In this document: one piece after another, positions 1 through 64,000 of the stretch
Layout: each line of letters starts with the position of its first letter
How positions within the stretch are numbered: the stretch's first letter is position 1
Source of the DNA: Ectocarpus siliculosus
Taxonomy: Eukaryota > Sar > Phaeophyceae > Ectocarpales > Ectocarpaceae
Reading direction: 5' to 3'
DNA: 64,000 nucleotides
Assembly (NCBI GenBank): GCA_000310025.1
Contig: FN649750.1
Coordinates: 4,441,696-4,505,695, forward strand
Notes under the pieces: generated by a model
The model's input: only the letters and a program-made list of their open reading frames with translations
Databases searched by the model: none
Told to the model about the DNA's origin: nothing
Made by a program: the position numbers and the translations under genes

Positions 1-729
1 AACCTATGTGGCAAGAGCCTTAGGTTTGGCGTCGGTATCCCGTGCTTTGGTCGACAGACATGTTCGCACGTAGACAAGGAATGGAGTACGAAGTGTACAA
101 GGTTTGCAGATACCAAGGTTTGCAGATAAAATCGAAAGAAGTCTTCGGCATCTAGATAAACAACGTTTTCCTGGCACTTTAGTTTTTTCACTGCGTGCGG
201 TGTAGTCTAGTCCTTTCGTGCGACGACGTCATACACACCACGTGCCGGTGGTGCTCACCAGTAGTTCAGAGACCGCAAACGGCATCGGAATCCAACCGTG
301 TGCCAATGACAGACATTCCGGAGACCTTCATGCGATCAAGTCGTGAATACTTGCAAGATCATTTGTTCCATGTTTATTCCATTTCTTCATCTCGAAACCA
401 AGGCGCTGATCTCTGCGAAAATGCAATACACATCTCCCGGCGAGTGCGCCTGCAACATGCGACGAAACATACGGAATTTTCAGATCACACCATTGCACCA
501 TCGGTTGTTCCACCGAGTTGTGCCTTGCAGCACTCTTTCTCCAAATAACCCCAGCGAATTGAATGACAAACCCAGCGAACTCAAAGTCATGCGGGGGCAC
601 GACGCCCTGCAAACTAGCCAAGCGCAAACCTTGAGGTTCTGCTCGAAACTCTTGTAAGTACGAAACCCTCTCCACCCCCCCACCCCACCCCTCAGGCTCC
701 ATGATCAGCCTAAAACACGCGCTCGAGAA

Positions 730-1981
730 TCACGACAATGCCTCCGCAATGGCCGCTGGTATGGCTTCGTCTCCCGGCCACACCGCGCGGCACGCCTGCG
801 TGAAGCAGTCCCTCCTCGTGATTTGAACGCCACGACCCCTCGCGTTGAGGCGGGTGCTCACGTCGAACGAAGCCTGCACGTTGCGGGGGAAAAAACGACG
901 ACGTAGGCTTGTTTTTTTAGAGCGTGCACTCCAGTCTTTCGTGGGAAAATGGAGAGCCAACAAACGTTACGTGGCATGCAGTATCTGTGAGAGACAGACG
1001 TTCACGCAATGGGGCGGCGCGTGCGTCTTTTTCTCCGTTCGGACTACTAACCGCCCGTTCGGATTACAAAACCTAACTTCGGACAAGACAGAAAATTATG
1101 CTCGGCCTCCCCAGTACATCGTTACCCCTACTGCTGTCTAATGCGGGGAGTACAAAGCTGCGGGCTGCCAGCCTATTCGTACGAAATGGGAGAGTCTCCA
1201 ACCTAACTGATACGGAAGATAACACCATATCTGTCTCAAAAGGGGAGTCGACGCGCTGGGCGCCGCTTGTCTTTCCAGAGCATTTGCTGAGCATTGCGGA
1301 GGTTCATAGGGATAGGGTTGCTGTAAACGCGTCTTTCAGGTCTCTCATCCCTCTTTCCTGTCTACTTCGTGTGGTGATATGATCTGTCTGGCAGCTGCAT
1401 TGATCCGCAGGCTCGAAAAACACACGCACGTTAGTCCAGGTTGAAGTTTGTGGGCCTAGTGTACTGTTGTAGCACTCTTACAAGCCACCATGTCAAACAA
1501 AGCTGAACGTGAAGCACACCTATAATACACGAGGTGCAACGCGCACAGCAGGTGCACAACCGATCTGGGTCAGCAGCCCATCATTTGTGGGGTTGCCAAA
1601 TATCAATTGTACTATACTTACTTGATTCCTCAGACGCTTCGCTGTGACCTGCCCCCCCGAGCTCCTCTCGGCTGCCTTTGAGAAATCTACATCCCCGATC
1701 CAGCGGGAGTGGTGGTACCCGCAGAGTCCGGGGTGCTGCTGAGCTGCGGTCCTCCTTGCTGCCAGGTCCCTTATGTCTGGGAGGGGCTGGGGCTCGTTGT
1801 CCCCGTGGCAGCAGAACCGCTTCCCAACCGCCCTGGCTGCAGCAGATGTCGCCTCGGGCAGGAGCTGGGGTGTTGTGTCCGCGATGAGAACCAGCTCGTC
1901 CCACACAACTAGGGGAGCATTCACTGGGTCCCACTCAGCCGCTTTGGCCTCCCAGAACTGAGCGATGTCCTCTGGGTCCAT
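730..1981 (-). CDS. Hypothetical protein, two exons, 167 aa
   Basis: Exons 1981..1622 and 873..730. Exon 1 starts at an ATG (MDPEDIAQFW...) and ends RLRNQ at a consensus donor (gtaagtat). Exon 2 follows a pyrimidine-rich acceptor (cccccgcaacgtgcag) and runs from ASFDV to the stop at 732-730; both junctions are phase 0. The product is 120 + 47 aa, rich in Ala, Asp and Arg, with a central segment CGYHHSRW. No signal peptide or membrane segment is visible. The frame stays open upstream to 2326 through a Gln run (CAG triplets just before this ATG), so an N-terminally extended form of up to 282 aa is possible; I chose 1981 because coding-like composition begins there. I do not recognise the family. 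Confidence is moderate and rests on splice sites and phase. Confidence 0.6.
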
Positions 1982-2329
1982 GGTGGTGATGTTGGTACTG
2001 CTGTACTGCTGTTGTTGCTGCTGTTGTGCTGGCAGGCTGTGGCGGAGTGACAAAGTGTCAAAAAGAGACACCCGCCCCCGTGCCTTCGCGTTTTTGAGAG
2101 GGTTTTCGTGACTACAGGCACGATAGGAGGCATGATAAAACCTGTCTTTATCTGGTACGATAAAGCATGCTCTCGCTGTTGACTTGTGTGCCTTCTTCCT
2201 TGCCTTCGGAATGTGGTTGCAGAACTGAAGGCCAAGCTTACGAGGCCTCTCCCCGAGTTCTCCTGCGCGCGTGTGTGTTCGAGTGTATTCCTTGTCCGTC
2301 TTCAACCAACCGCCACCACAAGGCATAGT

Positions 2330-2400
2330 TTATCTCTCGCGCGGCTCGTGCTTGCTGCTGCTGCTGCGGCGGGCTGCTGCTGCTGGTGCTGGTGCTTTTT
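2330..2400. repeat. CTG/GCTGCT triplet-rich tract
   Basis: The plus strand shows imperfect gctgctgctgctgcggcgggctgctgctgctggtgctgg. It lies upstream of the small minus-strand gene. Similar triplet tracts recur at 1998-2032, 6104-6130, 22131-22155 and 48645-48670. Confidence 0.7.
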
Positions 2401-5400
2401 CATTTCGTTTCGCATGCATGCATCCAACAAACAAACCGCGTGCGTGTGTGCTTCTTGTCTCCGCTGGATATATCACCCAACCAAGTGGCATTGGAGGCGG
2501 TGCCATGCCTTGCGCCAGTGTGCTGCATCGGCGGCGGGGTAGAACTGCTGTGCATGCGATGTATCTCTACTGCTGCTGCTGTATCCATGTAGACTATCAC
2601 CATGTAATCGTGTTTGGGGTAAAGAAATACGGCGCCCTCTCCTCTCTCTCTCCTCCGGTTTCCGACAGCACCTACATACAGCAGTACAGCAGTCAGTGTA
2701 GTTATCGGTCACTCATCACATTCTTCACGTGAGGGTTACGCTGCTGTTGGGCACTAAACCTTTGTGGCACCATGGGGTGCGTGCGGTTGACCCATGTGGG
2801 AACCTGTTGGTGCGCAAACAAACGTGCAAAAGTTCAAGTGCGGGTGTCGTGTGTGTGTGTCTCATGACTCATCGGTCTATTCGGTCCCGGCAGAACAAAA
2901 AAAAACGCGGAAGATCCAGAAAGAACCCAGTCACGAAAGGGTTAAGATACTGACTGCGGCCTGATCAAGTCTGTCTGTCTGATGTTGGCGGACGATCGGA
3001 GGTCGGCCGCTGGGAGGAAAAATGTGCTGTCGCACGCGGCGTGCACATCGGATGGCTTTGAAACTTGGCACAGAGTTGTGTCGACTGGTTCATCGTTCAT
3101 TCGTCCTCACTTCGCAAAGTTTGGCGGACATCGGTGAGCAGGCCGGGAAATAATAATAATGCGGAAAAAATATGGTTCGGGCTTGTTCGGGCGGCGGGAT
3201 ACATAGCAGTCGGATTTGGCCAAACGCTGGTTGTAGGCGCGCTCGCTCTTGTGGCCACCAGCGTTCGTTGCGGAGACTTGCGGGGCATCCCTATTCTGTC
3301 CTAGCGCATCGAACCGTGGCTAGCATGGAACTGTATCTTGCTCGGTTGTGGAGAACGTGTCGGGGAAAAAAACAGGATATCGTGGAATTGGTCTCCAGGC
3401 GCGCGGCGCCTGTGACGACAGGACGTGGTTTTTGGTGTGTGTTGACGTCAACATCAGCATGCTTGAGTGTGGGCAAAATGCTTGTGTTTGGCACCGGTGT
3501 TGCCTCGATTGAAATTCCAAGGAAATTATCTCGAAGTATGGGTAAGGCGAAGACACCGCCGCGATCTTGTGCTCGTACCTTTCGCGAGCCGAGAAAAATC
3601 GGCCGCGGTCAAAAATCTCCGGTGGAGATCTCAAGTACAGTATGGTATTATTTTTGGTTTTTTCCCCTCAGTTTCCGAACCAGAAAACTGGAACCAACCG
3701 TGGACCTACAGAGCCGGATTAGATGTATACGCCTTTCTTTTTCCTTTTCTTCTCTAGTTTTCTTGCCTAGGGTTACCTCGCATAGCGTGTAGAGGCGAGC
3801 GGAGTGGCCTAGACTCTCTGTCGTTGACTTCTATTGACTTGCAGAGACCCTTCGGGTCCATTTTTTTTCGTATATACAGTACGGGCACACCAACGCAAAC
3901 AATTAAGAAAAATCCTGTTTTTTAGAAAAAAATAGGCTCAAATTTTGACGAAAAATAAGAAAAAAGGGCTAGAAACACACCTACAATCTCGGCCACAACA
4001 TAAGAAACGTCCCAGATAAGGAACACGATGGTGCGATACCCCCAAGACACAAGAAACAAGGGGTAGCTGGAGAAGCGTGCCCAATAAGAAACGTTCAACT
4101 GCTGCTCCTCCGTGTTGCCACCCCGCTACCTAGCTAGCTGAACAACAACAGTGAATATTTTTGGTAGGGGGGAGGGAGAGAGGTATTATTTCGCCACATC
4201 AATGAGTGGCCACACCAAGCCTTCTTTCTGGTTAATTATTAAGCGGCCATGATGACCATTTGTTGTGTTGTACTTCATTCTTTAGCCAATGAGAAAATAT
4301 ACGAAGTAAGAAAAACGAGGATTGGGAGGATGCGACGTTCCACAGGAATAAGAAATGCCTTTTGTAAGACAACGGACCACTTCAGCTGGTCCTTGGACCC
4401 AAAATAAGAAAATAAGGGATTGAGGCTCGACCCGAATTAGATGTTTCTTATGTGCGGGCCCGTACTGTACCTTTTTTTGGGTAAGTTAGCATGTGACCCA
4501 CGGGAATCGACAAGTGTTGAGACTGGTACGGACAGAATAAGGTACTGGGTAGAGAGAACGAAACGGTTTTCAATGTGATGAAGACAACATACATTTTCAA
4601 GTCCATAAGCAATTATTAACGTCGGGCAACACGCAGTCGGATTGCCGACTCTGTACACTCTCCCTTTCCCCGGAGAAAAGACTTGTTTATTGTGCACCCG
4701 ACGATGTTATAATGGCGTCACACGCGTAAAACTAGCGGCAAGTAGCCGGCACATGACTCATGTGCGCTTGAGCTTGGCTTACGCCATCAACATATATTTC
4801 CAATAATAACCATCAATAGCAGTGCATGGTTGGGGGAAAACGAGGTTTAGTCGCCCTGCCGGGCTGTTCGACGCTTTGCCCACCAGCGATCATTCTACTG
4901 CTGTACACTACGCTGAGTGCGCCTCTCTTTACATCTACACTACTCGTATGAACGCGATCAGAGCTTGCTCGCGCTGCCCACTTAATTAAGACTAGTATAG
5001 CTCCGTCGAGACAAAGAGGCAGATAGGATCACTTTATAATATAAGTATCAATCAATGCTACAGAGGTAGCCAGTCCATACATACGAGACTGCTGTCGGTC
5101 CGCCTTGGATGTTTCGGAAGAAACAGCCGCACCTCGGTCTACTGCTGCAACAGTATAGCTGCTGCAACCGCCAACAGCCTTGGCACCGCAAAACACCACG
5201 GGGGGGGGGGGGTGTCTACCGCGAACATGAAACTGCGATACTCGTTGATGGCACCATGGGACCCCCAACACCGACAGCTGTCACGAGGCACGGCCTCAAA
5301 CGAAAGCAATATCAATCCGTCAATAACGATTGATGGAGCACGCTTCTTGGCCAAACTGCACCCAGGCAAGTATTGGCTATCCCTCGTCCTCTCGAAGACG

Positions 5401-6103
5401 TATCACATCCGTCGCCAATGGGCACGTTAGGGGTGCTGTGCCATAACCATGAATCGCTAAGTCACGGCGACCGAAAGCATCGACGCTACAGGCAACAGCG
5501 CAATCGAAACTTGCATTCCCCTCTACAAGAAGCTTCCGCACAACCCACTCGCCAGCAAACCCAATGGAAAAACCAAGCTACTACTACCGTAACTGAAACT
5601 ACAACAAGAGGAGGACCTACACGCCCACCAGACAACGCTCGAGACAAATTCAGCCGTCAACCTCATGAAACCATGCCAACCCCCCCCTCCCCCCAAAGAC
5701 AAAGAAACATCAGCCCCGCATCGATCTATATACTTTAACTTCAGACGAACCGCGCCCTAACCAATGTGGTCTGCTGACCGACCCATCAGGACTTACGGAC
5801 CGCAACAACGATACACCGGCTATTGAACACCCCCCCGTTCCTCAGATGGCGCACCCGCCAAATCGGAAAAAACAGCAACCAACGTGACAATTACCAAGAG
5901 GGCATGACATGCGCATATTGTAGGAGAACTCCATCCAAAAACAATGAATCAGACACTTGCCTACTACGTAGTCAGCTCCCCGGGCAATGAAGGCAAGCAT
6001 CAATCGAAACGACTAAAAGCAATCAACCAATGCGGGAGACGTTCACAAGCATTGGGACGCAGCGACCAAAGCCCTGTCTCTCTTCTCGTTACCACGACAC
6101 GAC

Positions 6104-6134
<31 letters not shown>

Positions 6135-6210
6135 GCGTGAAAAAACCGGGCATCGTATCCATGAATGCGGCTGCTGGCGTGAAGGCCGGGGCATCACTCC
6201 AATAAACAAG
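2400..6210. other. Intergenic, no gene supported
   Basis: Open frames here are short and lack paired splice sites or recognisable domains. An A/T-rich stretch (3.85-4.45 kb) repeats the word aataagaaa several times. Between 5.37 and 6.2 kb a Thr/Gln/Pro-rich frame and a frame containing TGHRIHEC vaguely resemble a decayed retroelement gag zinc knuckle, but not well enough to annotate. Confidence 0.5.
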
Positions 6211-6211
6211 G

Positions 6212-6239
6212 ATGGAGAGATAGAGAGATAGATAGAGAG

Positions 6240-6300
<61 letters not shown>

Positions 6301-6302
6301 AA
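6212..6302. repeat. GATA/GA microsatellite
   Basis: A run of gagata, gata and then pure ga units ends about 20 bp downstream of the HSPA12-like stop codon, so it probably lies in the 3' untranslated region of that minus-strand gene. Confidence 0.95.
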
Positions 6303-6320
6303 GGACGTCAGATCAATAAT

Positions 6321-9300
6321 TCAATACGCCTGGCGAGAGTACGGGCTGGGGTTTGGCTCGTCTTCGCCATCGTAGACACCGTTGGTATTGCGGTGGTCGT
6401 CCCCATCCACGTCTCCTTCAAGCGCGCCGGGGTCGAAATCCTCCAGGAAGTCGACCTGTTTTTTCGTCGTTATGGTCGGTCGGTATCGCGGTTGGTTAAT
6501 TCAGCTGCGCAGGTTGTGAAATGTTAATTACGACCGGATGTGACCCGTGCGTTGGCTCAACGAACTATTATGTACTACAACACTCGGACACCGTGCTGTC
6601 GTGCTTCGACCGGCCTCTCCTTCACATGAAAGCCGCTGCTGGTGTCGGCCAACAAGCGTCTGGTCTGCAATACACACCGCGCAGTGGGATAGGGTTGGGT
6701 CAGCTGTACGTACCTTGGCATCGAGCAGCTTGTCCCCGTCGTGCTGCTTGTAGCACGACACCGCAATCTCGGTGCCTCCAAACTCCATCCTCACCTCCAC
6801 CCCGCGCTCGCGCAATGGCACCGCATGGTCCACCGGTACCTGCGCGGAAAAGCAGGGGCGGAGACGGCACGCGGTAATTCCATCAGCGTTAGAGACAAGT
6901 GGAACACGGAAAAAAAAAATGAGCGGAGAGGGGCGACAGATGGACCAGGTAATTTCCCGCCAGGAGCAACAAAGGACTCTAGCCCGCGACAGCTAGGTGG
7001 AACACCGCAGAGTCCCATCAGCAGCGAAATGGGACATAAGGAACACGGTAATTTCCCATCAGTCTTCGACAGATACCGTGCTGTCAACGACGGATGCACG
7101 ACACACAATTCGAAAGGTCGAACCCATCCATCGTCCATCCCAAACTATAACCGGCATACAGGCATGTGTGCGAACAGGCCGGGATGGGTGAGAGAGGAGA
7201 CAGGACAATACGGGCAAAAACCATCTCAATGCGAATGTTCGACATATGGTACCACGATCGCTGTTGGGTAGACAGCTGTTGGGTAGATAGTAATTAAATG
7301 GTGGATTGCGACTACAAGAGGGCCCGCATAACTAGGACCCTTCCGGATGCTGGAAGGTACTGAACAGAAATCGGTGCGGTTTAAAGTTTCAAGGCCAACT
7401 TACATATAGCACCATCGAGGACCGGCACAACATACCTATTCGAGTTTTGTTTGACTGAAACCACCAGCACGATCATAACCATCCTCGCGTCAATCTACCC
7501 AGACGGGGGTTGGCTATCTGCTGCGTTGTGTTTTGTCTTCACACTAAAAACCGTTCCGGTCTCCACTCAGTACCTCCTAATGTCCGTATAGTATAGTACT
7601 GGTACAACTGACGCAGACGCTTTCCGTGGTCACAAGCCAACTGCCCCCCCCAAAGGGTGCCCCAAAGGGGGTACTTCTAAAGAAAAAAAATGGATACCAG
7701 AAAAAATTCCTCCAAGGCGCGATTTGTTTTTCTGCCCAAACAAAAGCAAATACAACTAACTATTTATCTGGAGGTGTAACAGCGTCTAAACAGGAGGGCA
7801 TCGGTGCACTCGTTCTTTGTGATCGGAGACAGACGTGAAGAAAAAAACAAAACATTGTATGTGAGAGCACCAAAAACTTGACATAATGAGCGCTTTTACA
7901 TAAAACCCTACTCAATAATTGCTTACAGTGAGATGGGATCATCGCAAAGGCATGGGCAAACAAATACCAGCAGTCTGCAGACGAAAAGAACGAAAAAAAA
8001 AACGCAAAACAAATAAGTTGGTCACCGTAAGTACAACACTACTGTACTACAGTATGGGCTCTCAGCTGTGGAAGAGGGACATGACTTTGTAGTGTTCCTT
8101 GTAACACAAGAAACAAACAGAGCAGGGTCGACAAAACCCCAAAGCAAAAGCAGAGAAAGTTAAACGACAGGCTGGACTTGACTCACCCTGACCGAGGCGA
8201 TTTCTTGCACCAGCACCCCGACATCCTTAAGGTACAACACCGCCTCTTGGCGCGTGACGAGCAAGTGTAGACCCACGAACACCTGACAGGTGGCCCAAAA
8301 CCAGACACGAGGAAAGGTCACACAGCGGTGGGTAGGGTTGCTAAAGCTAATACAAGTAGACAAAGCAAACACGAGAAAAAAAAACACTGCCGTGATCAGG
8401 GCTACACATAGCGACAGCAAAACAAAGCACCATGCCAACTACTGGAGCGGCGAGCAAGGCTCGTTGCCCTTAACCAAAACCAAAACTCCAAGTTCAATAA
8501 ATACTGCGAAGTAAACAATTAAAAACACGCAGACGAAAACACGTAAGACAGCTGGTACGCACATTTATCCGCGTGACGATAATGCTCTTCCTTGTTCCAG
8601 GCGTTTAAACCTCTCTGACCACAAAGCCAAGACTACCGTTCACGACATACAAAATGAGAGGATCGTTGTCCACATGTAGGCAACAACGCCGACAGAGTAG
8701 AGAGGTAGACCAGATGGCGTGCGTGAGGACATTCAGCGCATAGCCACGGAAGGCACTAACACCAAGGCAGGGGGGATGCTCCTTGGCGCAAGGCAATCAT
8801 CGCCTTGCGAGAAAATAACGTAACGAGGAAATGGAACAGGGGGGGGGGGGACGCAAACCCTAACCTTAACCCAACTTACCCGGTTGCATGATTTATCCAG
8901 CATGCTTACTAAAGAGAACAACCCTGCAAAGGCTACTGCTACGCACAATCGTTGTAAAAATACCTGCGCTTCGTGCATGGGCACAAGGGGCTTCTCGACG
9001 ACGTGCCCAACCGGCACATCGCCTCCTTTCTCCACCACCGGCCGGAAGTAGTGCAGCACTCGACTGCCGTCCCCTAGCACCACCGCTTGCTGAATGAAAA
9101 GAACGATATATACAATCAACGGACGAAACCACACATCATGCTGTAATAGAAAAAGCAACGGGAACGGAGAAAACCATAACATGCAAGTGTTGAAACAAAG
9201 CACGGAACGTACGAAACTACATCACGTATTAGAGACAGACGGAAACAGGGAAAAGCAGGCCAACAAGGACAGAGAACACTTGTCCAGATAAAAAAAAACA

Positions 9301-12300
9301 AGCGAGCGTACGAAATCACACAACATATGTACATGCACTGTAATAGAATAAACCGATGGAGCGGACGAACCACATCATGTACAGCAGTAGAGGCCCCTGT
9401 TTAGTGCCGGTTGAATGGTGCCGGTGTTTCGGCGACCACACTGGATGAATTTCCAAGCCTTCCTCAAAACTTTGAATACCGTAGGATGCGTAACATATCA
9501 CACCCCCTGGACCGATTTTCAAAGCTCGGATACCCCACGAGGACGAGGATGCCGACACCAGAAGGATGCGTTTTCGGAAAGATCTCGACGAGACGGTTTC
9601 AGCGCCGCCATTCTCGGCACCTTTACTGCCCTTCTTGCCGAGAAACCGAGCTTCGAAAATTGGTCCAGTGGTGTAGTGCCGGTAATTTTCTGGGCACTAA
9701 ACAGGGACCTCTACACTGTTTACAGAACGAACACAAGACGACGCACAACTTCACACCTACGGCGAACAATAAACAAATAGCAGCAGCGAAGAGCTAAAAG
9801 CACAGAAACAAATAAAGAGAACATGCCACTAGACAACAAGCGTACCTCTTCGCGGCACACGTGCTCCGGGTCGTTGTGGTCAAACCGCCTCGATCCCCTC
9901 ACTCCGTAAGTCAGGCGCGCCTTTCGCGATACAAACGCCCCCGTTCCCCTTGCGCCGAACAAAGCCGCCCCCGTCACCTGAATAGAGCGGTCAGCGATGC
10001 ACAGCCGACAATGCAACAAACGTGCTCGAACTCAGGCTTTGGGCGTCAGTGACGTACAGCTGACAACAGCAACGTGCTCGACCTCACATGTTGGGACAGA
10101 AAGCCGACCACAACATACAAGCAAGCAATAAGAACAACGTGTTCTAACCAGGCTTTGGCCAGAACGCCGACAATTAACAACGCGCTCGACCTTAAAGTTT
10201 CTTAAAAGTTTTGCGTCAGAAAGCTGACAAAAATATTAACAACGTGTTTGAACTCAAGTTTTCGCCAGGAACCGGACAACAAACAACACAAACAACATGC
10301 TCGCACTCAAGCTTTGACCAGAAATTCACTTGTTGTTGTATGATACGGTACACGACGTGGTACCATGTAGCGTGTGGGTTGCTCTTGCTCTTCATGAGGG
10401 TCTATTTCGACAGTGGTCCACGATACGCGCCGCTTCTGTCTCGACATCATGTCCAGGATGAGTTGCTATTGTCTTCTCACAAAAAAAAAAACACTCCGGT
10501 CTCCGCTCAGCACTCTTCAACACCCGAAACACCGGTCCAACCCTTCCGTGCTTCCGTGGTCACAGGCCAACTACCCACAAAACGGGTGCTCAATTCGAAA
10601 AAATAAAAATCTAGTCCCCAGAGAGACAAGTCACAAAGAGATGGATATCAGTACTGGTATACCTTACTTTCCTCTCTACGATACGATCACACCATCGTGC
10701 TGTGATCTCCTGAGCCACTCCGGAGGGATGCTCCTACGTATGCATGTGCATGTGTGTGCTCACCACCGCGAGGCCTGGCCTTGGCGCCACCACGACCTTG
10801 AGATCCCTCCCGGGGTCGTCGAACTCCTCGCGAATGGCGTCTTGCAACAGGGGACTGGCGCAGAACCCTCCCACCATGTAGATGTAGCACAGGTCATGGA
10901 GGTCCGGTGTGGACAGCTGCGTTCCCACCTGTTATAAGTTCGTTGGTACGGTAGGGTGTTAGGAAATAAATGGCTAGAACTACAATCCGGACGACTAGTT
11001 TGGGTAGGTCACACTTTCCCAGTCATGTCAGGTCCAAGTCGTGTGTTCGCGCGTGTATCGCCTGATGCCGTGTTCCGGACTCACTTCACAACACTCTCCG
11101 TAGGCTACGGTGCCGTGATCAACACGTTCTGCTTCTCCAATTAGGGATCGAGGTAGCATTACAGGTAAGGGTTGCTTCTCCAATTAGGGATCGGGGTAGC
11201 ATTACAGGTAAGGGTTCAGGGTGAAGGTGGCGAAGACAATCTTTGCGTACGGCCGCATCAAACTTTTGGCAAGAGGAAAAATAGTAAGACAAGCCCGAAA
11301 CCAACAGCCAGTCTACTCTAAAGCCATCGACCCGATTAGGTACGGCCAACAGCGGTGCAAATCAACAACACTCCTCGTAAATCCGGTCTTCTTTCTACCC
11401 CACGCTACACGTATTTCCCGTAGCCGGGACGAGCGCCTTTCATTCTCTTGAAAACTGATCGGTACTTTCTCTTCAAAAACTTGTCTGACACCGAGCACCA
11501 CTGAAACTTTCATTCACTTGCAGACAATCCGGCGTCACGTGTCTGTTGAAATAGTTGTTGAAATACTGCTACTGCTACCATAAATAGATCCTAAATAACC
11601 CAGCCCAGTATCCAGCCGGTTTTCTTCTCACTCGCTGTAAGGACTTCAACGCATCTCTTTCGACTGCCGTGGTAATATACCGACCGGGTAGTCTTTCTGT
11701 GAGATTTGTGTATACTTTCTAAATATACTCTGCTGTGTGATACCTCGTCCTTGATGGCGGTGCTGGCGTCTTTCTTGAAATACTTGAAATAGTGAATAAG
11801 CATACCTCGCCCTTGTTTGTGTCTCTTGAAATAGTCGAAACACTACTACTGCTGCTGTAAGCATACCTCGTCCTTGATGGCGTCTTTCTTGAAATACTTG
11901 AAATAGTGAATAAGCATACCTCGCCCTTGTTTGTGTCTCTTGAAATAGTCGAAACACTACTACTGCTGCTGTAAGCATACCTCGTCCTTGATGGCGTGCC
12001 TCTTGAAATAGTTGAAATACCGCTACTGCTGCTGCTGCATGCATACCTCGTCTTTGATGGCGGTGATGGCGCCCCGGAAGAAGCTCTCTACGAGTGCGGG
12101 TGGAAGCACGAGGTTCCTTCGAGTCCCCCCAACGTGCAGCTGCCATTCGCATCACATCACGTCACATCACATCACCGGGAGAGAGGAAGAGTAACGGCAT
12201 CGGCGACAGAGCGCGAGAACCGGCATCAGCGACAGAGTAGAACAAACGGCATCAGCGACGGAGCGCGACTATCGTATGAGCTCTTTTAGAGCAGGCAACG

Positions 12301-15300
12301 CGAAGGCGAAAGTGATCGAACGACGCGGCTTGATAGCCAAACCTTCAGCAGAAAGCAAACCACACGGTCTACAGTATAGTATAGTATAGTTTGGTATAGT
12401 ATATTATAGTATAGTTTAGTATAGTATAGTATATGCGTGCGTCGGGAAGGATGACGCACTCCTAATGAAGAAAAAAACAGCTTCATACCCGAGGTCGTAC
12501 AGCAACCGCACCGCGGCCGCACACACTGGCTTGTGAAGCGTTAACACAAATTAACCGTAGAAGAACCGTGACCGAAACCGTGTGCGGTAACGTTACCGTG
12601 GCCGAACGCACTGGAAAGTGACGGTTATCATAGCACAACGGCACTGCAAACGAACGTGTACGGGAAACGACGTATTGCATATGTAAACATACCTCCTTCG
12701 GCTTGGGGTCGTTGTGAAATTTCCTCAGCTCTTCGATCTCGCGGGGCGACAACTCTAGCAGGTCAGCGATGTCCCCGATGCTAACGCGCAAAGATGCTCC
12801 CCTCGCCAAGCGTGTCTGGGACGAAACCCCAAGAAAAACAAAAACACCGCCATGTCAGCACCGATTGATATGCCGCATAACGGCTCTTGGCAAATCGTGT
12901 CTGAGACTAAACGCCAAAAAAAAAAACAATCCAAGAATCGATAAAAAAAAAAATGCCGCCATATGGAACGCCCTTAAATTCGTACGTCACCACATTTCGA
13001 CCCTTATCACTTTAGCTTGTCGGCGAATTTGTGCGAATTTGTTCAGGCGGTACATTTTACCGTATGTCGACGACATAGTCTTCACACCACTACCTCCGAC
13101 ATAGGATTCGAGTGTTAAAACTACTGTAAGTGCGAGGTTGAGCATTTCAGGATTGGGTACTGTAAAAGGTCAAGGGTGCTGGACCTTTTGCCGTTCCCAC
13201 TCCACTGTGACAGCAAACAGCTCGTGTGTGCCCTCCAACCGCGTCATCCCTCCTGAAGCATTGTCGAAGAACTCCTGCAACATGGCAACAATCATTGGCG
13301 ACAGGTTGAGATGTTAGCTTGTCGAAGAACTCCTGCAACATGGCAACAATCATTGGCAACAGGTTGAGATTGTTAGCTTGTCAAAGAACTCCTGCAACGT
13401 TGCTACAATCATTGGAAACGGTTGAGAGTATTATCGTTATCGTGATACGCTTTGTCGATTCACACATCAAATCCGATTCAAGCAGTAGCAGCGGTCGAAC
13501 GTTGCCAGCAGGCCTAAAAAGCGGTTTCGCTTCACCTGTAAAAGGTCAGCCGACCAAAAAGGCTCAACTTGTCGAGGTAAAGCTGAAAAAATCTCTTCGG
13601 TACATGCGTCCGGAATTCCGTGAAATCGACAACAGAACACGGACCACTCGAGGACTGCCTCAGGCGCCAAGAAAGAATCAACAAGGGTCGACTACATACA
13701 ATACACAACCGGAATAGACGTTCTCTGATAGCGCTTCGGGGTAAGACCTGTATCCACGGAGCCCCCTAAAACAGAAAACTTAAAAAAAAAAACGGTGATG
13801 ACGGGCGCGCGTCCGGCAATATCGGCTAGGGGCCTCCCGTTTTCGGTTATATTCAAATCCCTCAGTTTTTTCGGTCACGTTTTTCCCAAATTCGGTCCGT
13901 TTCGCCCATTATCTAGGGAGAACAGGCCTACAAAAGACAAAACACCACGTTGGCTGCTGCACGTGCCTGAAGGAACGCCTTGAAACGCGTGTCTACGATG
14001 GAGCTCCCCCAAGCGCCACCGCAAGGCTCTGCCAGCTCGCTAAGCTGAAGCGGGTCCGAGCTCTCCACCAGATGCGACGTGATATCGATAGTCCCGCCGC
14101 CGCAATCCAGCACCATTATCTAGTCCGCCGAGTTTTACAGCACGCATCGCAAGAAAACAGACGAGGAGCAACAGCAGTCGTGAGCACCGTTGTCTTTTAT
14201 ATTCCACCGCGTATGTCGCAAAAAAACAGACGAGGAGAATGCATAACAGCATTCAACTATTCCGTTGCGTTATATGTACACAGCGCAAGAAATTCAATGA
14301 GAGGCAACAGCAACGGTGGGCACCATTATCTACAATACTCCACCGCGTTTACACATCGCAAACACTTAGCCGAGGAACAACAGGAGACGCAAGCACCATG
14401 ATGACGTATATTCCACCGCGTGTACCGCAAAAAAACAGACGAGGAGCAACAGCAGAGGCGAGCACCATGCATCTATTCCGCCGCCTTTACACATCGGAAC
14501 AAACTACATAGACGAGGAAAAACAGTCAAGACATAACTCGTGCTTCAACGTCAGACGTGGTCAACGCCTCACCACCAACCCACTGACAAAACTTACCACG
14601 AGAAGCGGGCCTGCTCTCCGACTAAAACACAACCGAGCTTCGACGTCAGCAGCACAGCCACCACCAATGATACCACGTATCCCCCGGGTGCAACGACCCC
14701 ACCCCCTGGTTCCACCTCTCGACCGCCACATCCCACCATCACCACCATGGAAAAATGTTCCCAACGTAACCCCCAGCCTACGGTGCCCCCCGGGTGCAAC
14801 GACCCCACCCCCTCTTTGCACCACCACACCCTACCATCACAATGATACCACGTAACCCCGCCTACCTTGTCCCCCGGGTGCCACGACCCCACCCCCTGGT
14901 TGGAGCTCTCAACTGCCAAGCAGGCCGCCTCCGGCTCCAGGCACAGCTTGAGCCCCTGCATGTCGTTCTCGTCGGCGATGAGACCCGCCCGGTGCGACGC
15001 CGCTCGCATGAACCGCTTCCCGAAGTTGGACCAGATGGCCGGCACCGTCACCACCCACATCAGCCGAGCGTCGTCTTCCTGCGCGATCATCGACTGCTCG
15101 GTGAAAAAGTGGGACGGGACGGCGGGAATATGGGACGGGACGGTGGGGAGGGGGTAGACGGGGCGTTGAATATCGCATCAAATGTTCGGAGGTAAAGTGA
15201 AGGGTGGGGTCGGCGGCCAAAGCCACCACACAACATCGAAACACCACATGACACACCCAACAGCACAACACCCGTGGCTCCGACACAAAAGGGTAGCTTG

Positions 15301-18300
15301 AAAGAGGGGGCTCCGACACAACAGGGTAAGGTCTGAACGGACGCGACCCGCAACAGTATGTAGGGTACCTTCATTCCGGTATACGAGGGGGCTCCGACAT
15401 CAAGAGGGTCAAGGGCCTTTGTCACACCACCCTCGTATCTTACATCGGAGCCACTACCCTATTATAGTAACACAATCAGGTTGGGTCGAATCATGTCATC
15501 GTCAACTATACCCAACAAGAGTCTTTGTTGGACTGATTTTTGGCGCTTCTCACTCTCACACAAGATTGAAATGAAATGGCAAGAAAACCCCACAACCAAC
15601 AAGCACGCTGTCGCAAACGACCCTAGCAGCATTGGGAGGTAGCAAACCCCGACACGAAATAAAAATCGACAACGGACAGGGACAGCCCTTGGTACACGCG
15701 CCAATAGTAAGGTAAAGATGAAGGATAAGGATAACGGAAAGGGGTTGAAGACAAAATATTCTTGATGTTGACAAATTGAAAACAAACGCAAGAGCACCGG
15801 AAAACGCACAACAGACATACAAGACCAGTCGGAAGGCATCGCGAAAACTTACCACCCTGTCGAGGATCTGGTTCTTGATGTACTCAATCGCCTTGCTGAC
15901 CACGAAGATCATCGGCAGAACCTCTCCCCCGACAGCCTTCGCCGTTGGCTCGTCAACGTCCATGCGCGCCCGTTGTTCCCTGCAAGTGGGAGGGACATCG
16001 ACAACAACACCCACAAAAAAATAAGCCAAGCACATACGTATGTATACACGGCACGGCAAGACACGTGTCAGCACCTTGTTCAGTCGTACTTTCTCGGGAA
16101 CAGAACCACCTCGCTTAGAGCATAGAGCTAAATAGTGGCGTGCCAGAGGTGACAATACATAAGATATCACCTCCCCCGTGGAGAGATTTGAAAGCTCCAC
16201 CTCTCCACAGCAGAAAGGGTGGCGATGCCGAAAATAGCGGCGATGGAAGCCCCCAATCAAATCGAGAGGTTTCCGGTACATGCGCATCCCGTGCGTTATC
16301 GCCCGCCCTCCCACTCTATTCTAACGCCTTACGTCAGTCTCACGCCTCTAGATACGTACATGGACGCACCCAGCCCGGGTCGCACACAACCGAGTACAGT
16401 ATTTTCTAATTTTTCGGTATTTTTCGTCTTCCTCCTGCGGGTCTTGCACTCATTTTCAATTTTCATCGCGAGTAGTATTCAGCCGTCCCTTTTCCCTCGC
16501 CGAATGTGACGTTGAATTGATCTGAACCTTACCTTCTACCTTGCTTTGACCATGATGTAAGGGAGGACCAAACAAAAAAAAAGTTCGCGACCTCGCCGAG
16601 ACTCGATAGCATGTCCACACATCGGAAGGCTAAACAAGGTAAAGGATTGTGTCCCCAAGTAAAACGTTACCACCGGGGAAAGCCAAAGGTTACACTGAGG
16701 CATCAAACTGTTGTCTGGCGAGAGCTGCGAGCGAGAGACTAGCACGCTTCCCAGGGATTCTCTACTTAAGTTAACATGTTGGATGAAGCATGCAAACCGG
16801 GGGGGGTTGGTTAGGGTAAGGGAATAGGGTCTGCGTACCCCCTCCCTGTTCTATTTCGTTACAAGCTAAATGAATTTCTCGCTGAGGCGGTCCCAAGAGA
16901 CCCTACAGCAGTTCTGCCTGGCGATAACTCTTGACACTTCTACCCTACAGAAGTGCTGCCTGGCGATAACTCTTGACACTTACCCTACAGCAGTGCTGCC
17001 TGGCCATAACTCTTGACACTTACCCTACAGGGCTGTCTGGCGATAACTCTTGACACGTAGCGATAACTCTTGACACTTAAACTTACCGCCCTCCTTGGTA
17101 GAGTTCCATCTTGAAGAACTTGAAGAGGACGAGGCTGCCTCTGTCCTCATCGGCCTCGTCCGCCTTAGCCGTCAGGTAGTCCTCCTCCGCCGTGTCCCCG
17201 AACCCCGCCACTCGCCACCCACCTTCCGCCTCGTCCTCGTCGCACCGCTGCATCAACACCGCCGTCAGGGTCTTCCGCTCCACCTGGTGTTACACGTAAT
17301 TTTGGGAAAACATTTCGACAACACGTTAGGCGGCTCAGCAGCAGCAGCAGCAGCGGTAGCACGAAGGCCGACCGCAGGTATTATCCGGGTTAACTTCCAC
17401 CCCGGCGTTATCAAAGCACTTTGGCCCTGGTCGTCGTCCTGTGGAATGTGCATGTCCCAACACACTCCTCTCCGAAAATTCCTGATATTCCAGCTACACC
17501 GTACGTAATACGTCCTCGGCATTTCTTGCCATTCCCCGGCCCCGAGCGATGAACCACCTCCCCACCTCTCTCGACAGCAGTGCCACACCACCCACCCACG
17601 GAGCCCCTCATTCTGTTCATCACGCATTCACGGTGCCCCTGAAATACTTACAGAAGACCGCGTTGCCACTGCCTGGCACCGCCGCCCATGGGGTCTACCC
17701 AAAACTGAATTCTGGGGATTTCGGGCATGTCCCCCTGTCACAGCGCCATTTGAGCTGCCGACATCCAAGTATACTTTTCATTAATGGCGGTGCCAACGTA
17801 TGTGCAGCCGGTGGCTGCTTCTGTGCGTTAGCTCTTCGTGCCATCACATGAGCCGTGTGTTCAGCAGTGGGCGCCAGGAATTGCGCTGTGGTGAATTGTG
17901 CCGTGTCTTGTCGTCCTGTGTTCAGGGTTTGTGTCCGAGCGGATCGCAATGCTGCAATGATTCTGCCTTTTTACATTGCCGTAGGTGCGCCAATGGCGTA
18001 TGGTACGCGATATACGAAGACGGTGCAATGCTTCATTCATCTCATATCAAAAAGACTAGCAGTGACCGTGCCACTACAACAAGTGCCACCCATAGACCCC
18101 CATACTTAGTTGACAATGCTGCTCTCCGCCCAAGGTTCCGTTGTTCTATCGCACGCCATCAAACAACGCAAAGTAAGGTTCCCCAATCGAAGGTTCCGCG
18201 CAAAGCGATTCTGTTGCGTTGACACTACGGGTTCGCTCTCACAACACAGCAGCAGCATCTTACGCCCCAAGGGATTGGACAGTGAACTTACAGAGGGCGG

Positions 18301-21300
18301 TCGAACGCAAACCTAACGAACGATGCAAGCTAGCGACAACATGACATCGGGAGGGGATACGCGAACTGGAAACACGGGACAAAAGCAGCGATATTAATAG
18401 GAGTAAAAGTTACAAAACGCCGCCCCTCCGAGAGACGTTGTATCGCCCCTCGAAGTACTATGCATGCCATCGCTGCCGCGCAATAACAACGCTGAACTGG
18501 CGGGAAGTGGTACGATAGGAAAGATAGGGAGGACAACATTCTTGAGTCACCTTTGCCAAGGTGGGAAAGGACGATACTGCCAGCGGTCATCGGCTCTACC
18601 TCTCGAGGACGCGTGGTCAATGGTCTAAGAACTAAGGCACGCAAAACATGAGTACTCCCCCCCCCCCGCCCCGGGAGCTCTCTCCCCCCGGTGTTTGCCA
18701 TCGGGGATGGGCTTTCGTCGCTTGGCAACGACGTTGTAAAATAAGCCCCTCCCTCGGTGTTTGCCACCGGGATTGGGTTTTCGTCGCTTGGCAACGACGT
18801 TGTAAAACAAGCCAATTCACTTCGTGAACTCGGCAACCAGGTTACCGTTTTTTTTTTTTCACCTCTGCTTTTTTTTTTGCGGTAACCATGAGTGATGGTC
18901 GAGTAGATTATCTTGTGCGGGGTCGAGAACCCTCACTCCGCGCAAGGGGGATGATCGCACCACGTTGTGTTAAAATGGTAAAGCATCCTCGAGGCAGTTA
19001 CACAGTGCTTATAACTGTCTCTGGAAGTGAAAGCACCAGAAAATAAATTAAGTCATACGCAGCTGTCATCCGTACGCAAGGAAGTAAGCACAAGATGCCG
19101 AACACCCTTAGCAGGATGAAGCGCACCCTTCATGCGACTCGCCGATCACCTCACGGCGCTTCGTGCTTGGTGATGTGAGAGCCTGGTCCGGTGAGAACGC
19201 GGCGTGCTCCGTCCCGGCTTTGTAGGGATGCGAGGTCAATGGTTTAACGACTACGGCATGCACGACTATTGAGTACACCGCCCCCCCCCCCCCCCCCCCG
19301 GAAACCCCCTGTTTTGATCCCGCAAACCCCGGGAAATAACCCGCCCCATGGCAAAAAAGGANNNNNNNNNNNNNNNNNNNNNNNNNNNNNNNNNNNNNNN
19401 NNNNNNNNNNNNNNNNNNNNNNNNNNNNNNNNNNNNNNNNNNNNNNNNNNNNNNNNNNNNNCCCCCCCCCCCCCGCCCGGGGAACCCCGGTGTTTTGATC
19501 TTGCAAGCACTGCAAGGTAGCCAGCCCAAAGCAAAAAAGGCACTTTGGGAACACACACACCGCAGGGACAATAAACTTAACTCCCGAGACAAGCTTGCCT
19601 GTAGCGTGCTCCCGTAGGTCACATGATATATCACACACCCAGGATCGATTTTCACAGCTCCATTATCAATATATTTTTATTTTTTTGTCAGTATGACCCA
19701 ACGAATCCATCTCTGTATCGAACAAAAGAGTCTAAGATAGATTAGCAATGAATCCATAGCGTCAGCGAAAGTTATCCCACGCCGGAAGGCTCTCGACGAC
19801 AGAGACGGTTACGACGCCGCCATTTTTCGGCACAGCCACCCTTCCACTCTTTCCTGCTGTGGAGAAATCGAGCTTTGAATGTCAGTCCAGGGGGGGTGGT
19901 ATCTTGTGTCATGTCATGTCGCCTATGGTACACAGCACAAGTGCGCAAGCTTGTTTCAGGAATCGCGTTCCCGATATTATCGATGCCAGTGCAGCAAATA
20001 TTCTACACCTACGGAGGCTGCGTTTACAGCCAGGTACATGACAGAACATACCAGTTTGGCGGTCGGTCATCACGAATTTCCCCACAGAGCCAGAGATGAG
20101 CAACCAATGGAGATGGGGACGCCCCGCCCCACGCCTACAATTTATCAACAAAAAAAAAATACCAGCCAAGCATTCACAATACCCCTGCCTCAACGCCCCT
20201 TTCTCCCTTCGAACATGAAATGAGGGAGTTGCAGTATACACGCATTCCGGCTACAGTACGCGCGCGGATCAGCAGTTCGCGATAGAGTGCCACCTGGGTA
20301 GAATCGGAAAAAAACACCAATATATATCTCCGTTGGGTGAACCCACAGAGAGTTGCAGTGCGAATTGTAGATGTACGTACGTGATCGGAGATCGGAGAGG
20401 GACAGGGCGGCTTGCGGCTTGGGGTGGCGTGTTCTCCGATGCTGTGCTCCACACGTCGGCAGGTTCCCGAGATGCTTCTAACCCGGGAATGCCCAGAGAA
20501 AATTAAAGCTCCTCGGATACAAGAGGATAACCCACATCCCACGCGACATGAACGGGAGTTTCGACTAGCACGAGCTGTGGGATACCACCTACCACCGTTG
20601 AGTTTGATTGCACTTTACACTAAACACCAGGGACGGGCTTCGTTTGGTACCGACCGCTACAAACGCAAGTCGGTAAAATGCTTGTTTGAACGGTGCCCAT
20701 GGGCCAAACCAAAACCAAATTGTCACCAACAGCAGCAGTAGTGGCTGCAAAAGTTTGTTGGAGGCGAGAGTACAGCCGAGGCGTGAAGTGGACTCCCACG
20801 GTGGACGCACCAGGCCGACGGCGGGAAGGGCAATCGTTGCGGCATGCAACGCATGGCCGCAAACACCCCACGGAGCTGCTGCTGTGGGTGCTCTCGCCTG
20901 CTGCCACGCACATGACACAGCAGCAGCAGTACCCGATGGCCGAGATGTTGTACTACGCATGGGTAAACATTGATTATGCGGGTGCGATGGTGGCGCGCTT
21001 TGCAACAACCCGCTGGCGACCTCGGCACACTCTCACACTCAACACCGCAAACCAGAGAAGTTGAAAAAGTGTTTTTTTTGGAATGTGGTACACGGGTAGT
21101 CTACAAATGCACACAAGAAAAATTACCCAACGGCAAATTGCTTCTCAGCTACTTGTGCGGCGCTTTGGAGAAAAATAGAAAGACGGAGAGCTGGTAAGTG
21201 GCGTCGCGTGCTGCTGCGGGCGACAAGAGACAAGCAGGCCATACGAGGGATCGATTCGCTTTGGCAATAACCTGGCATGCTGTTTTGAACATCATCCAAC

Positions 21301-22094
21301 CAATACTTTCCTGCGGCATCGCATGGCATCGGCATCACTAGCGGATAAGGCGCGTGAACAGCGCGCATGTGCCTCCCTCCAGGAAACAAAAACCATAGCC
21401 GCAGGTGACCTCTAAAGAGGCGAAAGCCGTGGGTCGGGGGTGGCGGTGGGGGGCAATGGGCGAGAGCTCTTTATCATCCTGCATACCATCCCCAAGTTTA
21501 AGCACGACCTCCGGACGTCATGCATGTGTCTGACGAGTGTGGAATGTATAGAAAGGGCGAGGTTGAGAACCAGCCGCCAGGGACAGAGTAGGAATGTTCG
21601 AAACCACCTCTACAACAATAGAAGTAGCAGTACGAGAAAGAGAGGAGCACCAGAAATATTGATCCCCCAAAAAGATAATTGCACGCAGACTATTGTACTG
21701 CTGTTGTCGGAAACAGGGCGAAGGAGAGACCACCAAGACGAGATGCCCACGAAGATGGAAGGTTTCGCGGGCAAGGTCGCCGGCCGTGGAGGGAGCAGAG
21801 GGCTGCTGCGGTAAATCGGGCGGCTCGGTCGGGGCTAACTGAAAGGCCGGCAACAAGCAGATGGAACACAATCACCAATCTCTCGGCAAGACCCTTGAGC
21901 GCTGCTGTATCGGTCAATTTCACCCAAGGGCCAAGACGGAGACAGCCCAAGAGTACGCGAGCACTCACGTTGCGGTCATCGTCGGGGGAGTCCGGAACCC
22001 CAAGCCAGATGTGCTCCCGCCCCACGACCGTGTAGGCATAGGCCGTGCGGCTGGTCCCCAAGTCAATCGCGGCAACGATGTCCCCCGCCTGCAT
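6321..22094 (-). CDS. HSPA12-like Hsp70-superfamily ATPase, 14 exons, 638 aa
   Basis: Exons: 22094..21969, 17283..17087, 15979..15853, 15093..14866, 14119..13967, 13274..13185, 12815..12693, 12139..12047, 10928..10764, 9977..9846, 9089..8964, 8282..8187, 6839..6714, 6455..6321 (stop 6323-6321). Every junction keeps frame; 12 of 13 introns are phase 0 and intron 2 is phase 2. The actin/Hsp70 ATPase motifs appear in order: phosphate-1 loop AAIDLGTSRTAYAY in exon 1; WVVTVPAIWS and LEPEAACLA in exon 4; phosphate-2 loop VLDCGGGTIDIT in exon 5; adenosine motif YMVGGFCASPLLQDAI then PGLAV in exon 9; the HSPA12-typical FVSRKARLTYGV in exon 10; and a C-terminal FGGTEIAV segment in exon 13. Length matches HSPA12 proteins (about 640-690 aa), which lack a classical substrate-binding domain. 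The acidic tail is lineage-specific. Intron 5 appears to use a GC donor (CAG|gcacgt). The exon 4 acceptor could lie 3 bases upstream (15096). A cytosolic chaperone-like or signalling ATPase role is inferred from the family. Confidence 0.93.
6840..8186 (-). other. HSPA12-like intron 12, with dispersed repeat
   Basis: Non-coding. Part of it (about 7520-7700) resembles 10455-10640 in intron 9 of the same gene: both carry ttccggtctcc(a/g)ctcag and, further on, ctttccgtggtcaca(a/g)gccaact. Nothing else is supported here. Confidence 0.6.
9385..9720. mobile_element. MITE-like element, copy A, in HSPA12-like intron 10
   Basis: The ends are inverted repeats: left tagaggcccctgtttagtgcc (9388-9409), and the reverse complement of the right end (9694-9714) reads tagaggtccctgtttagtgcc. 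Just inside is a second inverted pair (ctggaccgattttcaaagctcgg, and the reverse complement of cgagcttcgaaaattggtccag). tacag flanks both ends and may be a target duplication. It has no coding capacity. The interior matches copies at 19614-19915 and 16150-16250. Confidence 0.6.
9990..10320. repeat. Degenerate minisatellite, unit about 60 bp, in HSPA12-like intron 9
   Basis: About six decayed copies of aacaacgtgctcgaactcaagcttt followed by gccagaaagccgacaa. The array lies just upstream (minus sense) of the exon 10 acceptor at 9978. Confidence 0.7.
11131..11218. repeat. 44-bp direct duplication containing acaggtaag
   Basis: Two near-identical copies of ttctccaattagggatcg(a/g)ggtagcattacaggtaagggtt, adjacent to each other in HSPA12-like intron 8. 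On the plus strand each copy holds an acag/gtaagg junction. Confidence 0.85.
11741..12060 (-). repeat. Tandem array derived from the exon 8 end plus 5' splice site
   Basis: The true donor of exon 8 (12047) reads ATCAAAGACGAG|gtatgc. Three further copies of (a)tcaaggacgaggta(tgc) follow in intron 8, spaced 114 and 123 bp apart. Each is joined to cttgaaatacttgaaatag, and half-unit copies carry the weaker gggcgaggtatgc. The array is hierarchical, with a half unit of about 57 bp. Confidence 0.88.
12372..12434. repeat. AGTAT/TATAG microsatellite
   Basis: Imperfect tatag pentamers in HSPA12-like intron 7. Confidence 0.95.
12816..12935 (-). repeat. Duplicated 3' splice site and exon 7 start
   Basis: The true acceptor reads tttcgtcccag|ACACGCTTGGCGAGGGG (exon 7 starts at 12815). 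About 80 bp upstream in intron 6 is tttagtctcag|acacgatttgccaagagc, preceded by the same poly-T tract. This is a decayed second copy of the acceptor and exon edge. Confidence 0.7.
13259..13430 (-). repeat. Tandem array of the exon 6 start and its 3' splice site
   Basis: Three copies of a unit of about 59 bp, with gttgccatgttgcag|GAGTTCTTCGAC as the minus-sense core. The innermost copy is the real acceptor (exon 6 starts at 13274); the two copies in intron 5 keep the AG and the exon-like bases but have decayed elsewhere. Confidence 0.9.
14109..14490 (-). repeat. Tandem array of the exon 5 start and its 3' splice site
   Basis: In minus sense the real junction reads cggcggactag|ATAATGGTGCT. About five decayed copies of (c)ggcggaatag..atgcatggtgct or cggtggagtattgtag|ataatggtgcc lie at roughly 70-bp spacing upstream in intron 4, each followed by a gttgctcctcgtctgttttt-like spacer. 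Confidence 0.82.
14671..14905 (-). repeat. Tandem array of the exon 4 end and its 5' splice site
   Basis: The exon 4 edge GGGGTGGGGTCGTGGCACCCG...AAG|gtaggc is followed in intron 4 by two more copies, ggggtggggtcgttgcacccg at 14764-14813 and 14681-14711, joined by ggttacgt-gg spacers. The exon 4 reading frame stays open through all copies, to about 14593. Confidence 0.88.
15745..15850 (-). repeat. Dispersed intronic repeat, copy 1 (partner at 37405)
   Basis: It starts immediately after the donor of HSPA12-like exon 3. In minus sense it reads ccttccgactggtcttgta, then tgtgcgttttccggtgctct, then tgcgtttgttttcaa. The same order and wording occur on the plus strand at 37405-37510, inside DENND6-like intron 12. 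Confidence 0.85.
16150..16250 (-). mobile_element. MITE-like element, partial copy C, in HSPA12-like intron 2
   Basis: aagatatcacctcccccgtgg ... gatttgaaagctc ... ctctccacagcag ... gccgaaaatagcggcg matches one arm of the 19614-19915 element in inverted orientation. Confidence 0.65.
16903..17087 (-). repeat. Tandem array of donor-like units beside the exon 2 donor
   Basis: The exon 2 junction is GGAGGGCG|gtaagtttaagtgtcaag. Four units of about 46 bp follow in intron 2, each with ctgtaggg-taagtgtcaagagttatcgcc, so the gtaag context recurs in each repeat. Confidence 0.82.
18605..18813. repeat. Direct repeats near poly-C tract
   Basis: Two 60-bp copies (18689-18748 and 18755-18813) share cggtgtttgcca and tcgtcgcttggcaacgacgt. 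The preceding segment (18605-18665, gtggtcaatggt..aa.gact..ggca.gca, then poly-C) is repeated in diverged form at 19227-19285. Confidence 0.75.
19362..19461. other. Assembly gap (100 N)
   Basis: Exactly 100 N, probably an arbitrary gap size. Both sides begin with poly-C and continue with related sequence (tgttttgatcccgcaa / tgttttgatcttgcaa, then gcaaaaaagg), so the gap interrupts a tandem repeat with a poly-C component. It lies in intron 1, so no exon is lost. Confidence 0.97.
19614..19915. mobile_element. MITE-like element, copy B, in HSPA12-like intron 1
   Basis: The left end (gatatatcacacacccagga, then cgattttcacagctcc) pairs with the reverse complement of the right end (gataccaccccccctggact, then cattcaaagctcgatttctc). 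The interior ggcgccgccatt-like block is shared with copy A. Non-coding. Confidence 0.6.
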
Positions 22095-22594
22095 GGTGTA
22101 GTTCAAGCGCGTTCAACTCTCTAGCATCGGCAGCAGCAGCAGCAGCAGCAGCAGCTCCTCTTCTCCCCTCCCCTCTCTGTGACCTCCCCCCTCCCTTTCT
22201 TCCTCTCTGGGAATTCGCTTCGGAGGAGCGCACGACACACCACGAACGATAGCCCACCTGCCCACCTGCCGCGCTGCCAGGCACGCGGAGCGCGCGGCGC
22301 TCTCAAAACGAGCCGCGGGGGAGTTATGGAGATCTGGATGTTTTTAGTAGGGGGGGGTTCAATCCGTCCCCCCCCTTCTGAATTCCGCACGCTGCAGTCC
22401 TGATCACACACACAGCCGTCGCCAGGGAGAGCGGGTCCGGCAAGCACTCACCCTCTTAGCGGGGGTATCATCTCTGTGTGGTGGCGTGTGTATAGCGGTA
22501 CTGGTCCATCAAACTCGTTGGCAGGTGTGTGTGTGATTTGTGGAGGTGTCGGTGGTTGAGCTACAAATACGCGTCGCGCCTGCTGTAAATCGTC
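22095..22594. promoter_or_regulatory. Divergent promoter interval between HSPA12-like and DENND6-like genes
   Basis: The two start codons (22094 minus and 22595 plus) are 500 bp apart and face away from each other, so both transcripts must start here unless untranslated exons lie further out. The interval is CT-rich with (CAG)8 at 22131-22155 in the probable 5' leader of the HSPA12-like gene, plus G and C runs at 22351-22375. No clear TATA box is seen. Confidence 0.65.
22131..22155. repeat. (CAG)8 microsatellite in 5' leader
   Basis: Perfect triplet repeat about 37-61 bases upstream of the HSPA12-like ATG, read as CTG/GCT in its transcript. Confidence 0.95.
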
Positions 22595-25500
22595 ATGGTT
22601 CCCTCGGGCTTGAGGGAGGCTGCAGCGGGAGGACCCAGGCCTAGGCGCTGCTCCCACGAGGAACAGCAGGGGCAGGACGGAGCCGGGTGGGTGCGATCGA
22701 TATGCGTGGCGACCTTCGACGTGGGCACCGGGCACACGCTTGAACAGGTGAACAACAACGATGCTCTGCTCTTCGCGGCTGCTTGTGTGTTTCCCAACGA
22801 TCGGCAAGTACACCCAAAGAGAGTGGATTGAGCCGGTATTTGTAGATACATATCGGCACCCACATTTCACCGTCGAACGAATGATGTGTGTGTTTCGCAG
22901 TGGTATCCAACAAGCTTTGGGAACCCTGCCGATGTTGAAGTGACCGCAAGGCGGCGCACACGCGTCTGCGATCGTGCGCCCCCCGCCCCCTCAGCGCTGC
23001 AGCAGCAGCACTGCTGGTCTAAAGAGCTCCAGTTGTTGGTCGGTACGTTGCGCGCCCAGTGGTTCCCACATGGATAGTACATCAACCAGAGTGGAAAAAG
23101 ACAACAGTACTGCTGTTGACTATTATTAATAGATTACTTTGGTCCCCATTTTTGCAGCAGACGACCCCGCCACCCGCGACGCTGGTTTGTAGCTAAATTC
23201 GTTAAAAATAGTTCAGCGGGCGGCCAATCTGGCGTTGCTGATGCAGCATGCAAGCAGGTACATAGAGAGAGAGATAGAGAGAGCACAACTATTTTAACGG
23301 TTCCGTATTCTACCCTCTGGGAAGAATATCCGAACCCATAGGTACGCATACCAGACCAGTTTGTGTGCTTGGCAAATCGCGTGCGTACTCCCAAGTAGCT
23401 GTCCGTACCCTGTCTCGCAGTAGGAGCGTTGAGAGCCCCCCTGCGGGTGTTACGACAAGCTGTGACGTGAACGGGGTCTCTTCATGCCTCTTGACAGGTT
23501 GTTGAACGTTGAAGGGGCCAGGCGCGGGCCTTGGGCCTACTTGTTAAATAGACACATTTTCGATTGCAAGAACAAATTCTTTGGAGACGAGCTTGATTCT
23601 GATAGATAGAATGCTTGGTACGCAAGCGGATCGTTGTTGTACTAAATACTGCTCGTCGTTTCTGTTCTGCTATCATGGTTACGCCCCCCACCACTTCAAA
23701 ACTGTAGCGTAGTCTATGGCATTTGTGTTACAGCAGTGGTATATGACTTGCGTACGAATGCGGCCCAAGCTTTCCTGGCGCGCCAAAGCTAGAGAATTTC
23801 AGAATTAGTTTAAAAAAGGGCGCCCCTTTCCTTCTAGTTAGTTATGCCTGCGTGCACACACGATATTTTATTGGGTTATTTGTCGTGCCCTTGCTTCTCA
23901 AATTACTTGTTAATTCACGTTCTGCTGACTAAATAGATGCCAAGGGAGCAGTTCTCCATGTTCTTGTGAAGCTTGTTGCAACGATCAATAGTCAGCGTAT
24001 TTGCTTTGAGGGGGGGCAGAATGTGTACGTTGGGAGGCCGAAGCTAAACGTCTTGTAAATGGACAACTGCTGTACGGTACACTCTTTCTGCAAGCTGGTA
24101 TGCATTTGCATACGCATACGCATACAGGGAGCAACTAGGCGCACAGCCGCCCCTGATGGAGTCTGTGGGGTACGCATAGGATCACGTGGGAGACTAAACT
24201 AACCTTGCTGGTATCTTGCTGTATGCCAAAATGTTTATGTTTAGGGTCGGTCTTAACGAAGAAATCAGATCTCGAAATCACATTTAGATACAATAAGAAT
24301 AAAAGAGCACAGATCTACCCAAATCCGGAAAGAAATGGCCTGTGTGTCTTACGGGAGATCTGCCAAATGGAAACGAATCTCTGCAGTCCACCGCGAACAA
24401 CTCGAGAGGTCCGCCGCTTGCCAACTGCGAGATTGCTGTTGTGACGTACTGTTTTGACGTGGTCACACGACATAGGGAGCTATCGCTCCCGAGAAGCACA
24501 CACCAAACGCGTACATGGCCTCTGTGCGGTACTGACACGATGTCTATGCATGTGACAGTTTGAATCGACCCTCGTCCGACGGAAAGCCGCCAATTCGTCT
24601 GTGCATTTGGAGTTCGACAACCCACAGGAGGTTACCCCACAGACCAACACATGCCACACACGTTTTTTTTCGGCACCAGTCACGTGCAACAACGATGCGC
24701 AGTCACCCTCCCCTTGGGTTGGCTTTTTGTGTTGTATTTATTTCTCTGTGCTCGGCGGTGGATGGAGTTCGTGTGGATGGGGGTAGGTGGGCACGCGTCG
24801 TGTATGCGAGTAGACCGTGGTCCCGCAACTATGGACGCTGTTCACCCAAATCAGGATCCGATTAAATGATTTCACCTTTTTTCAAATTCCGGCTTGGTTT
24901 TGGGTCGTCCTGTTTGAAGTCCTAAAGATTCGACGGGTTCCATAACATTTCAGCCAATCAACGAAAGAGTTCTGTGGATGTTCCGGTCTTAAAACAAAAT
25001 CTGAATGTGATTTCGACATCTGATGTCTTCGTTAAGACCGACCCTTAGATAGAACTGTTGCTTTATTTCGTTATTTCCAACCACCAGCTTTGGGACCCCT
25101 CTGATTGGCTGCGGTCTGCCGCGTTGTGAATCGAAATACATAATGTTTTGACACTTTGGCGCGTTAGCGCAACTGTCGGATGCTCGGGTACACAGAACGA
25201 TCTCGAGATGAGACGTCCCGTACGTGACACCCGTTCAACGTGCGTGTAGCAAGCAGCCGCAGCTCTCTATCGTTGCGTCAAGTTGACAAGAGTTACGGGC
25301 AATCTGAGCCGCTTTCCTTCTGCTGTGCTTGGGGGCGACCTATGCAGCAGGCAGCGAAACCAGAATTTTGGCTCACCCCGCCTTAAAAAAATTCGCAAAA
25401 CAACCACCCTAGGCTTAGCCCTTCAGGCAAAGCAATGGCCGTGTAGAGTTGCCGATGCCATGCCTGCTTCAACGGCTGGCGTGGGAGTGTTAGGCTGACT

Positions 25501-25897
25501 GGAGGCCCCGCTGCTGTGACATCTTTTCATGATATCTTCATCTTACCATGCGGTCTTTATCCTACCCATGAGATTTTGTTTTGTTGCCATGAGATCTCCA
25601 TCTACCTTGAGATATTTATTGTACCATGAGATATTTTTCCTACCAATAGATGTTTCTCTTACCTTGAGATGTTGCACGGCCCGCGACACGCTATGCTACG
25701 CTATGCTACGCTATGCTACGCTTTGCGCGTGGTATGTCCGGACCCGTTTCGTGGCGATGAAGGTGTACCCCCCGGACAGCCTGGATGACGGAGATCGCCA
25801 GAGGATTCGGATGCTGGCAATGCCCGACTGCAACACCACGCAGATAGGGGATTGTTTCTATTGCTTCCGGTGGGCAAAGGGGAAGACAGCGTGTCGC

Positions 25898-25954
<57 letters not shown>

Positions 25955-28900
25955 CCTCGTTCGAAAACTGCTGCTACGATACGTTGTGTATTAGGCCGTA
26001 GGGCCGAAGACGAAGCATCGTAGCCCGAACATGGTAGACTGTACATGTATGGGTGACGGCATAGGCGGCGGTTGGCCACTGCGTTGACGCTCACGCGTCT
26101 CCGCGCCCGCCCGTATCTTTGATGTCAAGCTGCTTGGCTCTGTAGATCGACACTGATTACTGTAGCCCCAGTTTGACATAACATGCCAAGCAACAACCAC
26201 ATGCGCATTTCGCAGTTCTATCCCCGATGACCGTCTCGGACACCATATATGCATGCCTTGGGTTATCTCATGCTGGGGTACCGTGGAACGGTCTGCGGGC
26301 GGTCGACGGAACGGTCTACGGAATGGTCCCCTGATCTTTTGTCGCTCCTCTCCGCTCCCCCTGCCGCCGCCGCCGCCTCAGGACGCGAAAGTCGCACAGG
26401 ATGCCCTTGATGAGCTCCTCTCTGCTGGACCAGACGTTCGAGTACTGCTACGCGTTCTTCAGGCAGGAGCGAAACGAGGTATGCGTAGGCTTACGGTCAG
26501 GGCGGTCGGGTTATTCACAGAGCAAGAGCGTGAGCTTGTAGGTCGCTTTCGTGAGGGTTAGAGGTTAGAAGCAGGTGGGTGAGGGTTCTACGGGCAAGGA
26601 GGCAGACCGCGTAGGCGATTTTGCCGACTGTTACATGGCGACTCTTCGTGCAAAGCGGTGGTCATCTGACGCTTCAAGTACATACGTCAAACACGCGTCC
26701 TTCTTTCAAGACCACGAGATGAGCCGTGCTCGCTGCTGCTTCCTCACGTCTGGGAACAAGCGCGTTGTTGCGCAGACCTCGGCCTCTGCTTGTGATCTTG
26801 CGGCAGGCAGCTCAGCAGTCATGACACCCCCAGGTTGAGATGGTGCTCCAGCTACCTCAAGCAATCATGAATTTCCTTCGGTCTATGCTGCAGGGGCAGA
26901 CCAGCTGGACCAGTATTTGCTGGGCAAGTTTTCGCGGTGGACAGATGCTCACATGGCCGACATCCATCGTGCACCATGAAAGGGTTGCTGTTGGATTGCG
27001 CGTCGCCCCTTGTGTCCTGTCAGAAAGACGATAGCAAATTAGTCATGCTCTGCTGTGTCAAGAGTGTGCGGTACCTTCATTTGTCTCAAGGGTCGATCGA
27101 TTCTCTCTCCGTTGTACATGGGCGAATGGCGCGCGCTTCACCTTCACCCCTCGATTCCGAGCGTTCATGTAGTTTTTTTTGTTGTAGGCTGTTGTTGTTG
27201 TGTTTGCCAGTTGACTTGTTGACCCCTATGTTCTCCCTCCCTTCCTCTCTCCGTGCAGGAGTGCGCCCGTGGCATGTTCCAGAAGTCGGTCGTCGTCGTG
27301 AGCCGCTATCCTTACGTCAACCTATTCGAACGCCTGGTGAAGGTGAGGTTTCTTCGTCTTGTTTGGTTCTTCCAAACAACCTACCCGTGTACATATGCAT
27401 GCCTCATCGGAAGCGTTTCGTCGACCGTTGTCATGTGTGTGTGTTTTATTGTGGTGTTGTGTTGTGGTTTCGTCCGTGCTTTGCTTTTTTTTCCGAGTGT
27501 CAGGGGGGCATGCCCCACCCAGTGGTCTCTAAAGTTCGTGTCATAAATATCTAGACGGGGTCAGTCATCTTCGGCTACAACCATAGTCCGTCCATTCGCG
27601 TGCATCTCATGCATGTGCCCCCTCCAATGCGTCCTCCAGGTGATCGGGCCGCTTTACTTCACTCACGGATCGGCAGTCTTGGAGGCTGTATTTTCGTCTT
27701 TCGAAGACTGGCCCGCGCCCTGCCCGGGATCCCTATGCCCCCTGCCATTCCTAGGGGAGACCGTCATGTTCCAGGTCCCCGACATCGACATGCCTCCACA
27801 GGTGGCCTCCAACTACAGGTACCACCGCGGGGTTCACCTCTGTGCCTCCTGGTCTAGGGCTCGAGTGGTGAGCTTGACGCGCACCCTCAGCGGCTGCGGC
27901 AGCATCAACTCCGGCTTCCCGATTTCCGGCGGCAGCCCGGGCTCTTGCCGCAAGGGCGTTGGGCCGTCGCCTTTGGAAGACCCCGAAGGCGGTGGCGGGG
28001 AGGAGGAGGAGCAGCAGCATCCCGTTAGCAGACGAGGAAGCACCGGAGTTGGCGCAGACTCTGCCAGCGCCGGCGCCCCCGCGGATGGCGGTGGCAGCGT
28101 CAAAGATCCCCCCCCCCTGTCAGGCGGCGGCCCGCCTCGAAGCGGTAACCCCGCGAGCGCCGACGGTGCGAGCGTTTGTTTGCAGGGCGCGGGAAGGCGA
28201 CCATTCGCCGGTGCCGCCCTCGACGATGACGGCGCCCCCGCCTCCTCCCCCCCCCACCGGAAGAACACCTGCGGAACCCCCACGGGCGAGAGTAATGGCC
28301 AGGAGGGTTGGGGTGCGGTCCAGGCTAGGCGGACGCCGTCGCCGGGGGGCGGCGGGGGCGGGGGGGCGTTTTGGAACGGATCGTGTGGTAGCCCGGGGGG
28401 GCTCACGTCTCCCGGATTCCGGCTTTCGGCGGGTGAGGCGCTCGGGGAAGGAGGCCTGCCGCCGGGAATGCGGGCGGGGGGGCACGGGAGATCGTCTTTC
28501 GGCGCCGGTTCTATGGCTTCCGTGATTTGCGAAAGTCCGTCGGAGGTGAGGGGAAATTTTTGCCCTGGTTGGGGGGGGCATGCGTCGGCCGAAGGGAGGA
28601 GTATTGCTGCTGAGAGTTTGGCAAGGGAGCGGCGCTGCCTGTTTGTACAGTGTTGAACGTGTGGGAGGTGATTGTGGAATTCCTGGTCCGTTTGCTGAAT
28701 CAGGTGAGGGTAAGGCGAAACATTTCATGCAGCAGTCTGCTCATTCGGTCTCTCTGACGTTTTGCAGCTCTTCTACGTTTATGGGGGGGGTGTAACGATG
28801 CGCTTGTCCTGCTGTGGTGTATCCGTCCGCTGGCTCTGGACTGATGACGGGTAGTTCCTTCTGCTGTCTCGAACCCACACAATGACAGCAGTTGCTTGCT

Positions 28901-31900
28901 CGAGGTCGACGTGCGTTGTAGTATGTAATGACGCGACTTGCCGAGCTCCAGTGATCGACACGATCGATAGCGGGAAAGAAGTGTGGCGCCCCTGGTTGGG
29001 GTTAAGCTTAAGCCGCAGTCGACTCGCACGGGAAGGAGTGGCTCTTCGATTATTGCGCGAGACCCAGACCGAACAGCTGGGCACCTTACGTTGTGCATTT
29101 GTGAACAGCAGTGCGGTGTGCAGGAGGTACCAAAGGGTACTTACTCACTTGAAAGCTTTGCTGTTGGTCGAACGCAAAGTATGCGTGTCAGTCCTGGATA
29201 GAGTAGGTAGCACAATTACTGCTACAAGTACAGTAGGCTGTGGAAGACTTTGACAACGCGGACTATCATTGCCCCACGGACAGCAGCCTTCCAACAGGTG
29301 CGCGACTGACGGCTCACGACCCGCCGTCCCGTCCCGCTCTCCGTACGCGTACCGGTTGCCGCTAACAGAACTGGTTGGCCACACCGCGAAGCGGAAGCAC
29401 GCCAATCTTGACTCTGGACGGCAGGGCCGGGTCGAACCTTGCGCAGAGTTGCTACTACGTTGCCGACCAGGATAGCGAAGAGGACGACGAGGACGAAGAC
29501 ATGGGCGAACGCTTCGCGCTCGAGGAGGAAGGCTGGCAGGGAGAGCGGTGGGTGGAGAACGGTGGAGGCGACCAAAGCGCCGTCGGACAGGCCGCGGGGG
29601 GGCGGGAGGATGCGGGGGCGGGTGGGGGCGACGGGCGGGATGCCGGAGTGCGAGAAGGGGAGGGTAGCGCCGGCGAAACGATGCTGGAGAATGGACGCCA
29701 ATCAGAGGTGGCGGCCCCGGCGGGCTTGCCAGTAGCAGGGGACCGGTCAGATGCCCCGAGACACGCAGCAGCTACGGGCGACCAGCCAGAGACGGTCACA
29801 GGTGTTGATGGCAGCGTCAACGTGAGTGGTCGTGCACCCGCAGCGGCAAGTACTGCCGCCGCCGCTGCTATGGATGCTGCAACCGCTGCTGCGGCAACCG
29901 CCGCCGCCGCTGCCGCCGCTGCCACTCATGCCGCCGTGAGACAGGCTCGCCAGACCGACCAACCTGCTGCTGCTGATGCTGCTGCTTCTCCGTCTCGAGC
30001 ATCTTCCGCCTCCGCATCGGCAGCTCCGCGTACGACGAAACCCGGTGCCTCTTCCTCCAGGGGTCGCGCCACGAGCCTATCACCACCGCGATCCGCTGCT
30101 CCCCACAGCCTCGCGGCCGTGAAGCCGAGCAAGACACCGAACCCCAGGTCCACGGGCGCTTGGTCTGCCCTCCGCGCCTGGGCGGACACCGCGCCGGAAG
30201 ACCCGTGGGACGTCCCGGCACCGCTAGAGTTGCCCGCGGCGCTCGCGGGGAAGGAGTCGACGGCTGCGGCTGCGGCCGTCGCGGAGTCGATCCGTCGTGA
30301 AGGTAGCGGCGGCGGTAGCGGCCAGGAGACTTTGTTGACGTTGCCCGGTAGGGTTAAAGCACAGGGCGGCGGCGGCGGCGGCGCGGAAGCGAAGGCGCTC
30401 TCGAGGTCGGTGCCGGCGGCGGCACCGGCACCGGGGCTGCAGACCACCGCGGGCGACGAGGCCAGCAGCCGGGAGGACTCTTCTGGTTCTGGTTCTGATT
30501 CGGCGCCGAAGAGAGGGGTGGGCATCGTTGCTGCCGGAAATGGGAATGGTGCCGTGGGCACAGCGAAACCCAGGGAGGCGTCAAATGGAGGACGCGCCTT
30601 GCCGGGTGCGGACCTGCAGCGTTCGAAACACGTTGCTGCTGCTGCCGCTCCTGCTGCTGCTGCCGCTGCTGCTAGTGGTGTCATCCGCAAAGACCTGCGG
30701 GCAGGAGCGCCAAGGGGAGTACCAAGCTCGGCAGGTGCCTTTGCCGCGCCGCCGGAGGAGACGGGGCCCGTAGCGCCTGGAGGGGTGCGGGGCTCGACTG
30801 CCGGAGAGGAGGAAGGCGGAGGAGTTTTGTCGCTGCTAACGACGGCAACCGCTGGGGGTTTCGCGGTTGGAGGTAGTGGGGTGGGTGTTCCTGGGGCTTT
30901 CATCACGGCGGAGGCGGAAGCCGTGGCGGTCACGGGTAAGACGCGTGACGGCGGTGGCTGCGTCCAGGGCAAGAGAGACGATACGGGTGTGGGTGCCGTT
31001 GAGGGTAAGGATATAGAGGGCGAGGGCGACGACTCCGGTAGGCAGCTCGCTAGGAGGGGCTCTTCCAGCAGCTCGGTGTTCGGGAGAGAGGGACGCGCGT
31101 CGACGTTCCACAGGTCCGGCAGCCCGGATAACAGGAACGTCCAGATTCACCGCACCGCCAGGTGTGTACAACATGTGTGTACAATGTGGTCACTTCGCCG
31201 TGCCGCCCGGTGGCCATCATTTCGCGTGTTTTGCAGCAAGACTCGAAGAGGTAGGACTGTGTCAATTGCACGCGACACGCTGGTGTAGTGGGCCGTACCG
31301 TAGCGTGCGATATCGCTTTTGTCGCGACTTGCCAAAGTAGGTACGGACTGAAGTCCTACTGTGACAGCAGCGCCCCGCACTGTCGGCGTCGTGTTGCTCT
31401 GTCGGCCTTGGTGGTTCGATTGTCCTCACGTACAATTATAGGTGCTTGGGCCGGATGCGGACATGCTGCTGTACCGGGCGATCTGTTGTATTACTATCGT
31501 TGCTCATTCTTGTCCGCCTTACCCCCCTGGTTTTCCGTGCGGAATAGCAGCAGTTGCTTGCCACGACGGATCAAGAAACAAACCTCCTGTTTTGGCCGTG
31601 GGCGCCTGTTTCGCTTGTATTTGTAAAAGGTTGAACAGCTGCCGTGCTTGACAATTGACGCGAGAACGTTTTTTTTTCCGTTGGTGGGAACCCTCATTGC
31701 TCGAAACCTTCCGTATCCCTGTGCCAACCCGGAGGTGCTGCCGTTGTTTGTCCACCGAGGTTGTGTGCGCGATACCGCATGACGGCAGATTGGCTGTTTC
31801 CTCTCGTTGGTTTTCAAGTCGTGAACTCTCTCACTCCGTTCCAGCACTCACGCGCCGCAACCCATTCACCCATGGCACCTCCCTGTCTCACGGTTTTGCA

Positions 31901-34900
31901 GACCTATGCACACGGTACATCCTACAAACCCAGGCACTTGTACGGATGCCGAGTGCGAATTTCAACATCCCGAGGTAGCACGTCATCACCTTCACCAAGT
32001 GTTGGCCGTCTCACTCTCTTTCCCCGCTATGAAAACCCCTTCGGCCCAACCCTCCAACCATTCGACCCAACCATCCAACCATTCGGCCCAACAGCAACTT
32101 GCGAGCAGGCCGTTCACCCTTCGCCGAGATGCTCCTGGCGGACGAAGCCCGCTTTAGAGCCAAGCAGGGCCTCTTCCAGAGCATCGGGCTGTACAGCATC
32201 TTCGGCAAGAAGCTTGTCGAGCACCTGTGGCTCTTGTGGGAGCTGGTGCTCACGGGGGGGCCGACCCTCGTGCTGGGGTCTAGCGTGGGGGCGTCGTCGG
32301 CGGCGATTCTTGGGATGGTACGTAACCACGGTTTTGGTCCATATGTTTTTTGTCTTGGCCTTGCCGTGTAGCCGTAGCCATAGTATATGGGGCGTCGGCG
32401 TCGGCGACCATTGTTGGGATGGTATGATGGTATGCACCGCGGTTCGTATCCATACTTCGCCTTGCCGAAGTAGCCGTAGTTCATGGGGCGTCGGCGTCAG
32501 CGACCGTTCTTGGGGTGGTTTGTGGTACGGTTTGTGCCCATGTTTTCATCTGCGACTTTGCTTGTAGCCGTGATTTATTGGGCGTCGTCGTCGTCGTCGA
32601 CCCTTCTTGGATTGTACGGTTTTTCTCGCGGTGTGGTCGTGGCTTCTTGGGCGTCGTCGTCGTTGGCCTTTCGTGGCATGGTACGGTTTTAGTCCATATT
32701 CTTGTCTACGCTTGCCGTATGTCCGTAGTTGATCTGGGGCGCCGTCATGGGGCGACCATTCTTGAATTGTACGGTATTTATCCAAAATTTCCGCTGCGCC
32801 TCGCGGTGTCGCCGTGGCTTATCGGGCCTCGTCAACGGCGGACATTCTAGGATGGTACGGTTTCTCGGCGGCCACTCTTGGGATGGTCCTCGCCAATCGT
32901 CGGCCACTCTCGGCTGGTTAGCTTTCGCTCTCATTGCTGTTCGGAAATAGGGTGTTCTTGTATACCACGTCTCAAGAGGGTTGTGAGTCCCAACCGACCG
33001 ATCGTTGTCTCCTGAGAAAGCGTGCAAAAGTCTGATTTTCTCGTGCTTTCAATGCCTGCGGTACGCGTGGCGTTTTTCTTGCGGGTGGGACAGGTGAGCC
33101 TCGCTTCCCCGGTGTACTACGGAGGGGACTTCCGGCCGCACTTCACTACCTTCGACCCGGACTACCGTGAGATCGTCGCCGCCCACGACAAAGTCAGCAA
33201 GCAGCAGATGTGGGGGTAAGCAAACAAGCAAGCAAGCAAGCAGCCTACAATGATAATATTACTTTTTCATGAAAAGTTATATTTATCGCAGGTATACTTT
33301 TTCATGGTATGATACCATGGCATTGTGCCGGTTGTATACTTTTTGTTGATGGTTGGCGGTTTCTGAACGCATCTTTTTCTGTTGACGTGTTTTTTTGTGG
33401 TTTTCAGGCGTATGTATTTTCGTGGTTGCTTTTTTGTTGTGTCCTCGTCCGTGGGTTAACAGCAGTTGGTTCAGGTCTGACTGCCACCGATCAGACCGTG
33501 GGTTGCGCGTCCTTCAATGTGAGGTAGCGCAAGTGGTTGAGCCGACGGGCGTATTTAGTTTTCGGTGACAAAATTAGCATGTGATTCGTCCGAGTTCATG
33601 AGGCACCCCTCCGAAGATGCGTGACGCCCCTCACGAAAGTGCATGGTGTGGTGTCGCCTGCTGCTGCACATGGCACCTATTTTCCACAACGACGTTCGTA
33701 ATTTATATTGGCTGCATTGATTGATGCTGGCGGCGTAAGGGGGGAGTAGTGAGACAAAGAGCGGTCGGAAACACTTCCACTGTCCACCAATACTGGCCTA
33801 ATGGATACCTTGTCTACGGGAACAATGATTTGGGATGCCTCCAAGCACCCGGTGTGCAAGTTAGGGTGCCAGGCCTAACCTCTAGGAGGTTGTGATTGGC
33901 CCATATGTTCCTTTTCGCTTCCCAGGTCCTCGGTTCTAGGCGTACCCGCGGCAGGGTCTGCGGCGGGCGCCGGGGGCGGGTTTCCTAGCCTCCTGCTAGG
34001 CGTTATTAATCCGATCTTCCTCAGGACCTTGTCAAGGTAAGGTATATACGACATTCGATTGCATTTTCGTTCTTAGAAAGATATATTTTTTTTTCGTGCG
34101 GTTGTGCTGTTAAACTGCAATTCCCTTTGTTTCAGGCAATCGTAGCCTTCAGGTCAATTCTAGAACTGTTGCGTTGTGCTGATTGAGGGTGTTGGGTGTG
34201 GAGGGGATGAGTGGTGAGTGGCTGCTGCTATTGCAGATGCACCCAGCGTCGAAACGCTCGTATGGCCATTTGCCAGTAACTCTCTCGTCTCTGCAACCGT
34301 CGTCAAGTCTCCACCGAGTCGTTCACCACCACCCGCAATTTGAAGCATCTTTTGAAACCAAACCGCTGCATCAACCCATGGCTTGAAACTTGGAAAGTAC
34401 CGACCCTTGACATTTGCCACGTACCATGAAACGAACCATGAAAAGAACTGGGCAACGAACGAATGAGTGGTGTTGCTGTGGGAACCATGGAATGGACTAA
34501 GTACATTAGCAACGGAATAAAAGACTCCGTATTATGAATGGACTATTGAGTTCAAGATATGCGACGGAATATGTTTGGTCCTTATCATTCAGCGACCCGT
34601 GGAATAATCCGTGTGATTTCCCGTTTTCCTCGGAATGGATCCTTCCCCCGAACAGGTGGCCGAACGCGATCGTGCTGCCTGGAGCGCCTGGCAGAAGCCC
34701 CACCGCCGGCAAGGCTGGGTTCCACAAGCTTCAGAAAAACCTCTCTGAGGAAGCCCCCTGCGGCAGTCCCAAGTGAGACCAAGATAAGACGCGGCGATAA
34801 GCCTCAACGGCGCGCTTGGATGCGCACGCACCTTGGCGCAAGAGTTGCACGATTGGGGTGACTACAAGTACAGCGTGCATTTTTTTTCGTGTGGCCGCGG

Positions 34901-37900
34901 GCTGATTCCGGGCACGAGTCCTGCGAGATCCAGCACACCCGGTAGTGTTGGTAGAAGGTGTCGAGTGTCAACATTCGTACGCATAGAACGTCTAAACAGC
35001 GACCACGAAGATGGGTTGTTCCCTATTGACAGCTCGCAGCTCTGTATTGACCGCTCGCTGCTGTCTGCACCGGACGATACCCGTATCTCTTGCATGAATG
35101 ACGAAGTGTGCTAGAATGGCCGTAGCGTCAGCGCCAACGAAGACGGGTCATGCCGTTATTTTGTTATGTTGGTTTCCCCTCTGTTGGGGAGATACTGGAG
35201 CGCATTGGGAAGGAGTCTTTGATGTATCGAATTCTTTCTGGTCTGGACGTCCATTATTACACTTTTAGTCTTTGCCACTCCTCTCGACCCGAAGTATCTC
35301 CCCCTGCGCCCTTATGCCTCACCACACGCCCCCCCTGGAATCGATCGCGTCTCTTCTCCCCCTCACGTGCTGCACGGTGCCCCCCCACCACGGTGGCAAC
35401 GCTGCCTGGCTGGCCCGTGTTTCTTGTTCTCCCGCGATGCAGAAACCGCAACTGTCCGACGCCCGCAAAGGAGGGGCTGGCGTCCCCGCGTCCCGCCCCC
35501 GTCCGCGTTCAGGTCGTGCGCGCGGGGGCAAGCCTCGACCAGGTGGTTGGGCAAGACGACAGGCCTAACGAGCCCATCATCGTGGCAAGGCAGCAACCGG
35601 TGAGAGATCTTTAGACCTTGAGACCTTGCTTGCTGCTCATGGTACGGGCTGTGGGGGTGGGGGGGTGTACGCATACGTGTGTGTGTGTGTGTGTGCTCAT
35701 AGCTGTGCATGCCGTTAAGGCCGCAGACCTCGCAGTTCCCAGCTGTTTTGGTGAAGAATAGGGGGTACGGCGCGCCGACCGCTTGGAGGCATCATTTTTT
35801 GTGTGGTACTGGTCTTCCATGCTAGATTTCTCGTTTCGTGGTATGTCCTGTTAGCAGACTCCCCTGCGGAATGATCCCGGGACTATTTTGTTGTTGCCGG
35901 GGGCAAGAGTTAAGAGGACGGTATTAGTAGCATGGCGAGCAAGGCAAGGAGGTGGCGGTCTCGTTGCCGCTTGGTTTTCAAGTGTTGCCGAGACTCGGAA
36001 ACTCCGCATTTTTCGTTTGTTCAAGGTTTCTTCATGATCGGTATTGGAATTTCCCAGTCCAGCTGCCCTGATTCTCATCAGAACTCCGACAGAGGGTCTC
36101 TGCATTCAAGGGGAGTGCCGGTGGTGATCCCTTATTTTTTTCTACTGTGGCGATGACACCCCTTCGTGTGAGTCTAGCTTCACAAGGTGGCACCGACGGT
36201 CACACGCGCCGTGTGCTGGGCGGCTTCCCATCGCTTTCTGCCATCGATCGGGGCCATGCTTACCCCCCGTTTTTTTCAGGTTATGGTCCCCGACGTTGCG
36301 GTATTGTCCCGCCTCGTGGACCCGAGTAGCCCCTTCAACCCGGCAACGGTAGCGGCAGCAGCGGCAGCCGCGGCCTCTAACTCCGCCCAGGGCGGACAGC
36401 CGCCGACGCCCATCGCCGGCGTCGTTGCGGCGGCGGCGGAGGCGGCCAACAACGCCAAGGGCGGGCCCGAGACCAAGGGCCAGTGGAAGGACAGCCTCCG
36501 AGCCATCAACGACATCATCCTGAGGAGACATTTTGCGGACCTGACGCGGTATGTACTATGTACAGGTAGCGCCTGCACTTCAGAACAGAAACCCTCTGGT
36601 TTTGACCGAGGCTGGGGCTCTTACTGTAATTCCTAGGTTTACGCTACGAATGGCCGCTAACTAGGTTTTTGTATGGGGGTTCCTATCCAAGCGCACGAAA
36701 TGGTGCTCAATTTGTTAGATTTTGCGCCTTTTCTAGGCTCAATTTCTTGAGAAGGGATCGAAGAACTAGCTATTTTGACCTTGGTGGCTCTATTTCATGT
36801 CGTAAATCCAATATTAGAAAGGAAAGCATTCTGCATTCTACTGCTACCAGTAGAGGACAGCATGAAGAGGCGTTCTGTGCGCTGGCACGTTCAGGTTTGC
36901 TACTGGAGCTGAAATACCGAAGGTCGCAGCAGACTCTTGAGCACAGTCCGAAATCTGCGCCGGAACTGGCCGACGGACCATAAACCCCTGAATGGAGGGT
37001 CGTCAGCAGTAGTTAGTGTCATCAGCTACTGCAGTCAACCCATAGTTCAGGGGATTGGGGTCAGTGGCGGCGAGCACAAGCCGTACAAGACACAGGATGT
37101 CCGTCTAATGTGCGGAGATGGTAGGCCGCTCTTACGACCCTCGATATCACCACCAAAGATGCAGATCTGAGGGCGCTAATACACCCCCCCGGCTGCTTAG
37201 GGTGTCCTCCAAGTGGTATAAGTAGAATGCATAGAACTTAGTGCAAACCCGACCTTGTTTGAGCGCCTGCCATTTTGGCTCTTTTGGCTTGAATTTAGAA
37301 TGTTGTGAATTTCATCTTGATTTCAAAGGAGGCGTATGGAGGTAGACGCGTGAAATGTATGTGTAGAGCAGCCTCTACAGCCGCCTTGTGCGAGAACCTA
37401 CGATTTCTGTTTTTCGCCACTCCTTCCGACTGGTCTTGTATGCCTCTTGTGCATTTTCTGGCACTCTTGCGTTTGTTTTCAAAATTAATCAACGTCAAGA
37501 TTCTTTGTTACGTGCGGGTACTAATTGTATTGGAGAGTGGCTCCATCAGCTTTATGCATATTTCTCATGGAAGATATAGCGGCGTTGGTAGCGCGGTACG
37601 GTGGTTGGATCTTTGCGGGAAACTCATACCGCAAACTTTTGGCAGTGTTCCTTACGGGGAGACTGGTGTGCCGATTATTGTACCGTGCTTCCACTACAGC
37701 GTACGACAATCGATTAACCTTGTGTGTTTCGCCGGATATTAAGAGGAGATCTCCCCTTGAAAAAACGGCGTTTTGGCCGTGATAGTTGCGGCACAAGGCC
37801 AGCTGATAGCATGTCACTGCCGGCCTGTATGTTTTGCCGTGTTTGTGGTCCTACTTTTGTGTCTCGAACGATTTGCCGTCATGCCAGGAAGATTTCACTT

Positions 37901-40677
37901 GACGTCACGTACCTGTTTCGACTTGCTGTCTTCGAACGCCGTACCTTTGTGCCTTTTCAGCGTTAGCCCATTCACTCCCTATGCCCAACTTCGTCACTCT
38001 AGTTCGAGCCGTCCATTTGCTGGAAAAGTAATCGATTTGCTAGTCCGTTGTTAATGTCCGTTTTGGGCGTGGTATGCAATGTTTGTACATACCTGCGTGG
38101 GTTTGGCATTCCAGGTATGCGATGCAGCATGACGGTTTCGACGACCTTACCGGTACCACTACTCACGATACATTTTGCCTTCGATGCAGCAGGGTAAGGC
38201 AAGGCGACGAGTGCAGATGTGCCCACTGAAGATGTGACGTCATGGTATTTCATGCGTATGACATCTACGATACCTACGATGCGGCGTTTCTGCTTCGTTT
38301 TCCGCAGGTCGTTTCTGGCACCGTACGACCAGTACTTTCGGAGAGCAAGACCACCACAGGCTCTGTCGGCATGGCAGGCTTTGGTGAGTGCTGCCTTGCC
38401 TGGCGTCCGATTTTTAGGTTGCTGACATGTGAACACTGATGGTACCCGCGGTCACGGTATGAAGGTTTTGGTGCTTGGAGCGATGCGGTATGTGGATTTC
38501 TGGTTGGGAGGTGAGAAAGGATTGGGAGCTCATCACGAGCTCATCACTTGTGACAGCCACGGCACCGGCAACAGGACATTCGGATGTCTTTTCATTTTCT
38601 GTTGTGGGTTTCGTTAGCATCAACTTACTTGGTGAGTGCCCTTTGTGTGCGGGCTCTCGCCCGAACCACTACGCTTGCACTGCAAATGCACTGGCTATGT
38701 TCTCGTTTACCTCCGCACTTGCCTCGAATGGCGTCACCAAACTCCGATCAAATTTATGTGTTTGGTCTGTCTGCCCAGGCTTTGGGAAGGTTGTCCGTGT
38801 ACACCGAGGCGGAGTTGCTGCTACCTCGCTTCGACCAAGAAGAGTTCCTCACCGAAATGTTCGTGGCGGGACCCCCTAAGGTACGGTAAATCTTGTCATT
38901 AAGGTAAACCTTGTTCCCATGAAGGTACACGTTATTCCCAAGAGGTACACCACGTTTCGAAGAAGGTACACCTTGTGTTCGAAGGTATACACCTCGTCTC
39001 CACGAAGGACACCTTGTTTCCGAAGGTACATCTTGTCTCCCAGGAAGTTACACCTTGTTTCTTTTGACTGTCTGCGTGTTTGCGTTGGTGGTTGGTCAGA
39101 CGTGGCTATTGGTGATTTGTGTCGGTGTCTAGCTGTGATTTCACTCACGGAGCAGGCAGGAAAATTTTGTATGTTCATGCATATGTCCGAACATTGGAGA
39201 GGCCGATTGTGCCACTGCGTGTACGAAGTGGGTGAGTTGCAGGCAGGCGATGTCACGACTTTTGAGGCAACATCGCCCGGCACGTTTCGTTTCGTCTTGT
39301 TCCCCGCCCCTCACTTGTCATGCAGGCGTTCGTGCACGTACAGTGGGAAACCCTGTACCGTCGTTTCATGGACAGCCCAAACTTTCAACCGTGGTTTACA
39401 ACACAACGGATGGAGGGCGTCAATCGAATACGGTGAGTGCCAAGCAAACCCACACAAACATCGTGCACGTGTGTGTTCCACTGCTGCGAGGTACTTGAAC
39501 TGTGTGAATATGTCGCTCGCGTGATGGCAACAATGCGGCCGGACACACACACGACCGTAGTTGTTTTACCACGGCCTCGGAGGAATGGTGGGTGTAAACG
39601 ACCTGCGTGCTTCCCGTATGAACTGTCACGATGGCGTCAGGCACGACGGCGGGCGGTTTGCGGTTTGTTTCGTCCCGTCCCGGTGCAAGCAACGAATAGG
39701 AATTCGTCATGCTTTGCACTAGACGGGGCTCGTTCTGTGGAGATAGACCCCCAAGATAGTTTCTAAACCCATCCGTATTCTTTGCCCATCCGGAACCAGG
39801 CGGACGTATCTTATCCACACCAAGTTTCTGTCAACGTTTGCCACTATTTTTGTGAAATGGTGTACGGTGACGTAATTCATTTACACCAATTACTTTGAAC
39901 CTGTGCCACTATTATATTATAGCGTAACCGTCCGTGTGGTACGTTCACGGCTTTCGCTAACCCTGTTGCTGCGCAGGGAGATGAGCCGTGCGATGTGCCT
40001 GCGGACGACGCCGCAAGGTATCGTGGAGGCTTGTGCTCCGGCTCGATTACCGCAGGTGAGACACGAGATGAGATGCGGATGGAGCGCGATGGGTGTCGGC
40101 ACCGCTCACAATGGTATCGCGTCCGCATCGACGCTGGCAGCTGCAAGCACATTCTGGCCTTGCCGTTGTCTGTTGCTGCGGCTATAGATTGTTGGGTGTA
40201 GGTTCTCAACGTGTCGTTGTTTGTACAAGCCTTGTTGTTGCGCCTTTGCCTTCCGCAGAGTCGTTCACACAAGAGTTGCATTCATTTCTGACGGCCTTGG
40301 CGCTCCGGAGCTGTGCTCTGAGGACAGTCGTGTTAGCGTGGATGCCACCGTGAGTTGTGAAATCAAGCTGGAACGGTTGTGATTGGTTGAGTGTTTTACA
40401 TCATGTTTTCTCTTGGACGGTATGTGTAAGCACTCAATGAGGATGGTGTCCAACAGGTTGTGGCCAGTGCCGCAGACCGAGGCGGGGGATGATGCTGTTG
40501 TCGGCTTTGCCTCGTGTGCTGCCTTTGTTGCAGCTGCTGGCGAAGATCAAGGCGGCGATAGCTCGACAGTGGCAGAAGAAGCAGACCGTTGACTGGGACT
40601 TGTTGGAGAGAATGGAGCAGCACCAGAAGGCTGTCGCTTCCGCGATCGTGGCACAGTCCGCTCGTGGTGAGGGGTAG
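22595..40677 (+). CDS. DENND6-like DENN-domain Rab GEF, about 17-18 exons, about 1,565 aa
   Basis: Exons: 22595-22747, 25763-25869, 26382-26478, 27259-27342, 27640-28545, 29369-31161, 32095-32317, 33094-33215, 33926-34036, 34656-34772, 35443-35599, 36280-36548, 38308-38383, 38779-38880, 39326-39432, 39977-about 40017, 40259-40349, 40534-40677. Frame holds from exon 1 to 15; the exon 16/17 joint is off by one base in my model. Family landmarks in order: WVRSICVATFD; FYCFR; FEYCYAFFRQERNE; FQKSVVVVSRYPYVNLFERL; DWPAPCPG; HLWLLWELVL; DFRPHFTTFDPDY; LLGVINPIFLRTLSRWP; ILRRHFADLTRSFLAPYDQYF; LYRRFMDSPNFQPWF; and a C-terminal helix AKIKAAIARQW. DENND6 proteins act as guanine-nucleotide exchange factors for endosomal Rab GTPases (Rab14 in animals) and are about 600 aa; the excess here is low-complexity sequence in exons 5 and 6. 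The start is the only ATG in exon 1. Confidence 0.92.
24244..25044. mobile_element. PIF/Harbinger-like MITE, 801 bp, in DENND6-like intron 1
   Basis: The left end gggtcggtcttaacgaag (from 24244) is the inverse of the right end cttcgttaagaccgaccc (to 25044). The inverted repeat continues for about 45 bp through atcagat.tcgaaatcacat with few mismatches. TTA flanks it on both sides (24241-24243 and 25045-25047). A 3-bp TTA target and GGG-starting ends are typical of PIF/Harbinger elements. There is no transposase frame, so it is non-autonomous. Confidence 0.85.
25691..25724. repeat. ctatgctacg decamer repeat
   Basis: Three perfect and one partial copy, shortly upstream of the exon 2 acceptor of the DENND6-like gene. 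Confidence 0.95.
25899..25949. repeat. (TC)n microsatellite
   Basis: About 25 uninterrupted TC units starting 30 bp after the DENND6-like exon 2 donor. Confidence 0.97.
27900..28545 (+). other. Low-complexity insertion 1 within DENND6-like exon 5
   Basis: After the conserved FLGETVMFQVPDID segment the frame runs about 230 codons of Gly, Pro, Ser and Ala with polyG and EEEEQQ patches, without family similarity, to a strong donor (TCGGAG|gtgagg). A second frame is also open over 27959-28525 because of high GC. An alternative inside this exon, such as an unrecognised internal intron, cannot be excluded. Confidence 0.65.
29369..31161 (+). other. Low-complexity insertion 2: single 1,793-bp DENND6-like exon
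   Basis: 597 uninterrupted codons after an acceptor (gccgctaacag) and before AG|gtgtgt, phase 0 in and phase 2 out, joining both neighbours in frame. It begins with a conserved-looking stretch (LTLDGRAGSN, CYYVADQ) and an acidic run (EEDDEDED), then long Ala, Gly and Ser tracts (runs of up to nine Ala). The insertion sits within the DENN module, just before the AEMLLADEARF...HLWLLWELV part. It is GC-rich compared with the introns. Confidence 0.75.
32287..32890 (+). repeat. Tandem array of exon 7 end plus 5' splice site in DENND6-like intron 7
   Basis: The real junction is GGCGTCGTCGGCGGCGATTC(TTGGGATG)|gtacgt. Intron 7 then repeats it at about 32389, 32485, 32579, 32647, 32732, 32820 and 32867. 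Each copy has a ggcgtcg-rich block, (c/a)ttcttggga(t)tg and a gta(c/t)ggtttt donor-like continuation, ending with a tgtagccgta(g) spacer in the earlier copies. Spacing is about 70-105 bp. Confidence 0.92.
33216..33241 (+). repeat. (AAGC)n immediately after a 5' splice site
   Basis: The exon 8 donor gtaagc is continued by aaacaagcaagcaagcaagc, so the repeat starts from the splice site itself. Confidence 0.8.
35677..35694. repeat. (GT)n microsatellite
   Basis: Nine GT units in DENND6-like intron 11. Confidence 0.9.
37405..37510 (+). repeat. Dispersed intronic repeat, copy 2 (partner at 15745)
   Basis: ccttccgactggtcttgta, then tgtgcattttctggcactct, then tgcgtttgttttcaa: same order as the minus-strand copy at 15745-15850. 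It lies in DENND6-like intron 12. Confidence 0.85.
38869..39066 (+). repeat. Minisatellite of donor-like units after DENND6-like exon 14
   Basis: The exon ends CCTAAG|gtacgg. About ten units of roughly 18 bp follow, with consensus (g)aaggtacaccttgtttcc, each repeating the AAG|gtac junction. Confidence 0.88.
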
Positions 40678-41087
40678 AGAGCACGGAGCTTACACGTTAA
40701 AAGTTAGTTTTCGGTTAATTTGTTCTTCCTGGCAACACCGTCGTCGTGGAATGCGTTCACTTGGGCAGCATCTGAGCCGTTCCGTTTTTTGCCGCGTGTG
40801 TTGACTGTGTTCGCACGTGGAGTTTTCTCCCAGCTCGTGCTTACCTCGTTCTCCTTTCAGAGCCTATCGCGACCTAAATGCAGCCGTCGTTTAAGTAGTC
40901 GCAAGGCGTGCTGCTGCGACGATCACCTTCTCTGATGCTGCATTGTTGGGTGCGGTCGTCGCAGGCCGTAGGTAGGACTTTCGAGCTTTTCACAACACAA
41001 GCATTCCTGGGTAGACGTGGGCTTCTCGTGACAGTTGCTGCAAGTTTACCGGCGTGAAGGGGGACACCTGTACGAAGCAGAATTTAC

Positions 41088-41225
41088 CATGTGACACGTA
41101 CCATGAAATATGTACCATGTGACATGTACCGTGCAACATGTACTATGCAACATGTGCCATGCAAACATGTACCATGCAATCATGTACCATGCAATCACGT
41201 ACCATGCAAACATGTACCATGCAAG
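41088..41225. repeat. Minisatellite, unit catgtaccatgcaa
   Basis: About ten imperfect 13-17 bp units (accatg..acatgtaccatgcaa), about 400 bp downstream of the DENND6-like stop. Confidence 0.9.
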
Positions 41226-43252
41226 TGTATCTCGCCTCGGCTTGCTTTGGCGTGCCGGACAGAACCAGCTGCCGACGACACGTTTTCCGATTGGTCCACA
41301 AGACGCAGCTGCTTGCAATTCGTTCAATGCTCTATCCTCCGCAGGAAAAGGCACCGTCGCCTCTGCAACTGGATCGATGCAGCCATGAACGGTGAACTTG
41401 TCACATGCCCATCAGTTTCTCAAGGTGCCGTCGGCAAGCGTTGACAATGGGCGGTTTCGACGAGATTGAAGATGGCTATGGAATCGATCATGGATACGAT
41501 TCGATGTTGCAGCAACATTCGTTGGTGTCGCTGGGGACCAAGTCTGCAGCAGGTGTTGGTCGCCAGAGGCTTGTGCTGTTTGCACCGCCTGCTCTCTTGC
41601 ACTTTGCTGAATGAAGCGGCTCGTCATAGAGACAAGCCATTCGATCGAGTGGTGTAACTGACGGTGGCCTTCAAGCAGACGCAACTTTAATGCTTGTAAT
41701 TGTTGAGCGGAAGGGCGACGGCTCTTCGCAGTGGGGGCGCATGCACGCGTTTTAGCGGCAAGCCTTTCGCACGCGTTTTGCGGCCAGCCTTTCCCCTAGT
41801 GGGAGAATACGATATTCAAGCGCGCGCCACGGAGTCTCTCGAATGGAAAAACACTTCGGGAAAACCACTTGGTTTTCTTCTCGCGCGCTCTCGCTCTTGG
41901 GCTGCTGCGAGATACAGGCGCAGACACACGGCGATAGTGATTGTGGACCGTTAGGTCCTGGAGTAGCCGCTACGAAGCGAGCATCCGCGAACCCAGAACA
42001 GCTCTTCGTGATATACACGGGGAACGCGAGACGTCGCTGATTTTGCATCGGAGAGGCAATGCTTGACAATGATCTTGGTGCGGACTTGAGGCAATGTAAA
42101 TCGGCGACAGCAATAGATGTTTGGTCCCTACGGGGGCGATAGAGTCGTTCGTACATGAGTTCAACCGTGCGGGTGGGAGCTCGTGATCTGGTGTCGTTTC
42201 GAAACTGAAGTAGGCCTTTTCTTTTACGAAGGGCTAGTTTTGGGAGTGATGCTTCAGTGCGGTCATTCGCAACTGGTCTCACCAGTAATTTAATAGATTG
42301 AACAAGGTCACGTTGGTCTTGTAATACATGTATACCGAAGAGCGATGAACAAAGGACGCCCGCCGAAGGTTTATGGAGACCCGTTGTATTCCAAGGGAGT
42401 GAATCGCACTTTTGATTGCCGAGCCCCCTTCATGAGAAACTTTGCACAATTGGAGCGCCTTAGCCTGCGCGGCGAAGGTAGTGTGTACCATATGGGTATG
42501 CATAGCAGCGATGGTGGATATTGTGTGCGTTCAGCCCCCCGGTATCGTTGTGTCATTGCTTGTTGCGGCCGAATAGAATGCTGCTGCGGTGTTGGTGTAG
42601 ATGTGTGAGCGTTTGGGCGACCCTTGTCGAGGCTTTTACTTCTTTTGGTTCTACAACAGTTGCGATGCTTGTCTGCGAGAGTGAACTTTTTCCTTTTTTT
42701 AAGCTGTCGTCTAAGATTTAGTATACACTCAAAGTTTGCCTGCCGTTTGGTAGTCTTGACAATATCGCCCGTGGGAGCCTACCGCGAAACCGGTACGGGA
42801 TGCATTGCCGCGAATCACAAGTCGGTGGGTGAGCTGTCGCGGCTGCACGCTGCACACCTGGGCTGGGGGGTTGCACAGGCTGTGCTACTGTGAACGGGGG
42901 CGTTGGCGTTGAGGGCTTCGTAAAGATCGACTGGCCGCGCGTGTGCCGCCGTTTTCCTGCCACAATCGTGCCGTGATAAATCGTCATACCCTTGGGTGTC
43001 TAGAGATTTGTGTTGCTGTTTTTCGAATGTTCGAATTGATTCTTTGGTGATTGTTGTCGAAGGAGGATGCGTTCTTGGTAGGTATTTGGAGTACGTGGAC
43101 CAGCATCGACTGGGCTTGCCAGTATACATCTCCGCGGCGCTTGCCAGCGACCCCTTCCCTAGTGCTCTGTACTGAAAGTGATATTTGTCGTATCGGTGAT
43201 ATTCAACCTTTCTTTGTCCGTTTTTGTCATTCGGAAAATCGTCCTCCACACC

Positions 43253-43388
43253 TGACCCACTTTTGTCCCAGATGCCCACCTTTGTCCGATTTTTGTTCAT
43301 TCGAAAAATAGTCGTCCTTCTACGTCACCGCACGGACGACCGTTTCGAATGAAAAATAACGGACAAGAAGTGAGTCCCAAGTGGGTCA
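43253..43388. mobile_element. Small foldback (hairpin) element
   Basis: The outer arms tgacccactt / aagtgggtca and the inner arms gtccgatttttgttcattcg / cgaatgaaaaataacggac are inverted repeats round a short loop. A third copy of the inner arm lies just to the left (43214-43245). Non-coding; resembles a small MITE remnant. Confidence 0.75.
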
Positions 43389-45514
43389 CAATCTACGTAT
43401 GCTGTGTATACATGAAGTAGATTTCTGTGGTGGCTACACATCGGAGAGTTCGGACGACATCGGGCAACCTTTTGACGACTTGTGCAACGCGGTGGCGTGT
43501 GGGTGAAGACTTGCCAGTCCGCAAGAATTGGCGCTGTTCATGGTATGGATGGGCCTTACTCCATGTTTTCCAGCCATGGGAAATTTCGTTTTTGAGGGGC
43601 CCCTCGCGTGGCCTCCGCCATCCATGTTTTCGAGTACCCAGTGTGTCCGAGAGGTACCTTTGTCTATTTCCCTTTGTCAAATTTACCATCCCCACGAGCA
43701 AAAAATGATGGTAGGGATTTCGTAGTTGGAGCAGGAATGGCATGACCGTTCCCCTCCAAAAATTTGGCATCGTTAGAACAGGGCAGATCACCGAACGCTG
43801 TTTTCACCCAGGCCAGCGTCGATGGAGGTGCGCATCGCTTTTGTACCAAATATCCTGGAGGCACAAACTGAATGACGCATTGCACCAACCACCAGCGGCA
43901 CAACATCGACAGTGGAGGGCCCTCAACAACGACCGTATGTGCCCGGCGCATCGATAGCAGCTACAGTATTCGGAGGGACCGGCGCTATTCAATGTAAATA
44001 GTATCTTGGTGATTCAGTCTGTACCCAGCATTTTCACCGGCGCTATACAGGAACACCGGCGTTAATCAACCGGTGATATTAACGCCCCCCCACTGCAATT
44101 CATCCACGACGTTGCCGTGCTGGAAGCATAGACCAAGAAGTATTGCGTTTGCGTCGTACATTCAAGACGTAAAAAGCCTTGCCTGTCAGCCCGAACTCGT
44201 AAAAACCAACGTTGGAAGATCTACCCGTGAAGCGCAAGGGGAAAATCATACCATCGTAGAATGTGAGAACAGCACATACCGCACACAGTGCACTTAGAAC
44301 TTTCGGCGCAAAATACGAGGGTCGTGAGATGGGTACATTCCGGACAAAATTTGAGTTACTATTTTAGACAAGAGTGTTGGGCATGAAAAAAATTGGGCGC
44401 ATGAGAAAAATTGTACTTGTATGTATTTCAGCATCGACCGTGATTTCACATTGCTTCTTGCAGAAGCACTACTTGCGCGTCTCAGCGCCGATGACTGAAC
44501 TCCGTGGGGGTCAGAAAGTTGAGAGGGGCTCCCCTAGGCCACCGGGGCGACCATGACCAATTCAAAACCGTTTCTAGAAATGGAATCACGACTCTTCGTT
44601 CTTCGTTCCTCCACCTTCGGAAGACAAGTGGATGGATGAGTCGGTGGGACAAGACACACGTTGTCATTGTGGGCCAGCGGTTTAATTCTTCGGCATACTC
44701 ACGCACTCCGCGAATCGTCACTCGCGCATTCAAGCGCAACAGTCTACACGGACTTCTCTCTACAGCGTGCGCGAGGTCTGTTGTTCGTCACCCCCGGTAT
44801 CCTGTTCTCTAACAACGATGCATGTTTCTACCATTACATAATCCGTTATACAATAACCGCCAGGTGTTGGCGTCTACGACAACAAAACTATAGCTTCTCC
44901 TTCACCATACCCGCATCCCTGCAACGGTACCAACCAATGAGGACCCCAACCCTTGCTACTGTGTGGTATATATCGAGCGTGGAAAGTCGATCCCCAGGGG
45001 GCGGGTTTGTCCTTCTGACTTCGGCCAGGCAGAAAGCAGGCGGAAGCCCAACAACCAACGGGCGAGCCATAATCTTGTCTTCAACGCACCTACGCGTGTC
45101 CACAAGCAATCAGACAAAAAGCGTTTGTACTGCTACTGAGTATAACGCTAGAGGCCAAAGAAGCCTACCGTATGTAGGTTCGAGCTGATGGTGGGACAAC
45201 GCTTGTCCACTGCGGGGGGGAACCATAGTTCAACGCCATGCTATGTGTCGATGTGGATGTCTGCAGTGGCAAGTTCACTTTCCACTCGTGTTCACTGACG
45301 TTGCTAGATGATCTGGCACAATATATTGTAATCCAATGGATATCACCATGCACAGCGTTCCAGGAAGTTACAGGCCTCCGCATGCAGTATGATCTAAAAC
45401 AATCTGATCGACGTGCGCAACACATACATGGTGGTTTACAACAACAAACCAGTATATACAGTAGAGTGAAACTGGCTGAAGTATGCCGTGTCTAAGGCGA
45501 GGCTTAGCGCCGCG

Positions 45515-46606
45515 TCACTTCTTCTGATAAACCTTGCCGCCGATCATCTTAAAGGCTGGTCTCCCGTGGACCATGGTGTCCCTCGCAAAAAGCTGCCCAC
45601 AGTTGGGACACTCCAGCTTTCCGTCAGTGAAGTCTTCCACGATGCGCTCCTTGTAACACTTTACCAGAGATCCTTTCCCTCCCTTTTTGTATCTGTGTGA
45701 TGAAACAGTTTGAAAAACAACGACTACATGTAACTGAACAATCGGACTGCCAAGGGGGAACACCGAAAGTGAAAAGTGTTCCTTGCCAATGGAACATACA
45801 GTATCTTGTTCAACGAGCAGCCACGAGCAGGCATTTCACCCTTGGTGTATTCAACACTCTACGGAATTCTGACACATCAATCCTGTGTAATGCTCTACAA
45901 AGACACTTAGGGTTAGAGGTTTAGGGTTTGGGTTGAAACTTAACCCTATCCGAAATCTTCGCATAACTGGGGGTCTCCACTTATCCCCAAACCGACCTCG
46001 AAAGATCCGATACTCTGTGCGCGGTCTAGAAGGGGGCAGACATGCAGACACCATGCCTGCGAAGCGCATACCACATGCCTTGGATATCGAAGTATCTCAG
46101 CTTTCGGATACACCCGTAGATGCAAAAAGCAATCTACTTGAGTGCTCGATCGCACTTTGACCAGGGTGTCTTTGGCCGTGGAACGATCGGAATAAATATC
46201 GGGAAATCCGAGATACGGCAGCCCGTCACTTCCGGATACGAGAGTCTTGAGTCTAGCGATGAGACCATCAGTCACCACAACGGGGCACACAATGACCATC
46301 CTTGCCGAGCTGGTTCTCGTACGAAGAGAAACGCCGTCACGACATTGCCGTCGGCATTAACCCCCCCAGAAGAAGGATACATCTCCTAGCGCCATGATGA
46401 CGCACCCAAAGGGCCACCGTATAAAGTGAGTGCGGCTGTATCTCGGATTTAGAGAAGGAGACGGGCGTTCCCAAGTCTTCCTCTTAGCCCAGCACAGAAA
46501 GCGGAGACTTGACGCCAGAACACACTCACTTGTAGAGCTGAGTCCGGCACTTTTGGCAGAAGACGTCCACCGATCGCTCGGGTAACTTTTTCCTAGGCTG
46601 CGCCAT
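45515..46606 (-). CDS. Small zinc-ribbon protein, two exons, 84 aa
   Basis: Exon 1 is 46606..46530 (ATG, MAQPRKKLPERSVDVFCQKC) and exon 2 is 45692..45515 (stop 45517-45515). The donor is AA|gtgagtgtg, the acceptor catcacacag|A, and the phase-2 joint completes a Lys codon. The protein has one CxxC (FCQKC) in exon 1, then YKKGGKGSLVKCYKERI, a second CxxC (LECPNCGQLFAR) and an end GRPAFKMIGGKVYQKK. Two CxxC knuckles about 38 residues apart suggest one zinc ribbon. I have an impression of similar small proteins in algae and plants but cannot name a gene; function unknown. No targeting peptide is evident. The frame has no other upstream ATG close by. The model is complete and high quality. Confidence 0.87.
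45907..45934. repeat. Interstitial telomere-like repeats
   Basis: Consecutive ttagggttagaggtttagggtttggg inside the zinc-ribbon gene intron. A shorter accctaaccttaaccca lies at 8858-8875. Confidence 0.6.
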
Positions 46607-47761
46607 CGTTACCAAGCCCTTGGCGGAAAGCGCAGGAAATAGCATGGGGTCGAAGTTTTGCCGGACACAAAATCCGGTCTTCATGGAACCCAACTCAGTT
46701 GGAAAGAACGAACGCCTGCAAGCATGGTGATAGCTTTTTGTGCCAACGAGGGGTAGATGGAACTAACTGGCTGCATGGTTTGGGTTGCCCTGGACGTGGC
46801 ATGATGGCACGAGCCGCGTATTATGCAATCACAGGGGCAGCACTAGCCTAGATGAGAGAGAGAGCCTGTTGTTGAGATGACGAACAAAAGATAACAGCAG
46901 AGCATCTACGATCCACACCTGTCGATCAACACTTCTTCGCACTACCACGATGCGCTCCGCAATGCTTCTAACGCCACGACGCTCCCTTGTGCCTAGAGAG
47001 GTGAATGACATCCTGCCCACGAAGAGAGTTGATCTCCCTTTGCTGCCGCTCCAGCCCATTCTGTCGAAAACGTCTGCTGCCGTGCCATGCAAACTCGTTG
47101 AACTGCGCGATGGTGACCGGTTCATTGACGGCGATGATGACGGTTTTGCAAGTGGTGGCCGGCTCGCTTGCTGCAGAGCTCCGAGCATGTTACCGTAATC
47201 CAACAGCTGGCGGGGTTTCAGTGTCCATCTGGCCAGGAAACAGCACGTCAACGGATTCAGAGGAGGTGTGCCTGCACGATGTTATTGCTACGCCAACGTG
47301 TTGTGGCGAGGAGAGCGGACGCACATGTAATCATCCTATCATATGCGGTGCAGTGCAGCGCAGTGAGCAGCATGTCGCTGTCCGACTCCTGCATTCATGT
47401 GAACTTCTGTAGGAAGAGCAACCAAATCGGCAAGGCGATAGACTGAACACGGCGCGACGCCATTCTCGTGGGGCCTAAGTCTAAGCTCCAGTCTCTTTAC
47501 CGGAAGGACACACTTGTGTTTCGCATTCGAACACCGTCCTCCTTGACTGATCGAGTCTCAAAACGCCGGTCTCGGCCTTCGACGCAACTCTCACGATTTG
47601 ATGTTCACGAGTCGGAAGAAAAAACGCGGTAAACCAAGGGCCATCGCCAAGCTTGGTCCGTTTCGATCCGGTATACATTTAGCGCCGCATCTCACGCAAT
47701 AACAACGATATCAAATTGTGCGGTTCGTTTGCCACAACTGCGTGCTGCATGTTTCCCTCAG
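46607..47761. other. Intergenic or 5' region, no firm gene
   Basis: A plus-strand frame at 46950-47198 (MRSAMLLTPRRS..., DGDRFIDGDDDG) looks protein-like, and could be an upstream exon of the Cys-rich gene that follows, but I cannot find a good donor joining them. Confidence 0.3.
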
Positions 47762-48070
47762 CTGGGTGCGCCCACGGGCCGGACGTAATCAACAAAGCTT
47801 TTCCCGTGCTTCTGCCGCCGGACGATAAACGGGTTCCGGGTCCAGCACTACGGCCGTCTGTTCGACCCTCTCGGAGCCGAGACCCGGAACGGCAATCCCA
47901 TAAGAGCGCACGGCGTCAAGGGTGGCAGAGCCCGGTGCATCTGCAAGAGCTGTCCCGACGACTGCAAGGACCCGTGCGTCAAGTGCATGCGACAAGTCGT
48001 GGAATTGCACGACATGATCGGGGCCGGCAAGAAGAAGCACTTGTACCGCGGCGACTTCGCCTACTGTTAA
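47762..48070 (+). pseudogene. Cys-rich small protein, coding segment with a frame break
   Basis: After an acceptor-like site (tgtttccctcag) one frame reads GPDVINKAFPVLLPPDDKR. At the ggg run near 47831 the coding signal moves to another frame, which reads FRVQHYGRLFDPLGAETRNG and continues to TAA (48068-48070). The second part has six Cys in a tight cluster (CICKSCPDDCKDPCVKC) and ends GDFAYC; four or more could bind a metal. One surplus base in the G run would explain the break; it may be a sequencing error, in which case the gene is intact, or a real mutation. The upstream exon and start are not found; an ATG at 47749 is possible. I do not recognise the family. Confidence 0.45.
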
Positions 48071-48319
48071 GGAATGATGCTGCTAGCACGAAATAAATAG
48101 CATAGGATGTGGGATGCCAGGAGGCATACCCCATCATACAATCAGAATTGTCTGCTCTGCGTGCCCCCAAAGCTGAAAGTTGGATCTGTACCTTCAGCTC
48201 AAACCTTCTTTCAGTCAAAACAAGCAACTTTCCCCTTTTCCCACAACCGTGGAGCAAGAGCGTCAAGCGACCCTTACCTTTTCCTTTCCCAAGGACCAAA
48301 CCACTTGGTATGTAATTAT

Positions 48320-50232
48320 CTAAGGCTGGTACTCCTTCCTGCCATATGAGAAGAGGACGGGTGTCTCCTCGATGCTGTTTGTTCTATTCCGAAAATAACC
48401 GGAGCTGTCTCGACAATCAGGAACGTGTCCGGAAGTTTTAACTCGTGCTCTCTGGGATACAACTCTTGAATCCTGTGTGTCCTTAGTGCCTCCCGAACCA
48501 TTGCGGGAAAACGTGGGAACCATCTGGTTTCCTAGGACGGACGCGATTCATGCCGTGACCTCAGCGAACACCGTCGTGACTCTATTCTACAGCAGTTGGC
48601 ACAACCTACACACACAAGTCATCCGCACGTTCTCGCCTGCACGGCAGCAGCAGCAGCAGCAGCAGCAGCGGAGAGGTGTGCCACTAACAACGCGTGGACC
48701 TGGCAGGTGATATCAGTAGACTAGAGTAGAGGTTCAAAATGCAAAACACTAGGGAAACAGGAGTACATGTGTAAATCTATCTGTGTACCACATATAACAG
48801 CGCCCCCTTTTCGTCGTTTTTTCCGTGTTCGTGCACAACACTTGAGTCATGGCCAAAATACATGTGCATACTGTAGCTACACTTGTGATTTGTCCGGGGG
48901 CAAAATAGCTCCATACTGTACTTGTACGCATAGTTTTGCCTCTGTATGCATATGTAGGTATGCTACTACAACAACATCCCACGAGACAAGAAAACACAGA
49001 CAACAGGTGTACAGTCAGAGTAGCAGTGACAGGCGCTCTTCCACTCACGCGATGGTGGCATTCGTAAGCCTCGCCAAAGATAATGTCCATGCCATTGCCA
49101 AGACCAGGAAAGACCTCCGCAGTCCCATGGACATTGTCGGTCTTTGGAAGGAGAGAGCTATGAAGTGTCCACTGCAGAGTCAAGTTCATGAGGCGGGGGG
49201 TCGCAAACAGGGAACCACAGGTGGGTAGTGAAAAATACCCAGATGTTGTGCCCCCCGCTCCCGCTTCCGGTTCCGGTCTCCCGGTCCATCGTACAATCGT
49301 ACCAGTACATGCTTTCGCTGGTGATGTCTCTCTACCTCTCTCTTATCTCTGCAAAATAGAGTTGAACCCTCCCTTCGTACCACGCAGGAAGTAGACTATG
49401 CACCCACATGACAGAAATATGAAAGAAGAGCCTTGCAGTAGAAACCAAAACCCCGCTCTTGGCGCGGCCGGCCACCGAGGCGCAATATGTGAAAGAACGT
49501 ACAGTGATGGTACTGTATTTATTATGAAGACATGAAAATAGGAGGAGTGGCATGCTCCATGTAGTCTACACCACCATTATTTGCGTATGTACAGCATACA
49601 TATGTAGAAAACCTGCTCAACTGCATTGCGTACTGCTGTGGAGCCTGTGGACGTAAGTTTTTGCCAAAGTGTTACTAGCTGGAGAACACTTTATTATGCG
49701 CGGAAACTCTTTGCCCTACATTCATACACAGACATCGCGCACATGAATGTGACGGTCACAGAATACGTACGTAGACTACCAAGACTAAGTCTACATGTAT
49801 GCAAATGTCCCAAAGAGAGTAACTCTACAGTACATCTTGTGCGCCTTCACAGGCGGCTTCACGCTCAATGCCGGGATATGAAATAAATGTCGTCTGCCCT
49901 CGAAAACTCGACACGGAGGCCGGCACACGGGCCCGCCGCGTCAGACTTCAGGTCGAGGCTGCATTCCGTTTTCTGGGTCGAACGATCGGCCGATTTTTTG
50001 CCCATTTCTTGCCTTTTCGTATCGTCGAATCCAAACGCACACCAGATTTTCTCATTGCTTGCTAAGAATGCAACAGACACACAAGCATACCGCATGCGGA
50101 TCAACCCCAAGGCTTTGTGCGGCCCTCCTGAACTTCCTGACTCCCGAACTCCCTCGTCGTGGTTCATCTCTAGCACGAAGGCCCAACGCCCGCGGCTTTC
50201 ACTATTGCTATACGTCTCCGACGGCAGACTAG
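48320..50232 (-). CDS. Hypothetical protein, four linked exons, partial
   Basis: Exons 50232..50091, 49348..49219, 49171..49049, 48472..48320 (stop at 48322-48320). Three successive junctions are in phase: CG|A, then two phase-0 joints. The acceptors cctag, attttgcag, ctctgcag and cacacag and the donors gtatgc and gtgagt are reasonable; gtggtt after 49219 is weak. Translated features: RGRWAFVLEMNHDEG, then a basic stretch HVLVRLYDGPGDRNRKRERG, then FPGLGNGMDIIFGEAYECHH. The 182 linked residues have no motif I recognise. The 5' end is missing. A plus-strand frame (49046-49228) also looks protein-like, so the strand is not certain. Confidence 0.45.
48645..48670. repeat. CAG triplet repeat
   Basis: About eight CAG units on the plus strand, in an intron of the minus-strand model at 48320-50232. 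Confidence 0.9.
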
Positions 50233-50871
50233 CTAGGAGTGGGGGGTACCACAGTAGTGGTGATTTTGTTGCGTAGTATGAGCGATCGCTGGTGTTTAGT
50301 TTGTCGGAACGCTTCTGATGTTGCGACCAAATTGAGCTGTGTTTCTCATGGCACAAGTTCACGTACAGCTGATTTTCCGCTTCTTCTATTCTTCATAAAA
50401 AACCGTAGCCGCAGTTCGGTTTGTTAAACTACAACCTGATGGTGTCTTGGGCGTTACTTGTAACCTCAAGCGCAACTGCACACACACCCATAGGAATGGA
50501 TTGTGTGACAAAACTGTGACGTCCCGATCGTTCTCGCGACAAACGCGATAACAAGGGGCGACAAATTCTGGTGGTCTTCCTCCTGCGTGATCCCGGTGAT
50601 TCGTTCGAATACGCCTAGAGGGTGGAAAACTGGAGTCCAGAGTTGGACGAGGTGACAACACACACACAAAGATTGGTCAGATCTCCCCTGCGGTCCTCCT
50701 GTCCACGAGGACCCCAGACTATAAACGAAAGTAGGATTCCTTCATTTGTCTCGCTGCAAGCGCATGGTTTGACGTATCTTCGTTGGTTGGTGTACTCGCG
50801 CGGCCTATGCGCGCAACTCAAGGCAGCATATCCACCGGCCCTATGGACTTGTATTCCGGTCACTCTGATTA

Positions 50872-53800
50872 CTACGTGGCTTCCGGGCGCCAAGGCCTAG
50901 TCCCTGCAGGAGGTCTGAATCGTTTCTTTCTTCGAGAATTTCTGTCTCCCTCTGCCCTCCCGTGAGGCCCTGCGCGCGCCCCTTTTGTGGCAATTCCCGG
51001 TGTACCGTTCCGTCGAACGTTCTCCATCTCTGGCAGCGGCTGGCGGTGCGGCCGGCCAAACCTGAAAATATGTAGTGTCGAATGGGTGCCAATCAAGCGG
51101 CAGTATGACATGACTGAGCTGTGGGCATCCTTCTCTTTCACTCGGAGACACGGGCGAGCATATGACCCACGTCGGCGTGATCTTGTACCTTTTCCGAGTG
51201 TTGCATAGGGGGCTGGCGTAATGGGGGTCATAGAATTAACGCATGATTGCTGTCTAGTCTTCGAAAGAACTACGTGCGACGCCTTCGAAAGGGGAAATGG
51301 TCGTGAGTCCCTCACCCTCTGCTTTCGGCTGCAATCTACCACATAGGCATCCGGGTTGCCCCGTATTATCATGAATCTACAGTGGGAGGGTGATACTCCT
51401 ATAAGTACATATTGTGAGCATGCATGCTGACGCCGATCTGATCATTTGTTCAACGCGTGTACTCTACCGTGCGTTTGACTCTCCGAATAGCATGCGCTAT
51501 TCAGCGATGATTGGCCGCGTCTTTGTGACAGTCTTACACCTCGCACCGTCTGTGCCTGTTTTGCAACGACGCCAAAAAGTATTGGTGAGCTATTAACGGT
51601 CTCTCCTCTCGCGACACTTTGACCGTATACCCCTGCAACACTCACGACCCCCCCTTTCCGAACTGTCGTTTCCTCCCCACCTGAGACAGTGTTGGTGGTG
51701 GAAGTAAAGGAACGACTCCTGCTTCTCCAGGCACTCGCGGGTTATGCAGACCTTGCACACTTTATTGGAGCATTCCATGCACCCAATGGTGGCCGTGAGA
51801 TGTCCGCACACTACGCACTGTTGGGGGTCTTCCGGCGTGGGGTAGTGTGCGTCTCTCTTCTCTTTCGCTTGCTTCACCTCTGCGGGGATTTGTTATGTTT
51901 TCATCAGCAGGGATTTAAGAGCCACACACGTCTACCAAGGACATCGCACGAATTTCAGACCTGTTTTGGGAAAACTTCCTCATGCTGTCCGTAGGCTCCA
52001 TCATCCAATAGCCTAGAGTGATCGAGACAGAGCATTGATCACAAAAGCATATGTCGATACTATTGTCGGGGTCGTTTCGTATGGCGACGAAAAATACTTC
52101 AATATGACGACGGCGACAGGCAGCGTGCGCCAAGAAAAAGAAGGTGATCCTGCGACCTTACCAACCCGGCAGTTGGTTCAACACGTGCGAGCTATCAATA
52201 ATGGTACGGCATTGAAGCGGGTTCAAACCAGAAGTCCTGTTACGTGCTTACGCTGACGTACGGCATCAATCGCAGGAGTTATGAACAGGCGCATGGCAAG
52301 ATTTATCCGTCGCCTTACCGGGGAAGCGCGTCTCCTCATAGGCTTGCAGGGAGATGGTGCCGGCCAGGTAGAGCTCTTCTGGGGTAGGTTCTTGCGAAGC
52401 GTGCTTCTCAAGTAGGTACCTGGCAATAGTGAACCAAGAATCACGAGTCGTTTCTGGCTCACGGAATGCGTAAGGCATCGCGCTTCCGACGACTGGCAGG
52501 AATCCAGCGTGTCTGAGCCTCTACCTTGCTGTGTAGGTCGGGATATATACCTCTAGCTCCTCGGAACAAGTTGCTTTGAATACCTCCCTACTATAAAGTA
52601 CTTTTCCTATGCTTTAATCACGCCACCTACCCCAGTCGGAACAGGAGTAACACGTACACGACGTACGCGCATGCGTGCGTAGCTCCAACTTCGGGACCTT
52701 CCGGCCAATCCATGTTCCTTTCGGAGAGATCCAAAACCCTTTGCAAACACTCTGGCTCGTTTTCGGAATGACATTCCTGGGCTCACCCGTGATGTTGCCG
52801 CTCCTCGTTGGGCATGATGCCGTAGACGGCTCGTTTCAGTGCTCCACTTGCGAGAGTCATCATCTCATCCAGGATTCCTAATGACAACTTTGTTCCGGAT
52901 TGGCGAGAAACAGGGCCGGATCACCGTCGTCAGCTGGGGCAGGACAATGTACATAGGACAGGAACCACTCGTGGCGTCGAACAGGGACCGGCTTCAAATC
53001 GTTCCGTACGGAACTCGCCGTGGAAGGGCATAAATCCATTTTGTCGACAGTTATTCAGCAAGGGAGACCCCTCGGTGGCCATGAGCAACGTCTTCATTAT
53101 TGGCCTTACCTCCTCGGCAATGGTAAAGAAATCCTTTCCGTATAATTTCCTTCTCTCTTGGGGGGCGGATCAGTTCAATATACTGTAAATGTTGTTCCAC
53201 TTCGTTCCTCACAGCCAGAGAAAAATGATTAGACGGCGGCCAAGGGAATGTATAGCGTCCACCGTACATGATACGAGAAGGACCTGTCGAAGCACCTAGT
53301 TTGTCAACCAGTACGTTTACCCCCGCCTAAACACCCCCACTTCTACCCATTTACCGAAGCCTCAAGGGATGCGTTCTACACAACAAGTTCTTGTGACGAA
53401 CGGTTATTGGTGTACCTGACCTTCCCTGCGGTGTACTTGTTCGTTAGGTATCTCGTGATGGCCGACCTTCCTTTCAGAGCAGTAACGGTTATCCCAGGAT
53501 TGGGCGGCGCTGTCGTCCACACAGGACCCCGGCAGTAGAGGACGAAGACAGGTCCGAACTGACTATATTCTTCCTGCGGTCGATTTAACAGTGCGGATCC
53601 CCGAAAAAGGCGGCGGTGGGGCAGCTGACAATGACCGCCTTTTATGGGGCAGCCGCCGCATTCAATGTGTAGGACAACGTCATTATTCCGCCTATTCCAG
53701 CCAATTTCACCCGATCAGCGTCGGGCGACCATCCTTTTCTGACCGGTTTATTCGGGGACCCCCACAGCAATCGAAACATTGGAAGAGGGGTATTCCTGGC

Positions 53801-54905
53801 GCACGCAACAAATTAACTCCTCGATCCCGACATCCATCGGGCCTTCATCGACATAGGTAGCGGACCGAAACCTTGCCCATTTGAGTCCATGAAGAACCAC
53901 AAGGAGAGGAGTTTCAGCGGAAGTGCTGTTGTAGCTAACATTGCTCGTAGGGTGCCACACCACCCAGAGGTGATGCCTCTCCTTTCATACCCCCCCCCAT
54001 GCGTTCATTCTATCCAATGGTGCACCACCCTGCAAGTGGACTACACATGTACATTGCCTGTTTCAGTGCCGCAAACTTCTTGAATGCTGCCAAGGTTTGC
54101 GCCCGTTGCGAGAGCTCGATGTTGATGGGGTACTGCTCGGAAGAGAGCTTGTACTGGAGGTAGAAGTTCTCTGCTTCTACCAATGGGTTCTTGAACTTGC
54201 TCTGAGAGTGTTGCGGCGACCGGAATCCAGAAGAACAAGGGGACGAGCTCAGCATACTATACAACGGCCACCTCCAAGAGCAGATTACATGCACCCAAGG
54301 TTCAACGACCTTGCGACATGAATTGTGAAATAATGCTGGCGTAATCGATCGTTTTCACGGCCCCGTGTTTTTGTTACAATCCTTGTACCGTTGGTAGAAA
54401 TTGTTCCGTCTTCATCAAGAAAGGTCCTTGGCCGACAGTGTCGATCGTTAGTGAATGTCCGAATACAACAACACCGTCAGGTGTTGCGGATTCGGTAGGA
54501 TTGACGGTGCGGCTTACTAGATATGGAGGGGTATTGAGCCTTGGGGACTCAAAACCTACAGTAGCTCCGGTACGTCGTTTTGTCGCAGTTCGTCCGTGCT
54601 GGCATACACTAGCCTTAGACATGTCCCGAAACGTTGTCAATTTCCGCGTAGTATACACGTTTCTCTTTGCGGCTACACGTACGTACGACTAGTGTGTTGT
54701 TGCACACGGCAACGACGCAAGGCGCACACCTTGATTCTCTCGTACACCAGCAATCCGTCTTCTTGCAGCTCATCCAAGAAGATGTTTTCGATGTGTAGGT
54801 TGACATCATTCCCCTTGTTGTCCTCCTTAGAAAGCCACACGTCCCAATCTTGCAGGATATGTCTTGTTCGTGGGGCGAGGCATAACATCGGTGGTGGGTG
54901 ACAGA
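50872..54905 (-). CDS. Hypothetical protein with Cys/His-rich zinc-binding segment, seven exons
   Basis: Exons 54905 (or a start ATG at 54888)..54730, 54201..54053, 53207..53110, 52877..52787, 52419..52319, 51879..51681, 51061..50872 (stop). All six joints keep frame with mixed phases (0, 2, 1, 2, 1, 2), which is strong support. From the ATG the product is 328 aa. The N-terminal two-thirds is charged and helical (ILQDWDVWLSKED; ENFYLQYKLSSEQYP; AAFKKFAALKQAMNEVEQ; IRPPREKEIIRKGF; EKHASQEPTPEELYLAG). Then comes CVVCGHLTATIGCMECSNKV followed by CKVCITREC and HHQHC: CxxC, CxxC, CxxC and HxxHxC spacing typical of a zinc-binding module. The tail is basic (SRRKKRFR). Further 5' exons cannot be excluded. 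I do not recognise the family. Confidence 0.78.
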
Positions 54906-57194
54906 CTGTAGCGTAGTGTCAATGCATCCGAACCGTCCGAAGCGTGCGCTCTTTAACATTCATTTCGTTGCAGTCTACGAACTGCGCAAGGGGGCACGCC
55001 TGCTGTGCTATTTCACAAGCAGCGTCTACTGCAGTGTCGCACATGCCGCTGGACGAGGAGATGCCTACTGTAGCTGGCTCCGCAAGTGTGACCTACTTCC
55101 ACATGGGAATGTAATCGATAAGTTTACCAAAACCCAGTTGGAGTCACGAAATTGTCGGTATGCATAGAAGAGTAGACTCCTCTAGACGATTTATGCATAC
55201 AGCAGTCGGCTAAATACAGCTGCCAGATGAGCGCTGGTGCATGCTGCATGTGTCGAAGCACCAGCAGAACACCCTGACGACCGAGCATGGCAAAAGAACG
55301 AGGGGACGCACCCAACCAACTTATACGGAGCATTCCATGAGCAGCACCATCAAGTTTGTCATGGTTGCGGCCTAGAATTAGTCAATCAAGCTGTGCACCG
55401 ACCATGTACTGGAATGAAATGGGGAGAGAGTAGGACCGTCAGTCACCTGTACTCGACCTTCTTCGTCTTGTTGAGATTCGCGAGCCTCCGGTTGTTCCTA
55501 ACCATGTTGATGTACCGCAACGGCCAATCACCCCACCAACTTGGCAATGGGCAATCAAGCAAGCTCGCATCCACTGCTCACTCGTGGCTGTCAGTTCAAA
55601 TAAACCGACGGTGGAACTGAAACTGTAAAGTTCGGTTCGCTTGAACCGCCACCACCGCTACGAAAAATTCACAGTCCCGCGGCGCGCGCAATCCGGCATC
55701 TGGGCACGAAGTTTCATTCAGATGTACGCATGCGTGTTCAAACGTCTGTCGCCCTGCGTGTGGTGTGGATAGATACGTCGTGCGGGGAATTCTTGTTTTG
55801 GTGAAGTATAGTCAAGATATATCTATTGTACATGTATTCGATGGTGCTGAAGAATCAACATCAACCGCAGGAACTTCTTTCTTCCCGTGCGACCTCGTCT
55901 GAGATCTGGACGAATACGAACTGTTGTTGTACAGGGGGAAAGCCGTCGGGCGGCCAGAAACTGTGCGCCACGACAATTGACGGGAGGAGTAGAAAGCACA
56001 GAGAGAGCTGCTTTGGGCGCCCATCGCAGCCCATCAAGCAAGCTCTGGCGAGCGCTGTCCGCTGCTTGAAAAAAACATGAACAACATGCCCAATGAATTA
56101 GTGTATGGAGGAATTCACCTTTGGTGTCCGTACAATTACATTAGGGCCTGGAGGCTGGGGGCGAATAGATCGGAAGGGTGGACAAAAGTATGTCAGGTAT
56201 CTGGTGGTGCTTGTCGAGCCGGTTTGTCAACTCAAATACTGCTGGACCGAACAGCTCTAACCAACCACGAGCGAACACAAACAACTGTCGATTTTTTCGA
56301 TTGAAAGACTACGTATGTAGAACAACCGGTTAAGAGGTTTCCGATAACAGGAATCTTAATTTCGTCGGAATCATGGTATAATCACGCCAGTCGCCTTTAG
56401 CCTCATGATTTTGCACCACAGTAGTGTGACGGGATTACACGCGTGGCGATTCGCTGTGAAATAATTCACTTGTATATTTTATCTCTTGGAATCGGAACAG
56501 CAATGCTGCCTTGTTCTCGAAGGTCGCTGAGCACCAAGGGTTAAGACATGCCCCCTCTAAAAGGAGCTAGCTGCAAACGCCCTGTCCGCTTTATCCTTCA
56601 ATCGGGAGTTACATCTCCAGCACTTCTCTCAGGGAATTATCCCGCACTACCGTTCATACGTCCTACATTCAATTCCCGTAACAACAGGGCAATACTGAAC
56701 ATACCATGATACCATTGTTCGTGAGAACGCTGTGTAGCCTTCCCAATAGCCAAACAGCCTACAGCAAAGAGGAAACGCTTCTTCCAGTTCGTTCAACCGT
56801 ACACTCTCTTGAACAGCGCGTAAACACCGTCACCCCTACCATCCGGTTCGGGTGTTCGACTGTGAGTCACACTGAAATGAAGCAATCTTGTGTCGACAAC
56901 AATGCAAAAATACAGCCACTAATCCCCGAGCAAAGCAGACTCAATCGGGCACGAACAAATAATAGGGGCGAGATGTACGCAGGCGTCCCCGACCCAATCC
57001 GATAAAAAATATCTAGAGCAGCTAAGGCATGCCTACTGTGCCACGCCAAACGTTGACACAACAAAACGCTTCGCCTGACGCCAAGCGAGGGATTGTCTCC
57101 CTCTTCTTGTTGCAACTTCTACCGCGCCGTGCTGACCCATTCCACAATGTACAAGGCCCAATATCTACACCCCAAACCACGGCCAGCGGTCCCA
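54906..57194. other. Intergenic or unresolved 5' region
   Basis: No exon with good splice sites on both sides. Frames at 55237-55620 (plus) and 55823-56041 (minus) are open but lack support. Confidence 0.4.
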
Positions 57195-60100
57195 TCAGCC
57201 CGATCCAACGAGGGTAGCATCCGTACCCCTCAACAAGTCGACAAACCACGGGGCCCCGCGAACCTCTTCCAAATCTACGTCGTTGCCGGCCTCCCGCAGC
57301 GACCGTCTTGCCGCTTCTCTCTTGCCAGACGAGCCGTTCGCAGCTAGCGTGAGCCGTCGGCAGTACTCGCTCAAGGCGCGAAAGCAAGAACCAGGGTCCC
57401 CGGCGAGGGCGAACGCGCAGGCCGCGTTGTACGGAGAGTTGGCATCCGAGACGTCGAAAGAACACGCCTCGGCCAGGAGTCTTCCCGCTTCCTGGCGAAC
57501 GTGGTTCCAAGGAGAGAAACGATTCCGACATCGATTTAGGAACTGCCCACGCAATAAATTTTGTGTACTTGAGACACCAGCAACGTAGCCGGTTCTGTAC
57601 CTTATCCATCCGGTGTGTTTCCACACTTGAAAGTACCTGCGTACCCTCTGCCTGGTGTCTCGTCGTAGTACAGGACCAGCAGCACTACAGCACCTTACCA
57701 TCAATATCAATGCCTGGCAATGAAGCGAACAAGGACAACACCAAAAGACTGCCCAAAAAAAGTTTCATCAGGTTGTCCTCAACAAGCACCACTCTGTTAG
57801 TAGCACCAGTGGGAGCCCACCTGCAGCCGTGTGATCGCAGACATTCGCATTCCCTCGACATGCGGTGCGGCAGGCCCGGGGGCCGAACCGTATCCGTACG
57901 GACTCTGCCCTACCGAGCCCACGGCCACCTCCTGATACAGCGCCATCGACCGCCTTGCTTCGACAGAGAGGTGGTACACGGTTTCAGGTCATCGCACAGA
58001 ACGAATAAACAATGTAGGCCAGGGGCGGGCGACGCAGCATCAGGTAATTGCGGATGTTGCGCCGTCGCCAGGGTCAAGCACCACGGCAGAAACCGTGGAG
58101 AGGCGGAGAAAAACAGAATTGCGGTGTTTCCTCTGTGAACCCAAGCTGGTGCGTCATCCAAGATCTGAAAGATGTAGACTGAAGCACACACGCATGATGC
58201 ATTTTCATTGGTCGCTGAGCGCGGCGGACGACATAATAGAGGGAGGCACATAAATACACTATCTCGTTGCTCATATCTAGCTGTTGGTGGGGGTTAAAAC
58301 GACGACAATCCACGCATGGGGAATCCTCCAAAGTGGTCTCCCCGCCCCTCCGAGTCCTCCGTCGTCGAAATATATGTTCAACTTCACCTCATCGCTGTCC
58401 TACCTGCCGTACTCCAACAACCCTTCCCCTGCGGCCGTCAGCACGCCTGCATCCTGAGGAAACCCTGTCGCGGCCCTCGCGAACCACGCCACTGACTCTT
58501 CCCTCCGAGCTCCTTCTTCTTCCACGCTGGCTCCCGACAACATCGATGTCCTCGCTCGCAATCTCGTTTTCGCCGGCGGCGTTTTTTTTGGGCGAACAGC
58601 AGCAGGCAACAAGGATCGCCTCAACTCACTCCCAGCAAAAACAAGATAGTGAACTGCCCCCACCAACATGCTCTCCTGTTGACGAGGGTACGACAGCCTT
58701 TGCAACATAATACTGTATTACAAGGTTCTCCTGCGGGAGGTAGGTGATTTGCGTCCCGGGGGCGACGCAAGAGGACATGGCCAATCAATGCCATCGCGGT
58801 CGCATTGTTGGTCGTCATAACGTTCGGTAGTGCCGGCTTGCGTGCAACCTGCATACTAATAGTTTGCGTGGAAATTGCATCACGCATATGTGCTTGTATG
58901 TGCGGGGTACTTTGTTTTCTCCCGCCGTGACTTTCCCTTGCGAGCGAGTGAGTGGTTTTGGCTATTATAGCGGTTTGCTGCAGGTCCTACTACTGCTGTA
59001 ATCCGCTGCGTTTCATCACTTTCTCTTCTTGTGTGATCGATCGTGTTTCCCATGGTCTGTGGAACTTTTTCACGCATACATAACAACAACGGATCAAAGA
59101 GACGCTCAACGTGCCCAAAACAGTCACAGATAGATAGATGTAGACTGGTACCGTACCAAACTTCTTATTTGTACAAATTTACCGCTGCCAGGATTGTGCG
59201 AGAGGACTTCTGTGTCGCGTGGTGTGTTCCAATGAGCATCAAGAGCCTTGACCCCCGCTGTGGGTATGCATGCGCCAGTTGCCGTGTGGTGGCTGTGTGC
59301 ACAACAATCACAGCAGGAGGTGTGTGGGCGCGTGGGCGCGTGGCGCGTGGGGCGGGGTAAAAAAAAGTTCTATTTTCAGTTTTTGTGCCGTTCGAGGAGG
59401 CTTTCATGGTTCGGATTCCCAACCCCTGAAAAAAGAGCCAGTCCCAGGGACTTTAGGCGGCCCTAACGCGCACCACCGGTGTCTCGCGAACCCCACACGT
59501 CACGGGTGATGTACCGATGGGTCCTCTGCGTGCGATGCAGAAGAAAGTGCGAGAAAAACTGCTGTCCCAGCGGAGAAAAACGACTGCGAAGAGTAAAAAA
59601 GTCGAAACCCTACATATGCACACGCTATTCGATCGGTATCACAGCCAGGAAATACCTCCTCGGGTCAAAGCTTAACCTTTGACATACCGAAGCGAGCCAT
59701 GGCAAGCCATGTGGGAGCAATTCTGCTCCCTTCGTTGAAAAAGAAAAACAAGTGCGAGGTAAACCCCACCTGCGATGTTTGCAAATATCGAAATGTAGAG
59801 GTCAGAATGGAACCCCGACACCAGCCTTTTAGCTGAGGCAATCGGAACAAGCCGCCCTTCACACGCGGCACGGTTTCTCGCGTTGTTCTGGTACCTGCAT
59901 AGATCTGCCTTCGCTAACATGCCGTCCATGCTGCTGTCATCCAGGGCCAGGAGTGCTTGCACTGCTTCCTCTCCCGCAGCGAGGATTTCCTCCGCCGGAA
60001 AACCCACGTCTGTCTCAAGCAGCATCATGAGGAGCGCGAAGGTTAGGCAATCACTTTTTATCATTGTCCACCAGACTCTCGTCTCCTTTCCATGAGCAAG

Positions 60101-63100
60101 GCACATCTTGTGTCACACGAATGGGCTTCTTACCGCGGGGGACTATCCTCTCCCGCTTCGGCGGATGACATGATCATTCCTACAAGGCAGACCAAAGACC
60201 CACAGACGCCATCAGGTCAGACCGAACCTCTGACCCGAACTATACTCTGGAGCAGAAAGCACACACCAACACCCCAGAACTGCACCAACAACGGGAACAA
60301 GTACACAGTCAGCATCGAGCACAACCGCAAATAGCTGACATGTAGGGTCAAACAGTTGGCACATAGGGTAAGGTACCACCACGGCAAAGGGACCGAAAAC
60401 TGCAACAGGCAAACAAAAAAAAAAAACCCGGCAGGTTCGAGTTCCGCTAGGGCAGCTTCGAGTTTTACCAAAAAAAAATGCACCCCATGGGCTGACTCAC
60501 AGGCCATGACCAGGACAATCATGCATCCCATGGGCTGATTCACAGGCCACGGCCAGGATAACAAGCAGCCAACAGTCCGAAACCATGTGATACCATGTGT
60601 GTCGCCCCAACAGACATTCCAGTAAGTGAATAGGTGAGAGATACGACAAAAAAAAAGCTGAGGCCTGAAGGAGAGCCTCGCCGGAGTCCGGTCCTGATCG
60701 TTTTCCACTACCCAAAGAATCCTGTCGAATATCAAACACCAAAAACCCATCCAGCCAACAGACATTCCTATCGAACGAACATACAGCCTTTCCGAAAACC
60801 AGTTTATCCCACAAGAAAACGGCCGACAGACAGACATCTACCACACAAGCAAATGCTCGACAGACAGACAATCACGAGAGTCTCGTCGACATTTACCTGA
60901 CCCACCGATCGGCGCCTCGGGGGGAAGAGCTTCCGGGAGAGCCCAGTCTAAGAAGTTCACCACCGTTCCCGCCTTAAGCCGGAGAATGTCCGTATCCGAA
61001 CCTCCGCTGCTCGTTTCCGACGCTAACGCCTCGGAGTACTGTGTGTGAAGTACCAGCGGGGCAATACCATGGAACCGTCACAGAAAGGACACTGCAACAG
61101 AGCTTCCGAGGAAATGAGGGGGTCGCCAATAGAGGGGACGGCAAAAACCGATCCATCCTGCGTGACCCCCGCCGGATCTGAGTCAGTCTAGTTCAGGGTA
61201 GAGAAGACATGGTCGACCTCCCAGGTCAGACGAAGGGTTATTTTCGCCAACAGTAATTGACCGCGATGATCAAAATACAGTACATGGTAAGTACGAGGAA
61301 ATGAATCGTGGACGCCACGTGTGGGCACACACTAATAGCACGTACACGCGTATCACTAGAAGGAAAAAAAAAAACAAACGATGGAACAATGCACAGCCCG
61401 GCGACCGGGCACGAGCGGAAGGCCGAGTCGTAGTCGAATTCAAATTCCCTGTACCAGTGCCCGCACGATGATCTGTAACTCTTGTATCACCGGACAGATA
61501 CTCTTGCAGATCATGTCGCCACAAACTAGTCTTCTTCGTTGGATCTTCTGGCATGCTGTCTGTCACGCAAATGTCGTGGTTGATAGCTGTTTCGGCGATT
61601 CCAGGTTACGAGGCAAGGCGTCACCGAGATTGTGTGTGCGTGCGCAAGAAGCGCTCATAAATCGTTGAACACCGCTACAGTTCAAACAGGTACGTGTCGA
61701 CACCAAAGCACGGAAGAAAGCGATCATACTTGTGGTGTCGACAGCCTGCCGCAATGTCGTTGCTTCTACAACCAGACACCTGGACCAGACGCGAACGGTA
61801 GCGCGGTGATATGCGGGAGCGGCGACCAACCGCGTGGAAAGAAAGCGCATTCAACATTGGATCTACGGGAGGGTCTATGAACTCTATGACACGATAGGGA
61901 TCTGTGATTGGATCTACGATAGGATCTACGCTAGATCTACGATAGGATTCACGATAGGATCCGTAGGATGTACGATAGGCACAACGATAGGGCCGAGAAA
62001 AGCACACCTTGCTGCAGGCGTTGGAGCAAAGCCCCAACACTTCCTGTACAAGTGATGAGGGCGGTGGTGGCGGTGGGTGTTCGCTCGAGCTTCTCTCCGC
62101 TGTTGCACCGTCGTCCATGACAATCTGCATCATGCTGCCCGACAACACAGGGGCATTCAGGGCATCAAAGCGAAGAGTGCACGCGTGATGAGCAATAGGG
62201 TACCGAATGGGCGAAAGGGTTTCGGGACCACCTGCATCATGGTTTCGGAACCACTTGCATCATGCCGCCCGAGAGAGAAAAAAGAGTTTTCGTGAAAAGC
62301 GTGCTAAAAAAGGGAAAACAATCAAGAGACAAAAACAACAGGGCGGAAACACTTCATTCGGCCACGTTCTCCATACATTACAATCTAGCCACGCGACCAA
62401 TGGCGGAATACGTGTACTGTACCAACAAAGAGTTCACGGCCTGCATGACAACGAGCGTGGTTTCATCCAGGCTTTCAGTTGAAGACGAAAGTCCAAAGGA
62501 AACGAAAAAACGTATGACACCATTAGTGAAATCAAAGAGTGAAAGCATGAATGAAATACATAGTGAAATTGAGAGCGAAATCGAAGGTGGAATAAAAACC
62601 CAACAACAAGTGGAAAGTGCAGTCGACATCGAATGTGGGAAATGAAGTGAGAGTAAAACCGAAAAGTGGAATCGAAAGCGGAATCGACAACAAAATCGGA
62701 GACGACCACACAGTGAAATCAAAAGTGAAACCGAGAGTGAAATGTGAAATAGACGAACGGAACTAGCGGGCGGCGACTGAATGAAGTGGAAGGCAAATCC
62801 AACGTGGAATGAAAATGGGGAGTGAAACGCAAGTCGAAAGTGGAGTGGAGAATGAAATTCAAAGTGGGATCGAATGTGACAAATGAATTGAGAGTGGAAT
62901 CCAAAGCGTAAGTAAAGCGACGTTGGTGAAACGGCCAGCGGTCGCGGTAGAGGCGGAAACGCCGTACGTTGTTCGCCCTCCACAATGTCGAAGATCGGTT
63001 AACTCGACGGGATCGACATGCACCCTTCGTCCGCCCACTTTGAAAATCGTGGTGTATCGTAGCTGGTGCGGGTGCCTTGGGTCGTCCAACCAGCCTGATG

Positions 63101-63496
63101 ACGCCAAACCGAGCAACGACAGTACCAAGCAACACCACGAACAACAACACCACCACACTACCGCCAGGCTAGCGGTCCCAGGTTAGCAGGTCACTGCATA
63201 GCGGCATATGCCCCCAATAGCGGTTCCAAAACCTCGGGACACGGCTGCACCCCGGCCCTCAACCTATCACAGAACTACCGATCCGCTTTATTATAGCGTC
63301 CATGTCCTCGAGAAAGTGGCATCTGTAACATTTTGAGACACAATGCACCCGTAAACAGGGACCACGATTACTATACTGAGAAACCACCGCGGCTGCTGAC
63401 CTTGACAACGCGTCTCCCCAGTGTATGAGGACTTCCTCCGCTTCCCCCGATTGGTTCTGCAGCCGTTTCGTGATCGACACCGACGCCTCGAAGTGC
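57195..63496 (-). CDS. TPR-repeat protein, multi-exon, 5' part unresolved
   Basis: Exons read from the 3' end: 57491..57195 (stop), 57953..57821, 58526..58404, 60009..59895, 61038..60897, and probably 62043..62008; a further exon 63496..63401 has an excellent acceptor (ggttggttttccag). From 62043 to the stop every joint is in frame (phases 0, 1, 2, 2, 0). Typical TPR wording appears: LIHWGDALSR; CSNACSKYSEAL; LKAGTVVNFLDWAL; EEAVQALLALDDSSMDGMLAKADL; REESVAWFARAATGFPQDAG; SPYNAACAFALAGDPGSCFRALSEYCRRL; and a closing DVDLEEVRGAPWFVDLL. TPR arrays are scaffolds for protein binding; the partner cannot be told. Exon 63496..63401 ends in phase 2 and does not fit 62043 directly, so at least one exon is missing, or the gene starts at an ATG at 62148 and 63.4 kb is separate. 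Confidence 0.78.
61855..61995 (-). repeat. Minisatellite ggatctacgata beside a TPR-gene donor
   Basis: About ten imperfect 12-16 bp units (ggatctacgatag, ggattcacgatag), beginning some 15 bp after the donor at 62008 (minus sense). Confidence 0.9.
62510..62910. repeat. GAAA-rich degenerate minisatellite
   Basis: Long run of agtgaaatc / agtggaatcgaaagc / gagagtgaaatg units of about 12-15 bp with strong purine bias on the plus strand. Frames through it on both strands are open because of composition, not coding. Confidence 0.85.
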
Positions 63497-64000
63497 CTGG
63501 AAAACCAACCGACAAGGAAAAAAAAATCAAGTGCAAAGGTAAAGGGCACCACAGGTTGCGACCGGGAGACCCACGAACGACGGGAAACGACGATGATGGT
63601 GACAGTACCGAAGCACGCGGTACAGTGTTGTAGCATAAACAAAGCGCCAACAATGAGCGGCCAGTTTCGATACGTTACATGAGGGGGAGGGGGAGGGTCT
63701 CAACAACCGTGGGGTCTATTTGGGCCGCTGCCCCTTGTACAATGTCGGTGGAAATGCTGGGCACAGATAACACACATCACCAAGTCACTCTTTTTGAGTG
63801 AATAGCGCCGGTCCCTCGAGGTCGATTCAACGGTTGGGAGCATCTACCGGTGCTGTTAGGGTCCCCCACTGCCCCTGTGGTTCCACGTAGCCGCCCTTCG
63901 GGCATTCGAAACGAGTCAGAGTCCAACTTAGCACGTGGGAACGAAAACAAAATGGCCCGTCGACCGAGAGCGCGCATGCTGCCTTCGTGATTGGAGCCTC
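63497..64000. other. Window edge, no supported exon
   Basis: Probably intronic or upstream sequence of the TPR gene; no acceptor and donor pair in a suitable phase was found. Confidence 0.4.

Follow-up and report, generated by a model that had tools for sequence, protein, structure and literature searches.

Tandem repeats at splice junctions of neighbouring Ectocarpus siliculosus genes in the context of local duplication throughout introns

Results

Repeats at exon-intron borders in the window

The window, the whole stretch of DNA that was analysed, comprises 64,000 nucleotides of contig FN649750.1 of the brown alga Ectocarpus siliculosus. It contains an HSPA12-like, a DENND6-like and a TPR-like gene with repeats at or near predicted splice junctions. 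The gene names are provisional: the HSP70 (E 3.6e-4), Avl9 (4.6e-4) and DENN (0.013) matches all fall below the Pfam cut-offs, and the TPR-like gene, which has no Pfam match, carries the name given in a first-pass annotation. In the curated exon set, 41 of 62 predicted exons were kept and 21 were dropped, because they scored low, ended a chain or, in two cases, were pseudo-exons within the array of HSPA12-like intron 8. HSPA12-like exon 5 and a DENND6-like exon at 39327-39431 were added by eye, and the boundaries of HSPA12-like exons 6 and 7 were shifted by hand. The features are as follows.

16900..17086, minus strand: first part of HSPA12-like intron 2, a minisatellite with 40-bp units (TRF, alignment, donor scoring)
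14866..15093, minus strand: HSPA12-like exon 4 (gene finder)
14656..14865, minus strand: HSPA12-like intron 4, copies on the donor side (the best alignment runs from exonic -37 to intronic +39)
14120..14461, minus strand: HSPA12-like intron 4, copies on the acceptor side (p 0.066 with exonic bases alone, p 0.002 with the junction-spanning query)
12816..12930, minus strand: one junction-spanning, mostly intronic copy on the acceptor side of HSPA12-like intron 5 (junction-spanning p 0.002, exonic p 1.0)
12526..12692, minus strand: one acceptor-side copy in HSPA12-like intron 6 (exonic-only p 0.03, junction-spanning p 0.002)
12047..12116, minus strand: HSPA12-like exon 8 (gene finder; protein continuous with the next exon, VGTQLS...; acceptor-side boundary uncertain)
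11741..12046, minus strand: first part of HSPA12-like intron 8, a donor-derived array (TRF, alignment, donor scoring)
32095..32317, plus strand: DENND6-like exon before intron 7, in the numbering of the first-pass annotation (gene finder)
32318..32918, plus strand: degenerate donor-derived array making up most of DENND6-like intron 7 (best alignment -51 to +38 around the junction)
38881..39061, plus strand: first part of DENND6-like intron 14, a minisatellite with 20-bp units (TRF, alignment, donor scoring)
61891..61991, minus strand: 12-bp minisatellite near a predicted donor of the TPR-like gene (TRF; no exon sequence)

The source of the HSPA12-like intron 8 array is the 3' end of exon 8 (AIKDE), and the array holds five junction copies and four decoy donors with the same sequence as the true one (GAG|GTATGC). 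A coding reading of this array was rejected; the reading frame of exon 8 runs into a stop. Units of HSPA12-like intron 2 contain the donor-like AGGGTAAGT and no exon sequence, and those of DENND6-like intron 14 resemble AAG|GTACAC, with an exonic part of at most about 3 nt. TRF reports head-to-tail direct copies at a single locus, as in minisatellites and short tandem duplications; the copies in DENND6-like intron 7 and HSPA12-like intron 4 lie outside the TRF list and were identified by alignment.

Exonic copies are present at five of eight claimed junctions

The first-pass annotation had described arrays derived from eight splice junctions of the HSPA12-like and DENND6-like genes. At each junction, 30 bases taken entirely from the exon (the last 30 at donors, the first 30 at acceptors) were aligned to the adjoining intron and to dinucleotide shuffles of that intron (999 for donors, 499 for acceptors). 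Exonic copies were found at five of the eight, strongly so at three donors: HSPA12-like intron 4 (p 0.001, 5 matches), HSPA12-like intron 8 (p 0.001, 3 matches) and DENND6-like intron 7 (p 0.001). The last gave 12 matches, some of which are half-unit overlaps, and 11 with a 40-nt junction query; about seven or eight units are discernible by eye. The acceptor-side copies in HSPA12-like introns 4 and 6 are short or weak, with a common exonic part of about 11 nt by eye in intron 4. No exonic copies were detected (p 1.0) at the donors of HSPA12-like intron 2 and DENND6-like intron 14, where the arrays start at the junction with essentially no exon copied, or at the acceptor of HSPA12-like intron 5. 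The TPR-like donor likewise gave no exonic copy (p 1.0).

A query of 20 exonic and 20 intronic bases gave p_sum 0.002, the lowest possible value, at all eight claimed junctions, although by best single match the DENND6-like intron 14 donor reached only 0.028. Since the junction query succeeds at all eight and the exonic query fails completely at three, we conclude that the arrays starting at junctions are real but that three are intronic. That units differ completely between introns is roughly true: p<=0.05 was reached by 3 of 36 array pairs (1.8 expected), and their scores lie close to the shuffle maximum or under it.

Copies are local and in direct orientation

Genome searches, which pass over simple or very common words, used four queries covering five of the nine arrays; each matched its own locus, and they returned no dispersed copies of the kind expected of a transposable or introner element family, in agreement with the earlier view that no such family is involved. 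Their only extra match (49 nt, 88%) lies at 14870-14918 of the window, inside the adjoining exon. Across 627 junctions, same-strand copies outnumbered antisense copies by 9 to 0 at scores of at least 16 and by 17 to 6 at scores of at least 13. Among the 10 positive edges with an extended alignment score of 17 or more, 9 aligned across 4 or more nt on the intronic side. In five near-perfect arrays the excess over two periods is -1, 0, 1, 1 and 4 nt; another array (114-bp unit, 2.2 copies) was set aside.

Duplications in a genome sample are not concentrated at junctions

The first-pass annotation had proposed a mutational process aimed at exon-intron borders, visible in a genome-wide scan as an excess over controls that decays away from the exon. 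A scaled-down scan covered 26 regions (260 kb) with 580 predicted junctions, in conserved rather than random genes (dynein, CCT, HSP70). Exons with a coding score below 8 and no Pfam piece were left out, as were flanks shorter than 150 nt in the shuffle scoring and shorter than 120 nt in the swapped-intron, reversed-intron and donor-profile scorings. The shuffle scoring also omitted flanks and exons holding N, and the other scorings omitted flanks with N runs.

The excess was present and small: 14 of 580 exon edges were duplicated in the adjoining intron (5.8 expected from shuffles), slightly more than chance, and with swapped introns as control 15 of 585 junctions scored at least 13 (2.2 expected). 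Intron-interior windows were duplicated no less often than this, in 63 of 1707 cases (17.1 expected), and exon edges did not differ significantly from them (odds ratio 0.65, p 0.18); in the window itself the counts were 31 of 245 for interior and 5 of 83 for edges. The predicted decay was reversed. With donors and acceptors pooled and a chance expectation of 1%, the duplicated share climbed from 1.2% at -60 and 2.4% at the exon edge to 2.8% over intronic nt 1 to 30 and 3.7% in the interior. In a separate scoring the donor-side share was 2.0-3.5% at +15 to +210 and 0.5-3.6% at +225 to +300, possibly a weak drop deep in the intron. This and one other scoring of the sample likewise lacked a junction peak. 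Thus, at the predicted junctions of the 26 regions, we found neither enrichment above the interior nor decay, and because the sampled introns hold local duplications throughout, splice junctions do not appear to be singled out. Nor do the data prove that junctions are depleted, given the p value above and nearly equal rates at acceptor edges (10/294) and acceptor interiors (32/866).

Tandem arrays covered 1.66% of sample introns, 1.36% of other unclassified sequence and 0.06% of exons. None of the 50 TRF arrays crossed a junction, compared with 5.2 by random rotation, a control that takes no account of arrays avoiding exons anyway. A corresponding count in the window with the uncurated gene set (0/34) was discarded because that set missed weak exons adjoining arrays.

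The HSPA12-like gene is a local concentration of tandem duplications: in this stretch 3 of 20 exon edges are duplicated, as are 17 of 58 interior windows. One of its introns has copies at both ends. Intron length explains the difference between window and sample in part, not wholly, since interior windows in flanks of at least 700 nt still differ (24/141 in the window, 23/477 in the sample). Array cover in the flanks and one arbitrary stretch was 0.5% (L028), 1.1% (L027, 48% N) and 0% (L029, 48% N), and repeat richness is therefore not clearly regional.

Discussion

The arrays probably stem from short tandem duplications of an ordinary kind that arise in non-coding DNA and now and then span a splice site, followed by array growth. 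Direct tandem duplications of tens to about 100 bp with arbitrary ends would arise across the non-coding DNA of this brown alga, by end joining after fill-in at breaks or by replication slippage, and a unit straddling a donor or acceptor would copy part of the exon edge into the intron. Such a duplication may be tolerated while the original junction stays in use, because the coding sequence is unchanged. Slippage or unequal exchange could later multiply the unit, so that many copies would stem from one founding event, and the copies would then decay; we infer both the growth step and the neutrality. Direct orientation, junction proximity, the lack of dispersed copies in the searches on five of the nine arrays and the lack of a junction excess over the intron interior support this explanation. 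In most strong cases the homology runs on across the splice site, as expected at the level of DNA and not of spliced RNA. The clustering in the HSPA12-like gene is not accounted for by a uniform process alone. It is unlikely that, in some genes of this lineage, a local property of chromatin, transcription or repair favours duplication at the junctions, so that the introns lengthen chiefly as their ends are tandemly duplicated again and again and ladders of decoy donors of nearly equal strength remain.

A process that acts on breaks or R-loops at the exon-intron borders of transcribed genes, and whose repair step duplicates the junction in tandem, would fit the exonic copies at five claimed junctions, three of them strong, and the small exon-edge excess in the sample. 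The sample arrays also lean to the donor half of introns (24/37), and in 9 of 10 50-nt bins coverage is higher on the donor side than on the acceptor side, but the lean is not significant (p 0.10). This process is nonetheless quite unlikely: three scorings lack a peak at the junction, no sample array crosses one, and 40-nt junction-spanning donor windows equal the reversed-intron control at scores of at least 8 (6 vs 6, n=282; 4 vs 0 at scores of at least 12). Strict exon edges are moreover duplicated more often at acceptors (10/294) than at donors (4/286), contrary to the donor R-loop idea. The border-aimed part of the first-pass interpretation is not supported; its dismissal of a transposable element family, in searches covering five of the nine arrays, and the small edge excess are.

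Selection might instead retain arrays of donor copies if repeated U1-binding sites aided the recognition or protection of long introns. Unit donors do equal or approach the true donor by sequence score in HSPA12-like intron 8 (all four 5.5, true 5.5), HSPA12-like intron 2 (5.4, true 5.5) and DENND6-like intron 14 (up to 5.6, true 6.6). None of the five donor-side arrays that were scored, however, contains a unit donor stronger than the true one, the copies are weaker in DENND6-like intron 7 and HSPA12-like intron 4, and use of the second donor of HSPA12-like intron 8 is predicted to lead to an in-frame TAG after seven codons, and such selection appears very unlikely. Least probable is intron birth by tandem duplication (the Rogers model), with introns made from exon copies and the arrays as remnants. 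Exon-derived sequence within introns and the mostly donor-derived units of DENND6-like intron 7 are what this model would predict, but the copies cover the exon and intron of an existing junction rather than an exon-internal AGGT segment.

A special splice-junction process would have been surprising and is not supported. Under ordinary tandem duplication, the loci illustrate one route by which long introns can lengthen, and repeated donors of equal strength offer a natural way to test what selects the true donor. Long introns have been noted in Ectocarpus, most brown algal genomes have a high intron content, and Ectocarpus tandem repeats are described as relatively even over the genome (PMC12477816). 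Among the literature matches listed, no title or abstract opening describes arrays derived from splice junctions in a brown alga.

Three known systems resemble these loci in part. A published precedent is the potato RdRp gene, in which a tandem duplication across an intron-exon boundary likewise copied the exon edge and adjoining intron in direct orientation together with the splice signals (PMC4974935). There one duplication gave rise to a new intron whose donor had been cryptic before, whereas in Ectocarpus the original junction appears still to be used and the unit has multiplied within the intron. Tandem units within introns, here of 12-114 bp, also recall the C. elegans minisatellite CeRep25B, which contains splicing motifs and occurs in clusters over the length of whole chromosomes (PMC4039745); the Ectocarpus units are local, and a few carry exon-derived sequence and repeated donor sites. 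Finally, duplications formed by CST-Pol alpha fill-in and end joining during break repair, demonstrated in human and mouse cells, are short and direct like those described here (PMC8355091); the few near-perfect Ectocarpus cases appear to have little boundary homology.

Gene models and sample

Genes were predicted with a purpose-written gene finder trained on 156 Pfam-located exon pieces, 146 of which it recovered; its output comprised 471 exons including the window, and all exons and junctions are predictions, not transcripts. The two genes concerned are:

First exon 21969-22094, the gene continuing to about 8.2 kb or below; minus strand; HSPA12-like gene (gene finder prediction)
About 25.8-40.9 kb; plus strand; DENND6-like gene (gene finder prediction)

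Both names draw on weak Pfam matches, under the cut-offs, and on sequence motifs. The comparison sample, which also supplied the training pieces, consisted of 26 regions of 10 kb (260 kb) from the same 189-Mb, 492-contig genome, picked by dynein, CCT and HSP70 matches rather than repeats; its genes are conserved ones. For the sample junction tests an exon was retained if its coding score was 8 or more or if it held a Pfam piece, and the window list for dinucleotide-shuffle scoring held 43 curated exons (41 of the 62 predicted plus two added by eye). Three later stretches were used for gene prediction and array coverage only. One CCT exon match (G000, the whole genome, C38:126891-127037) was given a frame open for 6959 aa, which may be an N run or a long repeat. 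The EsV-1-7 cysteine motif (PF19114) gave very many first-look candidates genome-wide (880, of which 150 were scored and listed), a large number that we take to be a sign of a brown alga.

Junction copies within the arrays

The first-pass annotation had derived the tandem arrays at eight HSPA12-like and DENND6-like junctions each from its own junction. Queries spanning the junction gave a shuffle p for summed matches (p_sum) of 0.002 at all eight. Purely exonic queries upheld the derivation strongly for the donors of HSPA12-like introns 4 and 8 and of DENND6-like intron 7, where copies were present in the same intron (p 0.001), and marginally at the HSPA12-like acceptors of introns 6 (p 0.03) and 4 (p 0.066), but found no exonic copies at the donors of HSPA12-like intron 2 and DENND6-like intron 14 or the acceptor of HSPA12-like intron 5. 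The TPR-like minisatellite had been described as lacking visible exon sequence, and a purely exonic query indeed found none. In DENND6-like intron 7, which is 776 nt long, degenerate copies occupy 32318 to about 32918.

The HSPA12-like intron 8 array holds five junction copies within 306 nt. Inside this older array lies a 114-bp higher-order unit (11764-12019, 97% identity), which suggests recent growth or exchange. Four copies equal the true donor score (5.5); judging from the sequence, use of the second donor would hit a TAG after seven codons. In none of the other four donor-side arrays scored does a unit donor exceed the true donor, although HSPA12-like intron 2 has a stronger GT (7.3) well outside the array. 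For 288 sample donors, GTs that equal or outscore the true donor average 0.47 in the following 300 nt. The long first intron predicted for the HSPA12-like gene holds a 66-bp tandem pair (18685-18813, 90% matches).

No duplication peak at the sampled junctions

A junction peak is absent from all three scorings. When each 60-nt exon edge was scored against its own intron, with the antisense strand and ten swapped introns as controls, a score of 13 was reached by 15 of 585 sample edges (2.2 expected from swaps; 5 antisense) and by 2 of 42 in the window (1 antisense). With 30-nt windows at fixed offsets, scored against swapped introns, sample positives on the donor side were at most 0.4% at -30 and deeper into the exon, 1.1% at -15, 1.6% at 0, 2.0-3.5% from +15 to +210 and 0.5-3.6% onward to +300; on the acceptor side they were 0.4-2.8% across the intron and at most 0.7% in the exon. 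Donor windows of 40 nt, scored at a cut-off of at least 8 with reversed and reverse-complemented introns as controls, gave 5/283 at -40 (controls 1 and 2), 6/282 at -20 (6 and 3) and 13-23 of 254-273 from +20 to +200 (2-11 and 1-3).

The third scoring compared 30-nt windows with 99 dinucleotide shuffles of the same intron (p_sum at most 0.01, 1% expected per class; interior offsets 60, 120 and 180).

Positive windows against dinucleotide shuffles
Class; sample; window
-60; 7/576; 1/73
Exon edge; 14/580; 5/83
First 30 intronic nt; 16/580; 6/83
Interior; 63/1707; 31/245

Sample donors gave 4/286 at edges versus 31/841 in interiors, and acceptors 10/294 versus 32/866; the rise into the intron is therefore a donor feature, the acceptor edge being close to the interior. 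The pooled odds ratio of edge to interior was 0.65 (p 0.18; 95% range about 0.36-1.16 by our own arithmetic, windows within one intron not being independent), which excludes a strong junction peak in the sample and leaves depletion at junctions unproven. The genome scan suggested earlier, scaled to the sample, returned a small exon-edge excess over swaps; pooled over donors and acceptors the decay gradient was absent, and a border-aimed process decaying from the exon finds no support across the predicted junctions of these 260 kb.

Tandem Repeats Finder (TRF) arrays cover 1.66% of sample intron bases, 1.36% of other sequence (unclassified, and able to include missed exons or introns) and 0.06% of exon bases. 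No array among the 50 in the sample extends 5 nt or more to both sides of a junction, where random rotation expects 5.2 (2-9). Rotation discards the tendency of arrays to lie outside exons, so the shortfall reflects selection or avoidance and not merely a missing hotspot. Together, cover and crossings indicate that the duplication process seems to be a property of non-coding DNA generally. TRF arrays in sample introns lean to the donor half (24/37, p 0.10).

The window is richer than the sample in interiors (p 9e-8) but not clearly at exon edges (p 0.077). The HSPA12-like stretch makes the largest contribution per scored window (17/58 interior and 3/20 edge positives; rest of the stretch analysed 14/187 and 2/63), and some sampled loci are also interior-rich (L014, 11/63; L017, 6/39). 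The reader who chose the window had already noticed the pattern, so the frequency there cannot count as unbiased.

Form and origin of the copies

Positive exon edges numbered 22 (17 sample, 5 window), several of them due to chance by the shuffle expectation. Ten had an extended alignment score of at least 17, and in nine of these the match ran at least 4 nt on into the intronic side, so that DNA was copied, not spliced RNA. In the sample, L020 acceptor 2815 (49/51 identical), L014 donor 5333 (38/45) and L018 donor 7489 (37/45) stand out most clearly. Over 627 junctions, same-strand matches outnumbered antisense ones by 9 versus 0 at a score of at least 16 and by 17 versus 6 at 13 or more.

The best account is short tandem duplication followed by array growth: a founding duplication would have arbitrary ends, at times falling across a splice site, and the array would then expand. 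In human and mouse cells, duplications of this kind arise through break repair by fill-in and end joining, according to PMC8355091. In five near-perfect arrays here the length exceeds two periods by -1, 0, 1, 1 and 4 nt; so small a set does not separate that route from slippage. Ectocarpus introns are long (median 524 bp on autosomes) and its tandem repeats relatively even over the genome, as PMC12477816 describes, and a duplication across an intron-exon boundary is reported for a potato gene in PMC4974935.
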